Part shown: piece by piece, positions 1 through 64,000 of the stretch | Layout: the number at the start of each line of letters is the position of its first letter | Numbering within the stretch: the stretch's first letter is position 1 | Assembly: GCF_900090315.1 (NCBI RefSeq) | Contig: NZ_FMHZ01000002.1 | Span: 6,604,501-6,668,500, forward strand | From: Micromonospora citrea | GTDB taxonomy: Bacteria > Actinomycetota > Actinomycetes > Mycobacteriales > Micromonosporaceae | Reading direction: 5' to 3' | DNA length: 64,000 nucleotides | The notes under the pieces: generated by a model | The model's input: only the letters and a program-made list of their open reading frames with translations | Told to the model about the DNA's origin: nothing | The model's database searches: none | Made by a program: the position numbers and the translations under genes

Positions 1-426
1 GAGCGGATCCGCGACCGGGGTGTCACCGTCGTGCTGGTCACCCACTTCATGGAGGAGGCGGAACGCCTCTGCGACCGGCTGGCGATCATCGACCGCGGGC
101 GGGTGGTGGCGATCGACAGCCCGTCCGGCCTGCTCGACCGGGTCGGCGCCGACCACCGGGTGCGCTTCCGCCCCGAGGGGCCGGTCGAGGACGCGCTGCT
201 GCTCGCGTCGCCCGGCGTGACGGGGGTGTCCCGCCACGGTGCCGAGGTGACGGTGACCGGCACCAGGGACGTGCTCCAGTCGGTGCTGTCCACGCTCAAC
301 GGGGCCGGCACCAGCTACACCGACCTGCGGGTCGAGCAGCCCAGCCTCGACGACGCGTTCGTCTCCCTCACCGGCCGCGGGGGCCGGACCGCCACGCAGT
401 CCAAGACCGACGGAAGGTCATCGTGA
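1..426 (+). CDS. ABC transporter ATP-binding protein, C-terminal part (DrrA-type)
   Basis: The reading frame is open from the first base, so the Walker A and signature motifs lie outside the window. What remains is the H-loop segment (VTHFMEEAERLCDR) and the C-terminal extension typical of DrrA/NodI-type exporter ATPases, ending in the family-typical PSLDDAFVSLTG. It would hydrolyse ATP to drive the ABC-2 permease encoded next, whose GTG start overlaps this stop by 4 bases. Substrate unknown; drug, lipid or natural-product export is usual for the family. Confidence 0.9.
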   Translation, partial: ERIRDRGVTVVLVTHFMEEAERLCDRLAIIDRGRVVAIDSPSGLLDRVGADHRVRFRPEGPVEDALLLASPGVTGVSRHGAEVTVTGTRDVLQSVLSTLNGAGTSYTDLRVEQPSLDDAFVSLTGRGGRTATQSKTDGRSS

Positions 427-1160
427 GCGCCCTGACGAAGCTGATCGCCGTCGAGACGAAGCTGTTCCTGCGGGAGCCGGTGTCGCTGTTCTTCGTCTTC
501 GCCCTGCCGATCGGCCTGATGCTCGTCTTCGGGCTGCCGCAGCGCGCCGGCACGGCCGCCGACAGCGGGCAGCACGCCGAGCAGACCTTCCTGCCGTCGC
601 TCGCGCTGGCCCTGACGATCGGCATGCTCGCGCTCTTCACCCTGCCGATGGCGCTCGGCATCTACCGCGAACGTCGGGTCCTGCGCCGCCTGGCGACCAC
701 CCCGGTGCGGCCCGCTCTGCTGCTGGTGGCGCAGGTCGTGGTCAACCTCGTGATGGGCGTCCTCGGCGCGGTGGTCACCGCGATCGCCGTACGGTTCCTG
801 CTGGACCAGCCGGCGCCGGCCAACCTGCCCGGGTTCGTGCTGGCGTTCCTGCTCGGGGTGGCCTGCCTCTTCGCCGTCGGGCTGCTGATCGCGGCGCTGG
901 CGCCGTCCGCGCGGGCGGCGCAGTCCATCGGCCCCGCGCTGTTCTTCCCGCTGCTCTTCCTGGCCGGCGCCTGGCTGCCCCGCGACCGGATGCCGACCGT
1001 CGTGGCCTTCATCGGCGACTACTCGCCGCTGGGCGCGACGGTGGACACGATCGGCGCGGCGTGGGCGGGCGCCAGCCCGGAGTGGGGGCAACTGCTCGCC
1101 CTGGCGGTGACGGCCGTGGCCGGCGCCGCGGCGGCCACCCGCTTCTTCCGCTGGGAGTGA
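423..1160 (+). CDS. ABC-2 type transporter permease (DrrB-like)
   Basis: A 245-residue membrane protein with about six hydrophobic segments, including one near residues 20-40 (VSLFFVFALPIGLMLVFGL) and others in the C-terminal half. A cytoplasmic stretch rich in Arg (YRERRVLRRLATTPV) is the usual ABC-2 coupling region. It starts with GTG overlapping the stop of the ATPase gene, so the two form a translationally coupled two-gene exporter. A hairpin follows the stop directly, which suggests the operon ends here. Confidence 0.9.
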   Translation: MSALTKLIAVETKLFLREPVSLFFVFALPIGLMLVFGLPQRAGTAADSGQHAEQTFLPSLALALTIGMLALFTLPMALGIYRERRVLRRLATTPVRPALLLVAQVVVNLVMGVLGAVVTAIAVRFLLDQPAPANLPGFVLAFLLGVACLFAVGLLIAALAPSARAAQSIGPALFFPLLFLAGAWLPRDRMPTVVAFIGDYSPLGATVDTIGAAWAGASPEWGQLLALAVTAVAGAAAATRFFRWE

Positions 1161-1184
1161 GCCGGGCGGTGGCCGCCGCCCGGC
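1161..1184 (+). terminator. Hairpin terminator after the ABC exporter
   Basis: GCCGGGCGG (1161-1169) pairs perfectly with CCGCCCGGC (1176-1184) around a 6-base loop, starting at the base after the permease stop codon. There is no U tract, as is common in high-GC actinomycetes. Confidence 0.5.
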
Positions 1185-1419
1185 CCCTGCCGGGGCATCG
1201 TCGCTGCCCAGGGCCGTTCCTAGGGGTCCGCTAAGGGTGTTCGGCGGGTGTGACCTGGATTACGTTCGCTGCGGAACGGGCGGTCGGCCATCGGAACGAC
1301 GGAGTTCGGCCCGCAGCGTCCGTTCACCCCGGCAACGGGTGTCGTCAGGCCTGTGTGGACGCGTCCGCCGGCGAGCGGTGGGCCGTCCGAGGTGTGCGGA
1401 ATGCGACGGAGGTCGTGCC

Positions 1420-1665
1420 ATGAAGGACTTTTCGCAAGCGGAGCCGGTCGCCCGGGACGCCGCCGGCATCATCGATGTCGTTCTGGAGGGCGGCCCGGCC
1501 GACCTGCCGGCCGACCTGCGCAGCCGCCGGGTGGCGCGGGCGGAGGAGAAGATCAAGGTCCGGCACTACGGGGGGTACGAGCACTTCGAGCGGGGCGGCG
1601 CCCCGGAGGCGGCCAACGTGCCGGTGGTCTTCCGCTGGACCGGTCGCACCCGGATCGCCGAGTAA
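1420..1665 (+). CDS. Small DUF5988-type protein
   Basis: An 81-residue soluble protein. I chose the ATG at 1420 because GGAGG lies 7 bases upstream; the frame runs further upstream but has no better start. The middle (EGGPADLPADLR) and the C-terminal part (KIKVRHYGGYEHFER) look like the DUF5988 family of small actinomycete proteins, recalled from memory and not searched. No function is known. A VOC-family gene follows 22 bases later on the same strand, so they may be cotranscribed. Confidence 0.6.
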   Translation: MKDFSQAEPVARDAAGIIDVVLEGGPADLPADLRSRRVARAEEKIKVRHYGGYEHFERGGAPEAANVPVVFRWTGRTRIAE

Positions 1666-1687
1666 CGGAGAGGGCGGCGCCAGTCTC

Positions 1688-2068
1688 ATGAGGGCATTGA
1701 ACGACGGGCCGGGGCCTCACCTCACGGTCAGCGACACGACCGAGGCCATCGCCTTCTACACGGACGTCTTCGACGCCGTCGCGCTCCAGCGGGAGTGCCT
1801 GCCCGACGGTCGCGTCCTGCACGCCGAGCTGGCCGTCGGCGGTCACCGCCTGACGGTCAGCGAGTGGTGGGAGGCGGGGGCGCCGGCCGGCGCCGAGGGC
1901 CGCGACGACGTGTTGACCATCGAGCGGGCAGACCCCGAGGCGGTGCTGCGGCGCGCGCTGGCCGCCGGCGCCCGCGTCGAGCCGGCCGCCGACCCGTCGC
2001 GCCAGCCGCTGCTGCGCGATCCCGCCGGCCTGTGCTGGACCGTCGTCGGACCACCCCGCCCGGTGTAG
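1688..2068 (+). CDS. VOC family (glyoxalase/bleomycin-resistance fold) protein
   Basis: A 126-residue protein with the single-domain pattern of the vicinal oxygen chelate superfamily. The first strand-helix unit reads PHLTVSDTTEAIAFYTDVF and the C-terminal strand pair ends in LLRDPAGLCWTVV. It resembles PhnB-like members, whose substrates usually cannot be predicted. It follows the DUF5988 gene closely and ends just before a strong bidirectional hairpin. Confidence 0.8.
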   Translation: MRALNDGPGPHLTVSDTTEAIAFYTDVFDAVALQRECLPDGRVLHAELAVGGHRLTVSEWWEAGAPAGAEGRDDVLTIERADPEAVLRRALAAGARVEPAADPSRQPLLRDPAGLCWTVVGPPRPV

Positions 2069-2090
2069 GCCGATCCTGCCCTCGACGCGA

Positions 2091-2121
2091 CGGGGCCCGC
2101 GCTCGCCGAGCGCGGGCCCCG
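2091..2121. terminator. Bidirectional terminator between convergent genes
   Basis: A 14-bp perfect stem (2091-2104 with 2108-2121) with a 3-base loop sits between the stops of the VOC gene (+) and the secreted-protein gene (-). It can serve both strands. Confidence 0.65.
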
Positions 2122-2164
2122 CCGGGGTATGGCTACCCGGGCACGCGGTGCCGGGCCCCCGGGG

Positions 2165-3115
2165 TCACTCGAAGCCCGGCGTCCAGATGCGCGCCTTGTA
2201 GAACTCGGCGCCCGAGCGCTTGCGGTCCGGCGACTGGGAGAAGCGCACGGTCGGGCTGCCCCAGGTGCGGGAGCCGGTGTTGTCGGCGCGTACGGACACC
2301 ACCTCCCCGGAGGAGTGCCGCACGTACGACTTCACCCGCGTCTCGCTGGAGATCTTCCGCTTGGTGAACGAGCCGCCCGAGGTGTTGATCTCGTAGACGC
2401 CGTCGGTCGCGGTGCACAGCAGCTTGTACTTGTTGCCGTAGTCGGGCTGCAGGTCGTGCCCGAGGTTGTTGCTGCCGAGGCTCACCGAACCGCCGTAGTA
2501 CTTGAGCCGGGTGTTGCGGCGGGAGCCCTCGACCGCGTAGTGCACCAGCTTGCCCTTGCCGATCGCCCAGAGGATCTTGTAGGTCGGGTCCCAGAGGACG
2601 CCGTGGGCGCCGGGGAGGCTGACCGTCTGCACCTTGGCCAGCGACCCGAGGTCGCCGACGCTCTTCGGGGCGTAGAGCGTGAGGTAGCCGTGCGAGCTGG
2701 CCACCACGACCGCGCCCTTCTCCGGGATCCGCTCGATCGCGTGCGGGTTGCCGCCCGGGGTCGCGCTCCAGGCCAGGTCGTTGAGCTCGGTGTGCTTCTC
2801 GCTGTCGATGTCGACGATGCCCGCCCGGCCGCCGGAGGAGACCATGAGGGCGATCCAGCCCTGCTTCTGCGTAGAGCGGATCTTCACGTCCGACAGGTTG
2901 GCCCACGCGCCGCCGCCGGGGCTGAAGCTCCAGTGCACGTTGGCGTCGGTCCAGCTCTTGTTCTTGTGGAACACCAGGATCTTGTTCTTGACCTGCTCCG
3001 TGGTGGCCACGTAGTAGCTGGTCGCCGCCTGCGCGGGGGCCGGGCCCAACAGGGCCGCGGTCGGCGCGGCGACCGCCCCGGCCGCCAGCCCGCGGAGAAT
3101 CGTGCGTCGCTGCAT
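2165..3115 (-). CDS. Tat-exported secreted protein, probable beta-propeller (DUF6528-like)
   Basis: A 316-residue protein. I chose the second of two nearby ATGs (3115) because GGGAGG lies 9 bases before it, while the first ATG (3124) abuts that site. The N-terminus has a twin-arginine signal (MQRRTILRGLAAG) with an AQA cleavage site near residue 30. The mature part has repeated short motifs around Trp and Gly and no catalytic signature I recognise. It resembles DUF6528 proteins (from memory), which are probably sugar- or surface-binding propellers. It is separated from the kinase operon upstream by a hairpin. Confidence 0.65.
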   Translation of the reverse strand: MQRRTILRGLAAGAVAAPTAALLGPAPAQAATSYYVATTEQVKNKILVFHKNKSWTDANVHWSFSPGGGAWANLSDVKIRSTQKQGWIALMVSSGGRAGIVDIDSEKHTELNDLAWSATPGGNPHAIERIPEKGAVVVASSHGYLTLYAPKSVGDLGSLAKVQTVSLPGAHGVLWDPTYKILWAIGKGKLVHYAVEGSRRNTRLKYYGGSVSLGSNNLGHDLQPDYGNKYKLLCTATDGVYEINTSGGSFTKRKISSETRVKSYVRHSSGEVVSVRADNTGSRTWGSPTVRFSQSPDRKRSGAEFYKARIWTPGFE

Positions 3116-3179
3116 CCTCAACATCCTCCCGTTATCCTGTCGGGTCACACATCCTGCCACGGTCGTCCACATTGGTTCG

Positions 3180-3204
3180 CCCCTTTCGCCGAGGAGCGAA
3201 GGGG
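3180..3204 (-). terminator. Terminator of the glnX-pknG operon
   Basis: CCCCTTTCGC (3180-3189) pairs with GCGAAGGGG (3196-3204) with one bulged T. It lies 95 bases downstream of the last gene of the minus-strand operon. Confidence 0.5.
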
Positions 3205-3298
3205 TCTCCGCTCCCGGGCGCGGGCTGCTGCCCGGCAGCGGGAGGCGCCGGGGCTGCAGGGACGGCGGTCGATGCGCTCAGGGCGGCGGCGATCGCGC

Positions 3299-5020
3299 TC
3301 AGGGGCGGTGGGCGTTGCGCCTGCGTACCGCGAAGAGAAGCGCCGCGGCCCGACGGACGTCGCCCGGCCGTCGCGGGTCCGCGGCGATGTCGTGCAGCAG
3401 GTCCCGGTCGGCCCGCCCGGCGGCCAGCGTGATGAGCAGGGCGAAGCACTCCCGCGCGGCGTCCCGACCGGTGGGGCCGTCGGCGCCGCCGGCCCAGTGC
3501 GTCAGCAGTGCCGCGAGCACGTCCGCGCGGAACGACGGCGTGCCGGCCTCGCCGGCCCCGGCGCTGCCGACGAGCAGGTGCCCGGCGGCGATCGCGCCGT
3601 CCGGCTCCGCGAGGCGGTCCCGCAGGAAGGCCGGCGCGACGGCGGCCCGGCTGATCGCCTGCAACGCGACGAACCGCGTCGAGCGGGTGTTCATCAGCGT
3701 CACCCACTCGTCCGGCCGCCAGTCGCGGGCCAGCGGACCGGCCGCCAGGTATTCCACCAGGCTCGGCCAGACCGAGGCCAGGCCGTGCCGGTCGGCCCGG
3801 AACAGGTCCGTGGCGAGCAGGATCCGCCGCACGTGGTCGGGCCAGTCGGGCAGCGCCCGGGCCGGGGGAGCCGGCGCGTGGGCCGCCGTCCAGTCGACGA
3901 CCGCCGCGACCGGATCGCGGCCGGCGACGGCGGCGGTCGCCGCCACCTCGACGAGGTCGGTGTGCCGCGCGGCCAGCCAGCCGGCGGTCCGCTCGCCCCC
4001 GGGCGGGCGGCGCCGCAGCGCCTCGCACGCGGCGTCCAGGCTGTCCCGGCCGCCGCGCAGCAGGGCGCGGACGAACTCGTCGAGCAGGGCCGCCGGGCCG
4101 GGCGGCGGGGCCGCCCCCGCCTGCCCGTTCTCCCAGACGAGCACGGCGACGGTGGCGGTGAGCGGGTTGTGCACCGGGCCGGTGATGCGCTGGGCGTGGG
4201 TCCAGTCGAGGAACCGGCGGGCCGCGGCGTCGTCCGCGAACCACCGGGCGGCCAGCAGCGCGACGTCGGCGTCGGTGAAGTGCGCCAGGTGGTACGCCGG
4301 ATACCCGTCGCTGAGCACGGCCAGCTCGTCCTCGGCCAGGTGCCGCGTGGTGACCAGGACGCGCCACGGCCCCGGCGCGGCGCCCGGGTCGGGGGAGCGG
4401 GCCAGGGCGGCGAGCCGGTTGAGGACGACGGCCCGCTCGTCCGGGTCGGCGACGGCGTCGACCCCGTCCACGCAGACCAGCCACCGCCGGCCGGGCGCGG
4501 GCGGCTGCTCGACGTCGAGCGGGGCGCCGTCGCGGGGGTACGCCTCGGCGAGCGCGGCGGGCAGCGGCCGGTGCACCAGGGCGCCGGCCGGCAGGCTCAC
4601 CAGCACCGGCCCCGGCGGGCAGCGGCGTCGCCGGCCCCGCCCGGCGAGCCAGCGCCGCGCCGACCGGGCGCTCTCGTAGCGGATGAGAGCCGTCTTGCCG
4701 CTGCCCGGCTCGCCGATCAGCAGCACGTTGCCGGCGCCGGTGAGCAGGTCCGCCACGTCGACGCCGTCGCCGGCCGGGGCGAGCCGGGGCACCGCGCGAC
4801 GCGGCACGTACACCTCCGACAGCGGCTTGACGTACCCGCCGAAGCGGTGCGGGTGGACGATGCCGGCGTCCGCCTCCCGCCTCCAGACCGGCTGCAGCGC
4901 GGACCACCAGCCGCGCCGGTCCCGGTCCCGGGTGGCGCGGCGCACGGCGACGACCGCGCCGGCCAGCGCCAGCGCGCCGCTGACGACGCCCGCGACCTGG
5001 TTGCCGATCTCCAGGTCCAT
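3299..5020 (-). CDS. Membrane-anchored NACHT-like P-loop NTPase
   Basis: A 573-residue protein starting at the ATG at 5020, 5 bases after the VWA gene stop. One hydrophobic helix lies near residues 9-26. Walker A is GEPGSGKT (residues 103-110), a Walker B-like LVCVDGVDAV follows, then a sensor-like VLVTTRH, which together resemble STAND/NACHT ATPases. The C-terminal half is helical with no recognised domain. As last gene of the glnX-glnH-pknG operon it may act as an ATP-dependent switch or effector with the kinase; that role is inferred from position only. Confidence 0.65.
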   Translation of the reverse strand: MDLEIGNQVAGVVSGALALAGAVVAVRRATRDRDRRGWWSALQPVWRREADAGIVHPHRFGGYVKPLSEVYVPRRAVPRLAPAGDGVDVADLLTGAGNVLLIGEPGSGKTALIRYESARSARRWLAGRGRRRRCPPGPVLVSLPAGALVHRPLPAALAEAYPRDGAPLDVEQPPAPGRRWLVCVDGVDAVADPDERAVVLNRLAALARSPDPGAAPGPWRVLVTTRHLAEDELAVLSDGYPAYHLAHFTDADVALLAARWFADDAAARRFLDWTHAQRITGPVHNPLTATVAVLVWENGQAGAAPPPGPAALLDEFVRALLRGGRDSLDAACEALRRRPPGGERTAGWLAARHTDLVEVAATAAVAGRDPVAAVVDWTAAHAPAPPARALPDWPDHVRRILLATDLFRADRHGLASVWPSLVEYLAAGPLARDWRPDEWVTLMNTRSTRFVALQAISRAAVAPAFLRDRLAEPDGAIAAGHLLVGSAGAGEAGTPSFRADVLAALLTHWAGGADGPTGRDAARECFALLITLAAGRADRDLLHDIAADPRRPGDVRRAAALLFAVRRRNAHRP

Positions 5021-5025
5021 CGGCG

Positions 5026-6477
5026 TCAGGGCCGGCCCGCGCCGGGCCGCTCCGCCGCCAGGTGGTGGATCCCGCACCCCTCGCAGTACGCGCCGGTCTG
5101 CGCCTCGCCGCAGTGCCGCCACGGCGCGGGCGGCGCGGCCGGCGCGGCCCGCTGCGCCGGCGGTTCCTGCGGCCCCCACCGCGACGTGTGGTGGGACACC
5201 ACCAGCGACGACTGGGTCAGCCGGGCGTCCACGTCGGGCTTGAGACGGACCCGCCCACCGGCGGCGTCCAGCACGTCCACCACGCGGGTGAGCAGGCGGA
5301 CGTCGTCGTCGCGGCCCGCCGCCCCGGCCAGCGCCACCGCGCGCCCGAGGTGCTCCTCGGCCTCGGCGACCCGGCCGGCCCGGGCGGCCGCCAGCCCTCG
5401 CTGGACCGCCGCCGCGTAGTCCTGCTGCCGGGTGTAGTAGGCGACGCTCTCGTTGATCTCCGAGTACCGCAGGGCGTCCTCGGTCCACTCCACGGTCAGC
5501 GGCGCCTCGACCGGCTCCGCGTCCGTGCCGGCGTGCACGCTCAACCAGCCGACCCGTCGCCGCGCTCCCGGCGGCATCGCGTCGACCTCCAGTGCGACGT
5601 GGTAGTCCCGCTGGTCGTGCGGGCTCCACGCGCCCACCGGGTAGTCGGTGCTCAGCTCGCCGGCCGGCTCGCCGCGCGCGCCCAGGTCGGCGAGCACCGG
5701 GTGCACCTGCTTGACGAAGCGCACCCGGGCCAGCCCGGTGGTCCGGACCCGCAGGCGGACGTCGGCGACCCGCCGCGACATCGCGCGGGCCAGCACCGCC
5801 CGGAAGTCGTCGGCGAGCCCGGCGAGGTCCTCCACCGGCACGACGGGGTTGGCGCCCAACGCCTCCGCGATGCCCAGCAGTTCCGCCGCGTCCCAGTCGT
5901 GCACGCCGTCGGCGGAACCGACGGCGCGGCAGTCGACGGTGAAGCGGCCCACGCACTCCTCCACCGCCGCGCGCAGGTCGGCGGGGCGCTGGGACTCGTT
6001 GCGGCCGTCGGTGAGCAGGATGACGTGCCCGATCGCCTCCGGCCGCGTGGCCAGCAGTTGCCGGGCCAGCGACAGCCACGTGCCGATGGCGGTGCCGCCG
6101 TGCGGCGCCACGTGCCGCAGGGCGCTTCGGGCGGCGGCGCGGGTGGCCTCGTCGGCGACCGCCAGCCGCCGGTCGCCCGGGTAGACCATCGTGGCGCGGG
6201 CGGTGCCGGAGACCACCGCGAACGCCACCCCGTCGGGCAGGGCGTCGACGGCCGCGGCGGTCGCCTGCCGGGCGGCGCGCATCTTGGCCTGGGGCGCCCC
6301 CATCGAACCCGACGAGTCGAGCAGGATCACCTCCGCGAGGCCGCCCTGCGGGACCTCCGCGTGGGCCGGCTCCACGCCCCGGACGGTGGCCACCACGTCG
6401 AGGACCGCCCCGTCGGCCGAGACGCACTCGGTGTGGTGCACGCTGAGCCGCAGCGGCAGATCGTCAGCGGAGGACAC
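5026..6477 (-). CDS. VWA domain protein with C-terminal zinc-ribbon-like motif
   Basis: A 483-residue protein. The von Willebrand A domain begins near residue 45 and carries an intact MIDAS motif (D54-S-S-G-S-M), followed by a Thr/Asp-containing second loop (LLTDGRNES). The middle is a beta-rich region like that seen in bacterial VWA proteins of the TerY/YfbK kind. The tail has C-x(n)-C-x2-C (HCGEAQTGAYCEGCG), probably a zinc ribbon echoing the one in the neighbouring kinase. Operon position between pknG and the NTPase suggests a kinase target or adaptor. Confidence 0.75.
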   Translation of the reverse strand: MSSADDLPLRLSVHHTECVSADGAVLDVVATVRGVEPAHAEVPQGGLAEVILLDSSGSMGAPQAKMRAARQATAAAVDALPDGVAFAVVSGTARATMVYPGDRRLAVADEATRAAARSALRHVAPHGGTAIGTWLSLARQLLATRPEAIGHVILLTDGRNESQRPADLRAAVEECVGRFTVDCRAVGSADGVHDWDAAELLGIAEALGANPVVPVEDLAGLADDFRAVLARAMSRRVADVRLRVRTTGLARVRFVKQVHPVLADLGARGEPAGELSTDYPVGAWSPHDQRDYHVALEVDAMPPGARRRVGWLSVHAGTDAEPVEAPLTVEWTEDALRYSEINESVAYYTRQQDYAAAVQRGLAAARAGRVAEAEEHLGRAVALAGAAGRDDDVRLLTRVVDVLDAAGGRVRLKPDVDARLTQSSLVVSHHTSRWGPQEPPAQRAAPAAPPAPWRHCGEAQTGAYCEGCGIHHLAAERPGAGRP

Positions 6478-6513
6478 GGACCACCTCTTTCCCTCGGGGC
6501 CGGCGGCCGAGGA

Positions 6514-8682
6514 TCACCACCACGTCACCGGCCGGTACGCGTTGGCCAGGTCGACGAGCGCGATCCGCTCCCGTCGGTCCGCCGTGCGCCGGGCGCGGGA
6601 CCGGCACCGGCGCTCGAACGCGCGGCGCAGCGCGTCCTCGTCGAGCGGCTGGCCGAAGAGCCGCCGCCCGTCGTGGCGCCCCTCGGTCAGGTCGCAGCCG
6701 AGCGCGATGCGCAGGATGTGCGCCTCCACCTCCTCGCGCTCGCCGAACGGGGGGAGCTTGTCGACGGTCGCGGCGGCGTCGATCGCCGCGTCGAGCCGGC
6801 GCCCGTCGTCCGGCGCGTCGAGCAGGATCCGCACGGCGCAGGTGACCGCCACCGTCGAGGCGCGGGAGGACTCCGGCACCCTCAGCAGGGCGTCGGCGGC
6901 GCCGCGCGGGTCGGCGGCCGCCAGCAGACAGCGGGCCAGCCCGAACGCCGCGGCCACCACGCCCGGGTCTGCGTCCCAGACCCCCCGGTAGTGGTCCGCG
7001 GCCGACCGCGGGTCGCCGTCGAGCTCGCAGGCGACGGCGTACGCGAGCCGGGTGGAGACCTCGCCGGGCAGCCACCCGTACACCTGCTCGAAGCGGCGGC
7101 GCGCGGTGGCGAGGTCGCCGCCGACCAGGGCCACCAGGCCGCGGTGCCACCACAGCGACCAGTCCCGCAGCTCCTCGGGGAAGTCGGCGAGCAGCGGCCC
7201 CGCCTCGTCCGCCCGGCCGGCCGCGAGGAGGGCCCGGACGGCGCGGTAGGTGACCTGCGCCGTCCGCTCGGGCGCGGTCTTCAGCAGTTCGACGAGCTCG
7301 GCCGGGTCGGCCGGCCCGAGCGAGGCGAGGAACCCGGCGGCCGGGTCGGCGCCGTCGACCAGGGGCGCCGGCAGGCCGAGCATGATCTCCACGACGTCGA
7401 GGGCGTCGCCGTCGGTGTGCAGCCCGAACGCGCACGCCGAGGGGCTGAACAGCGTCGACCGGGTCGGCCGGGGCACGCCGTCGCCGGCGGAGCTGACCTG
7501 CCGCCGCACCCCCCGCACCTGCTCGCGCATCTCGGCCGCCGAGCCGAAACGGTCGTCCGGGTCGGCGGCGGTGGCGCGGGCCAGCAGCCGCAGGAACGGG
7601 TCGAGCCGGGCCGGCACGGGCAGCCGCAGCACGTCCTGTCCCGCCGGGATCCGGGTCACGTCGACGGACCGGGGCACCAGGGTCAGCGCGGCGAGGGTCC
7701 GGCCGACGGTGTAGAGGTCCGAGCGGACGCTGGGGCCCGCCGGGCCGAGGCGCTCCACCTCGGGGGCGGTGAAGCCGGCGGTGCCCCAGGCCGGGCTCAC
7801 CGTGTTGTCGATCCGGCGGGCCGCGCCGAAGTCGACCAGCTTGATCGGGTCGGCGGCGCCCCGACCGCCGACGCGCATCACGTTCTCGGGCTTCAGGTCG
7901 CAGTACAGCCAGCCCTGGTCGTGGAGGTACTCGAAGGCGTCGAGGATCTGCACGCCGTAGCCGAGCGCCTGCGCCACGTCGACCGCGCTGGCGCCGCCGC
8001 CCGGGCCGGCCGTGCTGCGCGCCTCCTCCAGGCTGCCGCCGTCGACGTACTCCATCACCAGGTAGCCGACGTCCCGGTCGGACTCGGGGCGCAGCGCGTG
8101 GGTGATCGTGACGATGCGCGGGTGGTTCAACGCGATAAGCGCCTGCCGTTCGGCGACGAAGGCCGCGGCGGCCTCCCGGTCCTCCGGGTTGCGCTGCCCC
8201 TTGAGCACCCGCCACGCGCCGTCCATGTCCTCGTCGCGGGCGAGGAACACCCAGCCGACCCCGCCGTTGCCGAGGCAGCCCTCGATCCGGTAACGCCCGG
8301 CGCGCAGGTCGCCGTCGGCCAGGGGCGGGGTGAAGGAGTAGCGGGTGCCGCAGTCCGGGCAGTACCCGGCGACCCGGGGCAGCCGGCGCCGGCAGGTCGT
8401 CTGCGGGCAGTAGCGGGAGTGTTCGGGGACGACCGGCTGCGCCACCACCGCCGACAGCGGGTCGTGGGGCCGGGCGGTGGGCAGCACGGCCGGTCGCTCC
8501 CAGGGACGGGACGCGGTGCGCGGCGGTCGCGGGTCGGGGGCCGGCTCCCGGGCGGGTCCGTCGACCACGTCGGACCCGGCGCTCGCCCCGGCGCACTCGT
8601 GCCCCCACAGCCGGCAGAACCCGTCCTGGTCGACCCGGCCCGGGCAGTTGCGTTCCGCGCAGCCGCGGCTGACCGCCGTCAT
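6514..8682 (-). CDS. pknG: PknG-type serine/threonine protein kinase
   Basis: A 722-residue protein whose ATG overlaps the upstream stop (ATGA). The layout matches mycobacterial PknG. An N-terminal Cys segment (C8, C13, C23, C30) and a rubredoxin-like pair of knuckles (C92, C97, C108, C111) precede the kinase domain. The glycine-rich loop is GCLGNGGVGWVF, the ATP lysine K161 is in VLKG, the catalytic loop is CDLKPEN (no HRD arginine, as in PknG), then DFG. A TPR-like C-terminal half ends in a PknG-like tail (LVDLANAYRP). In mycobacteria PknG controls glutamate metabolism through GarA; the neighbouring glnH and glnX homologues support the same sensing role. Confidence 0.92.
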   Translation of the reverse strand: MTAVSRGCAERNCPGRVDQDGFCRLWGHECAGASAGSDVVDGPAREPAPDPRPPRTASRPWERPAVLPTARPHDPLSAVVAQPVVPEHSRYCPQTTCRRRLPRVAGYCPDCGTRYSFTPPLADGDLRAGRYRIEGCLGNGGVGWVFLARDEDMDGAWRVLKGQRNPEDREAAAAFVAERQALIALNHPRIVTITHALRPESDRDVGYLVMEYVDGGSLEEARSTAGPGGGASAVDVAQALGYGVQILDAFEYLHDQGWLYCDLKPENVMRVGGRGAADPIKLVDFGAARRIDNTVSPAWGTAGFTAPEVERLGPAGPSVRSDLYTVGRTLAALTLVPRSVDVTRIPAGQDVLRLPVPARLDPFLRLLARATAADPDDRFGSAAEMREQVRGVRRQVSSAGDGVPRPTRSTLFSPSACAFGLHTDGDALDVVEIMLGLPAPLVDGADPAAGFLASLGPADPAELVELLKTAPERTAQVTYRAVRALLAAGRADEAGPLLADFPEELRDWSLWWHRGLVALVGGDLATARRRFEQVYGWLPGEVSTRLAYAVACELDGDPRSAADHYRGVWDADPGVVAAAFGLARCLLAAADPRGAADALLRVPESSRASTVAVTCAVRILLDAPDDGRRLDAAIDAAATVDKLPPFGEREEVEAHILRIALGCDLTEGRHDGRRLFGQPLDEDALRRAFERRCRSRARRTADRRERIALVDLANAYRPVTWW

Positions 8683-9554
8683 GGCGTACCCCCGTTCACG
8701 GCCCGTTGGTAGGCCTGTACCGCCCGGCTCGCGTCGGTCACGGCGAAGACGTCGGGCCGCAGCGCGGCCACCGCCTCCCGGTAGGCGCGTTCGACCTCCG
8801 GGTGCTCCGCCCGGCCCACGTCGGCGGCCCTCTGCCGGTACGCCTCCAGCCGGCCCGTCAGCTCCGCGTGACAGCCCCGGCGCAGCCGCCGCCGCGCGGT
8901 GTCGACCTGTTCGACGGCCCGGTCGACGGCCGCCTCCAGCGCCCCGTCGTCGCGTTCCGGCCGGACGTCGCCCCGCCACCACCGGCCCCGACCAGCCGCC
9001 TCGGCGGCGGCGAGCCGGTCCAGCAGCCCGTCGACCGCGAGCGCCGCCAGCGGGTCAGCCCCGTCGCCCAGCCCTTCGGCGGCGGCCTCCGTCGCGAGTT
9101 GCCGGAGCCGCTCGACCGAGGAGCGCAACCGCCGCGCCCGGACCGTCAGCCGGTCCCGGCCGTACGCCTCGACGATCCGGCGGATGCCGGCGACGTGCTC
9201 GCGGGCCGCGACCAGGATCTCCTGGACGGTCATCGCCTCCACTGTCACCGGTTCGCCGGTGGCCGCGGTGAACCGCACCTCGCACGGGGCGGCCAGCAGC
9301 CGGGCCAGCGCCTCCTCGCCCGCGCCCGTCGACCGGTCGACCGCGTCGACGTCGTCCACCAGCCGGTCGAGGGCCAGCGACAGGCAGCCCAGCCGGTGCA
9401 GCAGCACCCGGGCCTCCTGCGCGGGCGCGGCGGCCGGGCCGGCGGGCTGCCGGAAGGCGTCCGTGACCAGCTGCTGCACGTCGAGCAGGTGCTCGCAGAC
9501 CCAGGCGTGCGCGGCCAGGGCGGCGTCGAGGCGTTCCCGCACGGCCACTTCCAC
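8679..9554 (-). CDS. Coiled-coil protein of the pknG operon
   Basis: A 291-residue, strongly helical protein rich in Ala, Arg, Leu and Glu, with heptad-like stretches (e.g. AREHVAGIRRIVEAYGRD and RRLRSSVERLRQLATEA). There is no signal peptide or membrane segment. The GTG at 9554 is my best start: it lies 10 bases after the glnH stop, but no clear ribosome site decides between it and GTGs at 9548 and 9542. It sits between the binding protein and the kinase and overlaps pknG by 4 bases, so it may be a scaffold. I do not recognise the family. Confidence 0.6.
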   Translation of the reverse strand: MEVAVRERLDAALAAHAWVCEHLLDVQQLVTDAFRQPAGPAAAPAQEARVLLHRLGCLSLALDRLVDDVDAVDRSTGAGEEALARLLAAPCEVRFTAATGEPVTVEAMTVQEILVAAREHVAGIRRIVEAYGRDRLTVRARRLRSSVERLRQLATEAAAEGLGDGADPLAALAVDGLLDRLAAAEAAGRGRWWRGDVRPERDDGALEAAVDRAVEQVDTARRRLRRGCHAELTGRLEAYRQRAADVGRAEHPEVERAYREAVAALRPDVFAVTDASRAVQAYQRAVNGGTP

Positions 9555-9564
9555 CCACCGCCCG

Positions 9565-10704
9565 TCAGTCGGCCGGCCGGGCGGTGGCCGGCGCGGGGTC
9601 GGGGGGCGGCCACACGGTGGTGGCCGGCCCGGGCGACGGCATGCCCCGGTCCCGGTGGCCGGCGAGCCACCGGTCGTGGGCCCGCTGCCACACCGAGGCG
9701 GTACGCGGCTGCGCCAGCACGTGGTTGACGAACGCGACCAGCTCACGGCCGTCGGTCAGGTGGAACGCGAAGGCGTGCGGCTCGTCGGTGAACCAGGTGC
9801 AGTTCTCGTCCCGGTGGTGGTCGCAGGACCGCCGCTCCGGCCGGGGCGCCTCGGTCACCAGCGTCGTGTCGGGGGCCATCCGGACGAAGCCCAGCAGGAT
9901 GTTGTCGTCGGTGCTGACCCCGTCCACCTGGCCCTGGCGCAGCATGACGAGGCAGTCGACCGGGTGGGGCGCCTGCACCGGGACCGGCCGCGCGCCCCCG
10001 GCGGTGCGGTAGCCGGCGATCATCGCCAGCGAGGTGGTGTTCGCGGCGGCGCAGACCCGCCGGCCGCCGAGCTGTTCCATGCCCGCGAACTCGGGCGTGC
10101 CGTCGGCGTGCCTGCGCACCAGCACCGTCTGGCCGGAGTCGAGGTAGTCGTTGGAGAACAGCACCCGCCGGGCCCGTTCGCAGGACGCCGTCAGCGAGGT
10201 GGCGACGACGTCGATCTCGCCGTTCTCCAGCATGGTGAAGGCGCCCTGACCGGGCGGCACCGCCTTGAAGGTGAGCCGGCTGCGCGGGTCGTCGGCCGGC
10301 CACAGGGCCCGGGCCACCGCCAGCATCAGCTCGATGTTGAAGCCCTCGAACCGCTGGGTGCGGGCGTCCCAGTGGCTCATGGTGGCGTCGGACGGGTCGA
10401 CGCCCGCGACCAGTTCGCCCCGGGCGAGGATCCGGCGCGGCGGCGTCGGGTCGGGCGGGAGGCTGCGGCGCACCGGGCAGACCCCGCCGGTCGCGTCGGT
10501 GGTCGGCACCGTCGCCACCCCCGGTGGCCGCGCCGGGGGCGCGGGGGCGGGTGACGCGGGCGCGGCGCACCCGGCCAGGGCCGCCAGCAGCGCGAGCGAC
10601 GCGGCCCGGCCGGCGGCCCGCGGGTGGGGGAGCCGCGCGGCCGCCTCGACGAGGTGGTGTGCCCGGCGTCGGGCGCGCGTCGGAGCCGGTCGGGGTGCGG
10701 TCAC
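9565..10704 (-). CDS. glnH: GlnH-like amino-acid-binding lipoprotein
   Basis: A 379-residue periplasmic-binding protein family 3 lipoprotein. The lipobox is LAGC with Cys46, after a hydrophobic segment. The binding-protein fold is shown by LVAGVDPSDATMSHWD, FEGFNIELMLAVA and the ENGEIDVVATSLT segment. The GTG start overlaps the glnX stop (GTGA). In mycobacteria the equivalent GlnH binds Asp/Glu outside the membrane and signals through GlnX to PknG. No transporter permease is nearby, which fits a sensor rather than an importer. Confidence 0.85.
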   Translation of the reverse strand: MTAPRPAPTRARRRAHHLVEAAARLPHPRAAGRAASLALLAALAGCAAPASPAPAPPARPPGVATVPTTDATGGVCPVRRSLPPDPTPPRRILARGELVAGVDPSDATMSHWDARTQRFEGFNIELMLAVARALWPADDPRSRLTFKAVPPGQGAFTMLENGEIDVVATSLTASCERARRVLFSNDYLDSGQTVLVRRHADGTPEFAGMEQLGGRRVCAAANTTSLAMIAGYRTAGGARPVPVQAPHPVDCLVMLRQGQVDGVSTDDNILLGFVRMAPDTTLVTEAPRPERRSCDHHRDENCTWFTDEPHAFAFHLTDGRELVAFVNHVLAQPRTASVWQRAHDRWLAGHRDRGMPSPGPATTVWPPPDPAPATARPAD

Positions 10705-12095
10705 TGGTACTCCAGGTAGCGCCCGCGCAGCCCGGCGACCACACCGGCGGCGGCGAGCAGGGTGAGCCAGGCGGCCGCGGCGCCCAGGTGGCGACGCGCC
10801 TCGGGCAGGTCGGCGACCATCCGGGAGACCTCCTCGTTGCGGGTGGTCAGTTCGGTCAGCAGGTGCTCCTCGGCGGCGACGAACGCGCGGCCGGCCGACC
10901 CCTCGGCGAGCACGGTGTCGACGGCGGTGCGGAAGGCGTCGGGTGTGCGGCTCTGCCGCGCCGGCCAGACCGTCTCCTCCAGGGCGGTGCAGTCGATCCG
11001 GTCCCCGGGCGGCAGCGGCCCCGAGGCCGGGCGGAGGCAGAGGTCCCGGCCGTCGAAGTCCGCCTTGTGCCCGGCCGGGTCGACGCTCGCGCCGAGCCCC
11101 AGGTAGACGTCGGCACGACCGGCCAGCAGGGCGCCGAGCCGCTGCTGGGTGGCGCTCTGCGCGTCGATCGCCCGTTCCAGCTCCGGCAACCCCCGGTCGG
11201 CGGCCGGCCAGTGCCACCACGACGAGACCAGCATGGCCAGCACGACCGCGGTGGCCACCGAGGCCAGCAGGAGGCCCGCGTTCAGCCGGCGCCGGGTCCG
11301 CCGGCGCAGCCACACCTGCACCAGCATCAGGGCGGCGAGGGTGCCCAGGGGCGCCAGGAGGGACGCGGCCAGCCACGGGCGGGCGTCGGCGCGGGCGTCG
11401 CGCAGCAGCCTGGTGTCGTAGTTCCACAGGCCCTGGGCCGCCGTCAGCAACTCGGTGGACATGTAGTGCGACGCCTGGCGCGCGTAGGCGGAGGCGAGGA
11501 CGGCGCGGGCGGCCGCGTCGCCCGTGTCGGCCTGCTCCGCCGCTGCGGCCGGCGGGCAGGGTCGCCGGTTCCCCGTGGCCGTCGCGGACAGCGGGCCGGA
11601 CACGCGCAGGGCGGCGCAGACCACGTCGCGGTAGACCTTCAGCCGCGCGGCGATCGTCGCCAGCCGGGTCAGGCGGTCGGGGTCGCCGGCGGCGTTGCCC
11701 ATCGAGACGGTGAGCGTGCGCTCGACCTCGTGGACGGACGCGTCGTAGTCGGCCACCAGCGAGGCCCGCCGCTCCTCGGTCGGCGGGAGCAGGAAGACGG
11801 CGCTGGCGGCGACGTCCGCGTCGGCGAGGCCCTGGTAGATCTCCCGGGCGGTCGTGCTGGTGCCCACGGCGGTCGCCGCCGACCGCTCGCCCAGCGTGGT
11901 GGCCGGCGTGCGGGACTGCACGGCGACGGCGGCGGTCACCGTCAGCGCGGCGACCAGCAGGGCGCCGCTGAGCACGATCAGCGCCGGGGTCGTCCGGAGC
12001 GCGTCGCGGAGCCGGCCCGTGCCGTCCGGGCGTGTCGGCCCGGTGGCCGGAGCCGGCCGGTCCGCCCCGGGCTCGTCCCCCGTGTGCGACGCCAT
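10701..12095 (-). CDS. glnX: GlnX-like transmembrane signal transducer
   Basis: A 464-residue membrane protein. The ATG at 12095 is chosen because GGGAGGA lies 7 bases upstream. There are four hydrophobic segments: one near residues 37-60, two in the middle (AASLLAPLGTLAALMLVQVW and LLLASVATAVVLAMLV) and one close to the C-terminus. Two extracellular helical regions lie between them, in a tandem arrangement like that described for mycobacterial GlnX. It heads the operon and would couple ligand-loaded GlnH outside to PknG inside. Confidence 0.75.
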   Translation of the reverse strand: MASHTGDEPGADRPAPATGPTRPDGTGRLRDALRTTPALIVLSGALLVAALTVTAAVAVQSRTPATTLGERSAATAVGTSTTAREIYQGLADADVAASAVFLLPPTEERRASLVADYDASVHEVERTLTVSMGNAAGDPDRLTRLATIAARLKVYRDVVCAALRVSGPLSATATGNRRPCPPAAAAEQADTGDAAARAVLASAYARQASHYMSTELLTAAQGLWNYDTRLLRDARADARPWLAASLLAPLGTLAALMLVQVWLRRRTRRRLNAGLLLASVATAVVLAMLVSSWWHWPAADRGLPELERAIDAQSATQQRLGALLAGRADVYLGLGASVDPAGHKADFDGRDLCLRPASGPLPPGDRIDCTALEETVWPARQSRTPDAFRTAVDTVLAEGSAGRAFVAAEEHLLTELTTRNEEVSRMVADLPEARRHLGAAAAWLTLLAAAGVVAGLRGRYLEYQ

Positions 12096-12330
12096 GCGCC
12101 GTCCTCCCGCTCGCGAGGACCGTCCGGCGGCCTCCTGGCGGAAGCGTCGCGGCCCCGTTCGTTCCGCCCGCGGGGTCACCGGCGGCCTCCGGCGCGGGGG
12201 GCCGGCGGCGGGTCGGGTGATCACGGTCGGGCGACGATCAGGGTGACATTCCCGCTGCCGGGGCGGCACGCGTATGTCCGGTATCTGACCTGAGCGCGAC
12301 CATTCGAACACGGTGGGAGAGGGGCGGTGG

Positions 12331-13569
12331 TCAGGGTGGTGTGTCGTCGACCGCGTCCCGGGGCGGGAAGGCCAGGGCGAGGGTGAGGTCCAGGACGGTC
12401 GCCGGCTCGGTCAGGCGGTCGCCGTACAGCTCGCGGAGCTTGCCCATCCGGTAGCGCACCGTCTGCGGGTGCACGAAGAGGTCGGCGGCGACGTCGTCGC
12501 GCCGGCCGTGGTGCAGCAGCCAGGAGCGCAGCGTCTCGGCGAGCCGGTCGGCGGTGGCGGGTGGCAGCGCCGCCAGCGGGGCCAGGGCCCGGGCGCGCAG
12601 GTCGGCCAGGCCCTCCGGGTCCGTGCTCAGCACCAGCTCGGCGAGGTGCTCCTCGGTGTCGAGCGCCGCGCCGTCGGCGGCCGGGCGCAGGCCGAGCGAC
12701 CAGGCCCGGATCGCGCGCTGGTAGGAGGCCGACACCCGGGTCCAGGGACGGGCGGGGCCGAGCACGGCGCGCCGTCCGTGCAGCACCCGGACGAGCTGGC
12801 GTCGCCGGTCGCCGTGGGTGTCGGGCACCAGCAGCACCGCCAGGTCCTCACCCGCCCCGCCCGCCGGCAGGTCGTCGCCGCTCTCCAGCGTGCGCGGGTG
12901 CAGCAGGGCCAGCGCCGCCCGCAGGTTGGCCCGGGGCAGCAGGACGACGGTGAGGGTCTGCGGCGGCGGCCAGTCGGCCCGTTCGGCGCTGCGCAGCAGC
13001 GCCTCCTCGGACTCGCCGGCGAGCAGCCGCTGGGTGAGCCGTTCCAGGTTGCGCCGCCGGGCTCGGCCCACGCTGGCCAGCTCGTCCGCGTGCCCGGCCA
13101 CGCTGGCCGCCGAGAGCTCGTCGATGTACGCGAACATCAGCTCCGCGAACTCGGCGACGGTGGCCGCGGAGAGCCCGCCCCGTACCGTGGTGGTGGACAT
13201 CTCCCGCCACGACACCCGGGCGCCCACCCGGTACGCCGCGAGCAGCGCGTCCATGCTCCGCCCGGAGCGCGCCTCGCCGCTGCCCAGTGCGTACGCGGCC
13301 TCCAGGGCGCCGACCAGGGGCGTGCTCGCGTCTGCGCCCTGGGACCGCTCGATGAGCTGGAGGAACGTGCCGAGCGCCACCTGCACCGCGGTCTCGATCT
13401 TCTCGCGCATCTGGCCGGTGAGGGTGCCGGAGTAGCTGGGCACCTCCGCGGTGATCGCGGTGATCGTACGCTCGGCGAGCAGCGGCAACTGGTCCCGCAG
13501 CGCGCCGGCCACCCGCGCGTCCAGCTCCAGGCGGGCCGCGCGCCGGGTGGCCTCGGAGCGTTCCGTCAA
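12331..13569 (-). CDS. PucR/CdaR-type transcriptional regulator
   Basis: A 412-residue regulator with a C-terminal helix-turn-helix of the PucR family (DVAADLFVHPQTVRYRMGKLRELYG). The N-terminal half is all-helical with a GGDEF-like central region, as in many actinomycete PucR proteins. I chose the TTG at 13569 because GGAGGG stands 6 bases before it; a second in-frame TTG lies at 13587. It is transcribed divergently from the reductase/desaturase pair 84 bases away and probably regulates it. Confidence 0.8.
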   Translation of the reverse strand: MTERSEATRRAARLELDARVAGALRDQLPLLAERTITAITAEVPSYSGTLTGQMREKIETAVQVALGTFLQLIERSQGADASTPLVGALEAAYALGSGEARSGRSMDALLAAYRVGARVSWREMSTTTVRGGLSAATVAEFAELMFAYIDELSAASVAGHADELASVGRARRRNLERLTQRLLAGESEEALLRSAERADWPPPQTLTVVLLPRANLRAALALLHPRTLESGDDLPAGGAGEDLAVLLVPDTHGDRRRQLVRVLHGRRAVLGPARPWTRVSASYQRAIRAWSLGLRPAADGAALDTEEHLAELVLSTDPEGLADLRARALAPLAALPPATADRLAETLRSWLLHHGRRDDVAADLFVHPQTVRYRMGKLRELYGDRLTEPATVLDLTLALAFPPRDAVDDTPP

Positions 13570-13621
13570 CTTGTTCCCTCCGCACAAAAAGACGCGACCG
13601 GTTCACCTTTGCAGGCCAAGA

Positions 13622-13650
13622 TTTTATGCCAGTCTGCCGCGACGATCGAA
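13622..13650 (-). promoter_or_regulatory. Possible promoter of the PucR gene
   Basis: On the minus strand TTCGAT (13650-13645) and TAAAAT (13627-13622) are 17 bases apart. This is a reasonable sigma-70-type pair in the 84-base divergent region; it also overlaps the upstream region of the reductase. Confidence 0.35.
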
Positions 13651-13652
13651 TC

Positions 13653-14741
13653 ATGACCACCACCGCTCCGCGCCCACCCGCGCCGGTGTCCCTCCGGGGA
13701 CGCATCCTGCGGCTGGCCGCGTCGGTCACCACCCCGCTGCTGCCCGACGACTACCTCGACCTGGTGGCCCCGCTGCGCTCCGGCGCGGACCTGCGCGGCC
13801 GGATCCTCGACGTGCGCCCCGAGACCCCCGACGCGGCGACGCTGGTGATCCAGCCGGGCCGGGACTGGCGCGGGCACACCCCCGGCCAGTACGTCCGCCT
13901 CGGCGTCGACGTCGACGGCGTGCGCCAGTGGCGGGCCTACTCGCTCACCTCGGCCCCGGCCCGCCGCGGCCCGATCTCGATCACGGTGAAGGCGATCCCG
14001 GACGGCGTGGTCAGCAACCACCTCGTCCGCCGGGCGCGGCCCGGGACGCTGGTCCACCTCGACCAGGCCCAGGGCGACTTCGTGCTCCCCGCGCGGACGC
14101 CGGCCCGGGTGCTGTTCGTGACCGCCGGCAGCGGGATCACGCCCGTCATGGGGATGCTGCGCGCGGGCGTCCTGGCCGGCGCCGACGTCGCCGTGGTGCA
14201 CTCCGCGCCCACGCCGGCCGACGTGATCTTCGGCGCCGAGCTGCGCGGCCTCGCCGAGCGGGGCACGGTGCGGCTCGTGGAGCGGCACACCGACACCGAC
14301 GGGCTGCTCACCCTGGACGACCTCGCCGGTCTCGTGCCCGACCACCTCGACCGGGAGACCTGGGCCTGCGGCCCGGTCGGCCTGCTCGACGCGCTGACCG
14401 AGCACTGGACGGCGCGGGGGCGCGGCGACCGGCTGCACACCGAGCGGTTCCGGCCCACCGTCATCTCGACCGGCGAGGGCGGCGCCGTCACGTTCGGGCG
14501 TTCGGGTGTCACGGTCGAGGCCGACGGCGCCACCCCGCTGCTCGACGCCGGCGAGAACGCCGGGGTGCTGATGCCCTCGGGCTGCCGGATGGGCATCTGC
14601 TACGGCTGCGTCCTGCCACTGCGCCAGGGCGCGGTCCGCGACCTGCGCAACGGGGACCTGACCACGGCGACGCCCGGCGACGGCGTCCTCATCCAGACCT
14701 GCGTGTCGGCCGCGGCCGGCCCCTGCGACATCGACCACTGA
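13653..14741 (+). CDS. Ferredoxin reductase with C-terminal 2Fe-2S domain (desaturase partner)
   Basis: A 362-residue flavoprotein. The FAD-binding domain (WRAYSLTSAP) is followed by an NAD(P)-binding domain (LFVTAGSGITPVMGML) and a plant-type ferredoxin domain at the C-terminus with four Cys (SGCRMGICYGC plus QTC). It is the layout of Rv3230c, the electron donor of the mycobacterial desaturase DesA3. The desaturase gene begins 14 bases downstream, so it should pass electrons from NADPH to that enzyme. The start is the ATG at 13653 rather than the upstream one at 13626. Confidence 0.88.
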   Translation: MTTTAPRPPAPVSLRGRILRLAASVTTPLLPDDYLDLVAPLRSGADLRGRILDVRPETPDAATLVIQPGRDWRGHTPGQYVRLGVDVDGVRQWRAYSLTSAPARRGPISITVKAIPDGVVSNHLVRRARPGTLVHLDQAQGDFVLPARTPARVLFVTAGSGITPVMGMLRAGVLAGADVAVVHSAPTPADVIFGAELRGLAERGTVRLVERHTDTDGLLTLDDLAGLVPDHLDRETWACGPVGLLDALTEHWTARGRGDRLHTERFRPTVISTGEGGAVTFGRSGVTVEADGATPLLDAGENAGVLMPSGCRMGICYGCVLPLRQGAVRDLRNGDLTTATPGDGVLIQTCVSAAAGPCDIDH

Positions 14742-14755
14742 CCGGAGTACCCGAC

Positions 14756-15901
14756 GTGACCGTGACTGAGAAGAAGCCCGTCAACCCGATCGCCCACCTG
14801 ACCGCCGAGGACATCGAGGTCATCGGCAAGGAACTCGACGCCATCCGCGACCGGGTGATCGCCGACCGGGGCGAGCGGGACGCCGCGTACATCCGTCGGC
14901 TCATCTCCACCCAGCGCAAGCTGGAGCTGGGCAGCCGGGTGGTGCTGCTGTTCTCGCTCTTCCCGCCGGCCTGGGTCGTGGGGACGGCCGGGCTCACCGT
15001 GGCCAAGATCCTGGAGAACATGGAGATCGGCCACAACGTCCTGCACGGTCAGTGGGACTGGATGCGGGACCCGAAGATCCACTCCACGACGTGGGAGTGG
15101 GACATGGCCAGCCCGGCCGAACAGTGGAAGCACTCGCACAACGAGCTGCACCACACCTACACCAACGTCCTCGGCAAGGACAACGACCTCGGCTACGGCA
15201 TCATGCGCGTCGACGAGGACCAGCGCTGGCACCCCATGCACCTGGGCCAGCCGCTGTGGAACTTCGTCAACGCCTGCTTCTTCGAGTACGGCATCGCCGC
15301 GTACGACCTGGAGCTGGGGCGCAACCTGCGCAAGGGCCGTCACAAGGACCCGGAGTTCCGGGCCCGGGCCCGCGCGGTGGGCCGCAAGATCCGCCGGCAG
15401 GTCCTCAAGGACTACGTCCTGCACCCGCTGCTGTCGGGGCCGTCCTTCCTGCACACCCTGGCCGCCACCTTCACCGCCAACGTGCTGCGCAACCTGTGGA
15501 GCCACTCGGTGATCATGTGCGGGCACTTCCCGGAGGGCGTGGAGACCTTCTCCAAGCGCTCGATCGAGGGGGAGACGCGCGGCGAGTGGTACCTGCGGCA
15601 GATGCTGGGCTCGGCCAACATCAGCGGCAGCAGGCTGATGCACATCATGACCGGCAACCTGTCCTACCAGATCGAGCACCACCTCTTCCCCGACCTGCCC
15701 AGCAACCGCTACCAGGAGATCGCCCCCGACGTGCGAGCCCTCTTCGACCGGTACGGGCTGAGGTACACCACCGGCTCGCTGCCCCGGCAGGTCTTCTCCG
15801 CGTGGCGGAAGGTCGTCCGGCTGTCCCTGCCCAACCGGAAGGCGCCCCGCCGGGTCGACGACCGATCCGCACCGGCCCTCGTCGCCTCCGCCAACGCCTG
15901 A
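14756..15901 (+). CDS. Membrane acyl-CoA desaturase (DesA3-like)
   Basis: A 381-residue fatty-acid desaturase with the three histidine boxes of the di-iron membrane family: HNVLH at 93-97, HSHNELHH at 126-133 and QIEHH at 305-309. Hydrophobic segments lie near residues 62-84 and in the middle. It should introduce a cis double bond into long-chain acyl-CoA at the cytoplasmic face. The GTG start is preceded by GGAG about 8 bases upstream. It is coupled to the reductase gene before it. Confidence 0.9.
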   Translation: MTVTEKKPVNPIAHLTAEDIEVIGKELDAIRDRVIADRGERDAAYIRRLISTQRKLELGSRVVLLFSLFPPAWVVGTAGLTVAKILENMEIGHNVLHGQWDWMRDPKIHSTTWEWDMASPAEQWKHSHNELHHTYTNVLGKDNDLGYGIMRVDEDQRWHPMHLGQPLWNFVNACFFEYGIAAYDLELGRNLRKGRHKDPEFRARARAVGRKIRRQVLKDYVLHPLLSGPSFLHTLAATFTANVLRNLWSHSVIMCGHFPEGVETFSKRSIEGETRGEWYLRQMLGSANISGSRLMHIMTGNLSYQIEHHLFPDLPSNRYQEIAPDVRALFDRYGLRYTTGSLPRQVFSAWRKVVRLSLPNRKAPRRVDDRSAPALVASANA

Positions 15902-15942
15902 CCGCCACCGACGCCGCCGCCCGGCCGGTAATCCGCTGGGCG

Positions 15943-15958
15943 GCGGGCCGTGGCCCGC
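15943..15958 (+). terminator. Short GC hairpin after the desaturase
   Basis: GCGGGCC and GGCCCGC (15943-15949, 15952-15958) form a perfect 7-bp inverted repeat with a 2-base centre, 42 bases after the desaturase stop. It also lies in the spacer of the promoter proposed for the next unit, so it may instead be an operator. Confidence 0.35.
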
Positions 15959-15960
15959 GA

Positions 15961-15966
15961 TACAGT
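15961..15966 (+). promoter_or_regulatory. Possible -10 box for a leaderless alanine-rich peptide
   Basis: TACAGT ends 6 bases before the ATG at 15973, the spacing expected if transcription starts at that ATG. I see no convincing -35 hexamer. Confidence 0.4.
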
Positions 15967-15972
15967 CGGGGC

Positions 15973-16041
15973 ATGGAGATCAGGCACCAGCACGCCGCCG
16001 CGGCCGCGCGAGCTTCGCGCTCGTCGGTCGCCGCCGCCTGA
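15973..16041 (+). CDS. Alanine-rich leader peptide (22 codons)
   Basis: ATG to TGA encodes MEIRHQHAAAAARASRSSVAAA: five Ala codons in a row (15994-16008), one more at 16012 and three before the stop. It ends 14 bases before a terminator-like hairpin, and the gene downstream encodes an alanyl-tRNA synthetase-like protein. This is the layout of ribosome-mediated attenuation, with the Ala run as sensor. A small stem (16009-16013 with 16019-16023) follows the first Ala run. The ORF is too short to prove coding by itself; the match of codon to downstream gene is the evidence. Confidence 0.55.
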   Translation: MEIRHQHAAAAARASRSSVAAA

Positions 16042-16054
16042 CCCCACCAAATCC

Positions 16055-16094
16055 CGCCGGCGACCGGAAACGGTCCGCCGGCGTCCTCCTTTCT
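16055..16094 (+). terminator. Attenuator hairpin upstream of the AlaRS-like gene
   Basis: 16055-16066 pairs with 16071-16083 with a single bulged C around a GAAA tetraloop, followed by a pyrimidine tract (16084-16094). A second hairpin (16100-16106 with 16111-16117, TTCT loop) uses the same GCCGG-type sequence, so the segments can pair alternatively, as in a terminator/antiterminator switch. Confidence 0.5.
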
Positions 16095-16158
16095 CCGGCC
16101 CGCCGGTTCTCCGGCGGTGGACCCTTTCCGGCCGCCCTGCCCGGAAAGGCCACCCGCC

Positions 16159-17331
16159 ATGACGTACGACCCGATCAGCCGGACGTTCCTCGACTTCTTC
16201 CGCGAGCGCGGCCACGAGACCGTGCCCGACTGCTCCCTGATCCCGCCGCCGGGCGACCCGGTGCTGTTCACCACCTCCGGGATGCACCCCCTGACGCCCT
16301 ACCTGGAGGGTCGCCCGCACCCCCTGGGTCGGCGGCTGGTCAACGTGCAGCGCTGCCTGCGCACCACCGACCTGGACGAGGTCGGCGACTCCACCCATCT
16401 GACCCTCTTCCGGATGCTCGGCTCCTGGTCGCTCGGCGACTACGACCTGCCGCAGAGCCTGCGCTGGGGCTACGTTCTGCTGCGTGACGGCTTCGGCATC
16501 GACCACGACCGGCTGCATGTGACCGTCTTCGGCGGCGACGACCAGGTCGGCCCCGACGAGGCCTCCCAGCGCATCTGGGAGGAGATCGGCCTGCCCGTGG
16601 AGCTGACCGGGGAGGAGAACTGGTGGTCCAACGGCCCGACCGGGCCGTGCGGGCCCGACACGGAGCTCTTCGTGTGGACCGGCGACGGCCCGCCGCGGGG
16701 CACCCCCGGCACCGACGACCGGTGGATGGAGCTCTGGAACCACGTCGGCATGCGCTACCACCGGCACCCCGACGGCCGGCTGACGCCGCTGCGACAGTCC
16801 AACGTGGACACCGGAATGGGTTTCGAACGGCTGGAGATGGTGCTGCGCGGGCACCGCTCGGTCTTCGAGGGCGACGGGCTCGTGCCGTGGGTGCGCGGCG
16901 TCGGCGACGTGTGGGGCCTGCGCGACGAGCCGCTGCGCCTGGTCGGCGACCACCTGCGGTCGAGCGTGGCGGTCGTCGGCGACGGCGTGTGCCCCTCGAA
17001 CACCGGCCGCGGCTACGTGCTGCGCCGGCTGCTGCGCCGCGCGCTGACGACCCTCTGGCGCGACGACCCGTCCCGCAGCCTGTCCGACCTGCCCACCGGG
17101 CCGGTGCGGCACACCCTCGACGGGTTCGGACAGCGGGTCACCGTCGACGAGGTGCGGCAGGTGTTCTCCGGAGAGGAACGACGGTTCCGCGAGCTGCTGC
17201 GGCGCGGGCGGCCCGTCGTCTCCCGGCGGCGGTCCCGGGGCCCGCTGACCGACGAGGACTACCGCGACCTGCACGACACCCACGGGCTCCCGCGCGACCT
17301 GGTCGACGGGCTGCTGAGCGAGGCGCGGTAG
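16159..17331 (+). CDS. Truncated alanyl-tRNA synthetase (catalytic and tRNA-binding part only)
   Basis: A 390-residue class II synthetase that aligns with the first half of AlaRS, which is normally about 880 residues. It keeps the catalytic core (FTTSGMHPL, QRCLRTTDLDEVG, DTGMGFERLEMVL) and the helical tRNA-recognition region (GDHLRS, PSNTGRGYVLRRLLRRA). It stops just after the segment that matches AlaRS DLYDTYGFP. The editing domain and C-Ala are absent, so it could charge or adenylate alanine but not proofread. It could be a backup enzyme, a regulator or an aminoacyl donor for another pathway. A GC-rich repeat tract follows. Confidence 0.85.
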   Translation: MTYDPISRTFLDFFRERGHETVPDCSLIPPPGDPVLFTTSGMHPLTPYLEGRPHPLGRRLVNVQRCLRTTDLDEVGDSTHLTLFRMLGSWSLGDYDLPQSLRWGYVLLRDGFGIDHDRLHVTVFGGDDQVGPDEASQRIWEEIGLPVELTGEENWWSNGPTGPCGPDTELFVWTGDGPPRGTPGTDDRWMELWNHVGMRYHRHPDGRLTPLRQSNVDTGMGFERLEMVLRGHRSVFEGDGLVPWVRGVGDVWGLRDEPLRLVGDHLRSSVAVVGDGVCPSNTGRGYVLRRLLRRALTTLWRDDPSRSLSDLPTGPVRHTLDGFGQRVTVDEVRQVFSGEERRFRELLRRGRPVVSRRRSRGPLTDEDYRDLHDTHGLPRDLVDGLLSEAR

Positions 17332-17332
17332 C

Positions 17333-17443
17333 CGGCCCGGCCCGGCCCGGCCCGGCCCCGCGCGGCCCGGCCCGGCCCCGCGCGGCACGGCCCGGCCCCG
17401 CACGGCACGGCCCGGCCCCGCACGGCCCGGCCCGGCCCGGGCG
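17333..17443 (+). repeat. 20-bp GC-only degenerate tandem repeat
   Basis: About 110 bases made of copies of a roughly 20-base unit (CGGCCCGGCCCCGCRCGGCM) with almost no T or A, directly after the AlaRS-like stop. It could fold strongly and act as a terminator, or be a slippage product. Confidence 0.7.
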
Positions 17444-17565
17444 GTCCGGGCGCGACCCGCCGCGTCGACTGGTGCGCCGGCCGCCCGATCGGTCAGGATG
17501 GGCCTGCGCGGGGGCGTCGCCGGGCCGTCGGCCGACGGCGTGCCCCGCCGACGGAAGGAGACCCG

Positions 17566-19383
17566 TTGTCGTCCACCCTGCTCTCCCGTCGCGACCTGCG
17601 CTTCCTCCTGCACGACTGGCTGGAGGTGACCCGGCTGACCGAGCGGCCCCGCTACGCCGAGCACTCGCGGGAGACCTTCGACGCCGTGCTGGACCTCGCC
17701 GAGCGGGTGGCCACCGAGCGCTTCGCCCCGCACAACCGGGCCGCCGACCTCACCGAGCCCACCTTCGACGGTCGTCGGGTGCACATCATTCCGCAGGTCC
17801 GGCAGGCCCTCGACGTGTTCGCCGAGACCGGGCTGCTGGCCGCCAGCATGGACGCCTCGGTCGGCGGGATGCAGTTGCCGCACGCCGTGCGGGCCGCCTG
17901 CTTCGCCTGGTTCCAGGCCGCCAACATCGGCACCTCGGCCTACCCGTTCCTGACCCTCGGCAACGCCAACCTGCTGCTGGCGCACGGCAGCGCGGAGCAG
18001 ATCGACACCTGGGTCCGGCCGATGGTGGAGGGCCGGTTCTTCGGCACCATGTGCCTGTCCGAGCCGCAGGCCGGCAGCTCGCTGGCCGACATCACCACCC
18101 GCGCCGAGCCGCAGGACGACGGGACCTACCGGCTCCACGGCACCAAGATGTGGATCTCCGGCGGCGACCACGAGCTGTCGGAGAACATCGTCCACCTGGT
18201 CCTCGCCCGGATCCCCGGCGGGCCGCCCGGGGTCAAGGGCATCTCGCTGTTCATCGTGCCCAAGGTGCTGCTCGACGCCGACGGCGCGCCCGGCGCGCGC
18301 AACGACGTGGTGCTGGTCGGCCTCAACCACAAGATGGGCTACCGGGGCACCACCAACACGCTGCTCAACTTCGGCGAGGGCGTGCACCGACCGGGTGGCC
18401 GCCCCGGCGCGGTCGGTCACCTGGTCGGCGAACCGCACCAGGGCCTGGCGCAGATGTTCCACATGATGAACGAGGCCCGGATCGGGGTGGGCGCCGGCGC
18501 CACCGCCCTCGGCTACACCGGCTACCTGAAGTCGCTCGCGTACGCCCGCCAGCGACCGCAGGGGCGCCCGCTCGCCGACAAGGACCCGGGCGCGCCGCAG
18601 GTGCCGATCGTCGCGCACCCCGACGTGCGGCGGATGCTGCTGGCGCAGAAGAGCTACGTGGAGGGCGCGCTGGCGCTGGTTCTCTACTGTGGCCGGCTGC
18701 TCGACGAGGAGAAGACCGCGCCGGAGGCGGCGGACCGCGAGCGGGCGCGCCTGCTGCTGGACGTGCTCACCCCGATCGCGAAGAGCTGGCCGTCGCAGTG
18801 GTGCCTGGTCGCCAACGACCTCGCCATCCAGGTGCACGGGGGCTACGGCTACACCCGCGACTACGACGTCGAGCAGCACTGGCGGGACAACCGGCTCAAT
18901 CCGATCCACGAGGGCACGCACGGCATCCAGGCGCTGGACCTGCTGGGCCGCAAGGTGACCATGCGCGACGGGGCCGGGCTGGCGCTGCTGGTGGAGACGG
19001 TCCGCGCCACGGTCACCCGGGCGTGGAAGGCCGAGGGCGAGGCCGCCGAGCTGGCCGCCTCGCTCGGCGCGGCGCTGGACCGGGTCACCCTGGTCACCCG
19101 GCGGCTGTGGGGCACCGGCGACCCGGAGGTGGCGCTGGCCAACGCCAGCGTCTACCTGGAGGCGGTCGGCCACGTGGTGATCGCCTGGATGTGGCTGGAA
19201 CAGCTGCTCGTCGTCGAGGCCGACGGCGGCCCGGGCGACGGTCCGGACGCCGACCTGCACGCCGGCAAGCGGCAGGCGGCGCGCTACTTCTTCCGCCACG
19301 AGCTGCCCCGCACCGGTCCGCAGTTCGACCTGCTGGACAGCCTCGACCGGACCACCCTGGACATGCGCGACGACTGGTTCTGA
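17566..19383 (+). CDS. Acyl-CoA dehydrogenase, long (FadE5-like)
   Basis: A 605-residue acyl-CoA dehydrogenase of the long subfamily that includes mycobacterial FadE5. Visible motifs are the FAD/substrate segment (MCLSEPQAGSSLADITTRA), the beta-domain (LHGTKMWISGGDHE) and the C-terminal region (IQVHGGYGYTRDYDVEQHWRDNR). It would catalyse the first step of beta-oxidation using FAD. The start is TTG at 17566, set by AAGGAG 5 bases upstream. Confidence 0.9.
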   Translation: MSSTLLSRRDLRFLLHDWLEVTRLTERPRYAEHSRETFDAVLDLAERVATERFAPHNRAADLTEPTFDGRRVHIIPQVRQALDVFAETGLLAASMDASVGGMQLPHAVRAACFAWFQAANIGTSAYPFLTLGNANLLLAHGSAEQIDTWVRPMVEGRFFGTMCLSEPQAGSSLADITTRAEPQDDGTYRLHGTKMWISGGDHELSENIVHLVLARIPGGPPGVKGISLFIVPKVLLDADGAPGARNDVVLVGLNHKMGYRGTTNTLLNFGEGVHRPGGRPGAVGHLVGEPHQGLAQMFHMMNEARIGVGAGATALGYTGYLKSLAYARQRPQGRPLADKDPGAPQVPIVAHPDVRRMLLAQKSYVEGALALVLYCGRLLDEEKTAPEAADRERARLLLDVLTPIAKSWPSQWCLVANDLAIQVHGGYGYTRDYDVEQHWRDNRLNPIHEGTHGIQALDLLGRKVTMRDGAGLALLVETVRATVTRAWKAEGEAAELAASLGAALDRVTLVTRRLWGTGDPEVALANASVYLEAVGHVVIAWMWLEQLLVVEADGGPGDGPDADLHAGKRQAARYFFRHELPRTGPQFDLLDSLDRTTLDMRDDWF

Positions 19384-19445
19384 GCCGTCGCACGGGCCTC
19401 GCCCCGGGCGGTGGGGGGCCGCTGGCCGGCCTATCCTTGCCAGTC

Positions 19446-19802
19446 ATGAACCCCGGTGACACGACCGCCCCCACCCCCGCCGAAGAGCGGCTCGCGGACC
19501 TGCGGCGGTGGTGGCGGCTGCCGGCGTCCGCGCGCTCCGAGGTCCGGCGGCTCAGCCGCGCGGGACGCCACCATCCGGACCGGGAGGTCGCCTGGGTGGC
19601 CTGGCGGTGGGCGCAGGCCGTGCTGCCGCCGGGCGCGCCGGAACCGGGTCACGCCCGCAACATCGTCAGCGCGGCCGGCTTCTGGGTGATGCTCCTGCTG
19701 GACCTGGTCCTCGGCGCCGAACCGACGGACCCGCCCGAGCCGCGGTGGCTCGACCGCCGCCGGGCCCGGCGCATCCTGCGGGCCGGCCCGCCCGTCGCCT
19801 GA
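19446..19802 (+). CDS. Small protein of unknown function
   Basis: A 118-residue protein starting at the ATG at 19446. It is rich in Arg, Trp and Pro and has one hydrophobic stretch in its C-terminal half (FWVMLLLDLVLGA). I do not recognise it. It lies between the acyl-CoA dehydrogenase and the convergent acyl-CoA ligase gene. Confidence 0.5.
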   Translation: MNPGDTTAPTPAEERLADLRRWWRLPASARSEVRRLSRAGRHHPDREVAWVAWRWAQAVLPPGAPEPGHARNIVSAAGFWVMLLLDLVLGAEPTDPPEPRWLDRRRARRILRAGPPVA

Positions 19803-19837
19803 CGCGGCACAGGAGCGTCGGACCGGCCGGGCCCGTC

Positions 19838-21529
19838 TCAGCGTGCGGCGAGCAGCCGGTCGCGGACCTCGCGGCGCAGGACCTTGCCGATCTGGGAGCG
19901 GGGCAGGTCGTCGACCAGGACGACCCGGCGGGGCACCTTGTACGCGGTGAGGTGCTCCCGGCACGCGGCGCGGACGCCCGCCTCGTCCAGGTCGGCGTCC
20001 TCGTGCGGCACGACCGCCGCCACGACCTCCTCGCCGCCGTGCCCGCCAGGCAGGCCGACCGCCGCGGCGTCGCGGACGCCGGGAATCCGGCGCAGGGCGT
20101 CCTCCACCTCGGAGGGGTAGACGTTGAACCCGCCGGTGATGATCAGTTCCTTGATCCGGTCGACCACCGTGACGAATCCGTCGTCGTCCATCACCACGAC
20201 GTCCCCGGTGCGCAGCCACCCGCCCGGCAGCAGCACCGCCGCCGTCTCCTCCGGTCGCCGCCAGTACCCGGCGAACACCTGCGGCCCTCGCACCAGCAGC
20301 TCGCCCGCCTGGCCCGGATCGCGGTCGCGCGCGGGATCCTCGGGGTCGACGATGCGGATCTCGGTGGACGGGAACGGCACGCCGACCGTGCCCGGCCGCC
20401 GGGCGGGGGAGACCGGGTTGCCCAGCGCCACCGGGGAGGTCTCGGTCATGCCGTAGCCCTCCACGAGCAGCCCGCCGGTGACCGACTCCCACAGCTCGAC
20501 CGTCGCCGGGGGCAGCGCCATGGCTCCGGAGATGGCGTACCGGGCCGAGGTGAGGTCGATCCCGCGTTCCCGGGCGGCGGTGGCGAGCTTCTCGTAGATC
20601 GGCGGGACGGCCGGCAGGAAGGTCGGCGGGCGGCGGCGCACCGCCTCCAGGGTCTGGTCGACGTCGAAGCGGGGGAACAGCACGAGCGTGGCGCCGATGC
20701 CCACCGCGAAGGTGAGGCAGAGCGTCAGCCCGTACGCGTGGAACAGCGGCAGCACCGCGTAGACGGTCTCCTCGCCGTCGCGCAGGCCCGGCACCCAGGC
20801 GCGGCCCTGCGCGGCGTTGGCGCGCAGGTTGCGGTGGGTCAGGACGGCGCCCTTCGGGGTGCCGGTGGTGCCGCCCGTGTACTGCAGCAGCGCCGTGTCG
20901 TCCGGGCCGGGGGCCGGGTGCGCGGGATCGAGAGGGCTCGCCCCGGCCACCAGCCGTTCCCAGGACAGCGCCCCCGGCGCGGGGCCGGTCATCGCCGCCC
21001 GGGTGGCCCGCGCGCGGGCCAGCGGCAGCCGCAGCGCCCAGCGCTTGCGCCGGGGCAGCGCCCGGGTCAGGTCCACGGCGACCACGGTCTCGACCGCCGT
21101 ACTCGCGGCGGTGCGGGCGACGAGGAGGGCGACCCTGTCCCAGACGACCGCGACCCGGGCCCCGTGGTCGGCGAGCTGGTGGGTGAGCTCCTGCTCGGTG
21201 TAGAGCGGGTTGTGCTCCACGACCACCGCGCCGAGGCGCAGCACGGCGTAGAAGGCGACGACGTGCTGGGGGCAGTTGGGCAGCACCAGGGCCACCCGGT
21301 CGCCCCGGCCCACGCCGAGCCGGCGCAGGGCCTCGGCCGCCCGGGCCACCTGGCCGGCCAGGTCGGCGTACGTGGTGGTGGCGCCGAAGAAGTCGAGGGC
21401 GACGCGGGCGCCGAACCCGCGGTCCGCCTCGCGCAGCAGGTCGACCAGCGACTCGTCGGAGGGCGGGACGGTCGCCGGCACGTCCGGGGCGTAGCTGCGC
21501 AGCCAGGGCCGCTCCGCACTCAGGTCCAT
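19838..21529 (-). CDS. Long-chain fatty-acid-CoA ligase
   Basis: A 563-residue AMP-forming synthetase. Motifs: the P-loop YTGGTTGTPKG, the YGMTETSP motif, GWLRTGDV, DRIKELIITGGFNVYP and the catalytic lysine region (SQIGKVLRREVRD). It activates fatty acids to acyl-AMP and then acyl-CoA, which would feed the nearby acyl-CoA dehydrogenase. GGAGAGA precedes the ATG at 21529. The promoter region holds an 18-bp perfect palindrome. Confidence 0.9.
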   Translation of the reverse strand: MDLSAERPWLRSYAPDVPATVPPSDESLVDLLREADRGFGARVALDFFGATTTYADLAGQVARAAEALRRLGVGRGDRVALVLPNCPQHVVAFYAVLRLGAVVVEHNPLYTEQELTHQLADHGARVAVVWDRVALLVARTAASTAVETVVAVDLTRALPRRKRWALRLPLARARATRAAMTGPAPGALSWERLVAGASPLDPAHPAPGPDDTALLQYTGGTTGTPKGAVLTHRNLRANAAQGRAWVPGLRDGEETVYAVLPLFHAYGLTLCLTFAVGIGATLVLFPRFDVDQTLEAVRRRPPTFLPAVPPIYEKLATAARERGIDLTSARYAISGAMALPPATVELWESVTGGLLVEGYGMTETSPVALGNPVSPARRPGTVGVPFPSTEIRIVDPEDPARDRDPGQAGELLVRGPQVFAGYWRRPEETAAVLLPGGWLRTGDVVVMDDDGFVTVVDRIKELIITGGFNVYPSEVEDALRRIPGVRDAAAVGLPGGHGGEEVVAAVVPHEDADLDEAGVRAACREHLTAYKVPRRVVLVDDLPRSQIGKVLRREVRDRLLAAR

Positions 21530-21571
21530 GTCTCTCCTCCGCACCTCACGCCGCAGGCATACCTCACGGTA

Positions 21572-21589
21572 ACCTACGGTACCGTAGGT
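21572..21589. promoter_or_regulatory. 18-bp perfect palindrome, probable operator
   Basis: ACCTACGGTACCGTAGGT lies in the 108-base region between the divergent acyl-CoA ligase and GT87 genes. Its length and symmetry suit a TetR-family dimer, the usual regulators of actinomycete fatty-acid genes. No regulator gene is adjacent. Confidence 0.6.
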
Positions 21590-21637
21590 ATCGTGTCGGG
21601 TCCCCCGGCGGAGGGCGTCCGGACGTAGAATCCGACG

Positions 21638-23269
21638 ATGCGTGATCGGCGGGTGGCGGCGCTCTGGTCGATCTTCGTCGCTCTCGCCGCGGCGTCGTCG
21701 GCGCTCGTGGCCCTCCGCCCCGACCGCCTCTCCGACCTGCACATCTACCGTGGCGCGCTGCTGCACCTGCATGCCGGCCGCCCCCTCTACGACTTCGTCG
21801 CCGAGAACGGCGGGCCCTTCACCTACCCGCCGTTCGCGGCCCTCGTGCTGTGGCCGGTCGCGGCCGTCCCCGAGGGCGTCGCGCAGGGGGTCTGGCTGGC
21901 GCTGACCTGCCTCGCCGTGGTCGCCATCGCGGTGGCGGTCGGTCGCGTGCTCGTCGGCCCGGGGCGACGACGCGCCCTCGTCGTGCCGGCCGTCGCCTGC
22001 GCGCTCATGCTCTCCGCCCCGGTGCAGAGCAACCTGCGCTTCGGCCAGGTCAGCATCTTCATCGTGCTGCTCGCCCTGCTGGACGGCACGGGCGTCGTGC
22101 CGCCCCGGCTGCGGGGCGTGCTCGTCGGGGTGGCCGCGGCGGTCAAGCTCACCCCGCTGCTGTTCGTGGTCTACTTCCTCGCCACCGGCCGCTACCGGGA
22201 CGCCGGGCGGGCCGCGGCCACCTTCCTTGCCTGCGCGGCGCTCGGCGCGGCGGTCCTGCCGGCGGCGAGCTGGACGTACTGGGCCGAGGCGGTCCGGGAC
22301 ACGTCCCGGGTCGGCAACCTCGCCTCCCTCGGCAACCAGTCGGTGCACGGCATGCTGCTGCGACTCGGGCTCGACGAGGCGTCCCTGCCGCTGCTCTGGG
22401 CGGCCCTGGTGGCCGTCGTCTGCGGGGTGGCCCTGCTGCGGGCCCGGCACCTCGCCGCGCAGGGGCGGCCCGGCCACGCCGCCGTGCTCGTCGGGTGCGC
22501 CACCGTGGCGGCGTCCCCGGTGTCCTGGACCCACCACCAGATCTGGCCGGTGCTGGCGGCGATGCTGCTGGTCGGCGCCCACGGGGTCGCCCGGCGGGTG
22601 GCCGGCGCCGCCCTGCTGGTGACGATGGTGGTCTCGCTGGGGGTGGTGCTCGCCCCGGTCTCGACCACCCCCGGCATCCAGTTCCTCCTCGAGAACGCCC
22701 GGGCGCTCGGCGTCGCGGCGCTCTGCCTGGCCGGGTTCGGCGGGGCGGCGCTGGCCGTGGCCGGGGCGGAGCGGCGGCCCCCGGCCGCCCGTGGCTGGCT
22801 GCGGGTGGGCACCACCGCCGCGCTGGCCCTGGCGTTCTTCGCCGTGCAGCCGCTGCCGGCCGGCGCCGACCCCACGTTCAAGGCCTACACGCTCTCCGAC
22901 GTGCACAATCCGCGCTACTTCTTCGTCTGCCGGGGCCCGGCGGAGTGCGCCGCGTACGGGACCGGCTCCCCGGTCACCTTCGGCACCCGGCGGGAGAAGA
23001 CCAAGGTCAGGGTCAACGGGGTGGTGTCGGCGGAGGTCGCCCGGCTGGAATACCACTCGGCCCCCGGGGGCGCGCCGCGGGGCATCCCGCTGCTGGCGGC
23101 CCACCCTGGGCCCCGGACGTTCTCGTTCCGGTCGGCGACCATGACGCACGGCCGGCTGGTGGCCTACGCGGCCGACGGGCGGCCGCTCGCCAGCTACGAC
23201 GAGGAACTGGCCGCCGCGCTCGACGTCACCGGCGCCCGGCGGAGTGGTGCATCGCCTGCCGCCCCTTGA
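21638..23269 (+). CDS. GT87 family membrane glycosyltransferase
   Basis: A 543-residue polytopic protein with roughly ten hydrophobic segments. Family signs are an acidic residue pair in the first outer loop (SDLHIYRGALLHLHAG), YPPFAALVLWP, AAVKLTPLLF and LGNQSVHG, as in polyprenyl-phosphomannose-dependent alpha-1,2-mannosyltransferases (PimE-like). It would act at the outer membrane face on lipid-linked glycans. A non-membrane extension of about 120 residues forms the C-terminus. It converges with, and overlaps by 44 bases, the next small gene. Confidence 0.8.
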   Translation: MRDRRVAALWSIFVALAAASSALVALRPDRLSDLHIYRGALLHLHAGRPLYDFVAENGGPFTYPPFAALVLWPVAAVPEGVAQGVWLALTCLAVVAIAVAVGRVLVGPGRRRALVVPAVACALMLSAPVQSNLRFGQVSIFIVLLALLDGTGVVPPRLRGVLVGVAAAVKLTPLLFVVYFLATGRYRDAGRAAATFLACAALGAAVLPAASWTYWAEAVRDTSRVGNLASLGNQSVHGMLLRLGLDEASLPLLWAALVAVVCGVALLRARHLAAQGRPGHAAVLVGCATVAASPVSWTHHQIWPVLAAMLLVGAHGVARRVAGAALLVTMVVSLGVVLAPVSTTPGIQFLLENARALGVAALCLAGFGGAALAVAGAERRPPAARGWLRVGTTAALALAFFAVQPLPAGADPTFKAYTLSDVHNPRYFFVCRGPAECAAYGTGSPVTFGTRREKTKVRVNGVVSAEVARLEYHSAPGGAPRGIPLLAAHPGPRTFSFRSATMTHGRLVAYAADGRPLASYDEELAAALDVTGARRSGASPAAP

Positions 23270-23402
23270 CCACGGCCAGGACGACGGCCGCGATCAGCGC
23301 CACCGCACCGATGATCGCCAGCCAGCGCACCGCCTCGAGGATCAGCCCGAGCAGGACGAGCGCGCCGCCGACGACGGCGACGACCCAGAGCATGGCCCGC
23401 AT
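23226..23402 (-). CDS. Small membrane protein
   Basis: A 58-residue protein with two hydrophobic stretches (MLWVVAVVGGALVLLGLIL and LAIIGAVALIAAVVLAVV) and a basic C-terminus. GGGAGG 6 bases before the ATG at 23402 supports this start. Its 3' end overlaps the GT87 gene on the other strand. No function is known. Confidence 0.55.
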   Translation of the reverse strand: MRAMLWVVAVVGGALVLLGLILEAVRWLAIIGAVALIAAVVLAVVKGRQAMHHSAGRR

Positions 23403-23519
23403 GTCCACCTCCCGTGACTCCCGGCCGCGCCGCGCGGCCCCCACCCGCCTTCCCGGTCCGGGCGGCAGCATGCCGGCGCGGGCGGCGGCGTCCGGTCACG
23501 GCCCGGCGGGGACGGCGCG

Positions 23520-24233
23520 TCAGCGCTGGGCGACGTACACGGTGTTCGCCGACTCGCCGCCGGTCAGCGGGTTGGCGAACGGGACGACGTGCGCCCGCGC
23601 GGTGCGGAACACGGCGGCGAGCGCCTCGCCGAACGCGGGATCGGGCGGATCGTCCGACCAGAGGGCGAACACCCCGTCCGGGTGCAGGTGGGCGGCGAGG
23701 CGGCGCAGGCCGTCCGGCGTGTAGAAGGCGGCGTGGGCGGGGTGCAGCACGTTGCGCGGCGAGTGGTCGACGTCGAGCAGCACGGCGTGGAACCGCCGCC
23801 CCGGCTCCCCCGGGTCGAAGCCGGTGCCGTCGGCGACGGCGGCGAAGAAGTCGGCCCGCACGAAGCGGGTACGCGCGTCGGAGGCCAGCCCGGCGGCGAA
23901 GGGCAGCAGCTCCCGGCGGTGCCAGTCGATGACGTCCTCGATCGCCTCCACCACCAGCAGCGAACCGACCCGGTCGTCGGAGAGCGCGGTGCGGGCGGTG
24001 TAGCCGAGGCCGAGGCCGCCGACGACCACGTCGAGGCCGTGCCCGGCAAGCGGGGCGAGCCCCAGCCGGGCCAGCTCGATCTCCGCGACGGGGAAGAGGC
24101 TGGACATCAGGAACTCGTCGTCGAGCTTGACCTCGTACACCTCGACGCCGAGCGACGGGTCGCGTCGCCGGCGCAGGCTGATGAGGCCGATGGGGGTCTC
24201 CCGCCAGGCCAGTTCCTCGAATCGCACGCCCAC
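23520..24233 (-). CDS. Spermidine-synthase-like methyltransferase-fold protein
   Basis: A 237-residue Rossmann-fold protein with a glycine-rich nucleotide motif (VVVGGLGLGYTAR), an acidic residue after the second strand (VVEAIEDV) and LLDVDHSPRN later. It resembles SpeE-like proteins of actinomycetes, many of which have no proven polyamine activity. The GTG at 24233 is the outermost start; a GTG at 24227 is equally possible because no ribosome site is clear. Confidence 0.65.
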   Translation of the reverse strand: MGVRFEELAWRETPIGLISLRRRRDPSLGVEVYEVKLDDEFLMSSLFPVAEIELARLGLAPLAGHGLDVVVGGLGLGYTARTALSDDRVGSLLVVEAIEDVIDWHRRELLPFAAGLASDARTRFVRADFFAAVADGTGFDPGEPGRRFHAVLLDVDHSPRNVLHPAHAAFYTPDGLRRLAAHLHPDGVFALWSDDPPDPAFGEALAAVFRTARAHVVPFANPLTGGESANTVYVAQR

Positions 24234-24356
24234 GGGGCGCGATGCTACCCGGCGGTGCCCCGGACGCCGGCCCTCGCCGCGCATTCCTGCCGCCCGGCCG
24301 GGTATGCCCTCGGCGTCGAGGGCCGCCGACCGGAGGCCGGACAGGGGGCGCGCACA

Positions 24357-25370
24357 GTGGCGGACATGCTGGCCGGGCGGCTGCACCTGGCGGACCGGAC
24401 GCTGCGGATGGAGTCGGTGGCGGTGCCGGAGCCGGCGCCGGGGCAGGTGCGGATCAGGGTCGAGGCGGCGGGGGTCTGCCTCTCCGACGTGCACCTGATC
24501 GACGGCACCCTCACCCCGCTCTACCTGCCCGGCGACGTGGTGACGCTCGGTCACGAGGTGGCCGGGGTCGTCGACGCGCTGGGCGATGACGTCGAGGGGT
24601 GGGAGCCGGGCCGGCGGGTGCTGCTCCAGGCGGGGGAGCGGGACCGGCGCGGCACGGTGTTCACCCGCGGCGTGGACTACGACGGCGGCTGGGCCGAGTA
24701 CGCGGTGGCCAGCGAGGACACGGTGGTGCCGATCCCGGACGACCTGCCGTTCGAGCAGGCCTGCATCATTCCGGACGCGGTCTCCACGCCGTGGGCGGCG
24801 GTGACGGACACCGCGCGTACCCGCCCCGGCGAGGCGGTCGGGGTGTGGGGCGTGGGCGGCCTGGGCGCGCACGCCGTGCAGTTGCTGCGCCTGGTCGGCG
24901 CGGCCCCGGTCATCGCGGTGGAGCCGTTGGCCACGGCACGGGACCGGGCGGTGGCCCTCGGGGCCGACGCGGTGCTCGACCCGGCCGACCCCGCGTTCCG
25001 CGACGCCGTGCTGGAGCTGACCGACGGGCGCGGGCTGGACGTGGCGTTCGACTTCGCCGGGGTGACCGCCGTGCGCGAGCAGGCGCTGACCGTCCTCGGC
25101 CGCCGCGGCCGGCTGGTCCTCGCCGGCATCGCCGGCAAGCCGGTCACCATCGCCTCCGACAGCCCGTTCAACTACTTCCAGCAGGCGGTGCTCGGCCACT
25201 ACGGCTCCGAGTCCGAGCACGTCGTGCAGCTCGTGTCCCTGGCCCGGCAGCGGCGGCTCGACCTGAGCGGCTCGGTCAGCGACGTGCTGCCGCTCGCCGA
25301 GGCCGAGGAGGCGGTGCGGCGGGTGCACACCAAGCAGGGCAACCCGATCCGGCTGATCCTGCGCCCCTGA
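24357..25370 (+). CDS. Zinc-dependent alcohol dehydrogenase family protein
   Basis: A 337-residue MDR-superfamily enzyme. The catalytic zinc site is visible as GVCLSDVHLIDG and GHEVAG, and the NAD-binding fold as VWGVGGLGAHAVQLL. The cluster of four Cys that binds structural zinc is not visible, which is common in bacterial members. GTG at 24357 has GGGGG about 8 bases upstream; an ATG at 24366 is an alternative. A very strong hairpin follows. Confidence 0.85.
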   Translation: MADMLAGRLHLADRTLRMESVAVPEPAPGQVRIRVEAAGVCLSDVHLIDGTLTPLYLPGDVVTLGHEVAGVVDALGDDVEGWEPGRRVLLQAGERDRRGTVFTRGVDYDGGWAEYAVASEDTVVPIPDDLPFEQACIIPDAVSTPWAAVTDTARTRPGEAVGVWGVGGLGAHAVQLLRLVGAAPVIAVEPLATARDRAVALGADAVLDPADPAFRDAVLELTDGRGLDVAFDFAGVTAVREQALTVLGRRGRLVLAGIAGKPVTIASDSPFNYFQQAVLGHYGSESEHVVQLVSLARQRRLDLSGSVSDVLPLAEAEEAVRRVHTKQGNPIRLILRP

Positions 25371-25385
25371 TCCGGCACGGGCGAA

Positions 25386-25441
25386 CCGACGGGTCGAGCG
25401 CCGTCCTCCGCAGCCACGGAGGACGGCGCTCGACCCGTCGG
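25386..25441. terminator. 25-bp perfect hairpin, bidirectional terminator
   Basis: 25386-25410 is the exact complement of 25417-25441, with a 6-base loop (CAGCCA). It sits 15 bases after the dehydrogenase stop and 49 bases from the end of the convergent secreted-protein gene. Confidence 0.8.
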
Positions 25442-25490
25442 ACCACCGGGACGGCGGAGCCGGCCCGACGCGTCGCGACGCGCGGGACGG

Positions 25491-25985
25491 TCAGCCGTTG
25501 TTGACGATCCAGGTGTACCCCTGGCAGCCGACCAGGGCGTCGCACGAGTACAGCCGGATACCGCTGCCACGGCCCCCGACCGCGTTGGGGCTCGTGCCGT
25601 TCTCGTAGAACTCCTTGTTGCAGTAGCCCCACACCCCGGTGGTCAGAGCGTTGCCGCAGGTGCCTCGCCGGTACAGCACCCAGGTACTTCCGTTGTGCAG
25701 CCAGTTCTCCCACTGGGCGTAGTGGCCGCGGCCGTTGGTGTAGCTGTCCACCACCCAGATCTTGTCGCCGTACTTCTGGAAACACGACCTGCCGCCCGGG
25801 CCGCCCTGGCAGACGGTGCTCGGCAGGCCGGGGGACGACGCGGCCACCACGTCGTCGTTCTCCCAACCGGGTGCCGCAGTCGTGATCGGACTCGCGGACG
25901 CCCCGGCGCTGGTCACGACAAGACCAGTGAGCACCAGGACGGCCGCTGCCGCCGCCGCGGCGAGGCGGGCTCGTAGCTTCTGCAT
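25491..25985 (-). CDS. Secreted cysteine-containing protein of unknown function
   Basis: A 164-residue protein with a Sec signal peptide (basic start MQKLRAR, a long Ala/Val/Leu core, cleavage near residues 30-33). GGAGGAGATC directly before the ATG at 25985 fixes the start. The mature part is rich in Trp, Tyr and Gly and has six Cys, probably three disulfides. No catalytic motif is recognised. It lies downstream of a two-component system on the same strand, with 124 bases between, and could be its output or ligand. Confidence 0.6.
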   Translation of the reverse strand: MQKLRARLAAAAAAAVLVLTGLVVTSAGASASPITTAAPGWENDDVVAASSPGLPSTVCQGGPGGRSCFQKYGDKIWVVDSYTNGRGHYAQWENWLHNGSTWVLYRRGTCGNALTTGVWGYCNKEFYENGTSPNAVGGRGSGIRLYSCDALVGCQGYTWIVNNG

Positions 25986-26109
25986 GATCTCCTCCGATTG
26001 GGTCGTGGGGGACACACGGCGTCGTGTCCGCCCGTCCACTGCCCGAAGGCTAGGGCGCGGCGCGGGTGCGTCGTGACGGTCGAGCGACCCACGACCCGGG
26101 TCGGGTTCC

Positions 26110-26766
26110 CTACAACTCGTCGAGCCGGACGAGACCGTCCTGGATGGCCCGGGCGACCAGCGCGGCCTTCGTGGAGGCGGGACGCCCGGCGTTGGCGTAC
26201 CGGATGCGGACCCGGTCGATGTAGCTGTTGACCGTGCGCACCGACAGGCCGAGCTTGCGGGCCACCATCTCCTTGGACTCGCAGGCGAACCAGCTGACCA
26301 GCACGTCGGTCTCCCTCGGCGTGAGCCGTGGCCGGTCGGGTCGGGCGTCCGTGCTGATGGCGCGGGCCATCGACGGCGACGTGTAGGGCAGGTCCGCGCC
26401 CGCCGCGCGGATCGCGTGGACCAGGTGGCCGGGCCCCTCCGTCTTGGCCAGACAGGTGAACGCGCCGAGGTCGAGGCACGTGAGGATCGTGTCGCGGTCC
26501 TCCCGCATGGTGTAGACGATCACCCGGCGGCCGGCCTCGACGAGCCGTCGCAGGTCGGGGTACGCCGGGACCTGCCCGTCGAGCAGCAGGTCGAGCACGA
26601 TGACGTCGGCGTAGAGGCCCGGATCCGTCCACGCCACCGCCGGTGTCCCGCCGGAGTCGACGACCCGGACCGGCGGGTCGGCGGCGGCACACCACGCCTC
26701 GATCCCGGAGACGATCGCCGGGTGGTCGTCGACGACCACCACCGTGTTCAGCCCCGCGGTCGCCAT
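26110..26766 (-). CDS. LuxR/NarL-family response regulator
   Basis: A 218-residue protein. The receiver domain has the acidic pair (VVVVDDHP), the phosphorylatable Asp in VIVLDLLLDG and the conserved Lys in CLAKTEG. The C-terminal LuxR helix-turn-helix is LTPRETDVLVSWF plus LGLSVRTVNSYIDRVRIRY. GGAGG 5 bases upstream supports the ATG at 26766. It overlaps the preceding kinase-like gene by 19 bases and is the likely partner of the true kinase two genes upstream. Confidence 0.85.
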   Translation of the reverse strand: MATAGLNTVVVVDDHPAIVSGIEAWCAAADPPVRVVDSGGTPAVAWTDPGLYADVIVLDLLLDGQVPAYPDLRRLVEAGRRVIVYTMREDRDTILTCLDLGAFTCLAKTEGPGHLVHAIRAAGADLPYTSPSMARAISTDARPDRPRLTPRETDVLVSWFACESKEMVARKLGLSVRTVNSYIDRVRIRYANAGRPASTKAALVARAIQDGLVRLDEL

Positions 26767-27872
26767 GTGGCCTCCACCCACACTCTCGACCCGTCCACGA
26801 GTCGGTTGACGGCGACGTCGTCATGGCCGGCGGCGCCGCCCGAGGGATCGGTACCGGCAAGCTCGTCGGCCCCGACGTCGGCGAGGACGCTCACCGTGAC
26901 GCCGGCGGTCGACCCGAGCACCGTGACCCGCGCCTGCGAGGTGGCCCTCGCCGTGACGCGCAGCGCGGGATCGGTCAACGCGCGACGTACCGCCAGGGGC
27001 GGCGTCGGCCAGGCCCCGCACGTTCCGATGTAGATCGCGACCCCGTTGCGCTCGGCCGGATCCAGGCAGGCGCGTAGCTCGTGCAACAGCGGGTCGGCCG
27101 CCTCGTCGTGTTCGGCGAACAGGCGGCGTAGTCGTGCCGCCGCCACGGCGTAGGCGCCGCGGACCCGTTCGTCGCCCAGGTTCGCCGAACCCCTCGCCAG
27201 GTCGGCCAGCAGCGGCATGGCCGTGGCGGTGAGGTCCGCGCACCTCGACCGGCGGTCGGCGTGCAGGTGCTCCGCGATGGCCTCGGCGGTGCGGACCCGC
27301 TCCGCGTCGGCCGTCGCGGCTGCCGAGGCGGCCACGAGGCCACGCAGCGCGACGGCGCCGGCCAGGACCGGCAGCTCGCAGCCGAGCATGACCACGGTGA
27401 CGACGACCAGGTCGTCGGTCTCGTGCCGCTGCCCGACCAGGGCGAGCTGCGTGAAGCTCGCGACGGTGTACGCGCCGAGGAAGACGGCCGCGCCCACGAC
27501 GCTGCGGTCGACGAGCAGCAGCAGCCCGAACCAGCCGATGACGCCGTAGGACCACTCCTCCTCGGACATGAGGTCGGCGGCCGGGATCCCGGTGGTCGCC
27601 AGCGCCGCCGCCACGACCACCGCCGCCACCAGGACCCGGCGCGGCCGGCCGAGCGGCTCGTCCCGCAGGATCCGCACCCCGGCCACCACGACGACCACGG
27701 TGAGGATCGCGAAGGCGAGCACCTGGCGCGCCAGGCTGCTGTAGGTCTGCGGGTTCGCGACCAGCAGCGGCAGGGCGAAGCCGAACAACGTGGTGGCCGC
27801 GATCGCCAGCGTGGCCAGGCGTAACCCGCGCAGCAGCTTTCCCGCCATCAGGTGGGGAAGCGGCTCAGCCAC
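26748..27872 (-). CDS. Membrane protein resembling a degenerate histidine kinase
   Basis: A 374-residue protein with about five N-terminal membrane segments (to about residue 165) and a cytoplasmic part of 200 residues. The position and helical segment look like a NarL-type kinase, but I see no H-box histidine with the usual LHD pattern and no N-box or G-box of the ATPase domain. GTG at 27872 is preceded by GGAGG at 6 bases and overlaps the true kinase gene by 8 bases. It may be a pseudokinase that partners or inhibits it. Confidence 0.6.
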   Translation of the reverse strand: MAEPLPHLMAGKLLRGLRLATLAIAATTLFGFALPLLVANPQTYSSLARQVLAFAILTVVVVVAGVRILRDEPLGRPRRVLVAAVVVAAALATTGIPAADLMSEEEWSYGVIGWFGLLLLVDRSVVGAAVFLGAYTVASFTQLALVGQRHETDDLVVVTVVMLGCELPVLAGAVALRGLVAASAAATADAERVRTAEAIAEHLHADRRSRCADLTATAMPLLADLARGSANLGDERVRGAYAVAAARLRRLFAEHDEAADPLLHELRACLDPAERNGVAIYIGTCGAWPTPPLAVRRALTDPALRVTARATSQARVTVLGSTAGVTVSVLADVGADELAGTDPSGGAAGHDDVAVNRLVDGSRVWVEATWRPRG

Positions 27873-29016
27873 TCGGCACCTCCAGGGAGACCAGGGTGCC
27901 GGCGCCGGGACGGGACGTCACGACCGCCCGCCCGCCGACCCGCGCCACGCGCTGCGCTATGGACTGCGACACCCCGCGCCGGTGCGGCGGCACCCCCTCC
28001 GGCGCGAAGCCCCCGCCCCGGTCGGAGACCTCCACCAGGATCCGGCCACCCGCCGGCCTGACCACCAGTTCCGCGGTGTCGACGCCGGAATGGCGGGCCA
28101 CGTTCGTCAGCGCCTCCCGGACCGCCGCGCTGACCGCCGTGGCCCGGACCGCCGGCATCGGCAGGGCCGCCGGCGCGCGCACGTCCACCGCGACCGGGGC
28201 GTGCCGCGCCACCTGGGCCAGCAGCCGTACGAGGTCCGTGTCGCCGCCGGGAAGGCCGGGCTGCCCGGCCAGGACCTCCAGGTCGCGGGCGGCCTGCTCG
28301 GCCAGCCACGGCTCGGTGCCGTCGACCATGCGTGCGCCTACCGCGAGCAGGGTGGCTGCCGCGGTGTCGTGCAGCACCGCCAGGTGCTCCCGCTCGTCCG
28401 CACGCCGGGCAGCCGCGACCGCCGCTTCGCGCCGGGCCCGTGCGCTGGCCGCGAGGGCGAGGTCGGCCTGTCGGGCCCCGGCCCGGACGAGCAGGAACAG
28501 CACCCTGGACAGGCCGGCCTCGGCGAAGGTCCACAGGCCGAGCGGAACGGTGCCCCACCAGGTGTCGGGCAGGGCGAGGGCGTTCCCGGCCAGGTGCGCC
28601 ACCACGACCGCGGCGGTCAGCAGCACGCCGCCGGCCGCGGTGGTGAGCCACTGGTGGGCGACGGCCGTGACCGACACGAGGGCGAGAACCCAGTTCGTGC
28701 TGTCCGCCACCGCGTCCGGGGGCACGGTCCACCGTTGGGTCAGGCACAGCAGCATGATCACCAGCGTGTCCGCGGGCAACAGCCAGCGCCGGGAGCTGAA
28801 GCGGGCGTACGCGACGGTCCAGGCGACGAGCCCGACGACCGTGCCGACGACCAGGGCACGCCGGTCCGGGCCGGCCTGGAACAGCGCGGCGCCGCTCACG
28901 CAGCACAGCGCCGTGGCGCGCATGACCACGGCGTACCGTCGGCCCAACCGGTGCGACTCGCGTTCGGTGGCACCTGCGGGCCCGGGCGGTGCCGGCCCCG
29001 GTCGCCACGGATTCAT
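27865..29016 (-). CDS. Sensor histidine kinase (NarL/HisKA_3 type)
   Basis: A 383-residue kinase. About five membrane helices fill the first half with no large outer domain. The dimerisation/phosphoacceptor helix contains HLAVLHDTAAATLLA, where His of LHDT is the likely phosphate site. The ATPase domain has the N-box EALTNVARHSG and DRGGGF. It is the first gene of a three-gene operon with a kinase-like protein and a LuxR-type regulator. Confidence 0.82.
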   Translation of the reverse strand: MNPWRPGPAPPGPAGATERESHRLGRRYAVVMRATALCCVSGAALFQAGPDRRALVVGTVVGLVAWTVAYARFSSRRWLLPADTLVIMLLCLTQRWTVPPDAVADSTNWVLALVSVTAVAHQWLTTAAGGVLLTAAVVVAHLAGNALALPDTWWGTVPLGLWTFAEAGLSRVLFLLVRAGARQADLALAASARARREAAVAAARRADEREHLAVLHDTAAATLLAVGARMVDGTEPWLAEQAARDLEVLAGQPGLPGGDTDLVRLLAQVARHAPVAVDVRAPAALPMPAVRATAVSAAVREALTNVARHSGVDTAELVVRPAGGRILVEVSDRGGGFAPEGVPPHRRGVSQSIAQRVARVGGRAVVTSRPGAGTLVSLEVPSG

Positions 29017-29210
29017 GACGGCGTCCCGTCCTTCGGTCGAAACAGGCTCACCCCAGGTGGCACGGCCTGCCCGGCAAGGTGGCGCGCCTCCTGGCCGACG
29101 AGTCCTGTCGAACGTTCACCCCGAGCCAGCGTAGGTGCGTCATCGACCGGTGTCTCCGTCGAGTCGCATTCGAGTCAGACGGCGCCGGGCGGGCGGGGAC
29201 GGTGGGTGGA

Positions 29211-29825
29211 TCAGCGCACGGTCCCGTCCCACTGCCAGGTCGTCCGCCGGGGCAGCCCGGGCAGCGCGGTCCGACCGGTGCACCAGAGCAGGGTGTCCGA
29301 GGGACGGTGCCCGGTCGGCGCGTCGGGGAACAGCCGAGCCACGGCGGCGACGCTGGCCTGCTCCGGCGGCGCCCAGGTGACGCCGAGGGCGCGGGCGATG
29401 TCGTACGTGTGCGCGGTCAGCTCGACGATCCCCATCGCGGCGAACCCGGCCGGGTCGGAGTGGCCCCACGGGTGCCAGGCCCGCACCTGCCCGACGCTGT
29501 GCCGGACCGTGCCGGCCAGCAGCGTCGCGGCGATCCCGATGCCCTCCAGGCAGGCCGTGATCTCCGCCTGCGGGTCGAGCGCGGCGAACAGGGTGATGTA
29601 CCTGTCGGTGGGGCGAGCGATGAGCAGGCCCGCGTATCCGACCAGGCCCAGAGCCAGATGGTCGAGGGTCTGGCGGCAGGTCCAGTCGAGACCGGCGGCG
29701 GGGACCGACCAGTCCCGGTCGGCGCCGCCGGCGAGGACCGCCCGGCACTCGTCCGACGTGGCGGAGACCAGGTCGGCCCAGGCCCGGGTGTCGCCGGGGA
29801 GCGCCGTCGTCGGTGACGCGGTCAT
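29211..29825 (-). CDS. DinB/maleylpyruvate-isomerase-like protein
   Basis: A 204-residue four-helix protein of the mycothiol-dependent DinB-like fold. The segment WTCRQTLDHLALGL carries one His, and HTYDIARALG another in the usual metal-site position. ATG at 29825 is preceded by AGGTGA; it starts 2 bases after the reductase stop, and an overlapping GTG is at 29831. Substrate unknown. Confidence 0.6.
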   Translation of the reverse strand: MTASPTTALPGDTRAWADLVSATSDECRAVLAGGADRDWSVPAAGLDWTCRQTLDHLALGLVGYAGLLIARPTDRYITLFAALDPQAEITACLEGIGIAATLLAGTVRHSVGQVRAWHPWGHSDPAGFAAMGIVELTAHTYDIARALGVTWAPPEQASVAAVARLFPDAPTGHRPSDTLLWCTGRTALPGLPRRTTWQWDGTVR

Positions 29826-29827
29826 GG

Positions 29828-30712
29828 TCACCTCGCCCCGGCCGACGGGCGCAGGACCGTGATCAGGCTCGCGTAGCTGTCCGCGCCGTGGCCGCCGGCC
29901 TCCGCCTTGCGCATCATGTCCCGCAGCAACTCGGGCAGCGCGTTGTCGACGCCCCGGTCGGCGGCGGCGTGGATGAGGTGCTCGATGGCCGCGATCTGGA
30001 TGTCGACGGTCGCGTCGTCGCCCGGGTACCGTCCGGCGTCCACCTGACCGGCGTACCGGGTCAGGAAGGTGCCGACCGTCGCCAACCAGCGCAGCGCCAC
30101 CGGCGTGAACGCCGTGGCTGGCGTCCGCTCCGCGCCGACCAGGGCGGTGCCGTGCAGCCAGCCGGTCATGGTCGACCACATCAGGCCGAGCAGCGCCACG
30201 TCGTAGAGCGAGGCCAGCCCCGGGTCGGTGCCCAGGTGCAGCGGGTCGCCCAGCGCCGCCAGGGTCGGCCGGTGAGTGGTGAAGGCCGCCTCCGCGCCAG
30301 CGAAGAGGAACATCACCTCCGGACTGCCGACTCCCGGTGGTGTCGTCATGATCGCTCCGTCGAGGTAGTCGACCCCGTGCGTCGCGGCCCAGGTGGCCGT
30401 CTCCCGGGCCTGCTCGGGCGAGCCGGAGGTGAGGTTGACCAGGGTCCGGCCGGCGAGCGCGTCGACGACCGGGTCGAGGACGGCGTGCACCGCGGCGTAG
30501 TCCCGCAGGCAGACGACGACGAGACGGCTCGCCGTGATCGCCTCCCGGGGCGTCTCCGCGACGCGGACGCCCCGGTCGGCCACGGCCCGGGCCCTGCCGG
30601 CGGACCGGTTCCAGGCCGTGACCGGGTGGCCGGTTTCCACGAGGGTGGTGGCCAGCGCCGATCCCATCTGGCCCAGCCCGACGACGGTCACCGGTGCGCG
30701 TCCGGTATCCAT
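29828..30712 (-). CDS. NAD(P)-dependent reductase, imine reductase/6PGDH-like
   Basis: A 294-residue two-domain protein. The N-terminal Rossmann motif is VTVVGLGQMGSALA, and VNLTSGSPEQARE matches the cofactor/substrate loop of beta-hydroxyacid dehydrogenases and imine reductases. AAGGAG 6 bases before the ATG at 30712 decides it over the ATG at 30718. It is divergent from a GlxA-type regulator 124 bases away that probably controls it together with the DinB-like gene. Confidence 0.8.
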   Translation of the reverse strand: MDTGRAPVTVVGLGQMGSALATTLVETGHPVTAWNRSAGRARAVADRGVRVAETPREAITASRLVVVCLRDYAAVHAVLDPVVDALAGRTLVNLTSGSPEQARETATWAATHGVDYLDGAIMTTPPGVGSPEVMFLFAGAEAAFTTHRPTLAALGDPLHLGTDPGLASLYDVALLGLMWSTMTGWLHGTALVGAERTPATAFTPVALRWLATVGTFLTRYAGQVDAGRYPGDDATVDIQIAAIEHLIHAAADRGVDNALPELLRDMMRKAEAGGHGADSYASLITVLRPSAGAR

Positions 30713-30836
30713 GTACATCTCCTTGTCCGTGGTGCTGCGGTCGATCAGGTACGCCGCAACCCTCGCAGCGTCGGACGCGCCCGGACAGTGGCACTGGTGC
30801 CGGCTGTCACCAAATTCCTGCCATAGGATCGGCGGC

Positions 30837-31844
30837 GTGAGCGTGGGAACCGTCGCCGTGGTGGTGACCGAGCAGATCGGGCTCCCCTCGTGGGACCTCT
30901 ACGAGCTCGCCATACCGTGCACGGTCTTCGGCAAGCCGCAGCCCGACCTCGTCGACCCGTGGTACGAGCTGCGGCTCTGCGGGATGGATCCGGGGCCGGC
31001 CGACCGCCCGGCGGAGTCCGGCATCGCGATGCGCTGCCGGTACGGGCTCGACGACCTGGTCGGCGCCGACACGGTGATCGTGCCGTCGGTGCCTGACGCC
31101 TGCGTCGAGGACGGCGCGCCGCTGCCGGCGGAGCTGGTCACGGCGCTGCGCCGGGCGTACGACTCGGGCGCCCGGATGGTGTCGCTGTGCACCGGGGCCT
31201 TCGCGCTGGCCGAGGCCGGGCTGCTCGACGGCCGCCGCGCCACCGCGCACTGGATGCACACCGCGCAGCTCGCGGCGCGCTACCCGAAGGTGCTGGTCGA
31301 CGACTCGGTGCTCTACGTCGACGACGGTGACGTGCTGACCAGCGCGGGGTTGACGGCCGGGCTCGACCTGTGTCTGCACCTGGTGCGTCGGGACCTAGGT
31401 GCGCACGTCGCCAACCAGCTCGCCCGGCGGATGGTGGTGCCCGCCCACCGGCCGGGCGGTCAGGCGCAGTTCATCGACCTGTCAGTGCCGGTCCGGGACG
31501 ACGCGGGTCTGGCGCCCGTGCTGGAATGGGCCCGCGCCCGCCTGGACCGCCCGTTGACGGTGGAGGACCTGGCGCGTCGGGCGTCGATGAGCCCGCGCAC
31601 GTTCTATCGGCGGCTACACGCGGCCACCGGCACGACACCGGTGCAGTGGCTGCTCCAGCAGCGCCTGGCCCGGGCGCAGGATCTGCTGGAGACGACCGGC
31701 CTGTCGATGGAGAAGATCGGCGAGCTGAGCGGGCTCGGCACCGCCAACAACCTCCGTCACCACTTCCTGAAGCAGGTCGGGGTGTCGCCGCGCGAATACC
31801 GGCGGGCCTTCTCCCGGACGGTGCGGCAGCCGCACGTCGCCTGA
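30837..31844 (+). CDS. GlxA-type AraC-family regulator with DJ-1/PfpI domain
   Basis: A 335-residue regulator. The N-terminal half is a DJ-1/PfpI-like domain with Cys in the nucleophile position (MVSLCTGAFALAE). The C-terminal half has two AraC helix-turn-helix units (LTVEDLARRASMSPRTFYRRL, then SMEKIGELSGLGTANNLRHHF). The GTG at 30837 follows a possible -10 box (TAGGAT, 30824-30829) by only 7 bases, so the mRNA may be leaderless. It is divergent from the imine-reductase-like gene. Confidence 0.85.
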   Translation: MSVGTVAVVVTEQIGLPSWDLYELAIPCTVFGKPQPDLVDPWYELRLCGMDPGPADRPAESGIAMRCRYGLDDLVGADTVIVPSVPDACVEDGAPLPAELVTALRRAYDSGARMVSLCTGAFALAEAGLLDGRRATAHWMHTAQLAARYPKVLVDDSVLYVDDGDVLTSAGLTAGLDLCLHLVRRDLGAHVANQLARRMVVPAHRPGGQAQFIDLSVPVRDDAGLAPVLEWARARLDRPLTVEDLARRASMSPRTFYRRLHAATGTTPVQWLLQQRLARAQDLLETTGLSMEKIGELSGLGTANNLRHHFLKQVGVSPREYRRAFSRTVRQPHVA

Positions 31845-32147
31845 CACTGCGGACGTCGGGGGTGCGGCGCCCGGTCCGACCGTGGGCACGGCGGGCCGGG
31901 CAGCGATGGGCTTGACCCGGCGCCGGACCACCGAACGGGGGCGACCGCCGGGCCGTCGGCCACGGCGCCGACGCCGCTGTGGGCCGTGCCGCCGGCGATC
32001 CACGAGGACGAGGCATGAACGGCGCACACCGCTGGTGGCCGAACGTTGACGGTTCCCGTGTGGATCGCCGGCGGCGCATCCCGCCGCTGCCGGTCGGTCC
32101 GCAGCCGGTGGCTGCGCCGCCCGGCAGCGGCGTGGCGTGGCGTGGCG
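31845..32147. other. Intergenic region without a recognisable gene
   Basis: A 303-base gap between convergent genes. It is GC-rich with several weak stem-forming stretches. Short open frames here lack a ribosome site and protein-like composition. Four copies of GGCGT run in tandem near 32130-32150. Confidence 0.5.
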
Positions 32148-32534
32148 TCAGAGCGCCGCGGGCTGCTCCGCGGCGGGCCTCGCGCCGTCCGCGAGCTTCA
32201 GCCAGACGACCCCCGCGATGATCACAGCCAGCCAGAACGCCCGGGTGGGAGTGAGGGACTCGTCGAAGAACACCGGGCCGAGGACGGCCGCGCCGACGGC
32301 GCCGATGCCCGCCCAGACGGCGTAGCCGATGCCGACATCGATGTTCCGCAGGGCGAGGCTGAGGCAGAAGAGCGTCAGGAGGAAGAAGACGACGGCGGAG
32401 ACGGACCAGCCGATGCGGGTGAATCCTTCGCTGCCGCCGACGCTGAGCGCGTAGCCGACTTCGAACGCTCCGGCCAGGAGCAGCACGAGCCAGGCGCCGG
32501 CCTTCGTGTGGTGTCGGGCAACTGCCGCGGTCAT
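32148..32534 (-). CDS. SMR family efflux subunit (second of a pair, SugE/Gdx-like)
   Basis: A 128-residue protein with four membrane helices. The key acidic residue of the SMR family is Glu25 in helix 1 (LLAGAFEVGYAL), and GIGYAVWAGIGAVG is the family signature. It is longer at the N-terminus than its partner encoded just upstream. The two unequal genes suggest a heterodimeric, antiparallel proton-coupled pump for cationic compounds or guanidinium. Confidence 0.85.
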   Translation of the reverse strand: MTAAVARHHTKAGAWLVLLLAGAFEVGYALSVGGSEGFTRIGWSVSAVVFFLLTLFCLSLALRNIDVGIGYAVWAGIGAVGAAVLGPVFFDESLTPTRAFWLAVIIAGVVWLKLADGARPAAEQPAAL

Positions 32535-32598
32535 GGAAGTGGTCCTTTCGATCGGGTCGAGGGTGTGGACGGGGCCGGCGTGAGCGCCGGCCGGTCGG

Positions 32599-32919
32599 TC
32601 ACGCCGCTCCACTGAGCTGCAGTCCGACGACGCCGCCGATGACGACGAGGATGCCGAGGAGTTTCCGCACGCTCAGGCGCTGCCCGATGAACAGCGCGCC
32701 GACGACGACGATCCCGACCCCCGCCACGGAGGTCCAGAGCGCGTAGCCGACGCCGACGTCGAAGGTCAGCAGCGCCAGGCTGAGGAAGAAGGTCGCGATC
32801 GCGCCGCTGACGAGGGTCGCGACGGTCCACCACAGGTGGGTGAAGCCTCTCGCCTTGCTCGCCGCGAAGGCCACCGTGATCTCGAAGACGACGGCGATGC
32901 CCAGGTGGATCCAGTTCAT
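32599..32919 (-). CDS. SMR family efflux subunit (first of a pair)
   Basis: A 106-residue four-helix protein with the SMR acidic residue at Glu13 (VVFEITVAF) and the signature VGVGYALWTSVAGVG. AAGGA 6 bases upstream supports the ATG at 32919, which overlaps the deaminase-like stop (ATGA). It and the next gene are paired SMR proteins. Confidence 0.85.
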   Translation of the reverse strand: MNWIHLGIAVVFEITVAFAASKARGFTHLWWTVATLVSGAIATFFLSLALLTFDVGVGYALWTSVAGVGIVVVGALFIGQRLSVRKLLGILVVIGGVVGLQLSGAA

Positions 32920-33434
32920 GCTGTTCCTTTCGTTAGCGGGGAGAAGGGGTGCGCGCGCCGTCCGGTGGCGAGGAGGCGGAAGCGCTCGAACGGCTCCAGT
33001 GCCCGTGCGACAGGCAGGCGGTGCACGGGGACGGGCAGGGCGGAACGGTCGATCCGGAACGCGGGGTAGCTTCCGCGATAGTCGAATCCGTACGCCGCGA
33101 CGGTGTCGGCGTCCACGGCGACGTGGACTCGCCCGACCCCGTGGTCGAGGGCGAAGCGGTAGCACAGGCCGCACGGCTCGCCCGTCGCCAGCAGCCGGGT
33201 GCCCGCCAGGTCGCCGCCGTCGCGGTCGCGCAGCGCGGCCCGCATCGCGACGATCTCGGCGTGCGCGGTCGGGTCTCCCGATTCCCGTACGAGGTTGACC
33301 CCGGGCGTCGAGACGTAGCCGTCCTCGCCGACGAGCACGCCCACGAACGGCAGGCCGCCGCCCTCGACGTGGCGGACGCCGAACTGCACCGCGTCGGCCA
33401 TGAGCGACGCCAGCGCCGCGTCGGTCCAGCTCAT
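32916..33434 (-). CDS. Cytidine/guanine-deaminase-like zinc enzyme
   Basis: A 172-residue protein with the zinc deaminase motifs THAEI-type (TAHAEIVAM, His and Glu) and PC-x2-C (GEPCGLC). These place it in the cytidine deaminase-like superfamily, nearest to guanine or tRNA-type deaminases. Start and stop both overlap the neighbours by ATGA, so translation is coupled. Its presence in a pump operon is unusual; it may detoxify a nucleobase-like or guanidino compound that the SMR pair exports. Confidence 0.75.
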   Translation of the reverse strand: MSWTDAALASLMADAVQFGVRHVEGGGLPFVGVLVGEDGYVSTPGVNLVRESGDPTAHAEIVAMRAALRDRDGGDLAGTRLLATGEPCGLCYRFALDHGVGRVHVAVDADTVAAYGFDYRGSYPAFRIDRSALPVPVHRLPVARALEPFERFRLLATGRRAHPFSPLTKGTA

Positions 33435-34042
33435 CGCGGTGACTCCCGACCGGCCGCCTCGTCCACGGCCCTCTTCAGGCGGTTCGCGTCGAGCACCCCG
33501 GAATGGAGGCGGCCACCGATGCGGAAGCTGGGCACGGCGCGTACGCCCACCGAATCGGCCGCGTACCGTTGGTCGGCGAGTTGGCGGGAGCGTCGTGCCT
33601 CGCTCGCCAGCGAGCGTTGCACCTCGGACCGGTCGAGACCGACCGCGGCGCCGACGTCGACGATCACCTCGTCATCGCCGATGTCGCGGTCGTGCTGGAA
33701 GAACGCGCGGAACATCGCCGACGAGTACTCCCGCGCGACGCCGCGTTCCGTCGCCAGTTGCAGGGCCATGAACGCCTTGGCGGTGCGTGGCTGCGGAGAA
33801 ACCGAGGGCAGGACGACGTCCACGCCGAGCCGCCGCGCCAGCGGGTGGACGGAGGCGCGCCAGACCCGTGGCAGGTAGTCGTCCTCCGGCCTCAGCGTCG
33901 GCACCGGATCGGGTCGCAGCTCGTACGGCCGGACGACGACCTCGACGTCGCGTTCGCGCTCCAGTTCCGCCACCGCGTCCTCGACGAGGAAGCAGTAGGG
34001 GCACACGTAGTCCACGAACAGCTCCACAGTGGTGGTGCTCAC
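33431..34042 (-). CDS. DsbA-family (FrnE-like) thioredoxin-fold oxidoreductase
   Basis: A 203-residue protein with the active site CPYC near the N-terminus (VDYVCPYCFLVED) and the all-helical insert of DsbA/FrnE proteins. No signal peptide is present, so it acts in the cytoplasm. GTG at 34042 is the best start. It heads a four-gene operon with a deaminase-like enzyme and the SMR pair. Confidence 0.8.
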   Translation of the reverse strand: MSTTTVELFVDYVCPYCFLVEDAVAELERERDVEVVVRPYELRPDPVPTLRPEDDYLPRVWRASVHPLARRLGVDVVLPSVSPQPRTAKAFMALQLATERGVAREYSSAMFRAFFQHDRDIGDDEVIVDVGAAVGLDRSEVQRSLASEARRSRQLADQRYAADSVGVRAVPSFRIGGRLHSGVLDANRLKRAVDEAAGRESPR

Positions 34043-34138
34043 TCTTCCCCGCTCCGCTGCGGAACCGAGGTTGGCTGTGCATACATGTGTCGGCTTCGGG
34101 GCGGCGTCGATGGAGCCCCGACGGCTGCCGCACTCAAG

Positions 34139-34152
34139 TGCATGTGCATGCA
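34139..34152. promoter_or_regulatory. Palindrome upstream of the DsbA/SMR operon
   Basis: TGCATG-TG-CATGCA is a perfect 6-bp inverted repeat with a 2-base centre, about 97 bases before the operon start and next to an AT-richer stretch. It is a possible repressor site. Confidence 0.4.
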
Positions 34153-34258
34153 AGTAAACTACCACGCTTCTCCGTCGTGGCAAGCCCGCACCGTGCACGC
34201 CCCTGAGGCCGGCCGCCGCCGGGCCGGCGGGCCCGCAGGGGCTGGTCCGGCGGCTCGA

Positions 34259-34900
34259 TCACGAGGCGGCGGCCGGTGTGCGACGGGGTGCGCCCCAACC
34301 CTCCGCCAGCCGCGACGGATGCAGATTGCGTCCGCCGCCGTAGAACTCGAGGAACTTCATGATCAGCGGATCCCACCGGTCCGGGTCGATGTACCGGGTC
34401 GAGCCTGCCATGAGCAGGTCCTGCTCGACGTGCACCCGCACGACCTGCACGTCGATCGCGACGACGCCGGAGCCCTCCTCGCCGAACGGGTGGATCCGGT
34501 TCACCACCGCCTCGAGGTGGACCGGGCACTCCGCGACCCTGGGCGGCGCGACCTTGTCCGACGGCACGGGTGTCAGGCCCGCCGCGCCGAACTTGTCGGC
34601 CTCGTGCCGGTACCCCTTGCGGAGCTTGTGGTCGGGGACGGTCGGCGTGCCGGTCAGCAGCGCGAGCCGGTCGACGGCGCCCACGAGCCCCGCGTCCGCC
34701 AGGTTGAGCACGCATTCGCCGGTGCGGGCCAGGTTGAGCGTGGTCTGGGAGGTCTCGTCCAGGCCGAGCATGCCCGAGGACCCCACCCAGAACGCCGACG
34801 ACATCGGCGCGAGGTTTGCGGAACCGTCCTCGTTGGAGGAGCTGATCAGTACGACCGGGGTGCCGAAGTAGAGCACTCGCGGTTCGGCGACGTGATGCAT
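34259..34900 (-). CDS. Flavin reductase family (FMN split-barrel) protein
   Basis: A 213-residue protein with flavin-reductase features: VLISSSNEDGSANLAPMSS, LDETSQTTLNL and ECVLNLAD. It probably binds FMN and reduces flavin or an unknown substrate with NAD(P)H. The start at 34900 is the only plausible ATG; no ribosome site is seen, and a leaderless start is possible. Confidence 0.75.
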   Translation of the reverse strand: MHHVAEPRVLYFGTPVVLISSSNEDGSANLAPMSSAFWVGSSGMLGLDETSQTTLNLARTGECVLNLADAGLVGAVDRLALLTGTPTVPDHKLRKGYRHEADKFGAAGLTPVPSDKVAPPRVAECPVHLEAVVNRIHPFGEEGSGVVAIDVQVVRVHVEQDLLMAGSTRYIDPDRWDPLIMKFLEFYGGGRNLHPSRLAEGWGAPRRTPAAAS

Positions 34901-35199
34901 GATGGCGACTGTGCCAACGAAAGGCCCGCCGCCGCTGGCGGGAAACGGACGGCGAACTGGATCGATGCGCCCGCGCCCGGTGGCACCGGGACGGTCCCGT
35001 GGTCGCCGTCGGGCCGGGTCCGACCGGTGGTTGGCGCGACCGGTCGGCGATGCCGTCGAAGGGTGGTGTCGACCGAACGGCCTCCCGCCGACCGTTGAAT
35101 CTGACGCAACGATCGTGGCGCACACCCGTCTTGATCGTCTCCTGGCGCTCGCGGAGAGTAGTTGGCGTCACCCCCGCACAAAGCGCAAAGGACATCGAC

Positions 35200-35745
35200 G
35201 TGACGCACCGCAAGATCGTGGCCGGGCTGTTCATCTCCGCCGACGGCGTGGTCGGCGCCCCCGAGCAGTGGACCTTCCAGCACATGGACGACCAGGCGGC
35301 GACGGCCATCGGCGGGCTGATCGCCGACGCCGACACGATGCTGTTGGGCCGGCGCACCTACGAGGAGTTCGCCGGCTACTGGGCCAGCCAGACCGGTCCG
35401 ATGGCCGACGCCATGAACGGGATCCGCAAGATCGTGGCGTCCACCACCCTGACCGCGCCCGACTGGGCCAACAGCGAGGTCCTCGACGGCGACCTGGTGC
35501 GGCGGCTGACCGAACTCAGGCAGCAGCCGGGCCGCAACATCAACATCTCCGGCAGCATCCGGGTCGTCCGCACCCTGCTCGAGGCCGGGCTGATCGACGA
35601 CCTGCACCTGATGGTGTTCCCCGTCGCGCTCGGCGAGGGGATGCGGCTGTTCCCCGAGCAGGGCAAGCGGATCGACATGACGCTCGAAGGCGCCACGACG
35701 TTCCGCACCGGCGTGGTCCACCTGCACTACCGGATCGGAGGCTGA
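35200..35745 (+). CDS. Dihydrofolate-reductase-like (RibD C-terminal family) protein
   Basis: A 181-residue protein of the RibD C-terminal family: ISADGVVGAPEQW, DTMLLGRRTYEEFAGYW, NINISGSIRVVRTLLEAGLIDDLHLMV and FPVALGEGMRLF. These are NADPH-dependent reductases, often in actinomycetes without a known substrate. AAGGA 7 bases upstream supports the GTG. A DUF4287 gene follows after 4 bases. Confidence 0.85.
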   Translation: MTHRKIVAGLFISADGVVGAPEQWTFQHMDDQAATAIGGLIADADTMLLGRRTYEEFAGYWASQTGPMADAMNGIRKIVASTTLTAPDWANSEVLDGDLVRRLTELRQQPGRNINISGSIRVVRTLLEAGLIDDLHLMVFPVALGEGMRLFPEQGKRIDMTLEGATTFRTGVVHLHYRIGG

Positions 35746-35749
35746 CCCC

Positions 35750-36040
35750 ATGTCCTTCCAGGCGTACCTCGACGCGATCGAGGACAAGACCGGCAAGACC
35801 CCGCGCGCCCTGGTCGACGAGGCCGTACAGCGCGGCCACCACGCCGCCGACGTCAAGGCCGGCGTCATCGTCGACTGGCTCAAGAACGACTACGGCCTCG
35901 GCCGCGGCCACGCGATGGCCCTGGTCCACGTCATCAGGAACGGGCCGAAGATCAGTGCCAAGCACGTCGGTTCCGCCGGTTCGCACCGGGACGCCACCGA
36001 CACCCTCTGGCTCGACGGCAAGGCGACCCGGCCGACCTGA
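35750..36040 (+). CDS. DUF4287 domain protein
   Basis: A 96-residue soluble protein with the DUF4287 pattern: SFQAYLDAIEDKTGKTP at the start and GLGRGHAMALVHVI in the middle. The biochemical role is unknown. It is closely coupled to the reductase-like gene. Confidence 0.85.
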   Translation: MSFQAYLDAIEDKTGKTPRALVDEAVQRGHHAADVKAGVIVDWLKNDYGLGRGHAMALVHVIRNGPKISAKHVGSAGSHRDATDTLWLDGKATRPT

Positions 36041-36275
36041 CCCCCCGTCGCGGCGCGGGCCTGCCGGGGCGGGCGACCCGACCCGGCAGGCCGCCGAGAT
36101 CGCCGCGCGGAGGGCGGCGCGCCGGGCGACCGCCGAGGCCGTACCTCCGCGGGGCGGCGCCGTCGTGGTCCACCGCCGCCGCCACCCACGCGGCCCGCCC
36201 GTCGCGACGCAGGGTCCTCGGCACATCGACGCAACGCTTATCCTGTGCCCCGACCGCACCACCGGAAGGGATCGC

Positions 36276-37664
36276 ATGCCGTCGCGGCAGGACCAGCTGC
36301 ACTCGTACCAGTTCACCGTCCAGCGGGCGGTCGCCGCCCTGGTGATGCGGGAGACCGACCCGGCGCAGTCGCCGTTCCGGCGGTTGGCCGGCGCGGCCCT
36401 GGCCAGCGTCCTGGTCGCGGCCATCGGCCTGGGCGGCTTCGCGCTCTACGGCCTCTTCGCCGGCGGCGGCAAGACGTGGCGCGACCCGGGCGCGGTGATC
36501 GTGGAGAAGGAGTCCGGCGCGCGGTTCGTCTACCGGGAGCAGAAGCTGCACCCCGTGCTCAACTACGCCTCCGCTCTGCTGATCATCGGCGCGGACCGGC
36601 CGAAGACCGTGCTCGTCTCCCGCCGGGCCATCGACGGCGTGCCGCGTGGGCTGCCGCTGGGCATCGCCGACGCCCCCGACTCGCTACCCGCCCGGGGCCG
36701 GCTCTCCACGGCGCCGTGGACGGTCTGTTCGGTGGCCTCCCCCGGCGAGGACCGGTCGGCGCCGCGGTCGGCGCTGCTCATCGGCGCGGCCGGCACCGGC
36801 GGCCGGGCCCTCGGCGAGGACGCCCTGCTGCTGCGCGATCCCGACGGCGGGCTGCACCTGGTCTGGCACCAGCGGCGGCACCTCCTGCGCGATCCCAACC
36901 GGGTGCTCGCCGCCCTGGCGGCCACCCGGGCCCGGGCGGTTCCGGTGGCGCCCGCACTGCTCAACAGCCTGCCGGCCGGCGCCGACCTGGCCCCGCTGGC
37001 CCTGCCCGGCGAGGGGGAGCCGTCGGCCCGGGTGGACCGGGCGCGGATCGGCGACGTCTACCTGGTGCGCAACTCCGGCGGCGGCCGGCAGTACGCCGTC
37101 GCGCTGCGCGACGGCCTGGCCGGCATCACCGAGTTGCAGGCCGGCCTGCTGCTCGCCCGCACCGGCCAGGGCGAGCCGGAGCCGATCACCCTCGGGCGCT
37201 TCGCCGCGCTGCCCAAGCTGCCCGACCTCGCGCCGACCGGGCCGACCGCCCCGCCGACCGCGCCGCCCCGACTGGCCGCGCCCGAGGGGGCCGCGCTCTG
37301 CGTGCGGGTCGGCGACGACGGGGCGAGCGAGGTCACGCTCGGCGTACGCCTGCCCGACCTCGCCGCCGCGCCGCGCACCGCGCCCTCGTCGACCGGCGAC
37401 GGGGTGCGGGCCGACCACGTCGTGGTGGAGCCGGGCCGGGGCGCCGTGGTCGAGTCGGTCGCGGCGCCCGACGCTTCCGGCGGCGCGATCTCCGTGGTCA
37501 CCGACCTGGGCCGGCGGTACGTGCTCGCCAGCGGCGAGGTGCTCGGCATGCTGGGCTACCGCGACGTGCGGCCGGTGCGGCTGCCGGCCAGCCTGGTCAG
37601 CCTGGTGCCCGCCGGCGCGACCCTCGACCCCGCCGCCGCGCGCGTCGTCGCCACCCCCGCCTGA
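36276..37664 (+). CDS. eccB: Type VII secretion protein EccB
   Basis: A 462-residue protein. The short cytoplasmic N-terminus reads MPSRQDQLHSYQFTVQRAVAALV, the EccB hallmark, and one membrane helix follows near residues 40-65 (AALASVLVAAIGLGGFALYGLF). The large periplasmic part has the repeated EccB folds with two Cys (WTVCSV and ALCVRVG). GGAAGGG 5 bases upstream fixes the ATG. No eccC, eccD, mycP or WXG100 gene is in the window. Confidence 0.9.
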   Translation: MPSRQDQLHSYQFTVQRAVAALVMRETDPAQSPFRRLAGAALASVLVAAIGLGGFALYGLFAGGGKTWRDPGAVIVEKESGARFVYREQKLHPVLNYASALLIIGADRPKTVLVSRRAIDGVPRGLPLGIADAPDSLPARGRLSTAPWTVCSVASPGEDRSAPRSALLIGAAGTGGRALGEDALLLRDPDGGLHLVWHQRRHLLRDPNRVLAALAATRARAVPVAPALLNSLPAGADLAPLALPGEGEPSARVDRARIGDVYLVRNSGGGRQYAVALRDGLAGITELQAGLLLARTGQGEPEPITLGRFAALPKLPDLAPTGPTAPPTAPPRLAAPEGAALCVRVGDDGASEVTLGVRLPDLAAAPRTAPSSTGDGVRADHVVVEPGRGAVVESVAAPDASGGAISVVTDLGRRYVLASGEVLGMLGYRDVRPVRLPASLVSLVPAGATLDPAAARVVATPA

Positions 37665-37749
37665 CCCCGCCGGGCGCGGCGCGGCCGTCCAGGTCGGCGC
37701 GGCCGGTCACCGTCGGTCCCGGCGGTGCGGCGGAGGCGGCGGGCGCGGC

Positions 37750-38355
37750 TCAGCCGGCGGGGCGGCGCAGCACGGTGACGGCGAAGTCGGCGTCGTCGTG
37801 CCAGCGGCGCAGGTCCCAGGTGGCGAAGCGGTGTTCCAGCCGCAGCCCGGCGGCGACGGCGTCGGCGTCGAACTCCGTGAGCGGGTAGCCGCGGTCGGTG
37901 CCGAAGCCCACCGCCACCACGCCGTCGGGGCGCAGGTGGGTGGCGACCCGGCGGAGCACCTCCCGTTCGGTGCCGGGCGCGACGAAGGCCAGCACGTTGC
38001 CGGCGATCACGGCGGCGTCGAAGGGCTCCGGTTCGCCGGCCGCCGCCAGGTCCAGCTCCGCCAGGTCGGCCACCAGCCACCGCGGGCCCGGGTGGTCGGC
38101 GCGGGCGGCGTCGACCAGCGCCGGGTCGGCGTCCACGCCGACGACCGTGTGCCCGCGCGCGGCCAGCGCCGCGCCCACCCGGCCGGTGCCGCTGCCCGCG
38201 TCGAGGATCCGGGAGCCCGGCGGGACCAGGGCGTCCAGCAGACGGGCCTCGCCGGCCAGGTCCGCCCCCTCGGCGGCCAGCCGGCGGAACCGGTCGATGT
38301 ACCACTGCGAGTGCTCCGGACCGGTCTCGGTCACCCAACGGGTCGGCTTTCCCAT
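37750..38355 (-). CDS. SAM-dependent methyltransferase
   Basis: A 201-residue class I methyltransferase. Motif I is ILDAGSGTGRVG, followed by the acidic residue of motif II (VVGVDAD) and WLVADLAELD. The N-terminal EHSQWYIDRFRRLA is common in small actinomycete members of unknown substrate. It converges with eccB. Confidence 0.88.
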   Translation of the reverse strand: MGKPTRWVTETGPEHSQWYIDRFRRLAAEGADLAGEARLLDALVPPGSRILDAGSGTGRVGAALAARGHTVVGVDADPALVDAARADHPGPRWLVADLAELDLAAAGEPEPFDAAVIAGNVLAFVAPGTEREVLRRVATHLRPDGVVAVGFGTDRGYPLTEFDADAVAAGLRLEHRFATWDLRRWHDDADFAVTVLRRPAG

Positions 38356-38671
38356 GCCGTCACCGTAGCCGGATCACCGCCGGCCCTCCGGCGGAGGGCG
38401 CGCCCACGCCGCGCCCGGCGGGGCGACGGGTGCCCGGGACGGGGACGACGCGCGGTCCCGGCGCGAGGACCCAGGCGATCGGGCGAGGCGGCGCCGGACG
38501 GGTCGGGCGCGTCCGCCCGGCTGCGCGACGAGGGTCAGGTCAGCGCGAGGAAGACGGCGGCGGTGAGCGGGGCGGCCGTGGGCGCGTCGCCGGGGCGGAT
38601 TCCGGTGGCGGGGGAGGCTTCCACCGGGACATCCTTGGCCGGCGGGCGCCGGGCGGCAGTCCCGCCCCGCC
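38356..38671. other. Intergenic region without a recognisable gene
   Basis: A 316-base gap upstream of the methyltransferase and downstream of the sugar permease operon. It holds GC-rich inverted stretches (for example near 38365-38402) but no open frame with a ribosome site. Confidence 0.5.
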
Positions 38672-39538
38672 TCACCCCTTCTCGGCGCCGCTGGTGAGCC
38701 CCTCCGTGAGCAGCCGCTCGCTGGCGAAGAAGAGGATCACGATAGGCAGGGTCAGGATCACCGAGCCCGCCATCAGCACCGTCTTCGGCACCTCGACACC
38801 GTCCGCCAGCTGCGCCAGCCCGAGCGACACCGTCCACCGGTTCGGCTTGTCGACCAGGAAGAGCAGGGCGAAGAGGAACTCGTTCCAGGCGATCATGAAG
38901 TCGTACAGGGCGACCGCCATGACCGACGGCGCGGCGAGGGGGAGGCTGACCCGGCGGATGATGCCGAGCCGCCCGGCGCCGTCGATGGCCGCCGACTCCT
39001 CCAGGCTGACGGGAATGGTCTCGAAGTAGTTGCGCAGCATGTAGACCGAGACCGGCAGGGTCTGCGAGATGTAGACCAGCACCAGGCCGAACAGGGAGCC
39101 GCGCAGCCCCGCCCGGGTGAAGACCACGAAGAGCGGGATGGCGATGACGATCGACGGGAAGAGGTAGACCGCCAGGAAGAGGAAGTCGACCTGCCGCCGG
39201 CCGAAGAACCGCAGCCGGGCGACCGCGTACGCGCCGGGGATCGCCACGAGCAGCGTCAACAGGGTCGCCGCGACGGCGACCAGGCCGCTGTTGCGCATGA
39301 AGGTCAGGAAACCCTGGCCGCCGTCGTCGACGGCCTTGACCACCTCGGCGTACGTGTCGAAGGTCAGCTCGCCCAGGCCCACCACCAGCGAGCCGGGGTC
39401 GAGCAGCAGCCGCTCGATGGGCCGCACCGAGAGCACCAGCATGTAGTAGAAGGGGAAGACGGTGACCAGCAGGAACGCGGCGATCACCAGCCGGCGCAGC
39501 CAGCGCAGGCCCACCGTCTCGATCCGGTCCCGGTCCAT
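38672..39538 (-). CDS. Carbohydrate ABC transporter permease (MalG type)
   Basis: A 288-residue permease with six membrane segments. The coupling EAA motif is EESAAIDGAGRLGIIRRVSLPLA. It starts with ATG overlapping the upstream permease stop by one base (TGATG). It forms the inner-membrane channel with the preceding permease. No ATPase gene is in the locus. Confidence 0.92.
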   Translation of the reverse strand: MDRDRIETVGLRWLRRLVIAAFLLVTVFPFYYMLVLSVRPIERLLLDPGSLVVGLGELTFDTYAEVVKAVDDGGQGFLTFMRNSGLVAVAATLLTLLVAIPGAYAVARLRFFGRRQVDFLFLAVYLFPSIVIAIPLFVVFTRAGLRGSLFGLVLVYISQTLPVSVYMLRNYFETIPVSLEESAAIDGAGRLGIIRRVSLPLAAPSVMAVALYDFMIAWNEFLFALLFLVDKPNRWTVSLGLAQLADGVEVPKTVLMAGSVILTLPIVILFFASERLLTEGLTSGAEKG

Positions 39539-40500
39539 CAGTCGACCCTCCGTCCACCGAAGAAGCGCAGGTACACCAGCACGAACACGATCAGCACCAC
39601 GGCGAGCACGACGGCCTGCGCCGCCGCCGCGCCGATGTCGGTCCGCGCGGTGAGGAACTCGTAGACCCGGACGCTGACCACCTCGGTGCCGGCGGCCCCG
39701 CCGGTGAGCAGATAGACGTCGTCGAACTTGTTGAACGTCATGATGAAGCGCAGCACCCCCAGCAGGCCGATCACCGGCAGCAGCTGCGGCAGCAGGATGT
39801 GCCGGAACCGCTGGGTGGGCGTGGCCCCGTCGACCCGGGCCGCCTCCTCCAACTCGCCCGGCACCGCCTGGAGCCGGGCGAGCAGGAACAGGAACGCGAA
39901 CGGGAAGTAGCGCCACGCCTCGAACGCGACGACCGTGGCCAGGGCGGTCGACTCCTGCGAGAGGAACGGCACCGGGGTGTCCCAGCCGAGGAGGCGCCGG
40001 CCCCAGTCGTTGACGATGCCGAACTGCGGGTCGAGCATCACCTGCCAGACGAAGGTGACCGCGACCACCGGCGCCACGTACGGCAGCAGCATCGACGCGC
40101 GCACCAGGGTGCGACCCCGGAACGGCCGGCGTACGACCAGCGCCGCCACCAGGCCGAGCACGATCGACCCGGCGGTGCTGGCCACGGCGTAGACGAGCGT
40201 GGTCCACAGCGTGTCGGCGAAGCCGGGGGTGTTCAGCACCCGCTCGACGTTGTCCATCGTGAACTCGCCGAACAGCCCGGTGCGCCGCAGCGTGGCCAGA
40301 CGTACGCGCTGGAAGGCCAGCACGACGGTCCAGACGATGGGGATGCCGATGACCGCGACCACGACGAGCAGGGTCGGCGCGACCAGCGCGAGCCCGGCGC
40401 GGGCCTCGCGGCGGCGCAGGGTCAGCGGGCGGCGACGGGGGGCCGGGGCCGGCCGCTCCCGGGCGGGGGAGCGGCCGGTGCCCGGTGGGGCGGTGGTCAA
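39538..40500 (-). CDS. Carbohydrate ABC transporter permease (MalF type)
   Basis: A 320-residue permease with a basic Pro/Arg-rich N-terminus and six membrane segments; the EAA motif is EEAARVDGATPTQRFRHILLPQL. The TTG at 40500 overlaps the binding-protein stop (TTGA), and no closer ATG or GTG is available. It is the partner of the MalG-type permease. Confidence 0.9.
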   Translation of the reverse strand: MTTAPPGTGRSPARERPAPAPRRRPLTLRRREARAGLALVAPTLLVVVAVIGIPIVWTVVLAFQRVRLATLRRTGLFGEFTMDNVERVLNTPGFADTLWTTLVYAVASTAGSIVLGLVAALVVRRPFRGRTLVRASMLLPYVAPVVAVTFVWQVMLDPQFGIVNDWGRRLLGWDTPVPFLSQESTALATVVAFEAWRYFPFAFLFLLARLQAVPGELEEAARVDGATPTQRFRHILLPQLLPVIGLLGVLRFIMTFNKFDDVYLLTGGAAGTEVVSVRVYEFLTARTDIGAAAAQAVVLAVVLIVFVLVYLRFFGGRRVD

Positions 40501-41891
40501 TTGACGCCCGCCTTGATCGCCGCCACGTCCTTCTTCGCCCGGCCGGCGGCCGCCGCGGCGTCGGTCCTGCCGGCCACCACGTCGTTCAGTGCCTTCGGCA
40601 CGGGCAGCTCGCCGAGGATCGCGCCGACCAGCTTGCCCTGGCCCTGGGTGAGGCCCCACCGCTGGAACGTGTCGGGGCTGCGCCGCAGGCCGGCGAGCAC
40701 CTCCTCGCCGTAGACCTCGGCGAGCGGCTTCTTGGCGTCAACCCCGGCCTGGCTGGCGTTCCAGGCGGTGAGGAACTTCTCCGGCTCGGCCGTGGTGCCC
40801 TTGCGGACGGGGAAGCGCCCCTCGGGCGACATGCCGAACCAGCGCGGGTACGCCTCGTCGAGCATGTGCTCCACGAAGGACCTCGCCGGGTCGGCGGCGG
40901 CGCCGTCGAGCACCGCCCACGAGCTGATCTCGCCGTACTGGGCCGGGGCGGCACCGTTCGGGCCCTTGATCGCGGTGACGAAGCCGCTGTTCCTGGCGAG
41001 GAACGCCGGGTCGGACTGGCACTGCGGGCAGGTCGGCCTGGCGTCGTTGCGCAGCCCGGCCAGCTCGTCGAGGATGAACGGCGACCAGATCAGCATGGCC
41101 GCCTTGCCGGCGAAGTAGGTGGCCCGCGTGGTGTCCACGTCCTGCGCGCCCTTCACCGAGCTGGTGCGCATCAGGTCGCCGTAGAACCGGAACGCCTCGA
41201 CGCACTCGGGGGAGTCCAGCCGCACGGCCCCGGAGTCGTCGGTGAGTTGGCAGTTGTTGGCCAGCGCCAGGTGTTCGAAGGTCTGCTGGGTGAACACGTC
41301 GCCGGGGGCCGTGGCGGCGGTGATGCCGGCGACGCCGCCGGTGTTGAGCCTCGCCGCGGCGGCGGCGATCCTCTCGTACGTGTCGGGGGCGGGCAGCCCG
41401 GCCGCGTCGAAGAGGTCCTTGCGGTAGACGAGGAGCTGGCCCCAGCCGTCGCTGGGTACGGCGAGCTGCCTGCCGTCCTCCGCCGTCAGCTCCAGGGCGC
41501 GCGGCGAGAAGGTCTGCCGGCCCAGCGCCTCGACGACCTCCCCGTTCGCCGAGGGGTGCAGCAGTTCGTTGCCGGCGAGGGTGCGCACTCCGGCCAGCGA
41601 CACCGAGCCCACCACGTCGGGCAGCTCGCCCGCGGCGGCGCTGGAGGCGATCAGCGAGGGGAACTGGTCCTCGTTGACGGTGACGAGGTCGACCGTGACG
41701 CCGGTCTTCGCGGTGAAGTCCGCGACGATCGCCTTGGTGGCGGTGACCCGGTCCGCCACGTCCTCCAGGCTCCACACGGTGATCTTCCTGCTGTCGCTGT
41801 CGGAATCTTCGTCGCCGCAGGCCAGCAGGCCGGCCCCGGTGACTGCCATGATCAGGGTGGCGGCGAGTATCCGCATCGGAGGTGCTGACAT
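40497..41891 (-). CDS. Extracellular sugar-binding lipoprotein
   Basis: A 464-residue family 1 solute-binding protein. The signal peptide ends in a lipobox (LLACG), then an Asp/Ser/Glu-rich spacer. The fold is seen in ITVWSLEDVADRV, FPSLIASSAAAGELPDVVG and FSPRALELTAEDGRQLAVP. GGAG 8 bases upstream favours the ATG at 41891 over a GTG at 41900. It leads the transport arm of the sugar locus. Confidence 0.9.
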   Translation of the reverse strand: MSAPPMRILAATLIMAVTGAGLLACGDEDSDSDSRKITVWSLEDVADRVTATKAIVADFTAKTGVTVDLVTVNEDQFPSLIASSAAAGELPDVVGSVSLAGVRTLAGNELLHPSANGEVVEALGRQTFSPRALELTAEDGRQLAVPSDGWGQLLVYRKDLFDAAGLPAPDTYERIAAAAARLNTGGVAGITAATAPGDVFTQQTFEHLALANNCQLTDDSGAVRLDSPECVEAFRFYGDLMRTSSVKGAQDVDTTRATYFAGKAAMLIWSPFILDELAGLRNDARPTCPQCQSDPAFLARNSGFVTAIKGPNGAAPAQYGEISSWAVLDGAAADPARSFVEHMLDEAYPRWFGMSPEGRFPVRKGTTAEPEKFLTAWNASQAGVDAKKPLAEVYGEEVLAGLRRSPDTFQRWGLTQGQGKLVGAILGELPVPKALNDVVAGRTDAAAAAGRAKKDVAAIKAGVN

Positions 41892-41905
41892 CGATGGCAC
41901 TCCTC

Positions 41906-41947
41906 TCGAAGGGTATACAAGGGATTCAACGCCTTCGATTGATCAAT
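41906..41947. promoter_or_regulatory. AT-rich divergent operator region of the sugar locus
   Basis: The 116 bases between the divergent arms are unusually AT-rich. TCGAAGG (41906-41912) and CCTTCGA (41932-41938) form an inverted repeat around GTATAC, and ATTGATCAAT (41938-41947) is a perfect palindrome. These would suit a GntR- or LacI-type repressor; no such gene is in the window. Confidence 0.5.
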
Positions 41948-42007
41948 TACAAGACATATGCCGATTTTTTGCCTACGATGGAACCCAGTGCTACCGGGAT
42001 GTGACTC

Positions 42008-43045
42008 ATGGTCAACTGGGTTGTCTCACTCGCCGGGCCCCGACGGATCAGCCTCGAGCCCTGCCCCCCGGATCCGCTCGGCCCCGGTCAGGTCCGCGTC
42101 CGCACCTGCTACTCCGGCATCTCGGCGGGCACCGAGCTCACCCTCTACCGGGGCAGCAATCCCCGGCTGAGCAAGGACTGGGACGACGTCAGCCGGATGT
42201 TCGTGCCCCGGCAGAGTGCCGTCCCGTACCCGCTGGTGGGCTTCGGCTACGAGGAGGTCGGCGAGGTCGTCGAGGTCGCGCCCGACGTGACCGACCGGCG
42301 GGCCGGGCAGGTCGTCTGGGGCATCTGGGGGCACCGCGCCGAGGCGGTCGTGGCCGCCGACACGGTGCACCCGCTGCCCGCCGGGCTCGATCCGCTCGCG
42401 GCCGTCTTCGCCCGCCCCGGGGCGATCGCCCTCACCGCGGTGCTCGCCGGCGACCTGCACCTCGGCGACTGGGTCGGGGTCTTCGGGCAGGGCGTCATCG
42501 GGTTGCTCGCCACCCGGCTCGCCGCCCTCTCCGGCGCCCGGGTGGTCGCCGTCGACCGGGTGCCCGCCCGGCTGGCGCACGCCACCCGACTCGGCGCCCG
42601 CGTCGCCGTGGACGCGGGCACCGAGTCGGCGGCGGCCGTGCTGCGCCGGGCCACCGGCGGCCGGGGCGCGGACGTCTGTCTGGAACTGTCCGGGGCGTAC
42701 CCGGCACTGCACGAGGCGATCCGCGCCACCACCCACGCCGGCCGCGTCGTGGCCGCCGGCTTCTACCAGGGGCAGGCCGACGGGCTGGGCCTGGGTGAGG
42801 AGTTCCACCACAACCGGATCCAGCTGGTGGCGGCCCAGGTCTCCGGGCCGACCCCGGCGCCCGGCATGGCCGGCCGGTGGACCGGGGCCCGCGTCGCACA
42901 CACCTTCATGGACCTGGTGGCCGAGGGCAGCGTCGACCCGCTGCCGCTGGTGAGCCACGTCGTGGACGCCAGCGCGGTGGCCGACGCGCTGGCGCTGCTC
43001 GACCGCGGTGACGGTGACGCCCTCCAAGTGGTGCTGAGGTTCTAG
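42008..43045 (+). CDS. Zinc-type (MDR) dehydrogenase
   Basis: A 345-residue medium-chain dehydrogenase. The nucleotide-binding motif is VGVFGQGVIGLLATRLAAL and the second domain includes CLELSGAYPALHEAI. The zinc-site region is degenerate (CYSGISAGTEL instead of GHEGAG-type), as in a subfamily linked to polyol or sugar oxidation. It is the first of three coupled genes of the sugar-processing arm. Confidence 0.8.
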   Translation: MVNWVVSLAGPRRISLEPCPPDPLGPGQVRVRTCYSGISAGTELTLYRGSNPRLSKDWDDVSRMFVPRQSAVPYPLVGFGYEEVGEVVEVAPDVTDRRAGQVVWGIWGHRAEAVVAADTVHPLPAGLDPLAAVFARPGAIALTAVLAGDLHLGDWVGVFGQGVIGLLATRLAALSGARVVAVDRVPARLAHATRLGARVAVDAGTESAAAVLRRATGGRGADVCLELSGAYPALHEAIRATTHAGRVVAAGFYQGQADGLGLGEEFHHNRIQLVAAQVSGPTPAPGMAGRWTGARVAHTFMDLVAEGSVDPLPLVSHVVDASAVADALALLDRGDGDALQVVLRF

Positions 43046-43864
43046 ATGACGATCCCGCTGGCCTGTCAGGAGCAGCTCCTGCCGGGCACCGACCTGATCC
43101 AGAAGTACGCGCTGGCCACAACGCTCGGCTACGACGCGATCGAGCTGCGCGGCTCCGGCGACCTCGGCCTCGCCCGCCGGCTGCCCGAGCTGCGCCGGGC
43201 CCGCGCCGCCGGGGTGGTGATGCCCACCGTCTGCGTCGAGATGGACCACTTCATCGGCGACTTCGATCCCGAGCGGTCCCGCGACGCGGTACGCAACCTG
43301 CGCTCCCAGCTCTCGGTCATCGCCGAGCTGGGCGGTGTCGGGGCGATGACCCCGGCCGCGTGGGGGATGTTCTCCCGGCGGCTGCCGCCGTTCGAGCCGC
43401 CCCGCTCGCCCGCCGGCGACCGGCAGGTGCTCGTCGACGCCCTGGGCGAGCTGGGCGAGCACGCCCGCGCCGAGGGGGTCGCCCTCTTCCTGGAACCGCT
43501 CAACCGGTACGAGGACCACATGGTCAACCGGCTCGACGACGCCGTCGCCCTCTGCGCGGCCGTCGGGCTGCCCTCGGTGCGGGTGGTGGCCGACACCTTC
43601 CACATGAACATCGAGGAGGACGACGTGCACCGGGCGCTGCGCGCCGCCGCGCCGTACCTCGGGCACGTGCAGGTCAGCGACTCCAACCGGTTCCAGCCCG
43701 GCGCGGGCCACCTCGACTGGCCGGCGCTGGTGCGTACCCTGCTGGAGATCGACTACCGGGGCTGGTTGGCGCTGGAGTGCCGGCTGCGCGGCGACCCCGT
43801 CCGCGCCCTGCACCAGGCCGCCGCCGTGCTGCGGCACGCGCAGCCCCGACAGGCGGCGGCATGA
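43046..43864 (+). CDS. Sugar phosphate isomerase/epimerase (TIM barrel)
   Basis: A 272-residue AP-endonuclease-2-like TIM barrel. Metal-binding residues appear in FLEPLNRYEDH, VVADTFHMNIEE, HVQVSDSNRFQPGAGHLDW and LALECRL. It follows the dehydrogenase stop without a gap (TAG then ATG) and overlaps the next gene by 4 bases. It probably isomerises or epimerises a keto-sugar made by the neighbouring dehydrogenase. Confidence 0.88.
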   Translation: MTIPLACQEQLLPGTDLIQKYALATTLGYDAIELRGSGDLGLARRLPELRRARAAGVVMPTVCVEMDHFIGDFDPERSRDAVRNLRSQLSVIAELGGVGAMTPAAWGMFSRRLPPFEPPRSPAGDRQVLVDALGELGEHARAEGVALFLEPLNRYEDHMVNRLDDAVALCAAVGLPSVRVVADTFHMNIEEDDVHRALRAAAPYLGHVQVSDSNRFQPGAGHLDWPALVRTLLEIDYRGWLALECRLRGDPVRALHQAAAVLRHAQPRQAAA

Positions 43865-45276
43865 GCACCGGAACCGCCGACGCCGGGCGGGCCGGCACCG
43901 CCGCAGGCGGTCCGGGCGGCGGACGGGGCGGCGCGTCGGGCGCGGAGCCCGCGGCCGGCCTCCGGGACGCGGGGGCGCTGCGCCGGCTCGCCGTGGCCAC
44001 CCTCGACGGCAACTGGGAGCACGACCACACCGTGCCCTCGCGCACCCTCTACCCGCACCAGTGGAGCTGGGACTCCGCGTTCAGCGCGATCGGCTGGGCC
44101 CACGTCCGTCCCGACCGCTCCTGGCGGGAGCTGGCCAGCCTGTTCCGGGCGCAGTGGGTCGACGGCCGGGTGCCGCACATCGTGTTCAACCCGGCGCTGC
44201 GGGTCGGCTCCTACTTCCCGGGGCCGGAGTTCTGGGACTCGGCCAGCGCCGACGGCGCCCCGACGGCCGCCACGTCCGGGCTGATCCAGCCTCCGGTGCA
44301 CGCGCCGGCCGCGTTGCTGGCGTACCGCCGGTGCCCCTCCGAGCGGGCGCGGGCCGCGCTGCGCCGGCTCTATCCCCGACTGGTCGCGCAACAGCGCTAC
44401 CTCGCCACCCGGCGGGACGTGGGCGGGGGCGGGCTGGCCTGCGTCGTGCACCCGTGGGAGTCCGGGCTGGACAACAGCCCGGCCTGGGACGCGTCGATGG
44501 CGGCGGTGCCGGCCGACGCCGCCGTCATGCGTGCGTACCGCCGGCACGACACCGCGCACGCCGACGCCGCGCACCGCCCCACGGACCTCGACTACGCGCG
44601 CTACGTCGCGATCGTGGCGGCCTACCGCGCGCGACGCTACCGTGACGACGACCTCGCCGCCCGGCACCCGTTCCTGGTGGAGTGCCCGCTGGTCAACGCG
44701 GCCCTGGGGGCGGCCGAGCACGCCCTCGCCCGGATCGCGCCGCTGGTCGGTGCGGACCCGGGCCCGCACCGGGAGCGCGCCGCCCGGATCACCGAGGCGC
44801 TGGTGCGCCGGCTCTACGACCCCGCGACCGGCACCTTCCGGCCCCGGGACCTGCGCGCCGACCGCCTCGTGCCGGCCCGGACGGTGCTCGGCCTGGCCCC
44901 GCTGATCCTGCCCGACCTGCCCGCGCCGCAGGTGTCGGCGCTGGTCGCCGAGGCGTGCTCGCCGCGGTTCGGGCTGGCCGCCCGGATGGAGCGACCGCTG
45001 CCCAGCCACGACCGCACGGCCCCGGACTTCGAGCCGCTGCGCTACTGGCGCGGCCCGAGCTGGATGAACGTCAACTGGCTGGTGCGCCGGGGGCTGCTCA
45101 CCCACGGCCGCCCCGACCTGGCCGCCGGCCTGCGCGACTCGATGATCGAGCTGGTGGCGCGCGCCGGCTGCCACGAGTACTTCCACCCCGACACCGGGGC
45201 CGGGCTGGGCTCGCCGGCCTTCGGCTGGACGGCCGCGCTGCTGCTCGACGTCCTCGCCGACGATTCGGCCGGCTGA
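43861..45276 (+). CDS. GH63-like (alpha/alpha)6 glycosidase
   Basis: A 471-residue protein with the (alpha/alpha)6-barrel pattern of GH63 and mannosylglycerate-hydrolase-type enzymes: LYPHQWSWDSAFSAIGWAHV near the start, HPWESGLDNSPAWD (probable catalytic acid) in the middle and YWRGPSWMNVNWLV towards the end. No signal peptide is present, so it acts inside the cell on an imported oligosaccharide or glycoside. ATG overlaps the isomerase stop. Confidence 0.82.
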   Translation: MSTGTADAGRAGTAAGGPGGGRGGASGAEPAAGLRDAGALRRLAVATLDGNWEHDHTVPSRTLYPHQWSWDSAFSAIGWAHVRPDRSWRELASLFRAQWVDGRVPHIVFNPALRVGSYFPGPEFWDSASADGAPTAATSGLIQPPVHAPAALLAYRRCPSERARAALRRLYPRLVAQQRYLATRRDVGGGGLACVVHPWESGLDNSPAWDASMAAVPADAAVMRAYRRHDTAHADAAHRPTDLDYARYVAIVAAYRARRYRDDDLAARHPFLVECPLVNAALGAAEHALARIAPLVGADPGPHRERAARITEALVRRLYDPATGTFRPRDLRADRLVPARTVLGLAPLILPDLPAPQVSALVAEACSPRFGLAARMERPLPSHDRTAPDFEPLRYWRGPSWMNVNWLVRRGLLTHGRPDLAAGLRDSMIELVARAGCHEYFHPDTGAGLGSPAFGWTAALLLDVLADDSAG

Positions 45277-45294
45277 GCCCTGCCGTGCCGCCGG

Positions 45295-45702
45295 TCAGCC
45301 CGCCGGGATCAGCTCCCGCAGCAGCCGTTCCACCCGGGCCCGGATCTCGTCGCGGATCGGGCGGACGGCCTCGACGTCCTGGCCGGCCGGGTCGGCCAGC
45401 TTCCAGTCCTCGTAGCGCTTGCCGGGAAAGACCGGGCAGGCGTCGCCGCAGCCCATGGTGACGATGACGTCGGAGGACTCGGCGGTGGCGTACTCCAGCA
45501 GCTTCGGGGACTGGTCGCTGATGTCGACACCGACCTCCCGCATCGCCTCGACGGCGGCCGGGTTGACGGTCCCGGCCGGCGCCGAACCGGCGGAACGCAC
45601 CTCGACGGCGTCGCCCGCGAGGTGGCGCAGCCAGCCGGCGGCCATCTGCGAGCGGCCGGCGTTGTGCACGCAGACGAACAGGACACTGGGCTTGTCGCTC
45701 AC
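45295..45702 (-). CDS. arsC: Arsenate reductase, LMW-PTP type
   Basis: A 135-residue arsenate reductase. The P-loop FVCVHNAGRSQ carries nucleophile Cys11 and Arg17, and Cys85 and Cys89 (TMGCGDACP) are the resolving thiols. It reduces arsenate to arsenite with thioredoxin or mycothiol. It lies 14 bases downstream of the Acr3 gene in the same direction. Confidence 0.92.
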   Translation of the reverse strand: MSDKPSVLFVCVHNAGRSQMAAGWLRHLAGDAVEVRSAGSAPAGTVNPAAVEAMREVGVDISDQSPKLLEYATAESSDVIVTMGCGDACPVFPGKRYEDWKLADPAGQDVEAVRPIRDEIRARVERLLRELIPAG

Positions 45703-45716
45703 GGCGGTGTTCCCTC

Positions 45717-46826
45717 TCAACGCGGGGCGGGTTCGGTCGGCCGGCCCGGTGCCGGCGACGGGAAGAAGCGGCGGCGCGCCCACAGCGAGACGTAGACGAG
45801 GGCGACCAGGACCGGCACCTCGATCAGCGGCCCGACCACGCCCGCCAGGGCCTGCCCGGAGGTGACCCCGAAGGTGCCGATCGCGACGGCGATGGCGAGC
45901 TCGAAGTTGTTGCCGGCGGCGGTGAAGGCGAGCGTCGTGGTGCGTGCGTAGCCGAGGCCGACCGCCCGGCCGAGGAGGTAGGAGCCGGCCCACATCACGG
46001 CGAAGTAGACCAGCAGCGGCAGGGCGATGCGTACCACGTCCAGCGGGCGGTCGGTGATCGCCTCGCCCTGCAGGGCGAACAGGACGACGATGGTGAACAG
46101 CAGCCCGTGGAGCGCCGTCGGGCCGATTCTCGGCAGGAACCGGCGCTCGTACCAGTCGCGGCCCCGGGCCCGCTCGCCGAGGCGACGGCTGAGGTAGCCG
46201 GCCAGCAGCGGGATGCCGAGGAAGATCAGCACGTTGGCCGCGATGTCCCAGCCGGAGACGGCCAGCGCGGCGCCCTCCAGCCCCAGCCAGTCCGGCAGGA
46301 CGGCGAGATAGAACCAGCCGAGCAGGCCGAACGCGAGCACCTGGAACACGGAGTTCAGCGCGACGAGCACCGCGGCGGCCTCCCGGTCGCCGCAGGCCAG
46401 GTCGTTCCAGATGATCACCATGGCGATGCAGCGGGCCAGCCCGACGATGATCAGCCCGGTGCGGTACTCCGGCTGGTCGGCCAGGAAGACCCAGGCCAGG
46501 GCGAACATCAGCGCGGGCCCGACGAGCCAGTTCAGCAGCAGCGAGGAGACCAGCAGCCGCCGGTCGCCGGTGACCGTGTCGAGGCGGTCGTAGCGGACCT
46601 TGGCCAGCACCGGGTACATCATGACCAGCAGGCCGAGGGCGATCGGCAGCGAGATGCCGCCGACCTGCACCGCGTCGAGCGCGGTGTCCAGGCCCGGCAC
46701 CAGCCGGCCGAGCAGGAGGCCGGCGGCCATCGCGAGGCCGATCCAGACCGGCAGGAAGCGGTCGAGGCGGGACAGGCGTCCCACCACGGTGGCGGCGGCC
46801 GGATCGTCGAGGGTGGTGGTGCTCAC
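45717..46826 (-). CDS. acr3: Acr3 family arsenite efflux transporter
   Basis: A 369-residue membrane protein with ten hydrophobic segments. The Acr3 hallmark RCIAMVIIWNDLACGDREAAA contains the essential Cys133 and a second Cys145; GNNFELAIAVAIGTFG is another family motif. It exports arsenite as an anion. GTG at 46826 has GGGAG 4 bases upstream. It forms a unit with the ArsR-ArsC fusion upstream and arsC downstream. Confidence 0.93.
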   Translation of the reverse strand: MSTTTLDDPAAATVVGRLSRLDRFLPVWIGLAMAAGLLLGRLVPGLDTALDAVQVGGISLPIALGLLVMMYPVLAKVRYDRLDTVTGDRRLLVSSLLLNWLVGPALMFALAWVFLADQPEYRTGLIIVGLARCIAMVIIWNDLACGDREAAAVLVALNSVFQVLAFGLLGWFYLAVLPDWLGLEGAALAVSGWDIAANVLIFLGIPLLAGYLSRRLGERARGRDWYERRFLPRIGPTALHGLLFTIVVLFALQGEAITDRPLDVVRIALPLLVYFAVMWAGSYLLGRAVGLGYARTTTLAFTAAGNNFELAIAVAIGTFGVTSGQALAGVVGPLIEVPVLVALVYVSLWARRRFFPSPAPGRPTEPAPR

Positions 46827-46870
46827 GGGGCTCCCGTTCGGGTCGTGGGTGTCGGCGTGTCGGTGGCGGG

Positions 46871-47554
46871 TCACGGCGACGTCGCGGGGGTGACGGCGGG
46901 GACGAGCCGGTCGACCCGGGCCTCCAGCTCGGCGTACGCCGCCTCGAAGGCCTCGTCGGTGTCGACGCGGGCGGGGTCCGGCACCGACCAGTGCAGCCGC
47001 GGTCGGAGCGGGCCGGTGAGGTCCTCGTGGGCGTTGTCGCAGACGGCGACGACCAGGTCCTCGGGGCGGACGACGTCGTCGACGTGGGCGGTGCCGGCCG
47101 CGGCGAGGCGCAGGCCGTGGCGGCGGGCCACCGCGACGGCGCGCGGGTGCACCCGGGGCGCCGGGGTGGTGCCCGCCGAGGCGGTCGGGACGTGCGTGCG
47201 CCGCGTCCACAGGGCGGCGGCGAGCTGGGAGCGGGCGGAGTTGTGGGTGCAGACGAAGACCACCCGGCGCGCCTCGTCCAGCGGCGGCGGGGTCAGCGTC
47301 GCCAGCGCGTCCGGGCGCAGCCGCAGGTAGCTGCGGCGCCGGTCGCCCTCGGACCGCGAGCGGGCGACCAGGCCGGCGTCGGTGAGCACCCTGACGTGGT
47401 GGGCGACGAGGTTGGTGGTCAGGCGCAGCGCCTGCGCGATCTCGCCGGGGGAGGCGTCGCCCAGCAGCAGCGCGTCGACGATCGCGAGGCGCGCCGGTTC
47501 GCCGAGGGCGGCATGGATCCGGGCGCGCGCCGCCAGGGAAGCTTCAATGTCCAT
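46871..47554 (-). CDS. ArsR-ArsC fusion: metalloregulator joined to arsenate reductase-like domain
   Basis: A 227-residue two-domain protein. Residues 1-85 form an ArsR-type winged helix (PARLAIVDALLLGDASPGEIAQAL, then LTTNLVAHHVRVLTDAGLV). Residues 97-227 form a low-molecular-weight phosphatase/ArsC domain with an intact P-loop (FVCTHNSARSQ, Cys102 to Arg108). The ArsC part would reduce arsenate or sense it, the ArsR part represses. An operator overlaps the start region. It heads the operon with acr3 and arsC. Confidence 0.9.
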   Translation of the reverse strand: MDIEASLAARARIHAALGEPARLAIVDALLLGDASPGEIAQALRLTTNLVAHHVRVLTDAGLVARSRSEGDRRRSYLRLRPDALATLTPPPLDEARRVVFVCTHNSARSQLAAALWTRRTHVPTASAGTTPAPRVHPRAVAVARRHGLRLAAAGTAHVDDVVRPEDLVVAVCDNAHEDLTGPLRPRLHWSVPDPARVDTDEAFEAAYAELEARVDRLVPAVTPATSP

Positions 47555-47557
47555 TGA

Positions 47558-47573
47558 CTCAACAATTGCTGAG
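47558..47573. promoter_or_regulatory. Imperfect palindrome, likely operator of the fusion ArsR
   Basis: CTCAACAATTGCTGAG is a 16-base palindrome with one mismatch, beginning 4 bases from the ATG of the ArsR-ArsC gene. ArsR/SmtB sites are typically such AT-centred repeats. Confidence 0.55.
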
Positions 47574-47702
47574 CTATCTGACGGATGTCAAGCGGCGGTG
47601 TCGCGTCGCACTCCCGCCGGGCCGCCCCGGCCCGTGCAGCAGAGGGCTGGTGGGGCCGGCGCGTCCCGCGCGGGCCGGCGGAGCGCCCGGGGAAGGCCCG
47701 GG

Positions 47703-48038
47703 TCAGCAGCAGGTCAGCAGGTAGGCGCGCAGGTCCGCCAGGGCGGCGAGCACCCCGTCGCGGTCCGCCCGGTAGTACACCGTCTTGCCGGCGCGCCGCG
47801 AGGTCACCACCCGGCCGCGACGCAGCAGGGTGAGCTGTTGCGACGCCGTGGCCTGGCTGATTCCCGCCCGCTCGGCCACCTCGCCGACGGACAGCTCGGC
47901 GCCCTGCGCGAAGAGCATCATGATCCGCTGCCGGGTCGGGCTGCCCAGGGCCCTGAGGAACTCCTGGGTGGCCGGCCCCAGCCCGCTCTCGGGGCCGGCG
48001 GACGGATCGGTCGCCGGGGTGGGCGTCGCCTGGTCCAT
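47703..48038 (-). CDS. ArsR/SmtB-type repressor
   Basis: A 111-residue winged-helix protein (SPTRQRIMMLFAQG, LSVGEVAERAGISQATASQQLTLLRRGRVV) that ends in two Cys (LLTCC), a possible metalloid or metal site. I chose ATG at 48038 because GGAAGG stands 8 bases before it, rather than the Met-rich start at 48077. It is divergent from a flavoprotein monooxygenase gene across a region with an inverted repeat. Confidence 0.85.
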   Translation of the reverse strand: MDQATPTPATDPSAGPESGLGPATQEFLRALGSPTRQRIMMLFAQGAELSVGEVAERAGISQATASQQLTLLRRGRVVTSRRAGKTVYYRADRDGVLAALADLRAYLLTCC

Positions 48039-48059
48039 GCCCCAAGCCTTCCGTACCAT

Positions 48060-48095
48060 CATCATATTGTCATTCAACGAAAAGCCAATATGATG
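48060..48095. promoter_or_regulatory. Inverted repeat between divergent arsR and monooxygenase genes
   Basis: CATCATATT (48060-48068) is the exact complement of AATATGATG (48087-48095), 18 bases apart. It covers the promoter region of both genes and is the likely operator for the ArsR encoded beside it. Confidence 0.6.
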
Positions 48096-48100
48096 CTCGG

Positions 48101-49204
48101 GTGACCATCCCTTCCGAACCCGTGATCATCGTGGGCGGCGGCCAGTCGGGGCTCGCCGCCGCCCGCGCGGCCCTGGCCGCCCGGCTCCGCCCCGTCGTTC
48201 TGCACGCCGGGGCCGAGCCCGTCGGCTCCTGGCCCGACTACTACGACAGCCTCACCCTGTTCTCGCCCGCCCGGCACAGCGCCCTGCCGGGCCTCGCCTT
48301 CGGCGGGGCGGATCCCGACCGCTACCCGACCCGGGACGAGGTCGTCGACTACCTCCGCCGGTACGCCGACGGCACCGACGCCGAGATCCGCTCCGGCGTG
48401 CGCGTCACGGCGGTGCACGCGCGCCCCGGCGGCGGCTACCTCGTACGCACCGACGCCGGGGACGAGATCGCCGCGGCGGGCCTGGTGGCCGCCAGTGGCT
48501 CCTTCGGCAACCCGTACGTGCCCACCCTGCCCGGTCGGCGCGACTACGCCGGCGAGCTGCGGCACGTCGCCTCCTACCGGCGCCCCGAGCCGTACGCGGG
48601 CCGGCGGGTGGTGGTCGTCGGCGCGGGCAACTCCGCCGTGCAGGTCGCCCACGAGTTGGCTGCCCGGTCCACCGTCACCCTCGCCACCCGAGGGCCGGTC
48701 CGTTACCTGCCGCAGCGGGTCCGGGGTCGGGACCTGCACCACTGGCTCGACGTCACCGGCGCGGACCGGCTGCCCCGGCGGCTGATCGCACCCCTCGTCC
48801 GGCGTCCGGGCGTGCTGGACGACGGCACGTACCGCGCGGCCATCGCCGCCGGTCTGCTCGACCGTCGGGACATGTTCACCGCCTTCACCCCGGAGGGCGT
48901 CGTCTGGGCCGACGGCGTCGTCGAGCCGGTCGACGCGGTGATCTTCGCCACCGGGTACCGGCCGGCCCTGGGCTATCTCGCCCCGCTGGGCGTGCCGCGG
49001 GCGCGGGGCGGCGTGTCCACGTCCCATCCCGGCCTGGTGTACCTCGGGCTGGAGTTCCAGCGTTCGTTCGCGTCCAACACGCTGCGCGGGGTGGGCCGCG
49101 ACGCCGCCCACGTGGTCGCGGCGCTGGCCGGGCGGTTGTCCGGCGCGGGCCGTCGGTCAGGCGCGGGCGGCGCGGCGCGCCGGGCGCGGGTGCGCGGCGT
49201 CTGA
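48101..49204 (+). CDS. FAD/NADPH flavoprotein monooxygenase (ArsO-like)
   Basis: A 367-residue flavin monooxygenase-like protein. FAD motif GGGQSGLAAARAAL, NADPH motif VVVVGAGNSAVQVAHEL and the FMO-type ATGY motif near residue 285 (FATGYRPALGYLAPLG) are present. ArsO-like monooxygenases are common next to arsR genes; their substrate is unproven. The GTG at 48101 lies just after the operator. Confidence 0.75.
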   Translation: MTIPSEPVIIVGGGQSGLAAARAALAARLRPVVLHAGAEPVGSWPDYYDSLTLFSPARHSALPGLAFGGADPDRYPTRDEVVDYLRRYADGTDAEIRSGVRVTAVHARPGGGYLVRTDAGDEIAAAGLVAASGSFGNPYVPTLPGRRDYAGELRHVASYRRPEPYAGRRVVVVGAGNSAVQVAHELAARSTVTLATRGPVRYLPQRVRGRDLHHWLDVTGADRLPRRLIAPLVRRPGVLDDGTYRAAIAAGLLDRRDMFTAFTPEGVVWADGVVEPVDAVIFATGYRPALGYLAPLGVPRARGGVSTSHPGLVYLGLEFQRSFASNTLRGVGRDAAHVVAALAGRLSGAGRRSGAGGAARRARVRGV

Positions 49205-49233
49205 CGGGGCCGCCCGCCGCCACCCGAGGTGGG

Positions 49234-49327
49234 GCGTGGGTCGGCCGGCGGTCACCGGTCGGGGGCCGGGTCCGCGGTGGGCGTGGGTCGACCGAGGGTC
49301 ACCGGTCGGGGGCCGGGTCCACGGTCA
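49234..49327 (+). repeat. 47-bp tandem duplication across an arsR 3' end
   Basis: 49234-49280 and 49281-49327 are near-identical copies (GTGGGTCG...CCGGTCGGGGGCCGGGTCC core). The second copy contains the last codons of the arsR gene that ends at 49299, so the duplication copied the gene's tail downstream of its stop. Confidence 0.75.
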
Positions 49328-49676
49328 GCAGGGCGGCGAGCTGGCGCAGGACGGCGGGACGGGCCCGGTAGTAGACCCAGGTGCCCCGGCGCTCGGCGTC
49401 CACCAGGCCCACCTCGCGCAGCGTCCGCAGGTGGTGCGAGATGGTCGGACCGCTGACGTCGAAGGCGGGCGTGAGGTCGCAGACGCACGCCTCTCCGCCG
49501 TCGGCCGACGCGATCATCGACATCAGGCGCAGCCGGATCGGGTCGCCGAGGGCCTTGAACGCCGGGGCCAGTACGACCGCGGTCTGTGCCGGGACCGGCC
49601 GGCGGGCCAGCGGCGGGCAGCAGGGGGTGTCGGCGGAGAGGTCGACCGGACCCGGGGTGGTCGCTTGCTTCGACAT
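49299..49676 (-). CDS. arsR: ArsR repressor with CxC arsenite site
   Basis: A 125-residue ArsR. The recognition helix region is DVSGPTISHHLRTLREVGLV and the inducer site is the Cys pair in EACVCDLT, as in classical As(III)-sensing ArsR. An extra Cys pair (TPCCPP) lies in the N-terminal arm. It is divergent from a second arsR at 49805 across a perfect 11-bp inverted repeat. Confidence 0.9.
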   Translation of the reverse strand: MSKQATTPGPVDLSADTPCCPPLARRPVPAQTAVVLAPAFKALGDPIRLRLMSMIASADGGEACVCDLTPAFDVSGPTISHHLRTLREVGLVDAERRGTWVYYRARPAVLRQLAALLTVDPAPDR

Positions 49677-49692
49677 GCCCCTAGGTTGACAT

Positions 49693-49727
49693 CCGTCTAA
49701 TCAACCTGCAACTCTCTGATTAGACGG
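49693..49727. promoter_or_regulatory. 11-bp perfect inverted repeat between two arsR genes
   Basis: CCGTCTAATCA (49693-49703) is the complement of TGATTAGACGG (49717-49727). The arms are AT-rich and lie 17 bases before the minus-strand arsR start; a classical ArsR operator. Confidence 0.7.
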
Positions 49728-49804
49728 TCGTCGAGACAGGGTCGGCGCCGGTCGCCTGGTAGGGTCAATCGTCTATCGGCGATGAGCGATGATGGGGGTG
49801 CGGG

Positions 49805-50131
49805 GTGAGCGGTCTACTGGATCGGGCGACGGCGCTGACGTACGCCTCCTGGTTCCGGGCGCTGGCCGACCCGACCCGGGTGCAGATCGTGGAGTACCTG
49901 GCCCGGCAGGGCCGCCCGATGAGCGTCGGGGAGTTGGTGGCGGCGGTCGGCCTGGCCCAGTCCACCGTCTCCCAGCACCTCAAGATCCTTGCCGAGGTGC
50001 GGTTCGTGCTGGTGGAGTCGGTCGGCACCGCCCGCCACTACCGCGTCAACGACGCGTGCGTCGGCTGCTTCCCGTCGGCCGCCGACGTGGTCATGGGCCG
50101 CCCGGCCCCGAGCCCGAACGGAGCGTGCTGA
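49805..50131 (+). CDS. ArsR repressor heading the arsN operon
   Basis: A 108-residue winged-helix ArsR (ALADPTRVQIVEYLARQG, GLAQSTVSQHLKILAEV). A C-terminal pair of Cys in DACVGCFPSAADVVMG is typical of ArsR proteins that control arsN-type operons. It starts with GTG. Its stop overlaps the arsN start (ATGA-type), so the two are coupled. Confidence 0.88.
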   Translation: MSGLLDRATALTYASWFRALADPTRVQIVEYLARQGRPMSVGELVAAVGLAQSTVSQHLKILAEVRFVLVESVGTARHYRVNDACVGCFPSAADVVMGRPAPSPNGAC

Positions 50132-50628
50132 TGACCGAGGTCGGTGTCCGACCGATGCGCCCCGACGACGCCGCCCAGGTCCTGCGCATCTACCAGGCGG
50201 GCCTGGACGGCGGCGACGCCAGCTTCGAGACCGCCGCCCCCGCCTGGGCGGCCTTCGACGCCGGCCGGCTGCCCGGGCACCGGTTCGTGGCGGCCGACGG
50301 TGCCGACGCGGTGCTCGGCTGGGTCGCCGTCTCGCCGGTCTCGGCCCGGGCGGTCTACGCCGGCGTGGTCGAGCACTCGGTCTACGTCGACCCGGCGGCC
50401 CGGGGGCGCGGGGTTGCCCGGCTGCTGCTCGACACGCTGATCGCCTCGACCGAGGCCGCCGGGATCTGGACCGTCCAGTCCGGTGTGTTCCCGGAGAACA
50501 CGGCCAGCCTCGCGCTGCACGAGCGGGCCGGGTTCCGGGTGGTCGGGGTGCGGGAACGGGTCGGCCGGCACCACGGCCGCTGGCGGGACGTCGTCCTGCT
50601 GGAACGGCGCAGCGCCGTCGTCGACTGA
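50131..50628 (+). CDS. arsN: ArsN-like GNAT acetyltransferase
   Basis: A 165-residue GNAT enzyme of the phosphinothricin acetyltransferase group: VRPMRPDDAAQVLRIYQAGL, then EHSVYVDPAARGRGVARLLLDTLI (acetyl-CoA loop), then FPENTASLALHERAGFRVVG. ArsN1 proteins acetylate the organoarsenical antibiotic arsinothricin. Position directly behind arsR supports this reading over plain phosphinothricin resistance. Confidence 0.82.
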   Translation: MTEVGVRPMRPDDAAQVLRIYQAGLDGGDASFETAAPAWAAFDAGRLPGHRFVAADGADAVLGWVAVSPVSARAVYAGVVEHSVYVDPAARGRGVARLLLDTLIASTEAAGIWTVQSGVFPENTASLALHERAGFRVVGVRERVGRHHGRWRDVVLLERRSAVVD

Positions 50629-50704
50629 TCCGCCCCGCCGGGTCGTCGTCGCCGGGTCTCCGTCGGCACGTTTGTTTCGAAATTCATCAAGACAGGAGAT
50701 GGTG

Positions 50705-52114
50705 ATGGACAGTCTTCCCGTGGTGGTCGTCGGCGCCGGGCCGGTCGGCCTCGCCGCCGCCGCGCACCTGCACGAGCGCGGCCTCGCGTTCACCGTCCTG
50801 GAGGCCGGCGCCGACGCCGGCGCGGCCGTCCGCCAGTGGGGCCACGTGCGGGTCTTCTCTCCGTGGCGCTACAACCTCGACTCGGCCGCCCGCGCCCTGC
50901 TCGACCGGGCCGGCTGGGTCGCCCCCGACCCCGACGCCCTGCCCACCGGGGCGGAGCTGGTCGCCGACTACCTCCAGCCGCTCGCCGAGTCGCCACAGCT
51001 CAAGCCGCACGTGCGCTACGGCGCCCGGGTGGTCGCCATCAGCCGGCTCGGGCTGGACCGGCTGCGTACCGCCGGCCGGGACCGCGCCCCGTTCCTGCTC
51101 CGGCTCGCCGACGGCGAGGAACTGCTCGCCCGGGCCGTCATCGACGCCTCCGGCACCTGGGGCACCCCGAACGTGCTGGGCGCCTCGGGCCTGCCGGCGC
51201 GGGGTGAGGCCGAGGCCGCCGCCCACCTGGAGCACGCGCTGCCCGACGTCCTCGGCGCCGACCGGGAACGCTTCGCCGGCCGGCACACCCTCGTCGTGGG
51301 TGCCGGCCACTCCGCCGCCAACACCCTGCTGTCGCTGGCCGAACTCGCCGCCGAGGCGCCGGGCACGGCCGTCACCTGGGCGATCCGCTCGACGAGCCCG
51401 GCGCGCACGTACGGGGGCGGCGACGCCGACGCGCTGCCGGCCCGTGGCGCCCTGGGCAGCCGGCTGCGCGCGCACGTCGACGCCGGCCGGATCCGGCTGC
51501 TGACGGGGTTCAACGTGCACGCCCTCAGCCCGGTCGACGGCCGGGTCGCCGTGGTCGTCCGGGCCGCCGGCGGCGTCGAGGATTCGGTCGTGGTCGACCG
51601 CATCGTGGCCGCCACCGGCTTCCGCCCCGACCACTCCATCGCCGCCGAGCTGCGGCTGGACCTCGACCCGGTGCTGGGCGCCACCCGGGCGCTCGCCCCG
51701 CTGATCGACCCCAACGAGCACTCGTGCGGCACCGTGCCCCCGCACGGCGTGGACCAGCTCGCCCACCCCGAGACCGGCTACTACGCGGTGGGGATGAAGA
51801 GCTACGGCCGGGCCCCGACCTTCCTCATGGCCACCGGCTACGAGCAGGTCCGGTCGGTGGTGGCGGCGCTGGCGGGGGACTGGGACGCCGCCCGCGACGT
51901 GCGGTTGGAGCTGCCGGAGACCGGAGTGTGCAACAGCAACCCCGCCGACTCGGCGAGCGGGGACGACTGCTGCGGCACCGCCCCGGCCCCGCGGTCGGCC
52001 GGACGGGGGCTCGCCACCGGCGTCGCCGGCGGGCTGCTCGCCGCGCCGGTCGAGTTGCTCCCCCTCGGCGGTGCCGCCGGCGGTGGCCAGACCGGCGGCT
52101 GCTGCGCCGGCTGA
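50705..52114 (+). CDS. Flavoprotein monooxygenase with cysteine-rich tail
   Basis: A 469-residue FAD/NADPH enzyme: VVVVGAGPVGLAAAAHLHERG, LVVGAGHSAANTLLSLAEL and an ATGFRPD motif. The C-terminal 50 residues are unlike the core and carry Cys in GVCNS, DDCCG and GGCCAG, a possible metalloid-binding tail. GGAG 7 bases upstream fixes the ATG. The next gene (MFS) overlaps its stop by one base, so enzyme and exporter may act together. Confidence 0.78.
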   Translation: MDSLPVVVVGAGPVGLAAAAHLHERGLAFTVLEAGADAGAAVRQWGHVRVFSPWRYNLDSAARALLDRAGWVAPDPDALPTGAELVADYLQPLAESPQLKPHVRYGARVVAISRLGLDRLRTAGRDRAPFLLRLADGEELLARAVIDASGTWGTPNVLGASGLPARGEAEAAAHLEHALPDVLGADRERFAGRHTLVVGAGHSAANTLLSLAELAAEAPGTAVTWAIRSTSPARTYGGGDADALPARGALGSRLRAHVDAGRIRLLTGFNVHALSPVDGRVAVVVRAAGGVEDSVVVDRIVAATGFRPDHSIAAELRLDLDPVLGATRALAPLIDPNEHSCGTVPPHGVDQLAHPETGYYAVGMKSYGRAPTFLMATGYEQVRSVVAALAGDWDAARDVRLELPETGVCNSNPADSASGDDCCGTAPAPRSAGRGLATGVAGGLLAAPVELLPLGGAAGGGQTGGCCAG

Positions 52115-53385
52115 TGCGCCTCGACGCGGCGGCGCCCGCCGGCCTCCGGGTCGGCGGGCGCCGTGCCTCCACCGGCGGGCGGCGGATGGTCGCCGCCCTC
52201 GCGGTCACCCAGACCGTCGGCTACGGCACCCTCTACTACGCCTTCGCGGTCCTGCTGGCCCCGATGTCGGGGTCGCTCGGGGCGTCCACCACCGCCGTGA
52301 CCGGCGCGCTCACCGCGTCCGTGCTCGCCAGCGCGCTCGCCGCCGTGCCCGTCGGCCGGTGGCTCGACCGGCACGGCGGGCGCGGCCTGATGACCGTCGG
52401 CTCCCTCGCCGCGACCGGCCTCGTCCTGGCCTGGTCACAGGTGCACGCTCTCTGGCAGTTGTACGCGGTGATGATCGGCGTCGGCGTCGCCGGCGCGATG
52501 GTCCTCTACGAGCCCGCGTTCGCCGTCATCGTCTCCCGCTTCGCCCCGCCCCGCCGCGACGACGCCCTGCTCGCCGTCACCGTGGTGGCCGGTTTCGCCA
52601 GCACGGTCTTCCTGCCGCTCACCGGCCTGCTCGTCGACCGCCTCGACTGGCGGACCGCCCTGGTCGTCCTCGCCGTGGTGCACGGGGCGACCACCGTCCC
52701 GCTGCACGCCGCCGCGCTGCGCGTGCCGGCGTGCCGGCCACCCGCCGACGGCGCCCGGGTTCCGCCCGGCCGGTCGCGGAGCGCCCGGACGCGCGCGATC
52801 CGGGACCCACGGCTCTGGATCATCGCCGGCGCCCTCGTCGCCCACGGCGCGGCCACCAGCACGATGACGGTGCACCTGGTCGGCTACCTGGTCGACCGGG
52901 GACATCCCGCCACCTTCGCCGCGACCGCCGCCGGCCTGCTCGGCGTCCTCTCGGTCACCGGCCGACTCGTGCTCGCCGGCGCGCGCCGTCGGCTGCCGGT
53001 GACCGGGATCGTCGCCACGATCTTCGCCCTGCAGGCCGTCGCCGTGCTCGCCCTGCCCGCCGTGGCCGGCAACCGCGTCGGGGCGGTCCTCGGGGTCGTC
53101 GGCTTCGGCCTCGGGTTCGGCGTCGCCAGCCTGGCCACCCCGGCGTTGCTGGCCGACCGGTACGGCACCGCCGCGTACGCCGGCGTCGCCGGCCTGCTCG
53201 CCGCGCCTGTCACCGCCGCCAGGGCCACCGCCCCCCTCGCGGCGGCGGCCCTGCTGCACGCCGTCGGGTACGGGCCGCTGCTCGCCGCCGTCGCCGGCTG
53301 CTGCGCCCTCGCCGCCGTCGGGATGCTGGTGCGGTCGGCTGCGCCCCCGCCCGAGGCGTCGTTTGCCCAGGCCGCGCCGGGGTAA
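52114..53385 (+). CDS. MFS transporter of the arsenic island
   Basis: A 423-residue, 12-segment MFS protein. The intracellular loop 2-3 motif is GRWLDRHGGRGLM. ATG overlaps the stop of the monooxygenase gene (TGATG). It probably exports the organoarsenical or oxidised product made by the neighbouring enzymes; the family is broad, so the substrate is inferred from context. Confidence 0.85.
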   Translation: MRLDAAAPAGLRVGGRRASTGGRRMVAALAVTQTVGYGTLYYAFAVLLAPMSGSLGASTTAVTGALTASVLASALAAVPVGRWLDRHGGRGLMTVGSLAATGLVLAWSQVHALWQLYAVMIGVGVAGAMVLYEPAFAVIVSRFAPPRRDDALLAVTVVAGFASTVFLPLTGLLVDRLDWRTALVVLAVVHGATTVPLHAAALRVPACRPPADGARVPPGRSRSARTRAIRDPRLWIIAGALVAHGAATSTMTVHLVGYLVDRGHPATFAATAAGLLGVLSVTGRLVLAGARRRLPVTGIVATIFALQAVAVLALPAVAGNRVGAVLGVVGFGLGFGVASLATPALLADRYGTAAYAGVAGLLAAPVTAARATAPLAAAALLHAVGYGPLLAAVAGCCALAAVGMLVRSAAPPPEASFAQAAPG

Positions 53386-53414
53386 GCGCGGGGCCGGTGA
53401 CGACAGGAGGCGCC

Positions 53415-53819
53415 GTGCGGTTTCCCCTATTCGTCGACGCGGTGTCCCGCCGGTCGGGACTGTCGACCGCGCAGTCCGCCACGATCGCGCGCGCCGTGCT
53501 CCAGACCATGGTGGAGCGGATGACCGGCGACAGCTCCGGTGACCCGGCCGGGCACCTCCCCGACGAACTGGACGGGTACCTGGCCGGGCCCGGTCCCGAC
53601 GACGGCCGCCCGGCCGTCCCCGGGCCGGCGCAGTTCCTGCGTCAGGTGGGGGAGCGGGCCGGGGTGGACGAGGCAACCGCCCGGGCCGGCGCCGGCGCGG
53701 TCTTCGCCACCCTGCGGGAGGCGGTCACCGTCGAGGAGTTCCACGAGATGGTGGCCCGGCTGCCCCGGGACTTCGACGGGATGACGCAGCCGATACCTCG
53801 GCCGCCGTATGACGGTTGA
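53415..53819 (+). CDS. DUF2267 protein
   Basis: A 134-residue helical protein of the DUF2267 family (FPLFVDAVSRRSGLSTAQSA, ELDGYLAG and EEFHEMVARLPRDFDGM). AGGAGG 4 bases before the GTG fixes the start. Function unknown. It separates the arsenic island from the biosynthetic cluster. Confidence 0.82.
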   Translation: MRFPLFVDAVSRRSGLSTAQSATIARAVLQTMVERMTGDSSGDPAGHLPDELDGYLAGPGPDDGRPAVPGPAQFLRQVGERAGVDEATARAGAGAVFATLREAVTVEEFHEMVARLPRDFDGMTQPIPRPPYDG

Positions 53820-54092
53820 CGTCCACACCCGTCACGGGACGTTTGCAAGTCGCCTGTGGACATCGACGCGGATCGCAGGAAGACTCAAGGTGAGAAGGCC
53901 GTTTCGCCGGAAAATTACCGGACGGTAAGCGGCTACGCGGTAACTCCTCTACGCGCTAGAGGGATGATCGGACGGACTTCCCCGGCCATTCTCCGTCGGT
54001 TACTCGCCTCTTCGGCTGGACTCTAAACGATGATCTTTCGCCCCACGCATCGAGGCCTATGCTGCTTCCAATGTGACGTCCTGGGGGGGATC
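53820..54092. promoter_or_regulatory. Control region upstream of the NRPS/PKS cluster
   Basis: A 273-base gap, less GC-rich than its surroundings. Inverted repeats: GTCCACA...TGTGGAC (near 53820-53861), TTACCG-GA-CGGTAA (53915-53928) and CCTCTA-CGCGC-TAGAGG (53946-53962). A possible -10 box TATGCT is at 54058-54063, about 30 bases before the ATG at 54093. These are candidate binding sites for a cluster regulator outside the window. Confidence 0.4.
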
Positions 54093-54152
54093 ATGATCGC
54101 GTTTGCCGAGTGCTGCACGCTGCCCATGAGCAGGTCAGCCGTCGCGCGCTGA
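54093..54152 (+). CDS. 19-codon small ORF at the head of the NRPS/PKS operon
   Basis: ATG to TGA reads MIAFAECCTLPMSRSAVAR. A strong GGGGGG ribosome-site-like run ends 4 bases before its ATG, and its stop lies one base before the ATG of the NRPS/PKS gene, whereas that gene has no clear site of its own. It could be a translation-coupling leader, a Cys-Cys attenuator peptide or a substrate/scaffold peptide for the two LanB-like enzymes. Its short length makes the call uncertain. Confidence 0.45.
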   Translation: MIAFAECCTLPMSRSAVAR

Positions 54153-54153
54153 C

Positions 54154-57100
54154 ATGACAACATCGACGGTAATCAACCGATTCGGCGCGGTCGCCGCCCA
54201 TCGACCCGGCCAGTCGGCAGTTCTCGGCGAGGGCGCCCCGCTCAGCTACGCCGCCCTCGCCGGCGCCGCCGGCGGACACGCCGCCGCGCTCGCCTCGGCC
54301 GGCTGCCGGCCCGGCGACCGGGTCGCCCTGCTCACCGGGCACGGGTCCGCCACCATCGCCGCCATCCTCGGCACCCTCGCGGCCGGGTGTGCGTACGTGC
54401 CGCTGGACCCGGGATTCCCGGAGCGGCGGCTGGGGCACATGCTCGCCGCCGCCGAGGTCGGCGTCGTCCTCTGTGGAGCCGAGCACGTCGAGCTGGCCCG
54501 CCGGCTCACCGCCGACCGGCCGGCAGTGCGGGTGCTGACCGTCGACGACGTCCCGGCCGCGCCGCTGCGGCCCGTGCCCGTCGACCCCGACGCGCTGGCG
54601 TACGTGCTGTTCACCTCCGGCTCCACCGGCGTGCCGAAGGCGGTCGGGCAGACCCACCGCAACCTGCTGCACGTGGTGGACAACCAGATCGCCACCCTCC
54701 AGATCGGAGCGGACGACCGGCTAAGCCTGCTCGCGTCGTTCAGCTTCGACGCGGCGATCCCCGACCTCTACCCGGCGCTGCTCGCCGGGGCCGCCGTCGT
54801 CCCGGTGGAGCTGCGCCGGCACGGCCTCGCCCACGCCGTCGAGCAGCTCGCCCGGCACCGGGTCACCGTCTACCACTCCACCCCGACCGTCTACCGCTTC
54901 CTGCTCGACACCCCCGGCCCCCGCCTCGACCGGGTGCGGGTCGTGCTGCTCGGCGGCGAGCAGGCCACCCACGCCGACGCGGTACGCGGGCGGGACCGGT
55001 TCGCCCCCGACTGCGTGCTGGTCAACGGCTACGGCGCCACCGAGATGACCTTCGCCGCCCGGTACGCGCTGCCGCTCGCCGACGCCGACCCCGCCGCCAC
55101 CGGGCCGCTGCCCGTCGGCACGGCCCTGCCCGGGTACGAGCTGCGCCTCGCCGCCGACGGCACGGGGGCCGACGGGACCGGGGAGATCGTGGTGCGCAGC
55201 CGGCACCTCGCCCCCGGCTACCTCGGCCAGGACAGCGACCGGTTCTCCGTGGACCCCGACGGGGTGCCCATCTACCGGACGGGGGACCTCGGCGCGCGGC
55301 TGCCCGGCGGTGAGCTGGTCTGCCTCGGCCGGCTGGACCGGCAGGTCAAGGTGCGCGGGTTCCGGGTCGAGCTGACCGAGATCGAGACGGCGCTCGCCGA
55401 CCAGCCCGGCGTCGCCGGGGTCCGCGCCATCGCCCGCGACGGCGAGCTGCTCGCGTACGCCCGACGGGCCGGCGGCGAGCTGGACCCGGCGGCCCTGCGC
55501 GACGCCCTCGCCCGGCGGCTGCCGGACTACGCGCTGCCGCGCGCGGTCGTCGTGGTCGACGAGTTCCCGCTGACCGTCACCGGCAAGATCGACGAGCGGG
55601 CGTTGCCCGACCCGGCCCGGGCCGTGCCCGCCGGGGCGGCGCCGACCACCCCCACCGAGCGGATCGTGCACGACATCTGGTGCGACGTGCTCGGGCGCGA
55701 CGCCGTCGGCCGCACCGACAGCTTCTTCGACGTCGGCGGCCAGTCCCTGCTGCTCGGTCGCGTGCAGCAGCGGCTCGCCGAGCGGTTCGGGGTGCGGCTG
55801 CCCATGCTCCGCCTCTTCGAGCACCCGACCGTGGCCGCCCAGGCCCGGCTGCTCGACGCCCCGGCCGGGCCGGCCCGCGCGCCGGTCGTGCCCGCCCCCG
55901 TCGCGCCGGCGACCGCCGCCCGGGAGTACACCGGCGACGAGATCGCCGTGGTCGGCCTCGCCGGCCGGTTCCCGGGCGCGCCCGACCTCGCCACCTTCTG
56001 GTGGAACCTCTGCGCCGGGGTCGACTCCGTCCACGACCACACCGACGAGGAGCTGGCCGCCCTCGGCGTCGGCCCCGGCCTGCGCGCCGACCCCCGGCAC
56101 GTCAAGGCGGCCGGCCGCCTCGACGGCGTGGCCGACTTCGACGCCGAGTTCTTCTCCTTCGGCGCCGACGAGGCCGCCCGCACCGACCCGCAGCACCGCA
56201 TCTTCCTCGAGACCGCCTGGGAGGCGCTGGAGGACGCCGGGCACGACCCGGCCCGCTTCCCCGGCCTGGTCGGCGTCTACGCCGCCACCTCCGCCAACCG
56301 GTACTTCCACTTCCACCTGATGGACAACCCGGCAGTGGTCGGCGACGTCGACCCCGACGACTGGGAGGCCCGGCTCCTCGGCCGGCAGTTCACCGACCAC
56401 CTGCCCGGGCAGGTCGCCTACCGGCTGGGCCTGACCGGCCCGGCGGTCGCCGTGCAGAGCGCCTGCTCCAGCTCGCTGGTCGCGGTCTGCCTCGCCGCGC
56501 AGAGCCTCGCCGACTACCAGTGCGACATCGCCCTGGCCGGCGGCGTCAACGTCACCTGGCCGCGCTACCGGCACACCCCCGGCGGCCTGGCCTCCCCGGA
56601 CGGCCGCTGCCGCGCCTTCGACGAGGCGGCCGCCGGCGCCGGCTTCGGCTCCGGGGTCGGCGTGGTCGCGCTGCGCCGCCTCGCCGACGCCCAGGCCGAC
56701 GGCGACCGGATCTACGCGGTGCTGCCCGGCTGGGCCGTCACCAACGACGGCGCCGACCGCGCCGGCTACGCCGTGCCCGGGCCGGCCGGGCAGGCCGCCG
56801 CCGTCGCCGGCGCGCTCGCCGCGGCCGAGGTCGCCCCCGGCGAGGTCCGTTTCATCGAGGCCCACGGCAGCGGTACGCCGCTCGGCGACGCCATCGAGGT
56901 CGCCGCGCTGCACGAGGTGTACGCGGGCGCCGGCCCCGCCGAGAGCTGCGCGCTCGGCTCGGTGAAGACCAACATCGGTCACCTCGACGCGGCCGCCGGC
57001 ATCGCCGGGCTGATCAAGGCGGTGCTCGCCGTGCAGCACGGCGTCATCCCGCCGAACCTGCACTTCACCCGCCCGCACCCGGAGGTCGACCTGGCCGCCG

Positions 57101-57645
57101 GCCCGTTCTACGTGCCGACCAAGGTGCGGGACTGGCCCGAGGCGGCGCGCCGGGTGGCCGGGGTCAGCTCGTTCGGGCTGGGCGGCACGAACGCGCACGT
57201 GGTGGTCGAGCAGCCGCCACCGGCGGAGCCGGTCGACGGCGGGGACGCGCCCGCGTACCTGCTGCCCGTGTCGGCGCGGACCCCGATGGCGCTGCGGGCG
57301 GCGCTGACCCGGCTGCGGCAGCACCTCGCCGGGGCCGCCACGGCGCTGGCCGAGGTGGCCGCCACCCTCGCGCTGGGGCGGCGCGCCTTCGGCTGCCGGG
57401 CCGCCGTGGTGGCGGCCGATGCGGCGGGCGCCGTCGCCGCGCTGGACGAGCTGCTCGCCACCGACGCCCGGCTGGCCGGCGACCCCGGCGAGCTGCGCGA
57501 GCTGGCGGCGGCCTGGATCGCCGGCGGGGACGTGGACTGGACGGCGCTGCACCCCGAGGGCGCGGTCCGACGCACCGGGCTGCCCACCTACCCGTTCCAG
57601 CGTCAGCGGTACTGGATCGACCCCCCTCAGAAAGGCGCGAGGTGA
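54154..57645 (+). CDS. Hybrid NRPS-PKS: adenylation, carrier, ketosynthase (no acyltransferase)
   Basis: A 1163-residue megasynthase. Adenylation domain 1-485: A3 LFTSGSTGVPK at 152, A5 NGYGATE, A8 RGFRVELTEIE, catalytic Lys478. Carrier 500-565 with the phosphopantetheine Ser531 (GGQS). Ketosynthase 594-1040: Cys771 (SACSSS), His904 (EAHGSGT), His943 (NIGH). The rest matches the KS-AT linker joined directly to the post-AT linker (LPTYPFQRQRYW), with the AT body missing. It would load an amino acid and extend it with a malonyl unit supplied in trans. By hand the A-domain pocket reads D-A-P-H-L-G-G-F-A-K; I do not predict a substrate. Confidence 0.88.
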   Translation: MTTSTVINRFGAVAAHRPGQSAVLGEGAPLSYAALAGAAGGHAAALASAGCRPGDRVALLTGHGSATIAAILGTLAAGCAYVPLDPGFPERRLGHMLAAAEVGVVLCGAEHVELARRLTADRPAVRVLTVDDVPAAPLRPVPVDPDALAYVLFTSGSTGVPKAVGQTHRNLLHVVDNQIATLQIGADDRLSLLASFSFDAAIPDLYPALLAGAAVVPVELRRHGLAHAVEQLARHRVTVYHSTPTVYRFLLDTPGPRLDRVRVVLLGGEQATHADAVRGRDRFAPDCVLVNGYGATEMTFAARYALPLADADPAATGPLPVGTALPGYELRLAADGTGADGTGEIVVRSRHLAPGYLGQDSDRFSVDPDGVPIYRTGDLGARLPGGELVCLGRLDRQVKVRGFRVELTEIETALADQPGVAGVRAIARDGELLAYARRAGGELDPAALRDALARRLPDYALPRAVVVVDEFPLTVTGKIDERALPDPARAVPAGAAPTTPTERIVHDIWCDVLGRDAVGRTDSFFDVGGQSLLLGRVQQRLAERFGVRLPMLRLFEHPTVAAQARLLDAPAGPARAPVVPAPVAPATAAREYTGDEIAVVGLAGRFPGAPDLATFWWNLCAGVDSVHDHTDEELAALGVGPGLRADPRHVKAAGRLDGVADFDAEFFSFGADEAARTDPQHRIFLETAWEALEDAGHDPARFPGLVGVYAATSANRYFHFHLMDNPAVVGDVDPDDWEARLLGRQFTDHLPGQVAYRLGLTGPAVAVQSACSSSLVAVCLAAQSLADYQCDIALAGGVNVTWPRYRHTPGGLASPDGRCRAFDEAAAGAGFGSGVGVVALRRLADAQADGDRIYAVLPGWAVTNDGADRAGYAVPGPAGQAAAVAGALAAAEVAPGEVRFIEAHGSGTPLGDAIEVAALHEVYAGAGPAESCALGSVKTNIGHLDAAAGIAGLIKAVLAVQHGVIPPNLHFTRPHPEVDLAAGPFYVPTKVRDWPEAARRVAGVSSFGLGGTNAHVVVEQPPPAEPVDGGDAPAYLLPVSARTPMALRAALTRLRQHLAGAATALAEVAATLALGRRAFGCRAAVVAADAAGAVAALDELLATDARLAGDPGELRELAAAWIAGGDVDWTALHPEGAVRRTGLPTYPFQRQRYWIDPPQKGAR

Positions 57646-60600
57646 ACTGGTTCCTCTCCGCCGGCCGCCGTGACCCGGCACCGGTGCAACTGTTCTGCCT
57701 GCCCTACGCCGGCGGCGGCGCGAGCGTCTTCCGGCGCTGGCAGGACGGGCTCGGCGCGGATGTCGAGGTGCTGCCGGTGCAGCTGCCGGGGCGGGAGAAC
57801 CGGATCAGCGAGGACCCGGAGTTCCGGGTGGTCGACGTCGCCTCCGCCATCGCCGACCGGGCCCGCGGCCCGTACGCGATCTACGGCCACTCGATGGGCG
57901 GCCGGGTCGGCTTCGAGGTGGTCCGCGAGCTGCGCCGCGCCGGCCGCCCGCTGCCGCTGCGGCTCTACGTCGGCGGTGCCCGGGCCCCGCACGTGACCGC
58001 GCCCAGCCTCTTCGACGGGCTGTCCCGGGTGGACGACGACGAGCTGCTGCGCCGTCTCGGCGCCGGCGGCGGCCTGCCCGCCGAGCTGCTGGCACACCCC
58101 GAGCTGGTCGAGCTGCTGCTGCCGTTGCTGCGTGCCGACTTCGGGCGGGTCGACAGCTACCGCTACGCCCCCGACGAGCCGCTGCCGGTGCCGATCGTGG
58201 CGTTCAGCGGCCGGCACGACCGCGCCGTCACCCGCGAGCACAGCGACGCCTGGCGCGAACACACCGCCGCCGGCTTCACCCTGTGCGAGATCGACGGCGG
58301 GCACTTCTTCCTCAACGACCGGCTGCCCGAGCTGCTCGCCGCGATCCGCACCGACCTCGACGACGCCGTGACCGCCGGCCTTGACGTGACCGCCGGCCTC
58401 GACGTGACCGCCGGCCTCGACGTGACCGCCGGCCTCGACGGGGCCGCCGGCCTTGACGGGACCGCGACCGCCGGCTTCGACGGGGCCGCCGGCCCGGTCG
58501 ACGCCGACGACCGGGCGACGGTCGCCGCCGACGGGCCGGCGGGCGGGCACCGGGTGCCGCTCGGCGACACCGGCTGGTCGGTGTGGCGGGACGCCATCCT
58601 GCGCACCACCGGCTTCCCCGCCGACGGGCTGACCATGCTCTCCGCCCCGCAGGCCGCGGCCGCCGCCGACGAGCTGCTCGCCACCGGCGACGGCGCGGAA
58701 CGCTACGACAAGGAGGTCGCCGAGGCCCTGACGGCGGCCGGGCGGCGGCTCACCGAGCTGGCCGCCGACCCGCTGCTGCGGGAGGCGGTCACCTGGCAGA
58801 ACCGGGGCGCCCTGGTCGCGCTCGACGGCCTGGCGCGCGGCGGCCCCGACCCGGCCCGCAACGTGCGGCGCCGCGACCGGGAGCGCGCCCTGCTGAAGTA
58901 CTGGCAGCGCTACTGCGGCAAGAACGAGACGGTCGGCTTCTTCGGGCCGAGCTGCTGGGTCACCCTCGACCCGGCGCGCCCGGAGACCGCCGACGTGCGT
59001 CCCGGCCCGGGCCTGACCCGACGCCGGTGGGTGTGGTTCGAGTCCTGGGCCCTCAGCGCCTACGCCGACCGCGTCGGCCGGGACCCGGCGGTGCGCGGCT
59101 GGTGGGCGCCGATGCTCTGCCCGCAGCTCAGCCTCGCCGACCGCACGGTCCGCCGGCCGGGCCGCCCGCCGGTGTCGCTCACCCCCGTCGAGGCGGCGCT
59201 GCTCGCCGCCGCCGACGGCCGGCGCCCGGCCCGCGACCTCGTCGCCGACCCGGCGATCGGGCTGCGCCGCCCCGAGGACGGCTACGCGCTGCTGGACCGC
59301 CTGGTCGAGCGCGAGCTGGTCACCTGGGACGCGGGGCTGCCGGTCAGCCCGGACGCGGAGGAGGTGCTGCTGCGGCGGATCGAGGCGATCGGCGACGAGC
59401 CCGCCCGGCGGGCCGCCCGGGCCGGCTTCGACCGGCTCCGCGCCGCCCGCGACGCGGTGGCCGAAGCGGCCGGCGACCCGGAGCGGCTGCGCACCGCCCT
59501 CGACGCGCTCGACGCGACCTTCACCGAGCTGACCGGACAACCGCCGCGCCGCCGCGCCGGGCAGATGTACGCCGGCCGCACCCTCTGCTACGAGGACACC
59601 GCCCGCGACCTCGACGTGGTCTTCGGCCGGCCCATGCTGGACCGGATCGCCGCCCCGCTCGCGGTGCTGCTCCAGGCGGCCCGCTGGCTGGTCGACGCGC
59701 TGGAGCGGGCGTACGACGCGGCCTTCCGGGAGCTGCACGACGAGCTGCGCGCCGAGGCGGGCGGCGCCCCGGTGGCCCTGTCCGACCTGTGGTTCCTGGC
59801 CCAGGGCCTGTTCTGGGGCGACGGGACCCGGCCGGTCGACGTGGTCGCCGCCGAGTTCGCCGACCGCTGGGCCGGGCTGTTCGGCCTCGCCACGCTGTCA
59901 CCCGGGACGACCGAGGTCCGGCTGCCCGTGGCCGACCTGGCCGCCCGCGTCGCCGAGGTCTTCCCGGCCGCGCGGCCGGCCTGGCCCAACGCCCGGCTGC
60001 ACAGCCCCGACCTGCAGATCTGCGCCGCCGACGCGGAGGCGCTGGCGCGCGGCGACTACACCGTGGTCCTCGGCGAGCTGCACGCCGCCTGGGCGTCCTT
60101 CGACTGTCAGGTCTTCACCCCGTCGCACCCCGACGTGGGCCGGCTGCGCGACGCGCTCACCGAGGACCTGGGCGAGCGGCGGATCCGGCTGCTCTTCCCG
60201 ACCGACTGGCCCCGGCGCACCAGCCGGGTCGCCGAGTCGCTGGTCGGGCCCACCGACCGGCAGCTCGCCTTCGCGCCGGCGCCCGGCGCCGACCCGGACC
60301 GGGTGCTGCCCACGGTCGACCTGACCGTCACCGACTCCGACGGCCGGCTTGTCGCCACCGGCCCGGACGGGCAGCGCTGGACGCTCACCGAGATCTTCTC
60401 CCCGCTGCTCAGCGCCCACGCCGTCGACGGATTCAAGCTGGTCGCCGCCGCGCCGTACACGCCCCGCGTCACGGTCGGCGAGCTGGTCGTGGCGCGGCAG
60501 ACCTGGCGCACCACGGTCGGCGCGAGCGGGCTCGCCGATGTCACCAGCGAACGCGACCGCTTCCTCGCGGTCCGGGACTGGCGCCGCCGCCTCGGCCTGC

Positions 60601-60857
60601 CCGAGCAGGTGTACGTCAAGCTCGGCACCGAGACCAAGCCCTGCTTCGTGGACCTGAGCAGCCCGGCGTTCGGCAGCATGTTCTGCGCGATGGTGCGGGC
60701 CGCCCGCACCGACGGTGGCGACGACGCCTCGCTCGTGGTCAGCGAGATGCTGCCCACCGTGGAGGACGCCTGGGTGCCCGACGCGGCCGGCCGACGCTAC
60801 TTCAGCGAGCTGCGGCTGCACATCGTGGACGCCGACGAACGGGAGGACTCCCGATGA
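57642..60857 (+). CDS. Fusion of type II thioesterase and LanB-type lantibiotic dehydratase domain
   Basis: A 1071-residue fusion in one continuous frame. Residues 1-240 are a type II thioesterase (PYAGGGASVFRRW, GHSMGG with Ser84, Asp193, His221). Residues 242-300 are a repetitive linker with DVTAGL units. Residues 303-1071 match Lant_dehydr_N-type LanB proteins (tRNA-dependent glutamylation domain): RYCGKNETVGFFGP, AGQMYAGRT and TKPCFVDLSS. No SpaB_C elimination domain follows, so this resembles peptide aminoacyl-tRNA ligases more than full dehydratases. GTG overlaps the NRPS stop. Confidence 0.85.
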   Translation: MNWFLSAGRRDPAPVQLFCLPYAGGGASVFRRWQDGLGADVEVLPVQLPGRENRISEDPEFRVVDVASAIADRARGPYAIYGHSMGGRVGFEVVRELRRAGRPLPLRLYVGGARAPHVTAPSLFDGLSRVDDDELLRRLGAGGGLPAELLAHPELVELLLPLLRADFGRVDSYRYAPDEPLPVPIVAFSGRHDRAVTREHSDAWREHTAAGFTLCEIDGGHFFLNDRLPELLAAIRTDLDDAVTAGLDVTAGLDVTAGLDVTAGLDGAAGLDGTATAGFDGAAGPVDADDRATVAADGPAGGHRVPLGDTGWSVWRDAILRTTGFPADGLTMLSAPQAAAAADELLATGDGAERYDKEVAEALTAAGRRLTELAADPLLREAVTWQNRGALVALDGLARGGPDPARNVRRRDRERALLKYWQRYCGKNETVGFFGPSCWVTLDPARPETADVRPGPGLTRRRWVWFESWALSAYADRVGRDPAVRGWWAPMLCPQLSLADRTVRRPGRPPVSLTPVEAALLAAADGRRPARDLVADPAIGLRRPEDGYALLDRLVERELVTWDAGLPVSPDAEEVLLRRIEAIGDEPARRAARAGFDRLRAARDAVAEAAGDPERLRTALDALDATFTELTGQPPRRRAGQMYAGRTLCYEDTARDLDVVFGRPMLDRIAAPLAVLLQAARWLVDALERAYDAAFRELHDELRAEAGGAPVALSDLWFLAQGLFWGDGTRPVDVVAAEFADRWAGLFGLATLSPGTTEVRLPVADLAARVAEVFPAARPAWPNARLHSPDLQICAADAEALARGDYTVVLGELHAAWASFDCQVFTPSHPDVGRLRDALTEDLGERRIRLLFPTDWPRRTSRVAESLVGPTDRQLAFAPAPGADPDRVLPTVDLTVTDSDGRLVATGPDGQRWTLTEIFSPLLSAHAVDGFKLVAAAPYTPRVTVGELVVARQTWRTTVGASGLADVTSERDRFLAVRDWRRRLGLPEQVYVKLGTETKPCFVDLSSPAFGSMFCAMVRAARTDGGDDASLVVSEMLPTVEDAWVPDAAGRRYFSELRLHIVDADEREDSR
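58368..58500 (+). repeat. 18-bp in-frame repeats in the thioesterase-LanB linker
   Basis: GTGACCGCCGGCCTCGAC, with one base changed in the first copy, occurs four times, then degenerates into GGGGCCGCCGGC-type units. Each unit encodes DVTAGL-like six-residue steps, so the frame is kept. Such repeats form flexible linkers and vary in number between strains. Confidence 0.85.
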
Positions 60858-63181
60858 GCGAGCGTCAGCGAGTGCACCACCGGATCCCGCTCGGCGACAC
60901 CGGCTGGTCGGTGTGGCGCGACGTCGTCCTGCGTACCGCCGGCTTCCCGGCGGCCGGGCTGGCCGCCTTCGCCGCGCCCGACGCGGCGGCGGCCGCCGAC
61001 GCCGTGCTCGCCGGTGAGGACGCCGCCGAGCTGTTCGACAAGACCTTCGCGGTGGCACTGGCCGACGGCTCCGCCCAGGCCAACGAGATCGCCGCCGATC
61101 CGCTGCTGCGCGAGGCGGTCACCTGGCAGAACCCGGAGATGCTGATCGCGCTGGACGGCCTGCTGCGCACCGACCCGACGGTGCGCAACGTCCGGCGACG
61201 CAAGCGTGAGCTGAGCCTGCTGCGCTACTGGCAGCGCTACTGCGGCAAGGCCGAGACGATCGGCTTCTTCGGCCCGGTCTGCTGGGGCCGGCTCGACCCC
61301 GACGAGCCCGCCACCCGGCTGCGCCCCGGGCCGGCGCTGGTGTCCCGGCGCGAGGTCCACTTCGAGGCGTGGGCGCTGATCGCGTACGCCGACCGGCTCG
61401 CCGACGACCTGGCGGTGCGGCGCTGGTGGGCGCCGGCGCTGCCGCCGCACCTGAGCCTGTCCGACCGGCTGGTCACCCGGCCGCTGCTGCCACCGACCGA
61501 GCTGACCGCCGTGGAGGCCCGGCTGCTGGCCGCCTGCGACGGACGCACCCCCGCGGTGACGCTGGTGGAGCGGCTGCTGGCCGGCGGGGAGACCGGGCTG
61601 CGCAGCGCCGACGACGCCTACCTGCTGCTCGACCGGCTGGTCGACCGGAACCTGCTGACCTGGGACGCCGGCCTGCCCGTCAGCCCCGAGGCCGAGCGGG
61701 TGCTCGCCGAGCGCATCGACGCCATCGGCGACGCGCCGGTCCGCGCCGAGGCGGCGGCCGCCTTCGACCGGCTGCGCGCGGCGCGCGACGCGGTGGCCGC
61801 GGCGGCCGGCGACCCGGACCGGCTCGGCGCCGCCCTCGCCGCGCTGAACGCCGAGTTCACCGCCGTCACCGGCCGGCCCGCCACCCGCCAGGCCGGGCAG
61901 ATGTACGCCGGCCGCACGGTGCTCTACGAGGAGACCGCCCGCGACCTGGACTGCACGGTCGGCTCCCGGGTGCTGGACGCGCTGGCCGAGCCGCTGGCGA
62001 TCGTGCTGACGGCCGCGCGGTGGCTGACCGCCGAGGTCGGCGCCGCCGGCGAACGGCTCTTCGCGGAACTGCACGCCGAGCTGCGCGGCGACGGGCCGGT
62101 GCGGCTGGCCGACGTGTGGGCCCTGGCCCAGGGGCTGCTGCTCGCCCCGGACGGCCCGATCGCCCGGGCCGGCGCCGGGCTCACGACCCGCTGGGCGGAG
62201 CTGATCGGCCTGGACTCGGTGGCCCCCGGGCAGACCGAGCTGCGGCTGCGCGGTGCCGACCTGGCCGAGCGGGCCCGCGTCCTGTTCGCCGCCGACCGCC
62301 CCGGCTGGCCGTCGGCCCGCATCCACAGCCCCGACGTGCAGATCGCCGCCGCCGGGCTGGACGCGCTCAACCGGGGCGACTTCCTGCTCGTCCTCGGCGA
62401 GCTGCACCCGGCGTACGTGCCGTTCGACAGCGCGGTGCTTACCCCGTTCCACCCCGACCAGGCGGCGCTGCGGGCGGCGCTGGACGCGGAGCTCGGCCCG
62501 GCCCGGACCCGGGTGCTCTACCCGGAGAGCTTCCCGCGCACGACCACCCGCATGACGTACGCCCTCAACGGGCCCCGGGACCGCCAGTTCGGCATCGACA
62601 CGGCACGGGGTGCCGACGTCGACCGGCTGGTCCGCGCCACCGAGGCGCGGGTGGAGCACGACGGCGACCAGTGGCTGGCGGTGCTGCCCGACGGCACCCG
62701 CTGGCCGCTGATGGAGATCTTCGCGAACCTGCTCGGCGCGTTGCTGCTGGACAGCTTCAAGCTCCTCGCGCCGGCGGCGCACACGCCCCGGATCTCCATC
62801 GACCGGCTGGTCGTGGCCCGGCGGACGTGGCGGACGACGGTGGCGGAGACCGGCCTGGCCGGCGTCACCGGCGAGGCCGAGCGGTTCCTCGCCGTGCGCC
62901 GGTGGCGGGCGCGTCTCGGGCTGCCCGAGCGGGTGTTCGTCAAGGTGGGCACCGAGATCAAGCCCTGCTACGCCGATCTCACCGCCCCGCTGCACGCCCA
63001 GTCCCTCTGCGCCATGGTCGACGCCGCCGCGAAGAGCGGCGCCGACGTCACCGTGACGGTGAGCGAGCTGCTGCCGGACCCGGCGGACGCCTGGGTGACC
63101 GACGAGCGGGGGCGCGGCTACGTCAGCGAGCTGCGGATGCAGATCACCGATCCAGTGAGCTACCGGGGAGAGAACGGGTGA
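60854..63181 (+). CDS. Free-standing LanB-type (lantibiotic dehydratase/PEARL-like) protein
   Basis: A 775-residue LanB-like protein, a clear paralogue of the LanB part of the preceding fusion: both begin GDTGWSVWRD, and share RYWQRYCGK-ET-GFFGP, AGQMYAGRT, TWRTTV and GTE-KPC. It too lacks the elimination domain. LanB glutamylation domains use Glu-tRNA; PEARL homologues add amino acids from aminoacyl-tRNA to peptide ends. It may do so on a carrier-bound intermediate or a small peptide. ATG overlaps the fusion stop. Confidence 0.85.
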   Translation: MSERQRVHHRIPLGDTGWSVWRDVVLRTAGFPAAGLAAFAAPDAAAAADAVLAGEDAAELFDKTFAVALADGSAQANEIAADPLLREAVTWQNPEMLIALDGLLRTDPTVRNVRRRKRELSLLRYWQRYCGKAETIGFFGPVCWGRLDPDEPATRLRPGPALVSRREVHFEAWALIAYADRLADDLAVRRWWAPALPPHLSLSDRLVTRPLLPPTELTAVEARLLAACDGRTPAVTLVERLLAGGETGLRSADDAYLLLDRLVDRNLLTWDAGLPVSPEAERVLAERIDAIGDAPVRAEAAAAFDRLRAARDAVAAAAGDPDRLGAALAALNAEFTAVTGRPATRQAGQMYAGRTVLYEETARDLDCTVGSRVLDALAEPLAIVLTAARWLTAEVGAAGERLFAELHAELRGDGPVRLADVWALAQGLLLAPDGPIARAGAGLTTRWAELIGLDSVAPGQTELRLRGADLAERARVLFAADRPGWPSARIHSPDVQIAAAGLDALNRGDFLLVLGELHPAYVPFDSAVLTPFHPDQAALRAALDAELGPARTRVLYPESFPRTTTRMTYALNGPRDRQFGIDTARGADVDRLVRATEARVEHDGDQWLAVLPDGTRWPLMEIFANLLGALLLDSFKLLAPAAHTPRISIDRLVVARRTWRTTVAETGLAGVTGEAERFLAVRRWRARLGLPERVFVKVGTEIKPCYADLTAPLHAQSLCAMVDAAAKSGADVTVTVSELLPDPADAWVTDERGRGYVSELRMQITDPVSYRGENG

Positions 63182-64000
63182 CCGACATCCTGTCCATCAG
63201 CGCCGTCCACGGGGAGACCCTGCCGTGGCCGGACGCGACCCTGGCCGAGCTGATCGCCGCCCAGGCCGCCCGGACCCCGGACGCGGTCGCCGTGCGCCAG
63301 TGGGACACGCGCCTGACCTACGCGGAGCTGCTGGGGCGGGCGGCCGGGGTGGCCGCGGCGCTGCGCGACCGCGGCGTCGGCCGGCAGAGCCGGGTCGGCG
63401 TCTGCGGGGCCCGCAACCCCGACCTCGTGGCGACCGTGCTCGGCGTGCTGCTCGCCGGCGGCTGCTACGTGCCGCTCGAGCCGGGCGGCCCCCGCCGGCG
63501 GCTGCGGGAGATCGCCGCCGACGCGGGGGTGTCCGTGGTGGTCGGCGACGCCGCCGTGGCAGAGTTCGGCGACGTGCCGGGCGTCGAGGCGCTCGGCCTG
63601 CCCGGGCCGGCGCCGCTGGCCGCCTGCCCCGCCCGCCCCGGCGACCCCGCGTACGTCCTGTTCACCTCGGGCTCCACCGGCCGGCCCAAGGGGGTGCTCA
63701 CCACCCACCGCAACGTGGTCGAGTTCGTCACCGGCTGCGCCGCGATGACCGGCGCGGACGCGGGCGTGCGCAGCCTCGGCATCGCCTCGCTCGGCTTCGA
63801 CGCGGCCACCATGGACCTCTTCGTCCCGCTGCTGCTCGGCGGCGCCGTCCAGCTCCTCGGCGCCGACGACCGGGCCGACCCCGTCCGGCTGGCCCGGTTC
63901 ATCGCCGCGCACGAGGTGAACTGGGGCTTCATCACCCCGACCGTGCTGTCCGTGCTCGACCCGGCCGAGCTGCCGGCCTGGCGGGTCGTGCTCTGCGGCG
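63178..64000 (+). CDS. NRPS adenylation domain protein, 5' part
   Basis: Open to the window end (274 codons seen). GTG at 63178 overlaps the LanB-like stop (GTGA). The protein begins almost at once with an adenylation domain: A1 LTYAELLGRAA, A2 LLAGGCYVPLEPG, A3 YVLFTSGSTGRPKGV and a pocket region LGFDAATMDLFVP. There is no condensation domain before it, so loading, or a partner that supplies bond formation in trans, is likely. Confidence 0.9.
   Translation, partial: MTDILSISAVHGETLPWPDATLAELIAAQAARTPDAVAVRQWDTRLTYAELLGRAAGVAAALRDRGVGRQSRVGVCGARNPDLVATVLGVLLAGGCYVPLEPGGPRRRLREIAADAGVSVVVGDAAVAEFGDVPGVEALGLPGPAPLAACPARPGDPAYVLFTSGSTGRPKGVLTTHRNVVEFVTGCAAMTGADAGVRSLGIASLGFDAATMDLFVPLLLGGAVQLLGADDRADPVRLARFIAAHEVNWGFITPTVLSVLDPAELPAWRVVLCG

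Follow-up and report, generated by a model that had tools for sequence, protein, structure and literature searches.

Lantibiotic dehydratase-type (LanB) proteins are not confined to the biosynthesis of ribosomal peptides: about 2,000 NRPS/PKS clusters carry genes annotated as LanB, some of them fused to a thioesterase (TE), and one such case has been solved (Yu and van der Donk, 2024; PMC11212132). In the threopeptin (sna) cluster of Stackebrandtia nassauensis described there, the PEARL SnaE forms an amide within an NRPS-PKS cluster after a ureido-type chain reversal, and the ureido-forming C domain accounts for the free carboxylate. The PEARLs BhaB, TglB and AmmB2, LanB-type proteins without an elimination domain, use a ribosomal scaffold peptide (PMC11962472; PMC12945691), and such a peptide is also described for the lymphostin pathway, where PEARLs occur alongside an NRPS-PKS hybrid (PMC9505594). 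In livipeptin biosynthesis, an L/F-transferase (tRUE) that depends on aminoacyl-tRNA works with an NRPS and has been proposed to stand in for a C domain (PMC10548850).

Here we describe a nine-gene NRPS-PKS cluster of Micromonospora citrea (gene calls and Pfam) that runs across the end of the window, the 64,000-nucleotide stretch of DNA analysed. The proteins p1 to p9 are, in order, A-T-KS, TE-LanB, LanB, A-T-C-T, KS-AT-KR-DH-T, TauD, MbtH, C-A-T and C-A-T-TE-MFS (Pfam), with the following features:

54154..57645, + strand: p1, NRPS-PKS protein A-T-KS, 1163 aa, with a linker but no acyltransferase behind the KS (Pfam: AMP-binding 13-357, AMP-binding_C 409-478, PP-binding 505-567, ketoacyl-synt 595-971, RhiE-like linker; no match to an AT family)
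54190..55587, + strand: p1 adenylation (A) domain, code DAPHLGGFA (domain and code reading)
55666..55854, + strand: p1 carrier (T) domain, GGQS site (Pfam and site residues)
55936..57462, + strand: p1 ketosynthase (KS) and post-KS linker (Pfam and site residues)
57642..60857, + strand: p2, fusion of a thioesterase with a PEARL-like LanB, 1071 aa (Pfam: Thioesterase 16-237, Lant_dehydr_N from 375)
57687..58352, + strand: p2 thioesterase domain, GHSMG (Pfam and site residues)
58548..60854, + strand: p2 PEARL-like domain (alignment to p3)
60009..60083, + strand: p2 putative ATP-site residues D790 and E812-x-H814 (alignment columns; numbers counted by hand along the p2/p3 alignment)
60807..60815, + strand: p2 putative ATP-site motif E1056-x-R1058 (alignment columns; likewise counted by hand)
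60854..63181, + strand: p3, stand-alone PEARL-like LanB, 775 aa
62333..62407, + strand: p3 putative ATP-site residues D494 and E516-x-H518 (30/30 PEARL-like rows)
63128..63136, + strand: p3 putative ATP-site motif E759-x-R761 (30/30 PEARL-like rows)
63178..64000, + strand: p4, A-T-C-T NRPS, 1168 aa, the first part in the window (Pfam; whole gene to 66684)
aa 601-1027 of p4, just beyond the window end: p4 C domain with LHHAVFDG (Pfam and motif)
66681-72161, past the window: p5, KS-AT-KR-DH-T
72191-73144, past the window: p6, TauD
73141-73332, past the window: p7, MbtH
73329-76448, past the window: p8, C-A-T, Asn-like A domain
76448-81955, past the window: p9, C-A-T-TE-MFS, Ser-like A domain

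The gene order given in a preliminary description of the window, A-T-KS, TE-LanB, LanB and an NRPS that opens with an A domain, was confirmed by Pfam (54154-57645, 57642-60857, 60854-63181 and from 63178), and the gene coordinates bear out the 4-base overlaps (at 57642, 60854 and 63178, with another beyond the window at 66681). The five junctions from p1 to p6 consist of 4-base overlaps and one 29-base gap and are so tight that a separate scaffold-peptide gene has no room there; across p1 to p9, where 1-base overlaps also occur, no precursor peptide gene is encoded at the junctions. The cluster thus differs from the BhaB, TglB and AmmB2 pathways in that no scaffold peptide gene was found at the junctions of p1 to p9 and the substrate must derive from the assembly line.

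Both LanB proteins match Lant_dehydr_N in Pfam, a check that the preliminary description had proposed. The PEARL-like domain of p2 shares 58% identity with p3 (443 identical positions in 766 aligned columns), and D494, E516-x-H518 and E759-x-R761 (p3 numbering) are kept in 30/30 PEARL-like rows of the alignment, p2 and p3 included. Mapped by their order and approximate spacing, these residues correspond to the BhaB-C-Trp residues D558, E575, H577, E813 and R815, which are placed at the ATP site for carboxylate phosphorylation; the TglB equivalents of three of them have been shown to be important for phosphorylation, and the role of E575 and H577 comes from AlphaFold3 models (PMC11962472; PMC12945691). 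Among the 18 other LanB-family rows, many of which are cut at the N-terminus by a locus edge, 15, including the thiopeptide LanB of the same genome, lack the Arg and retain at most one of D/E/H; dehydratase identity was checked for one of the 18 (L001; this gene is also the one in L009), and another, L051, may not be a LanB. Y125, R128 and K132 are likewise present in 30/30 PEARL-like rows and are candidates for counterparts of the BhaB contacts with the tRNA 3'-end, R208 and Y205, with more than one of the three eligible as the match to R208.

The Pfam label itself suggests that the two proteins could instead be dehydratases or glutamyl transferases acting on carrier-bound Ser/Thr or on an unseen ribosomal peptide, and the structure model of p3 indeed matches LanB glutamylation domains, including that of TbtB, with a stretch resembling RRE winged helices (about 190-272) kept. 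However, p2 and p3 carry the PEARL-type residues, p1 to p6 leave no space for a precursor gene, and the elimination domain Lant_dehydr_C (PF14028) was detected in a genome-wide search neither in p2 or p3 nor in the neighbouring proteins: its only two matches both lie next to the thiopeptide-like LanB (C2:457.9-459.6 kb), ~6.2 Mb from the cluster by coordinate. We consider this alternative highly improbable, and a lanthipeptide or dehydratase role was rejected on the PEARL-type residues together with the lack of an elimination domain nearby. Taken together, the ATP-site residues, the location of Lant_dehydr_C elsewhere and the lack of room for a scaffold gene make amide formation with aminoacyl-tRNA the best reading: p2 and p3 are very probably amide-forming ligases rather than dehydratases, and we hold PEARL chemistry for the pair to be quite likely.

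The amide formation with aminoacyl-tRNA proposed for the LanB pair in the preliminary description is thus supported, whereas it is doubtful that the pair makes up for an absent C domain. The remark that no C domain is seen between the two A-domain proteins holds as worded, but the second of these is A-T-C-T, with its own C domain past the window. The sequence past 64000 encodes three C domains, in p4, p8 and p9 (Pfam), which led us to reject the replacement of a missing C domain by the PEARLs; a lanthipeptide precursor, which had been named along with a complete set of C domains as evidence that would count against the proposal, was not found within p1-p9. What is absent relative to the PEARL-less relatives is the second A domain. 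The parallel with livipeptin ends at an aminoacyl-tRNA-dependent enzyme working with an NRPS, given that livipeptin involves an unrelated enzyme family, an NRPS without any C domain and reductive release (PMC10548850); Pfam reported no member of the L/F-transferase family in the nine cluster proteins.

By description, the sna cluster shares a PEARL-like LanB in an NRPS-PKS context, the lack of a precursor peptide, a single PKS module, MbtH and a separate TE, but it has one PEARL in place of the two found here, of which one is TE-fused; it combines KS-AT-T with no A-T-KS, whereas the present cluster has KS-AT-KR-DH-T, an additional A-T-KS and a larger number of NRPS modules; and it encodes A-T-C(urea)-A-T with EHHLVHDG, as opposed to A-T-C-T with LHHAVFDG (PMC11212132). 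The EHHxxHDG signature is called apparently sufficient and necessary for ureido-forming C domains in that work. The C motifs of the present cluster are LHHAVFDG, VHHAVFDS and KHHIVGDG, none of which conforms to it; no EHHxxHDGW-coding site was detected in the genome with a pattern that requires the Trp and misses variants; and EHHxxHDG is absent from 18/18 PEARL-bearing loci of the p4 C clade in which the motif was read. In the tree, the p4 C domain belongs to a long-stemmed clade (100/100) that is separate from the ureido-type one. A ureido chain reversal of the SnaE type was therefore set aside on the published signature and the separate C clade, and, unlike in the case of SnaE, the free carboxylate probably does not come from a ureido-forming C domain. 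A chain reversal could still be envisaged if the p4 C domain, with its other motif, made the free carboxylate through a head-to-head junction and the PEARLs then extended it. The T-C-T layout recalls the T-C(urea)-A-T of SnaA (PMC11212132), and the long stem implies that the reaction may be unusual; nevertheless, with the signature missing and the same C clade present in 8 loci without a PEARL, we regard this scenario as improbable.

The arrangement of the cluster is not due to chance. Of 14 named Micromonospora loci, 13 (L011-L023) show the order p1 to p6; two of these 13 are interrupted by a contig end, and none extends beyond p6. The 14th (L024) reads as fragments. Among the matches listed, 68 of the 160 genomes searched in the genus have p4-type C domains, at 76 places in all, and at 75 of these places, the present genome (G000) included, a listed PEARL-like gene lies within 12 kb, a linkage that also speaks for a chain reversal involving the p4 C domain; given the limited number of candidates scored per genome, each locus has at least the number of PEARLs listed. 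The single exception, G424, is an assembly in ~780 pieces in which the listed PEARLs are on another contig.

Within the p4 C clade, the PEARL-bearing loci encode A-T-C-T without a second A domain (26/26 read, with the fragmented L024 and G491 and the cut G259:C55 excluded or marked) and, wherever readable, an extra A-T and a ketosynthase, whereas those without a PEARL encode A-T-C-A-T (8/8, one truncated); domain calls in relatives are BLAST matches to the domains of this cluster, such that foreign domains would escape. The two forms constitute two clades (94/90 and 94/91), so that the 26 and 8 loci may reflect a single evolutionary switch. In a 22-row tree, the lost second A domain and the A domain of p1 are sister clades (100/99). 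A PEARL can coexist with a second A domain, as indicated by the counter-case G414, in which it lies beside A-T-C-A-T and KS-AT-KR-T with no p1-type KS; the second A domain of this genome groups with the lost one, and its C domain falls outside the p4 clade.

The nine-residue code of the p1 A domain, which across the relatives read takes the form D[AM][PT]H[LV]GGF[AV], may be acid-like by comparison with acid-type A codes, for which a text search found no paper. The Cys, His and His residues of the p1 KS are all present, which favours condensation over plain transfer.

From these patterns we infer the following course for the PEARL activity, its substrate and the roles of the KS and TE. The hybrid line would take in two PEARL-type ligases, p2 and p3, each of which most likely uses ATP to phosphorylate a free carboxylate and forms an amide between it and the amino group of an aminoacyl-tRNA, after which the tRNA is released, so that one or two amino acids would come from tRNA and not from an A domain. 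The carboxylate most likely sits on the unit activated by p1 and could be either the side-chain carboxylate of the amino acid bound to the p1 carrier or an acid freed by the thioesterase part of p2. The p1 KS would then pass this unit, either unchanged or extended by two carbons, to the second T domain of p4, a carrier that lacks a dedicated A domain, and p4, p5, p8 and p9, the last two with an Asn-like and a Ser-like A domain, respectively, would finish the chain. As a whole, the reading in which the PEARLs extend the free carboxylate of a p1-built unit that the KS hands to p4 seems to us evenly balanced between right and wrong; taken separately, the p1-based substrate is proposed tentatively, at somewhat less than an even chance, with G414 weighing against it. 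A more specific version, in which p1 loads a dicarboxylate amino acid, the two PEARLs grow a tRNA-built side branch on the carrier and the KS delivers the branched unit to the A-less carrier, is rather unlikely.

The TE could also mean that extension takes place off the line: the TE of p9 or p2 would free the acid, and the PEARLs would then extend its C-terminus by one or two amino acids, as ribosomal-pathway PEARLs do on peptide C-termini (PMC12945691). A TE-PEARL fusion occurs in G485, G443, G421 and G456 as well as in p2, and the two are adjacent genes in G315, G259, G151 and G451. However, a stand-alone TE precedes the NRPS at the same position in the PEARL-less relatives, so that the fusion does not by itself imply that the PEARL receives its substrate from the TE; in the G401-type cluster the PEARL has no TE gene next to it, and the TE-like domain there is located further upstream; and off-line extension leaves unexplained both the missing second A domain of p4 and the added KS and A-T of the PEARL-bearing branch. 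We consider it unlikely, though an alternative to be taken seriously. The substrate built on p1 remains our preferred reading.

The architecture, apart from the LanB genes, is already in print (among the open-licence PMC papers searched). The orphan cluster pks/nrps-3 from Micromonospora sp. TP-A0316, which is reported to have a conserved counterpart in M. okii TP-A0468, is the same cluster by architecture (A/T-KS/DH, A/T-C/T, KS/ATm/KR/DH/ACP, C/Aasn/T and C/Aser/T-Te), with a pentapeptide carrying a polyketide moiety as the predicted product; its published listing covers PKS/NRPS domains, skips two ORF numbers that fall between its first and second proteins and does not mention LanB (PMC8698034). 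In the M. okii genome, p1 to p6 are present at locus L020. The chemistry, for which the preliminary description knew of no precedent, had been published for SnaE in 2024, namely PEARL amide formation in an NRPS-PKS cluster (PMC11212132), and the present cluster differs from that case in its layout and in having no ureido signature.

The evidence speaks against the label "lantibiotic dehydratase" in clusters of this kind, and the family suggests that a ureido step is not generally required for NRPS-associated PEARLs. Relatives with and without a PEARL, which differ by one A domain versus an A-T-KS-PEARL cassette, provide a natural comparison that makes the substrate of NRPS-associated PEARLs directly testable. 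If the version with a tRNA-built side branch is true, the amino acid supply of the ribosome would be wired into the middle of a nonribosomal assembly line, with a cassette of A-T-KS and PEARLs replacing a single A domain.

The window covers 6604501-6668500 of contig C2 in the 7.2 Mb genome of M. citrea. With the sequence followed beyond the window end, the nine genes of the operon (p1 to p9) occupy 54154-81955 (window numbering). The encoded proteins are:

p1: A-T-KS
p2: TE-LanB
p3: LanB
p4: A-T-C-T
p5 (66681-72161, window numbering): KS-AT-KR-DH-T
p6: TauD-family protein
p7: MbtH
p8: C-A-T
p9 (76448-81955, window numbering; L010:10448-15955): C-A-T-TE fused to an MFS transporter

Six of the eight gene junctions are 4-base overlaps, the p5-p6 junction is a 29-base gap and the p8-p9 junction a 1-base overlap. 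The LanB-annotated domain of p2, p3 and their relatives are predicted peptide aminoacyl-tRNA ligases (PEARLs); p2 and p3 share 58% identity across the common domain. In p2, the linker between the thioesterase and the PEARL domain (58320-58550) contains short tandemly repeated sequence in which TAGLDV is frequent. In p5, the ketoreductase precedes the dehydratase, an uncommon order in PKS. The p9 thioesterase has the nucleophile motif GHCG (Cys replacing Ser), and its fusion to an MFS transporter is found again in relatives.

This operon is a conserved cluster. Close relatives of p3 are encoded at 14 named loci, all from Micromonospora, and the order p1 to p6 is retained, within the DNA covered, in 13 of these, two of which end at contig ends; at the 14th, in Micromonospora sp. 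ATCC 39149 (L024), the cluster is present in fragments and reads as decayed or poorly assembled. LanB profile matches at E 0.001, weak ones included, were found in 102 of 160 genomes of the genus. The p4-type C domain, which defines the family (at least 463 bits; next best match 374), occurs among the matches listed at 76 places in 68 of the 160 genomes searched. A listed PEARL-like gene lies within 12 kb at 75 of these places, again among the matches listed, with two or more PEARL-like entries at no fewer than 55 of the 75; the contig with the single remaining place belongs to an assembly of about 780 pieces.

The A-domain codes of p8 (DLTKVGEVG) and p9 (DVWHISLID) are taken as Asn-like and Ser-like, respectively. 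These readings agree with the predictions (malonyl AT, Asn, Ser) for the orphan cluster pks/nrps-3 of Micromonospora sp. TP-A0316, listed in 2021 and conserved in M. okii TP-A0468, which, judged by architecture, is the same cluster; no mention of its LanB genes was found in the accessible text of that report (PMC8698034).

The preliminary description suggested that the LanB-like enzymes might form a missing amide bond, using aminoacyl-tRNA on a carrier-bound substrate, by a chemistry not known as described. SnaE, a LanB-annotated enzyme of the NRPS-PKS threopeptin cluster (sna) of Stackebrandtia nassauensis, was shown by Yu and van der Donk in 2024 (PMC11212132) to be required for joining Thr to the free carboxylate left by a ureido-forming C domain, the use of tRNA and ATP being inferred there from homology; about 2,000 NRPS/PKS clusters with LanB-annotated genes are reported, and thioesterase fusions are also mentioned. 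In lymphostin biosynthesis, PEARLs likewise accompany an NRPS-PKS, the scaffold there being ribosomal (PMC9505594). Given the SnaE precedent, the suggested chemistry is therefore not new but described in principle. Aminoacyl-tRNA-dependent amide formation by p2 and p3 is likely; that these enzymes stand in for a C domain is probably incorrect.

The mark of the ureido domain, EHHxxHDG (PMC11212132), differs from the C-domain motifs of p4 (LHHAVFDG), p8 (VHHAVFDS) and p9 (KHHIVGDG). A pattern search detected no EHHxxHDGW-coding sites in the M. citrea genome and six sites elsewhere, in 5 of 296 genomes; one of these, in genome G215, has a PEARL-like gene about 2.5 kb away and is an instance of the published ureido C/PEARL pairing. 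In the C-domain tree (43 rows), p4-type domains group together at 100/100, apart from a ureido-type clade at 96/96. All 18 PEARL-bearing loci of the p4 clade with the motif read show xHHAVFDG. Among 16 other PEARL loci (outside this clade or cut), several of which also accompany PKS and NRPS genes, EHHxxHDG appears only at G215 within the DNA covered, so that PEARLs with no ureido motif close by are not confined to the p4-clade family.

When the p4 C-domain profile was run against 394 genomes of the class, with four candidates scored per genome, at least 12 places exceeded 400 bits (next 353). Four are PEARL-linked; for the remaining eight, spread over seven genomes, the surrounding DNA read contained neither a PEARL-like gene nor a p1-type KS or A-T gene. 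These eight, one of which ends at a contig end, have the form A-T-C-A-T, as opposed to A-T-C-T in p4. The second A domain is absent in all 26 PEARL-bearing loci read, and a p1-type KS and A-T, fused or as separate genes, are present wherever the DNA covered extends that far. The A-T-C-T and A-T-C-A-T forms separate as two clades (94/90 and 94/91), and the difference therefore probably reflects one switch. In the A-domain tree (22 rows, small outgroup sampling), the lost A domain and that of p1 are sister clades (100/99). The unit formerly loaded straight onto the second T domain may now be prepared on p1, with the PEARLs acting in between.

One-PEARL members of the p4-clade family are adjoined by a DUF6002 protein (Pfam; L055:15564-16907, L148:6558-7913), with look-alikes by sequence start in G259, G151, G485, G443, G421, G456 and G451; none was seen upstream of p1 in the window.

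The code of the p1 A domain (D[AM][PT]H[LV]GGF[AV]) presumably resembles that for glutamate, and DPRH[LV]GAQ[VI], the code of the lost one, that for aminoadipate; both are leads only, and a literature text search for these strings found no paper containing them. An acidic amino acid on the carrier would offer its side-chain carboxylate to the PEARLs without chain reversal. Alternatively, the carboxylate could arise through hydrolysis by the thioesterase fused to p2; a separate thioesterase precedes the NRPS in PEARL-less relatives as well, and the fusion should therefore not be over-read. The p1 KS retains Cys, His and His and is without an AT. Its role may be condensation of malonate with the unit from p1 at p4's second T domain, or simple transfer of that unit.

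In genome G414 (L095), the neighbours of a PEARL are A-T-C-A-T and KS-AT-KR-T; a p1-type KS is lacking, and the second A domain clusters with the lost one. This arrangement shows that a PEARL does not have to replace this domain. The p1-based substrate is accordingly held less likely. The G414 C domain lacks the HHxxxDG motif and falls outside the p4 clade, so this is a different system, its layout being closer to sna than to p1-p9.

A further PEARL cluster type occurs in two genera (L061:6647-12277 and L091:5988-14034); the stretches read contain no large NRPS genes. L061 encodes OCD, PALP, PEARL and aminotransferase proteins (Pfam) alongside small genes for ACP, A and AT; L091 is likened to it solely from gene order and sequence starts. 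M. citrea itself has a thiopeptide-like locus (contig C2, ~456-463 kb; L009:1208-7612, minus strand), which encodes a LanB, a pair of Lant_dehydr_C proteins and a ThcOx/nitroreductase protein and also has a short open frame with a Ser/Cys-rich end. Within the window, the genes at 45295-49676 resemble, by eye, an arsenic-resistance group, with ArsR-like regulators, small proteins like phosphatases or ArsC and a transporter. The 96-base tRNA-Ala called by ARAGORN at 28860-28955 (minus strand) overlaps a predicted gene of the minus strand at its start and is possibly a false call.

The p1-p9 cluster is thus real and conserved, and its single parts are ordinary; it differs from the PEARL-NRPS precedents, and the substrate of its PEARLs is putative.
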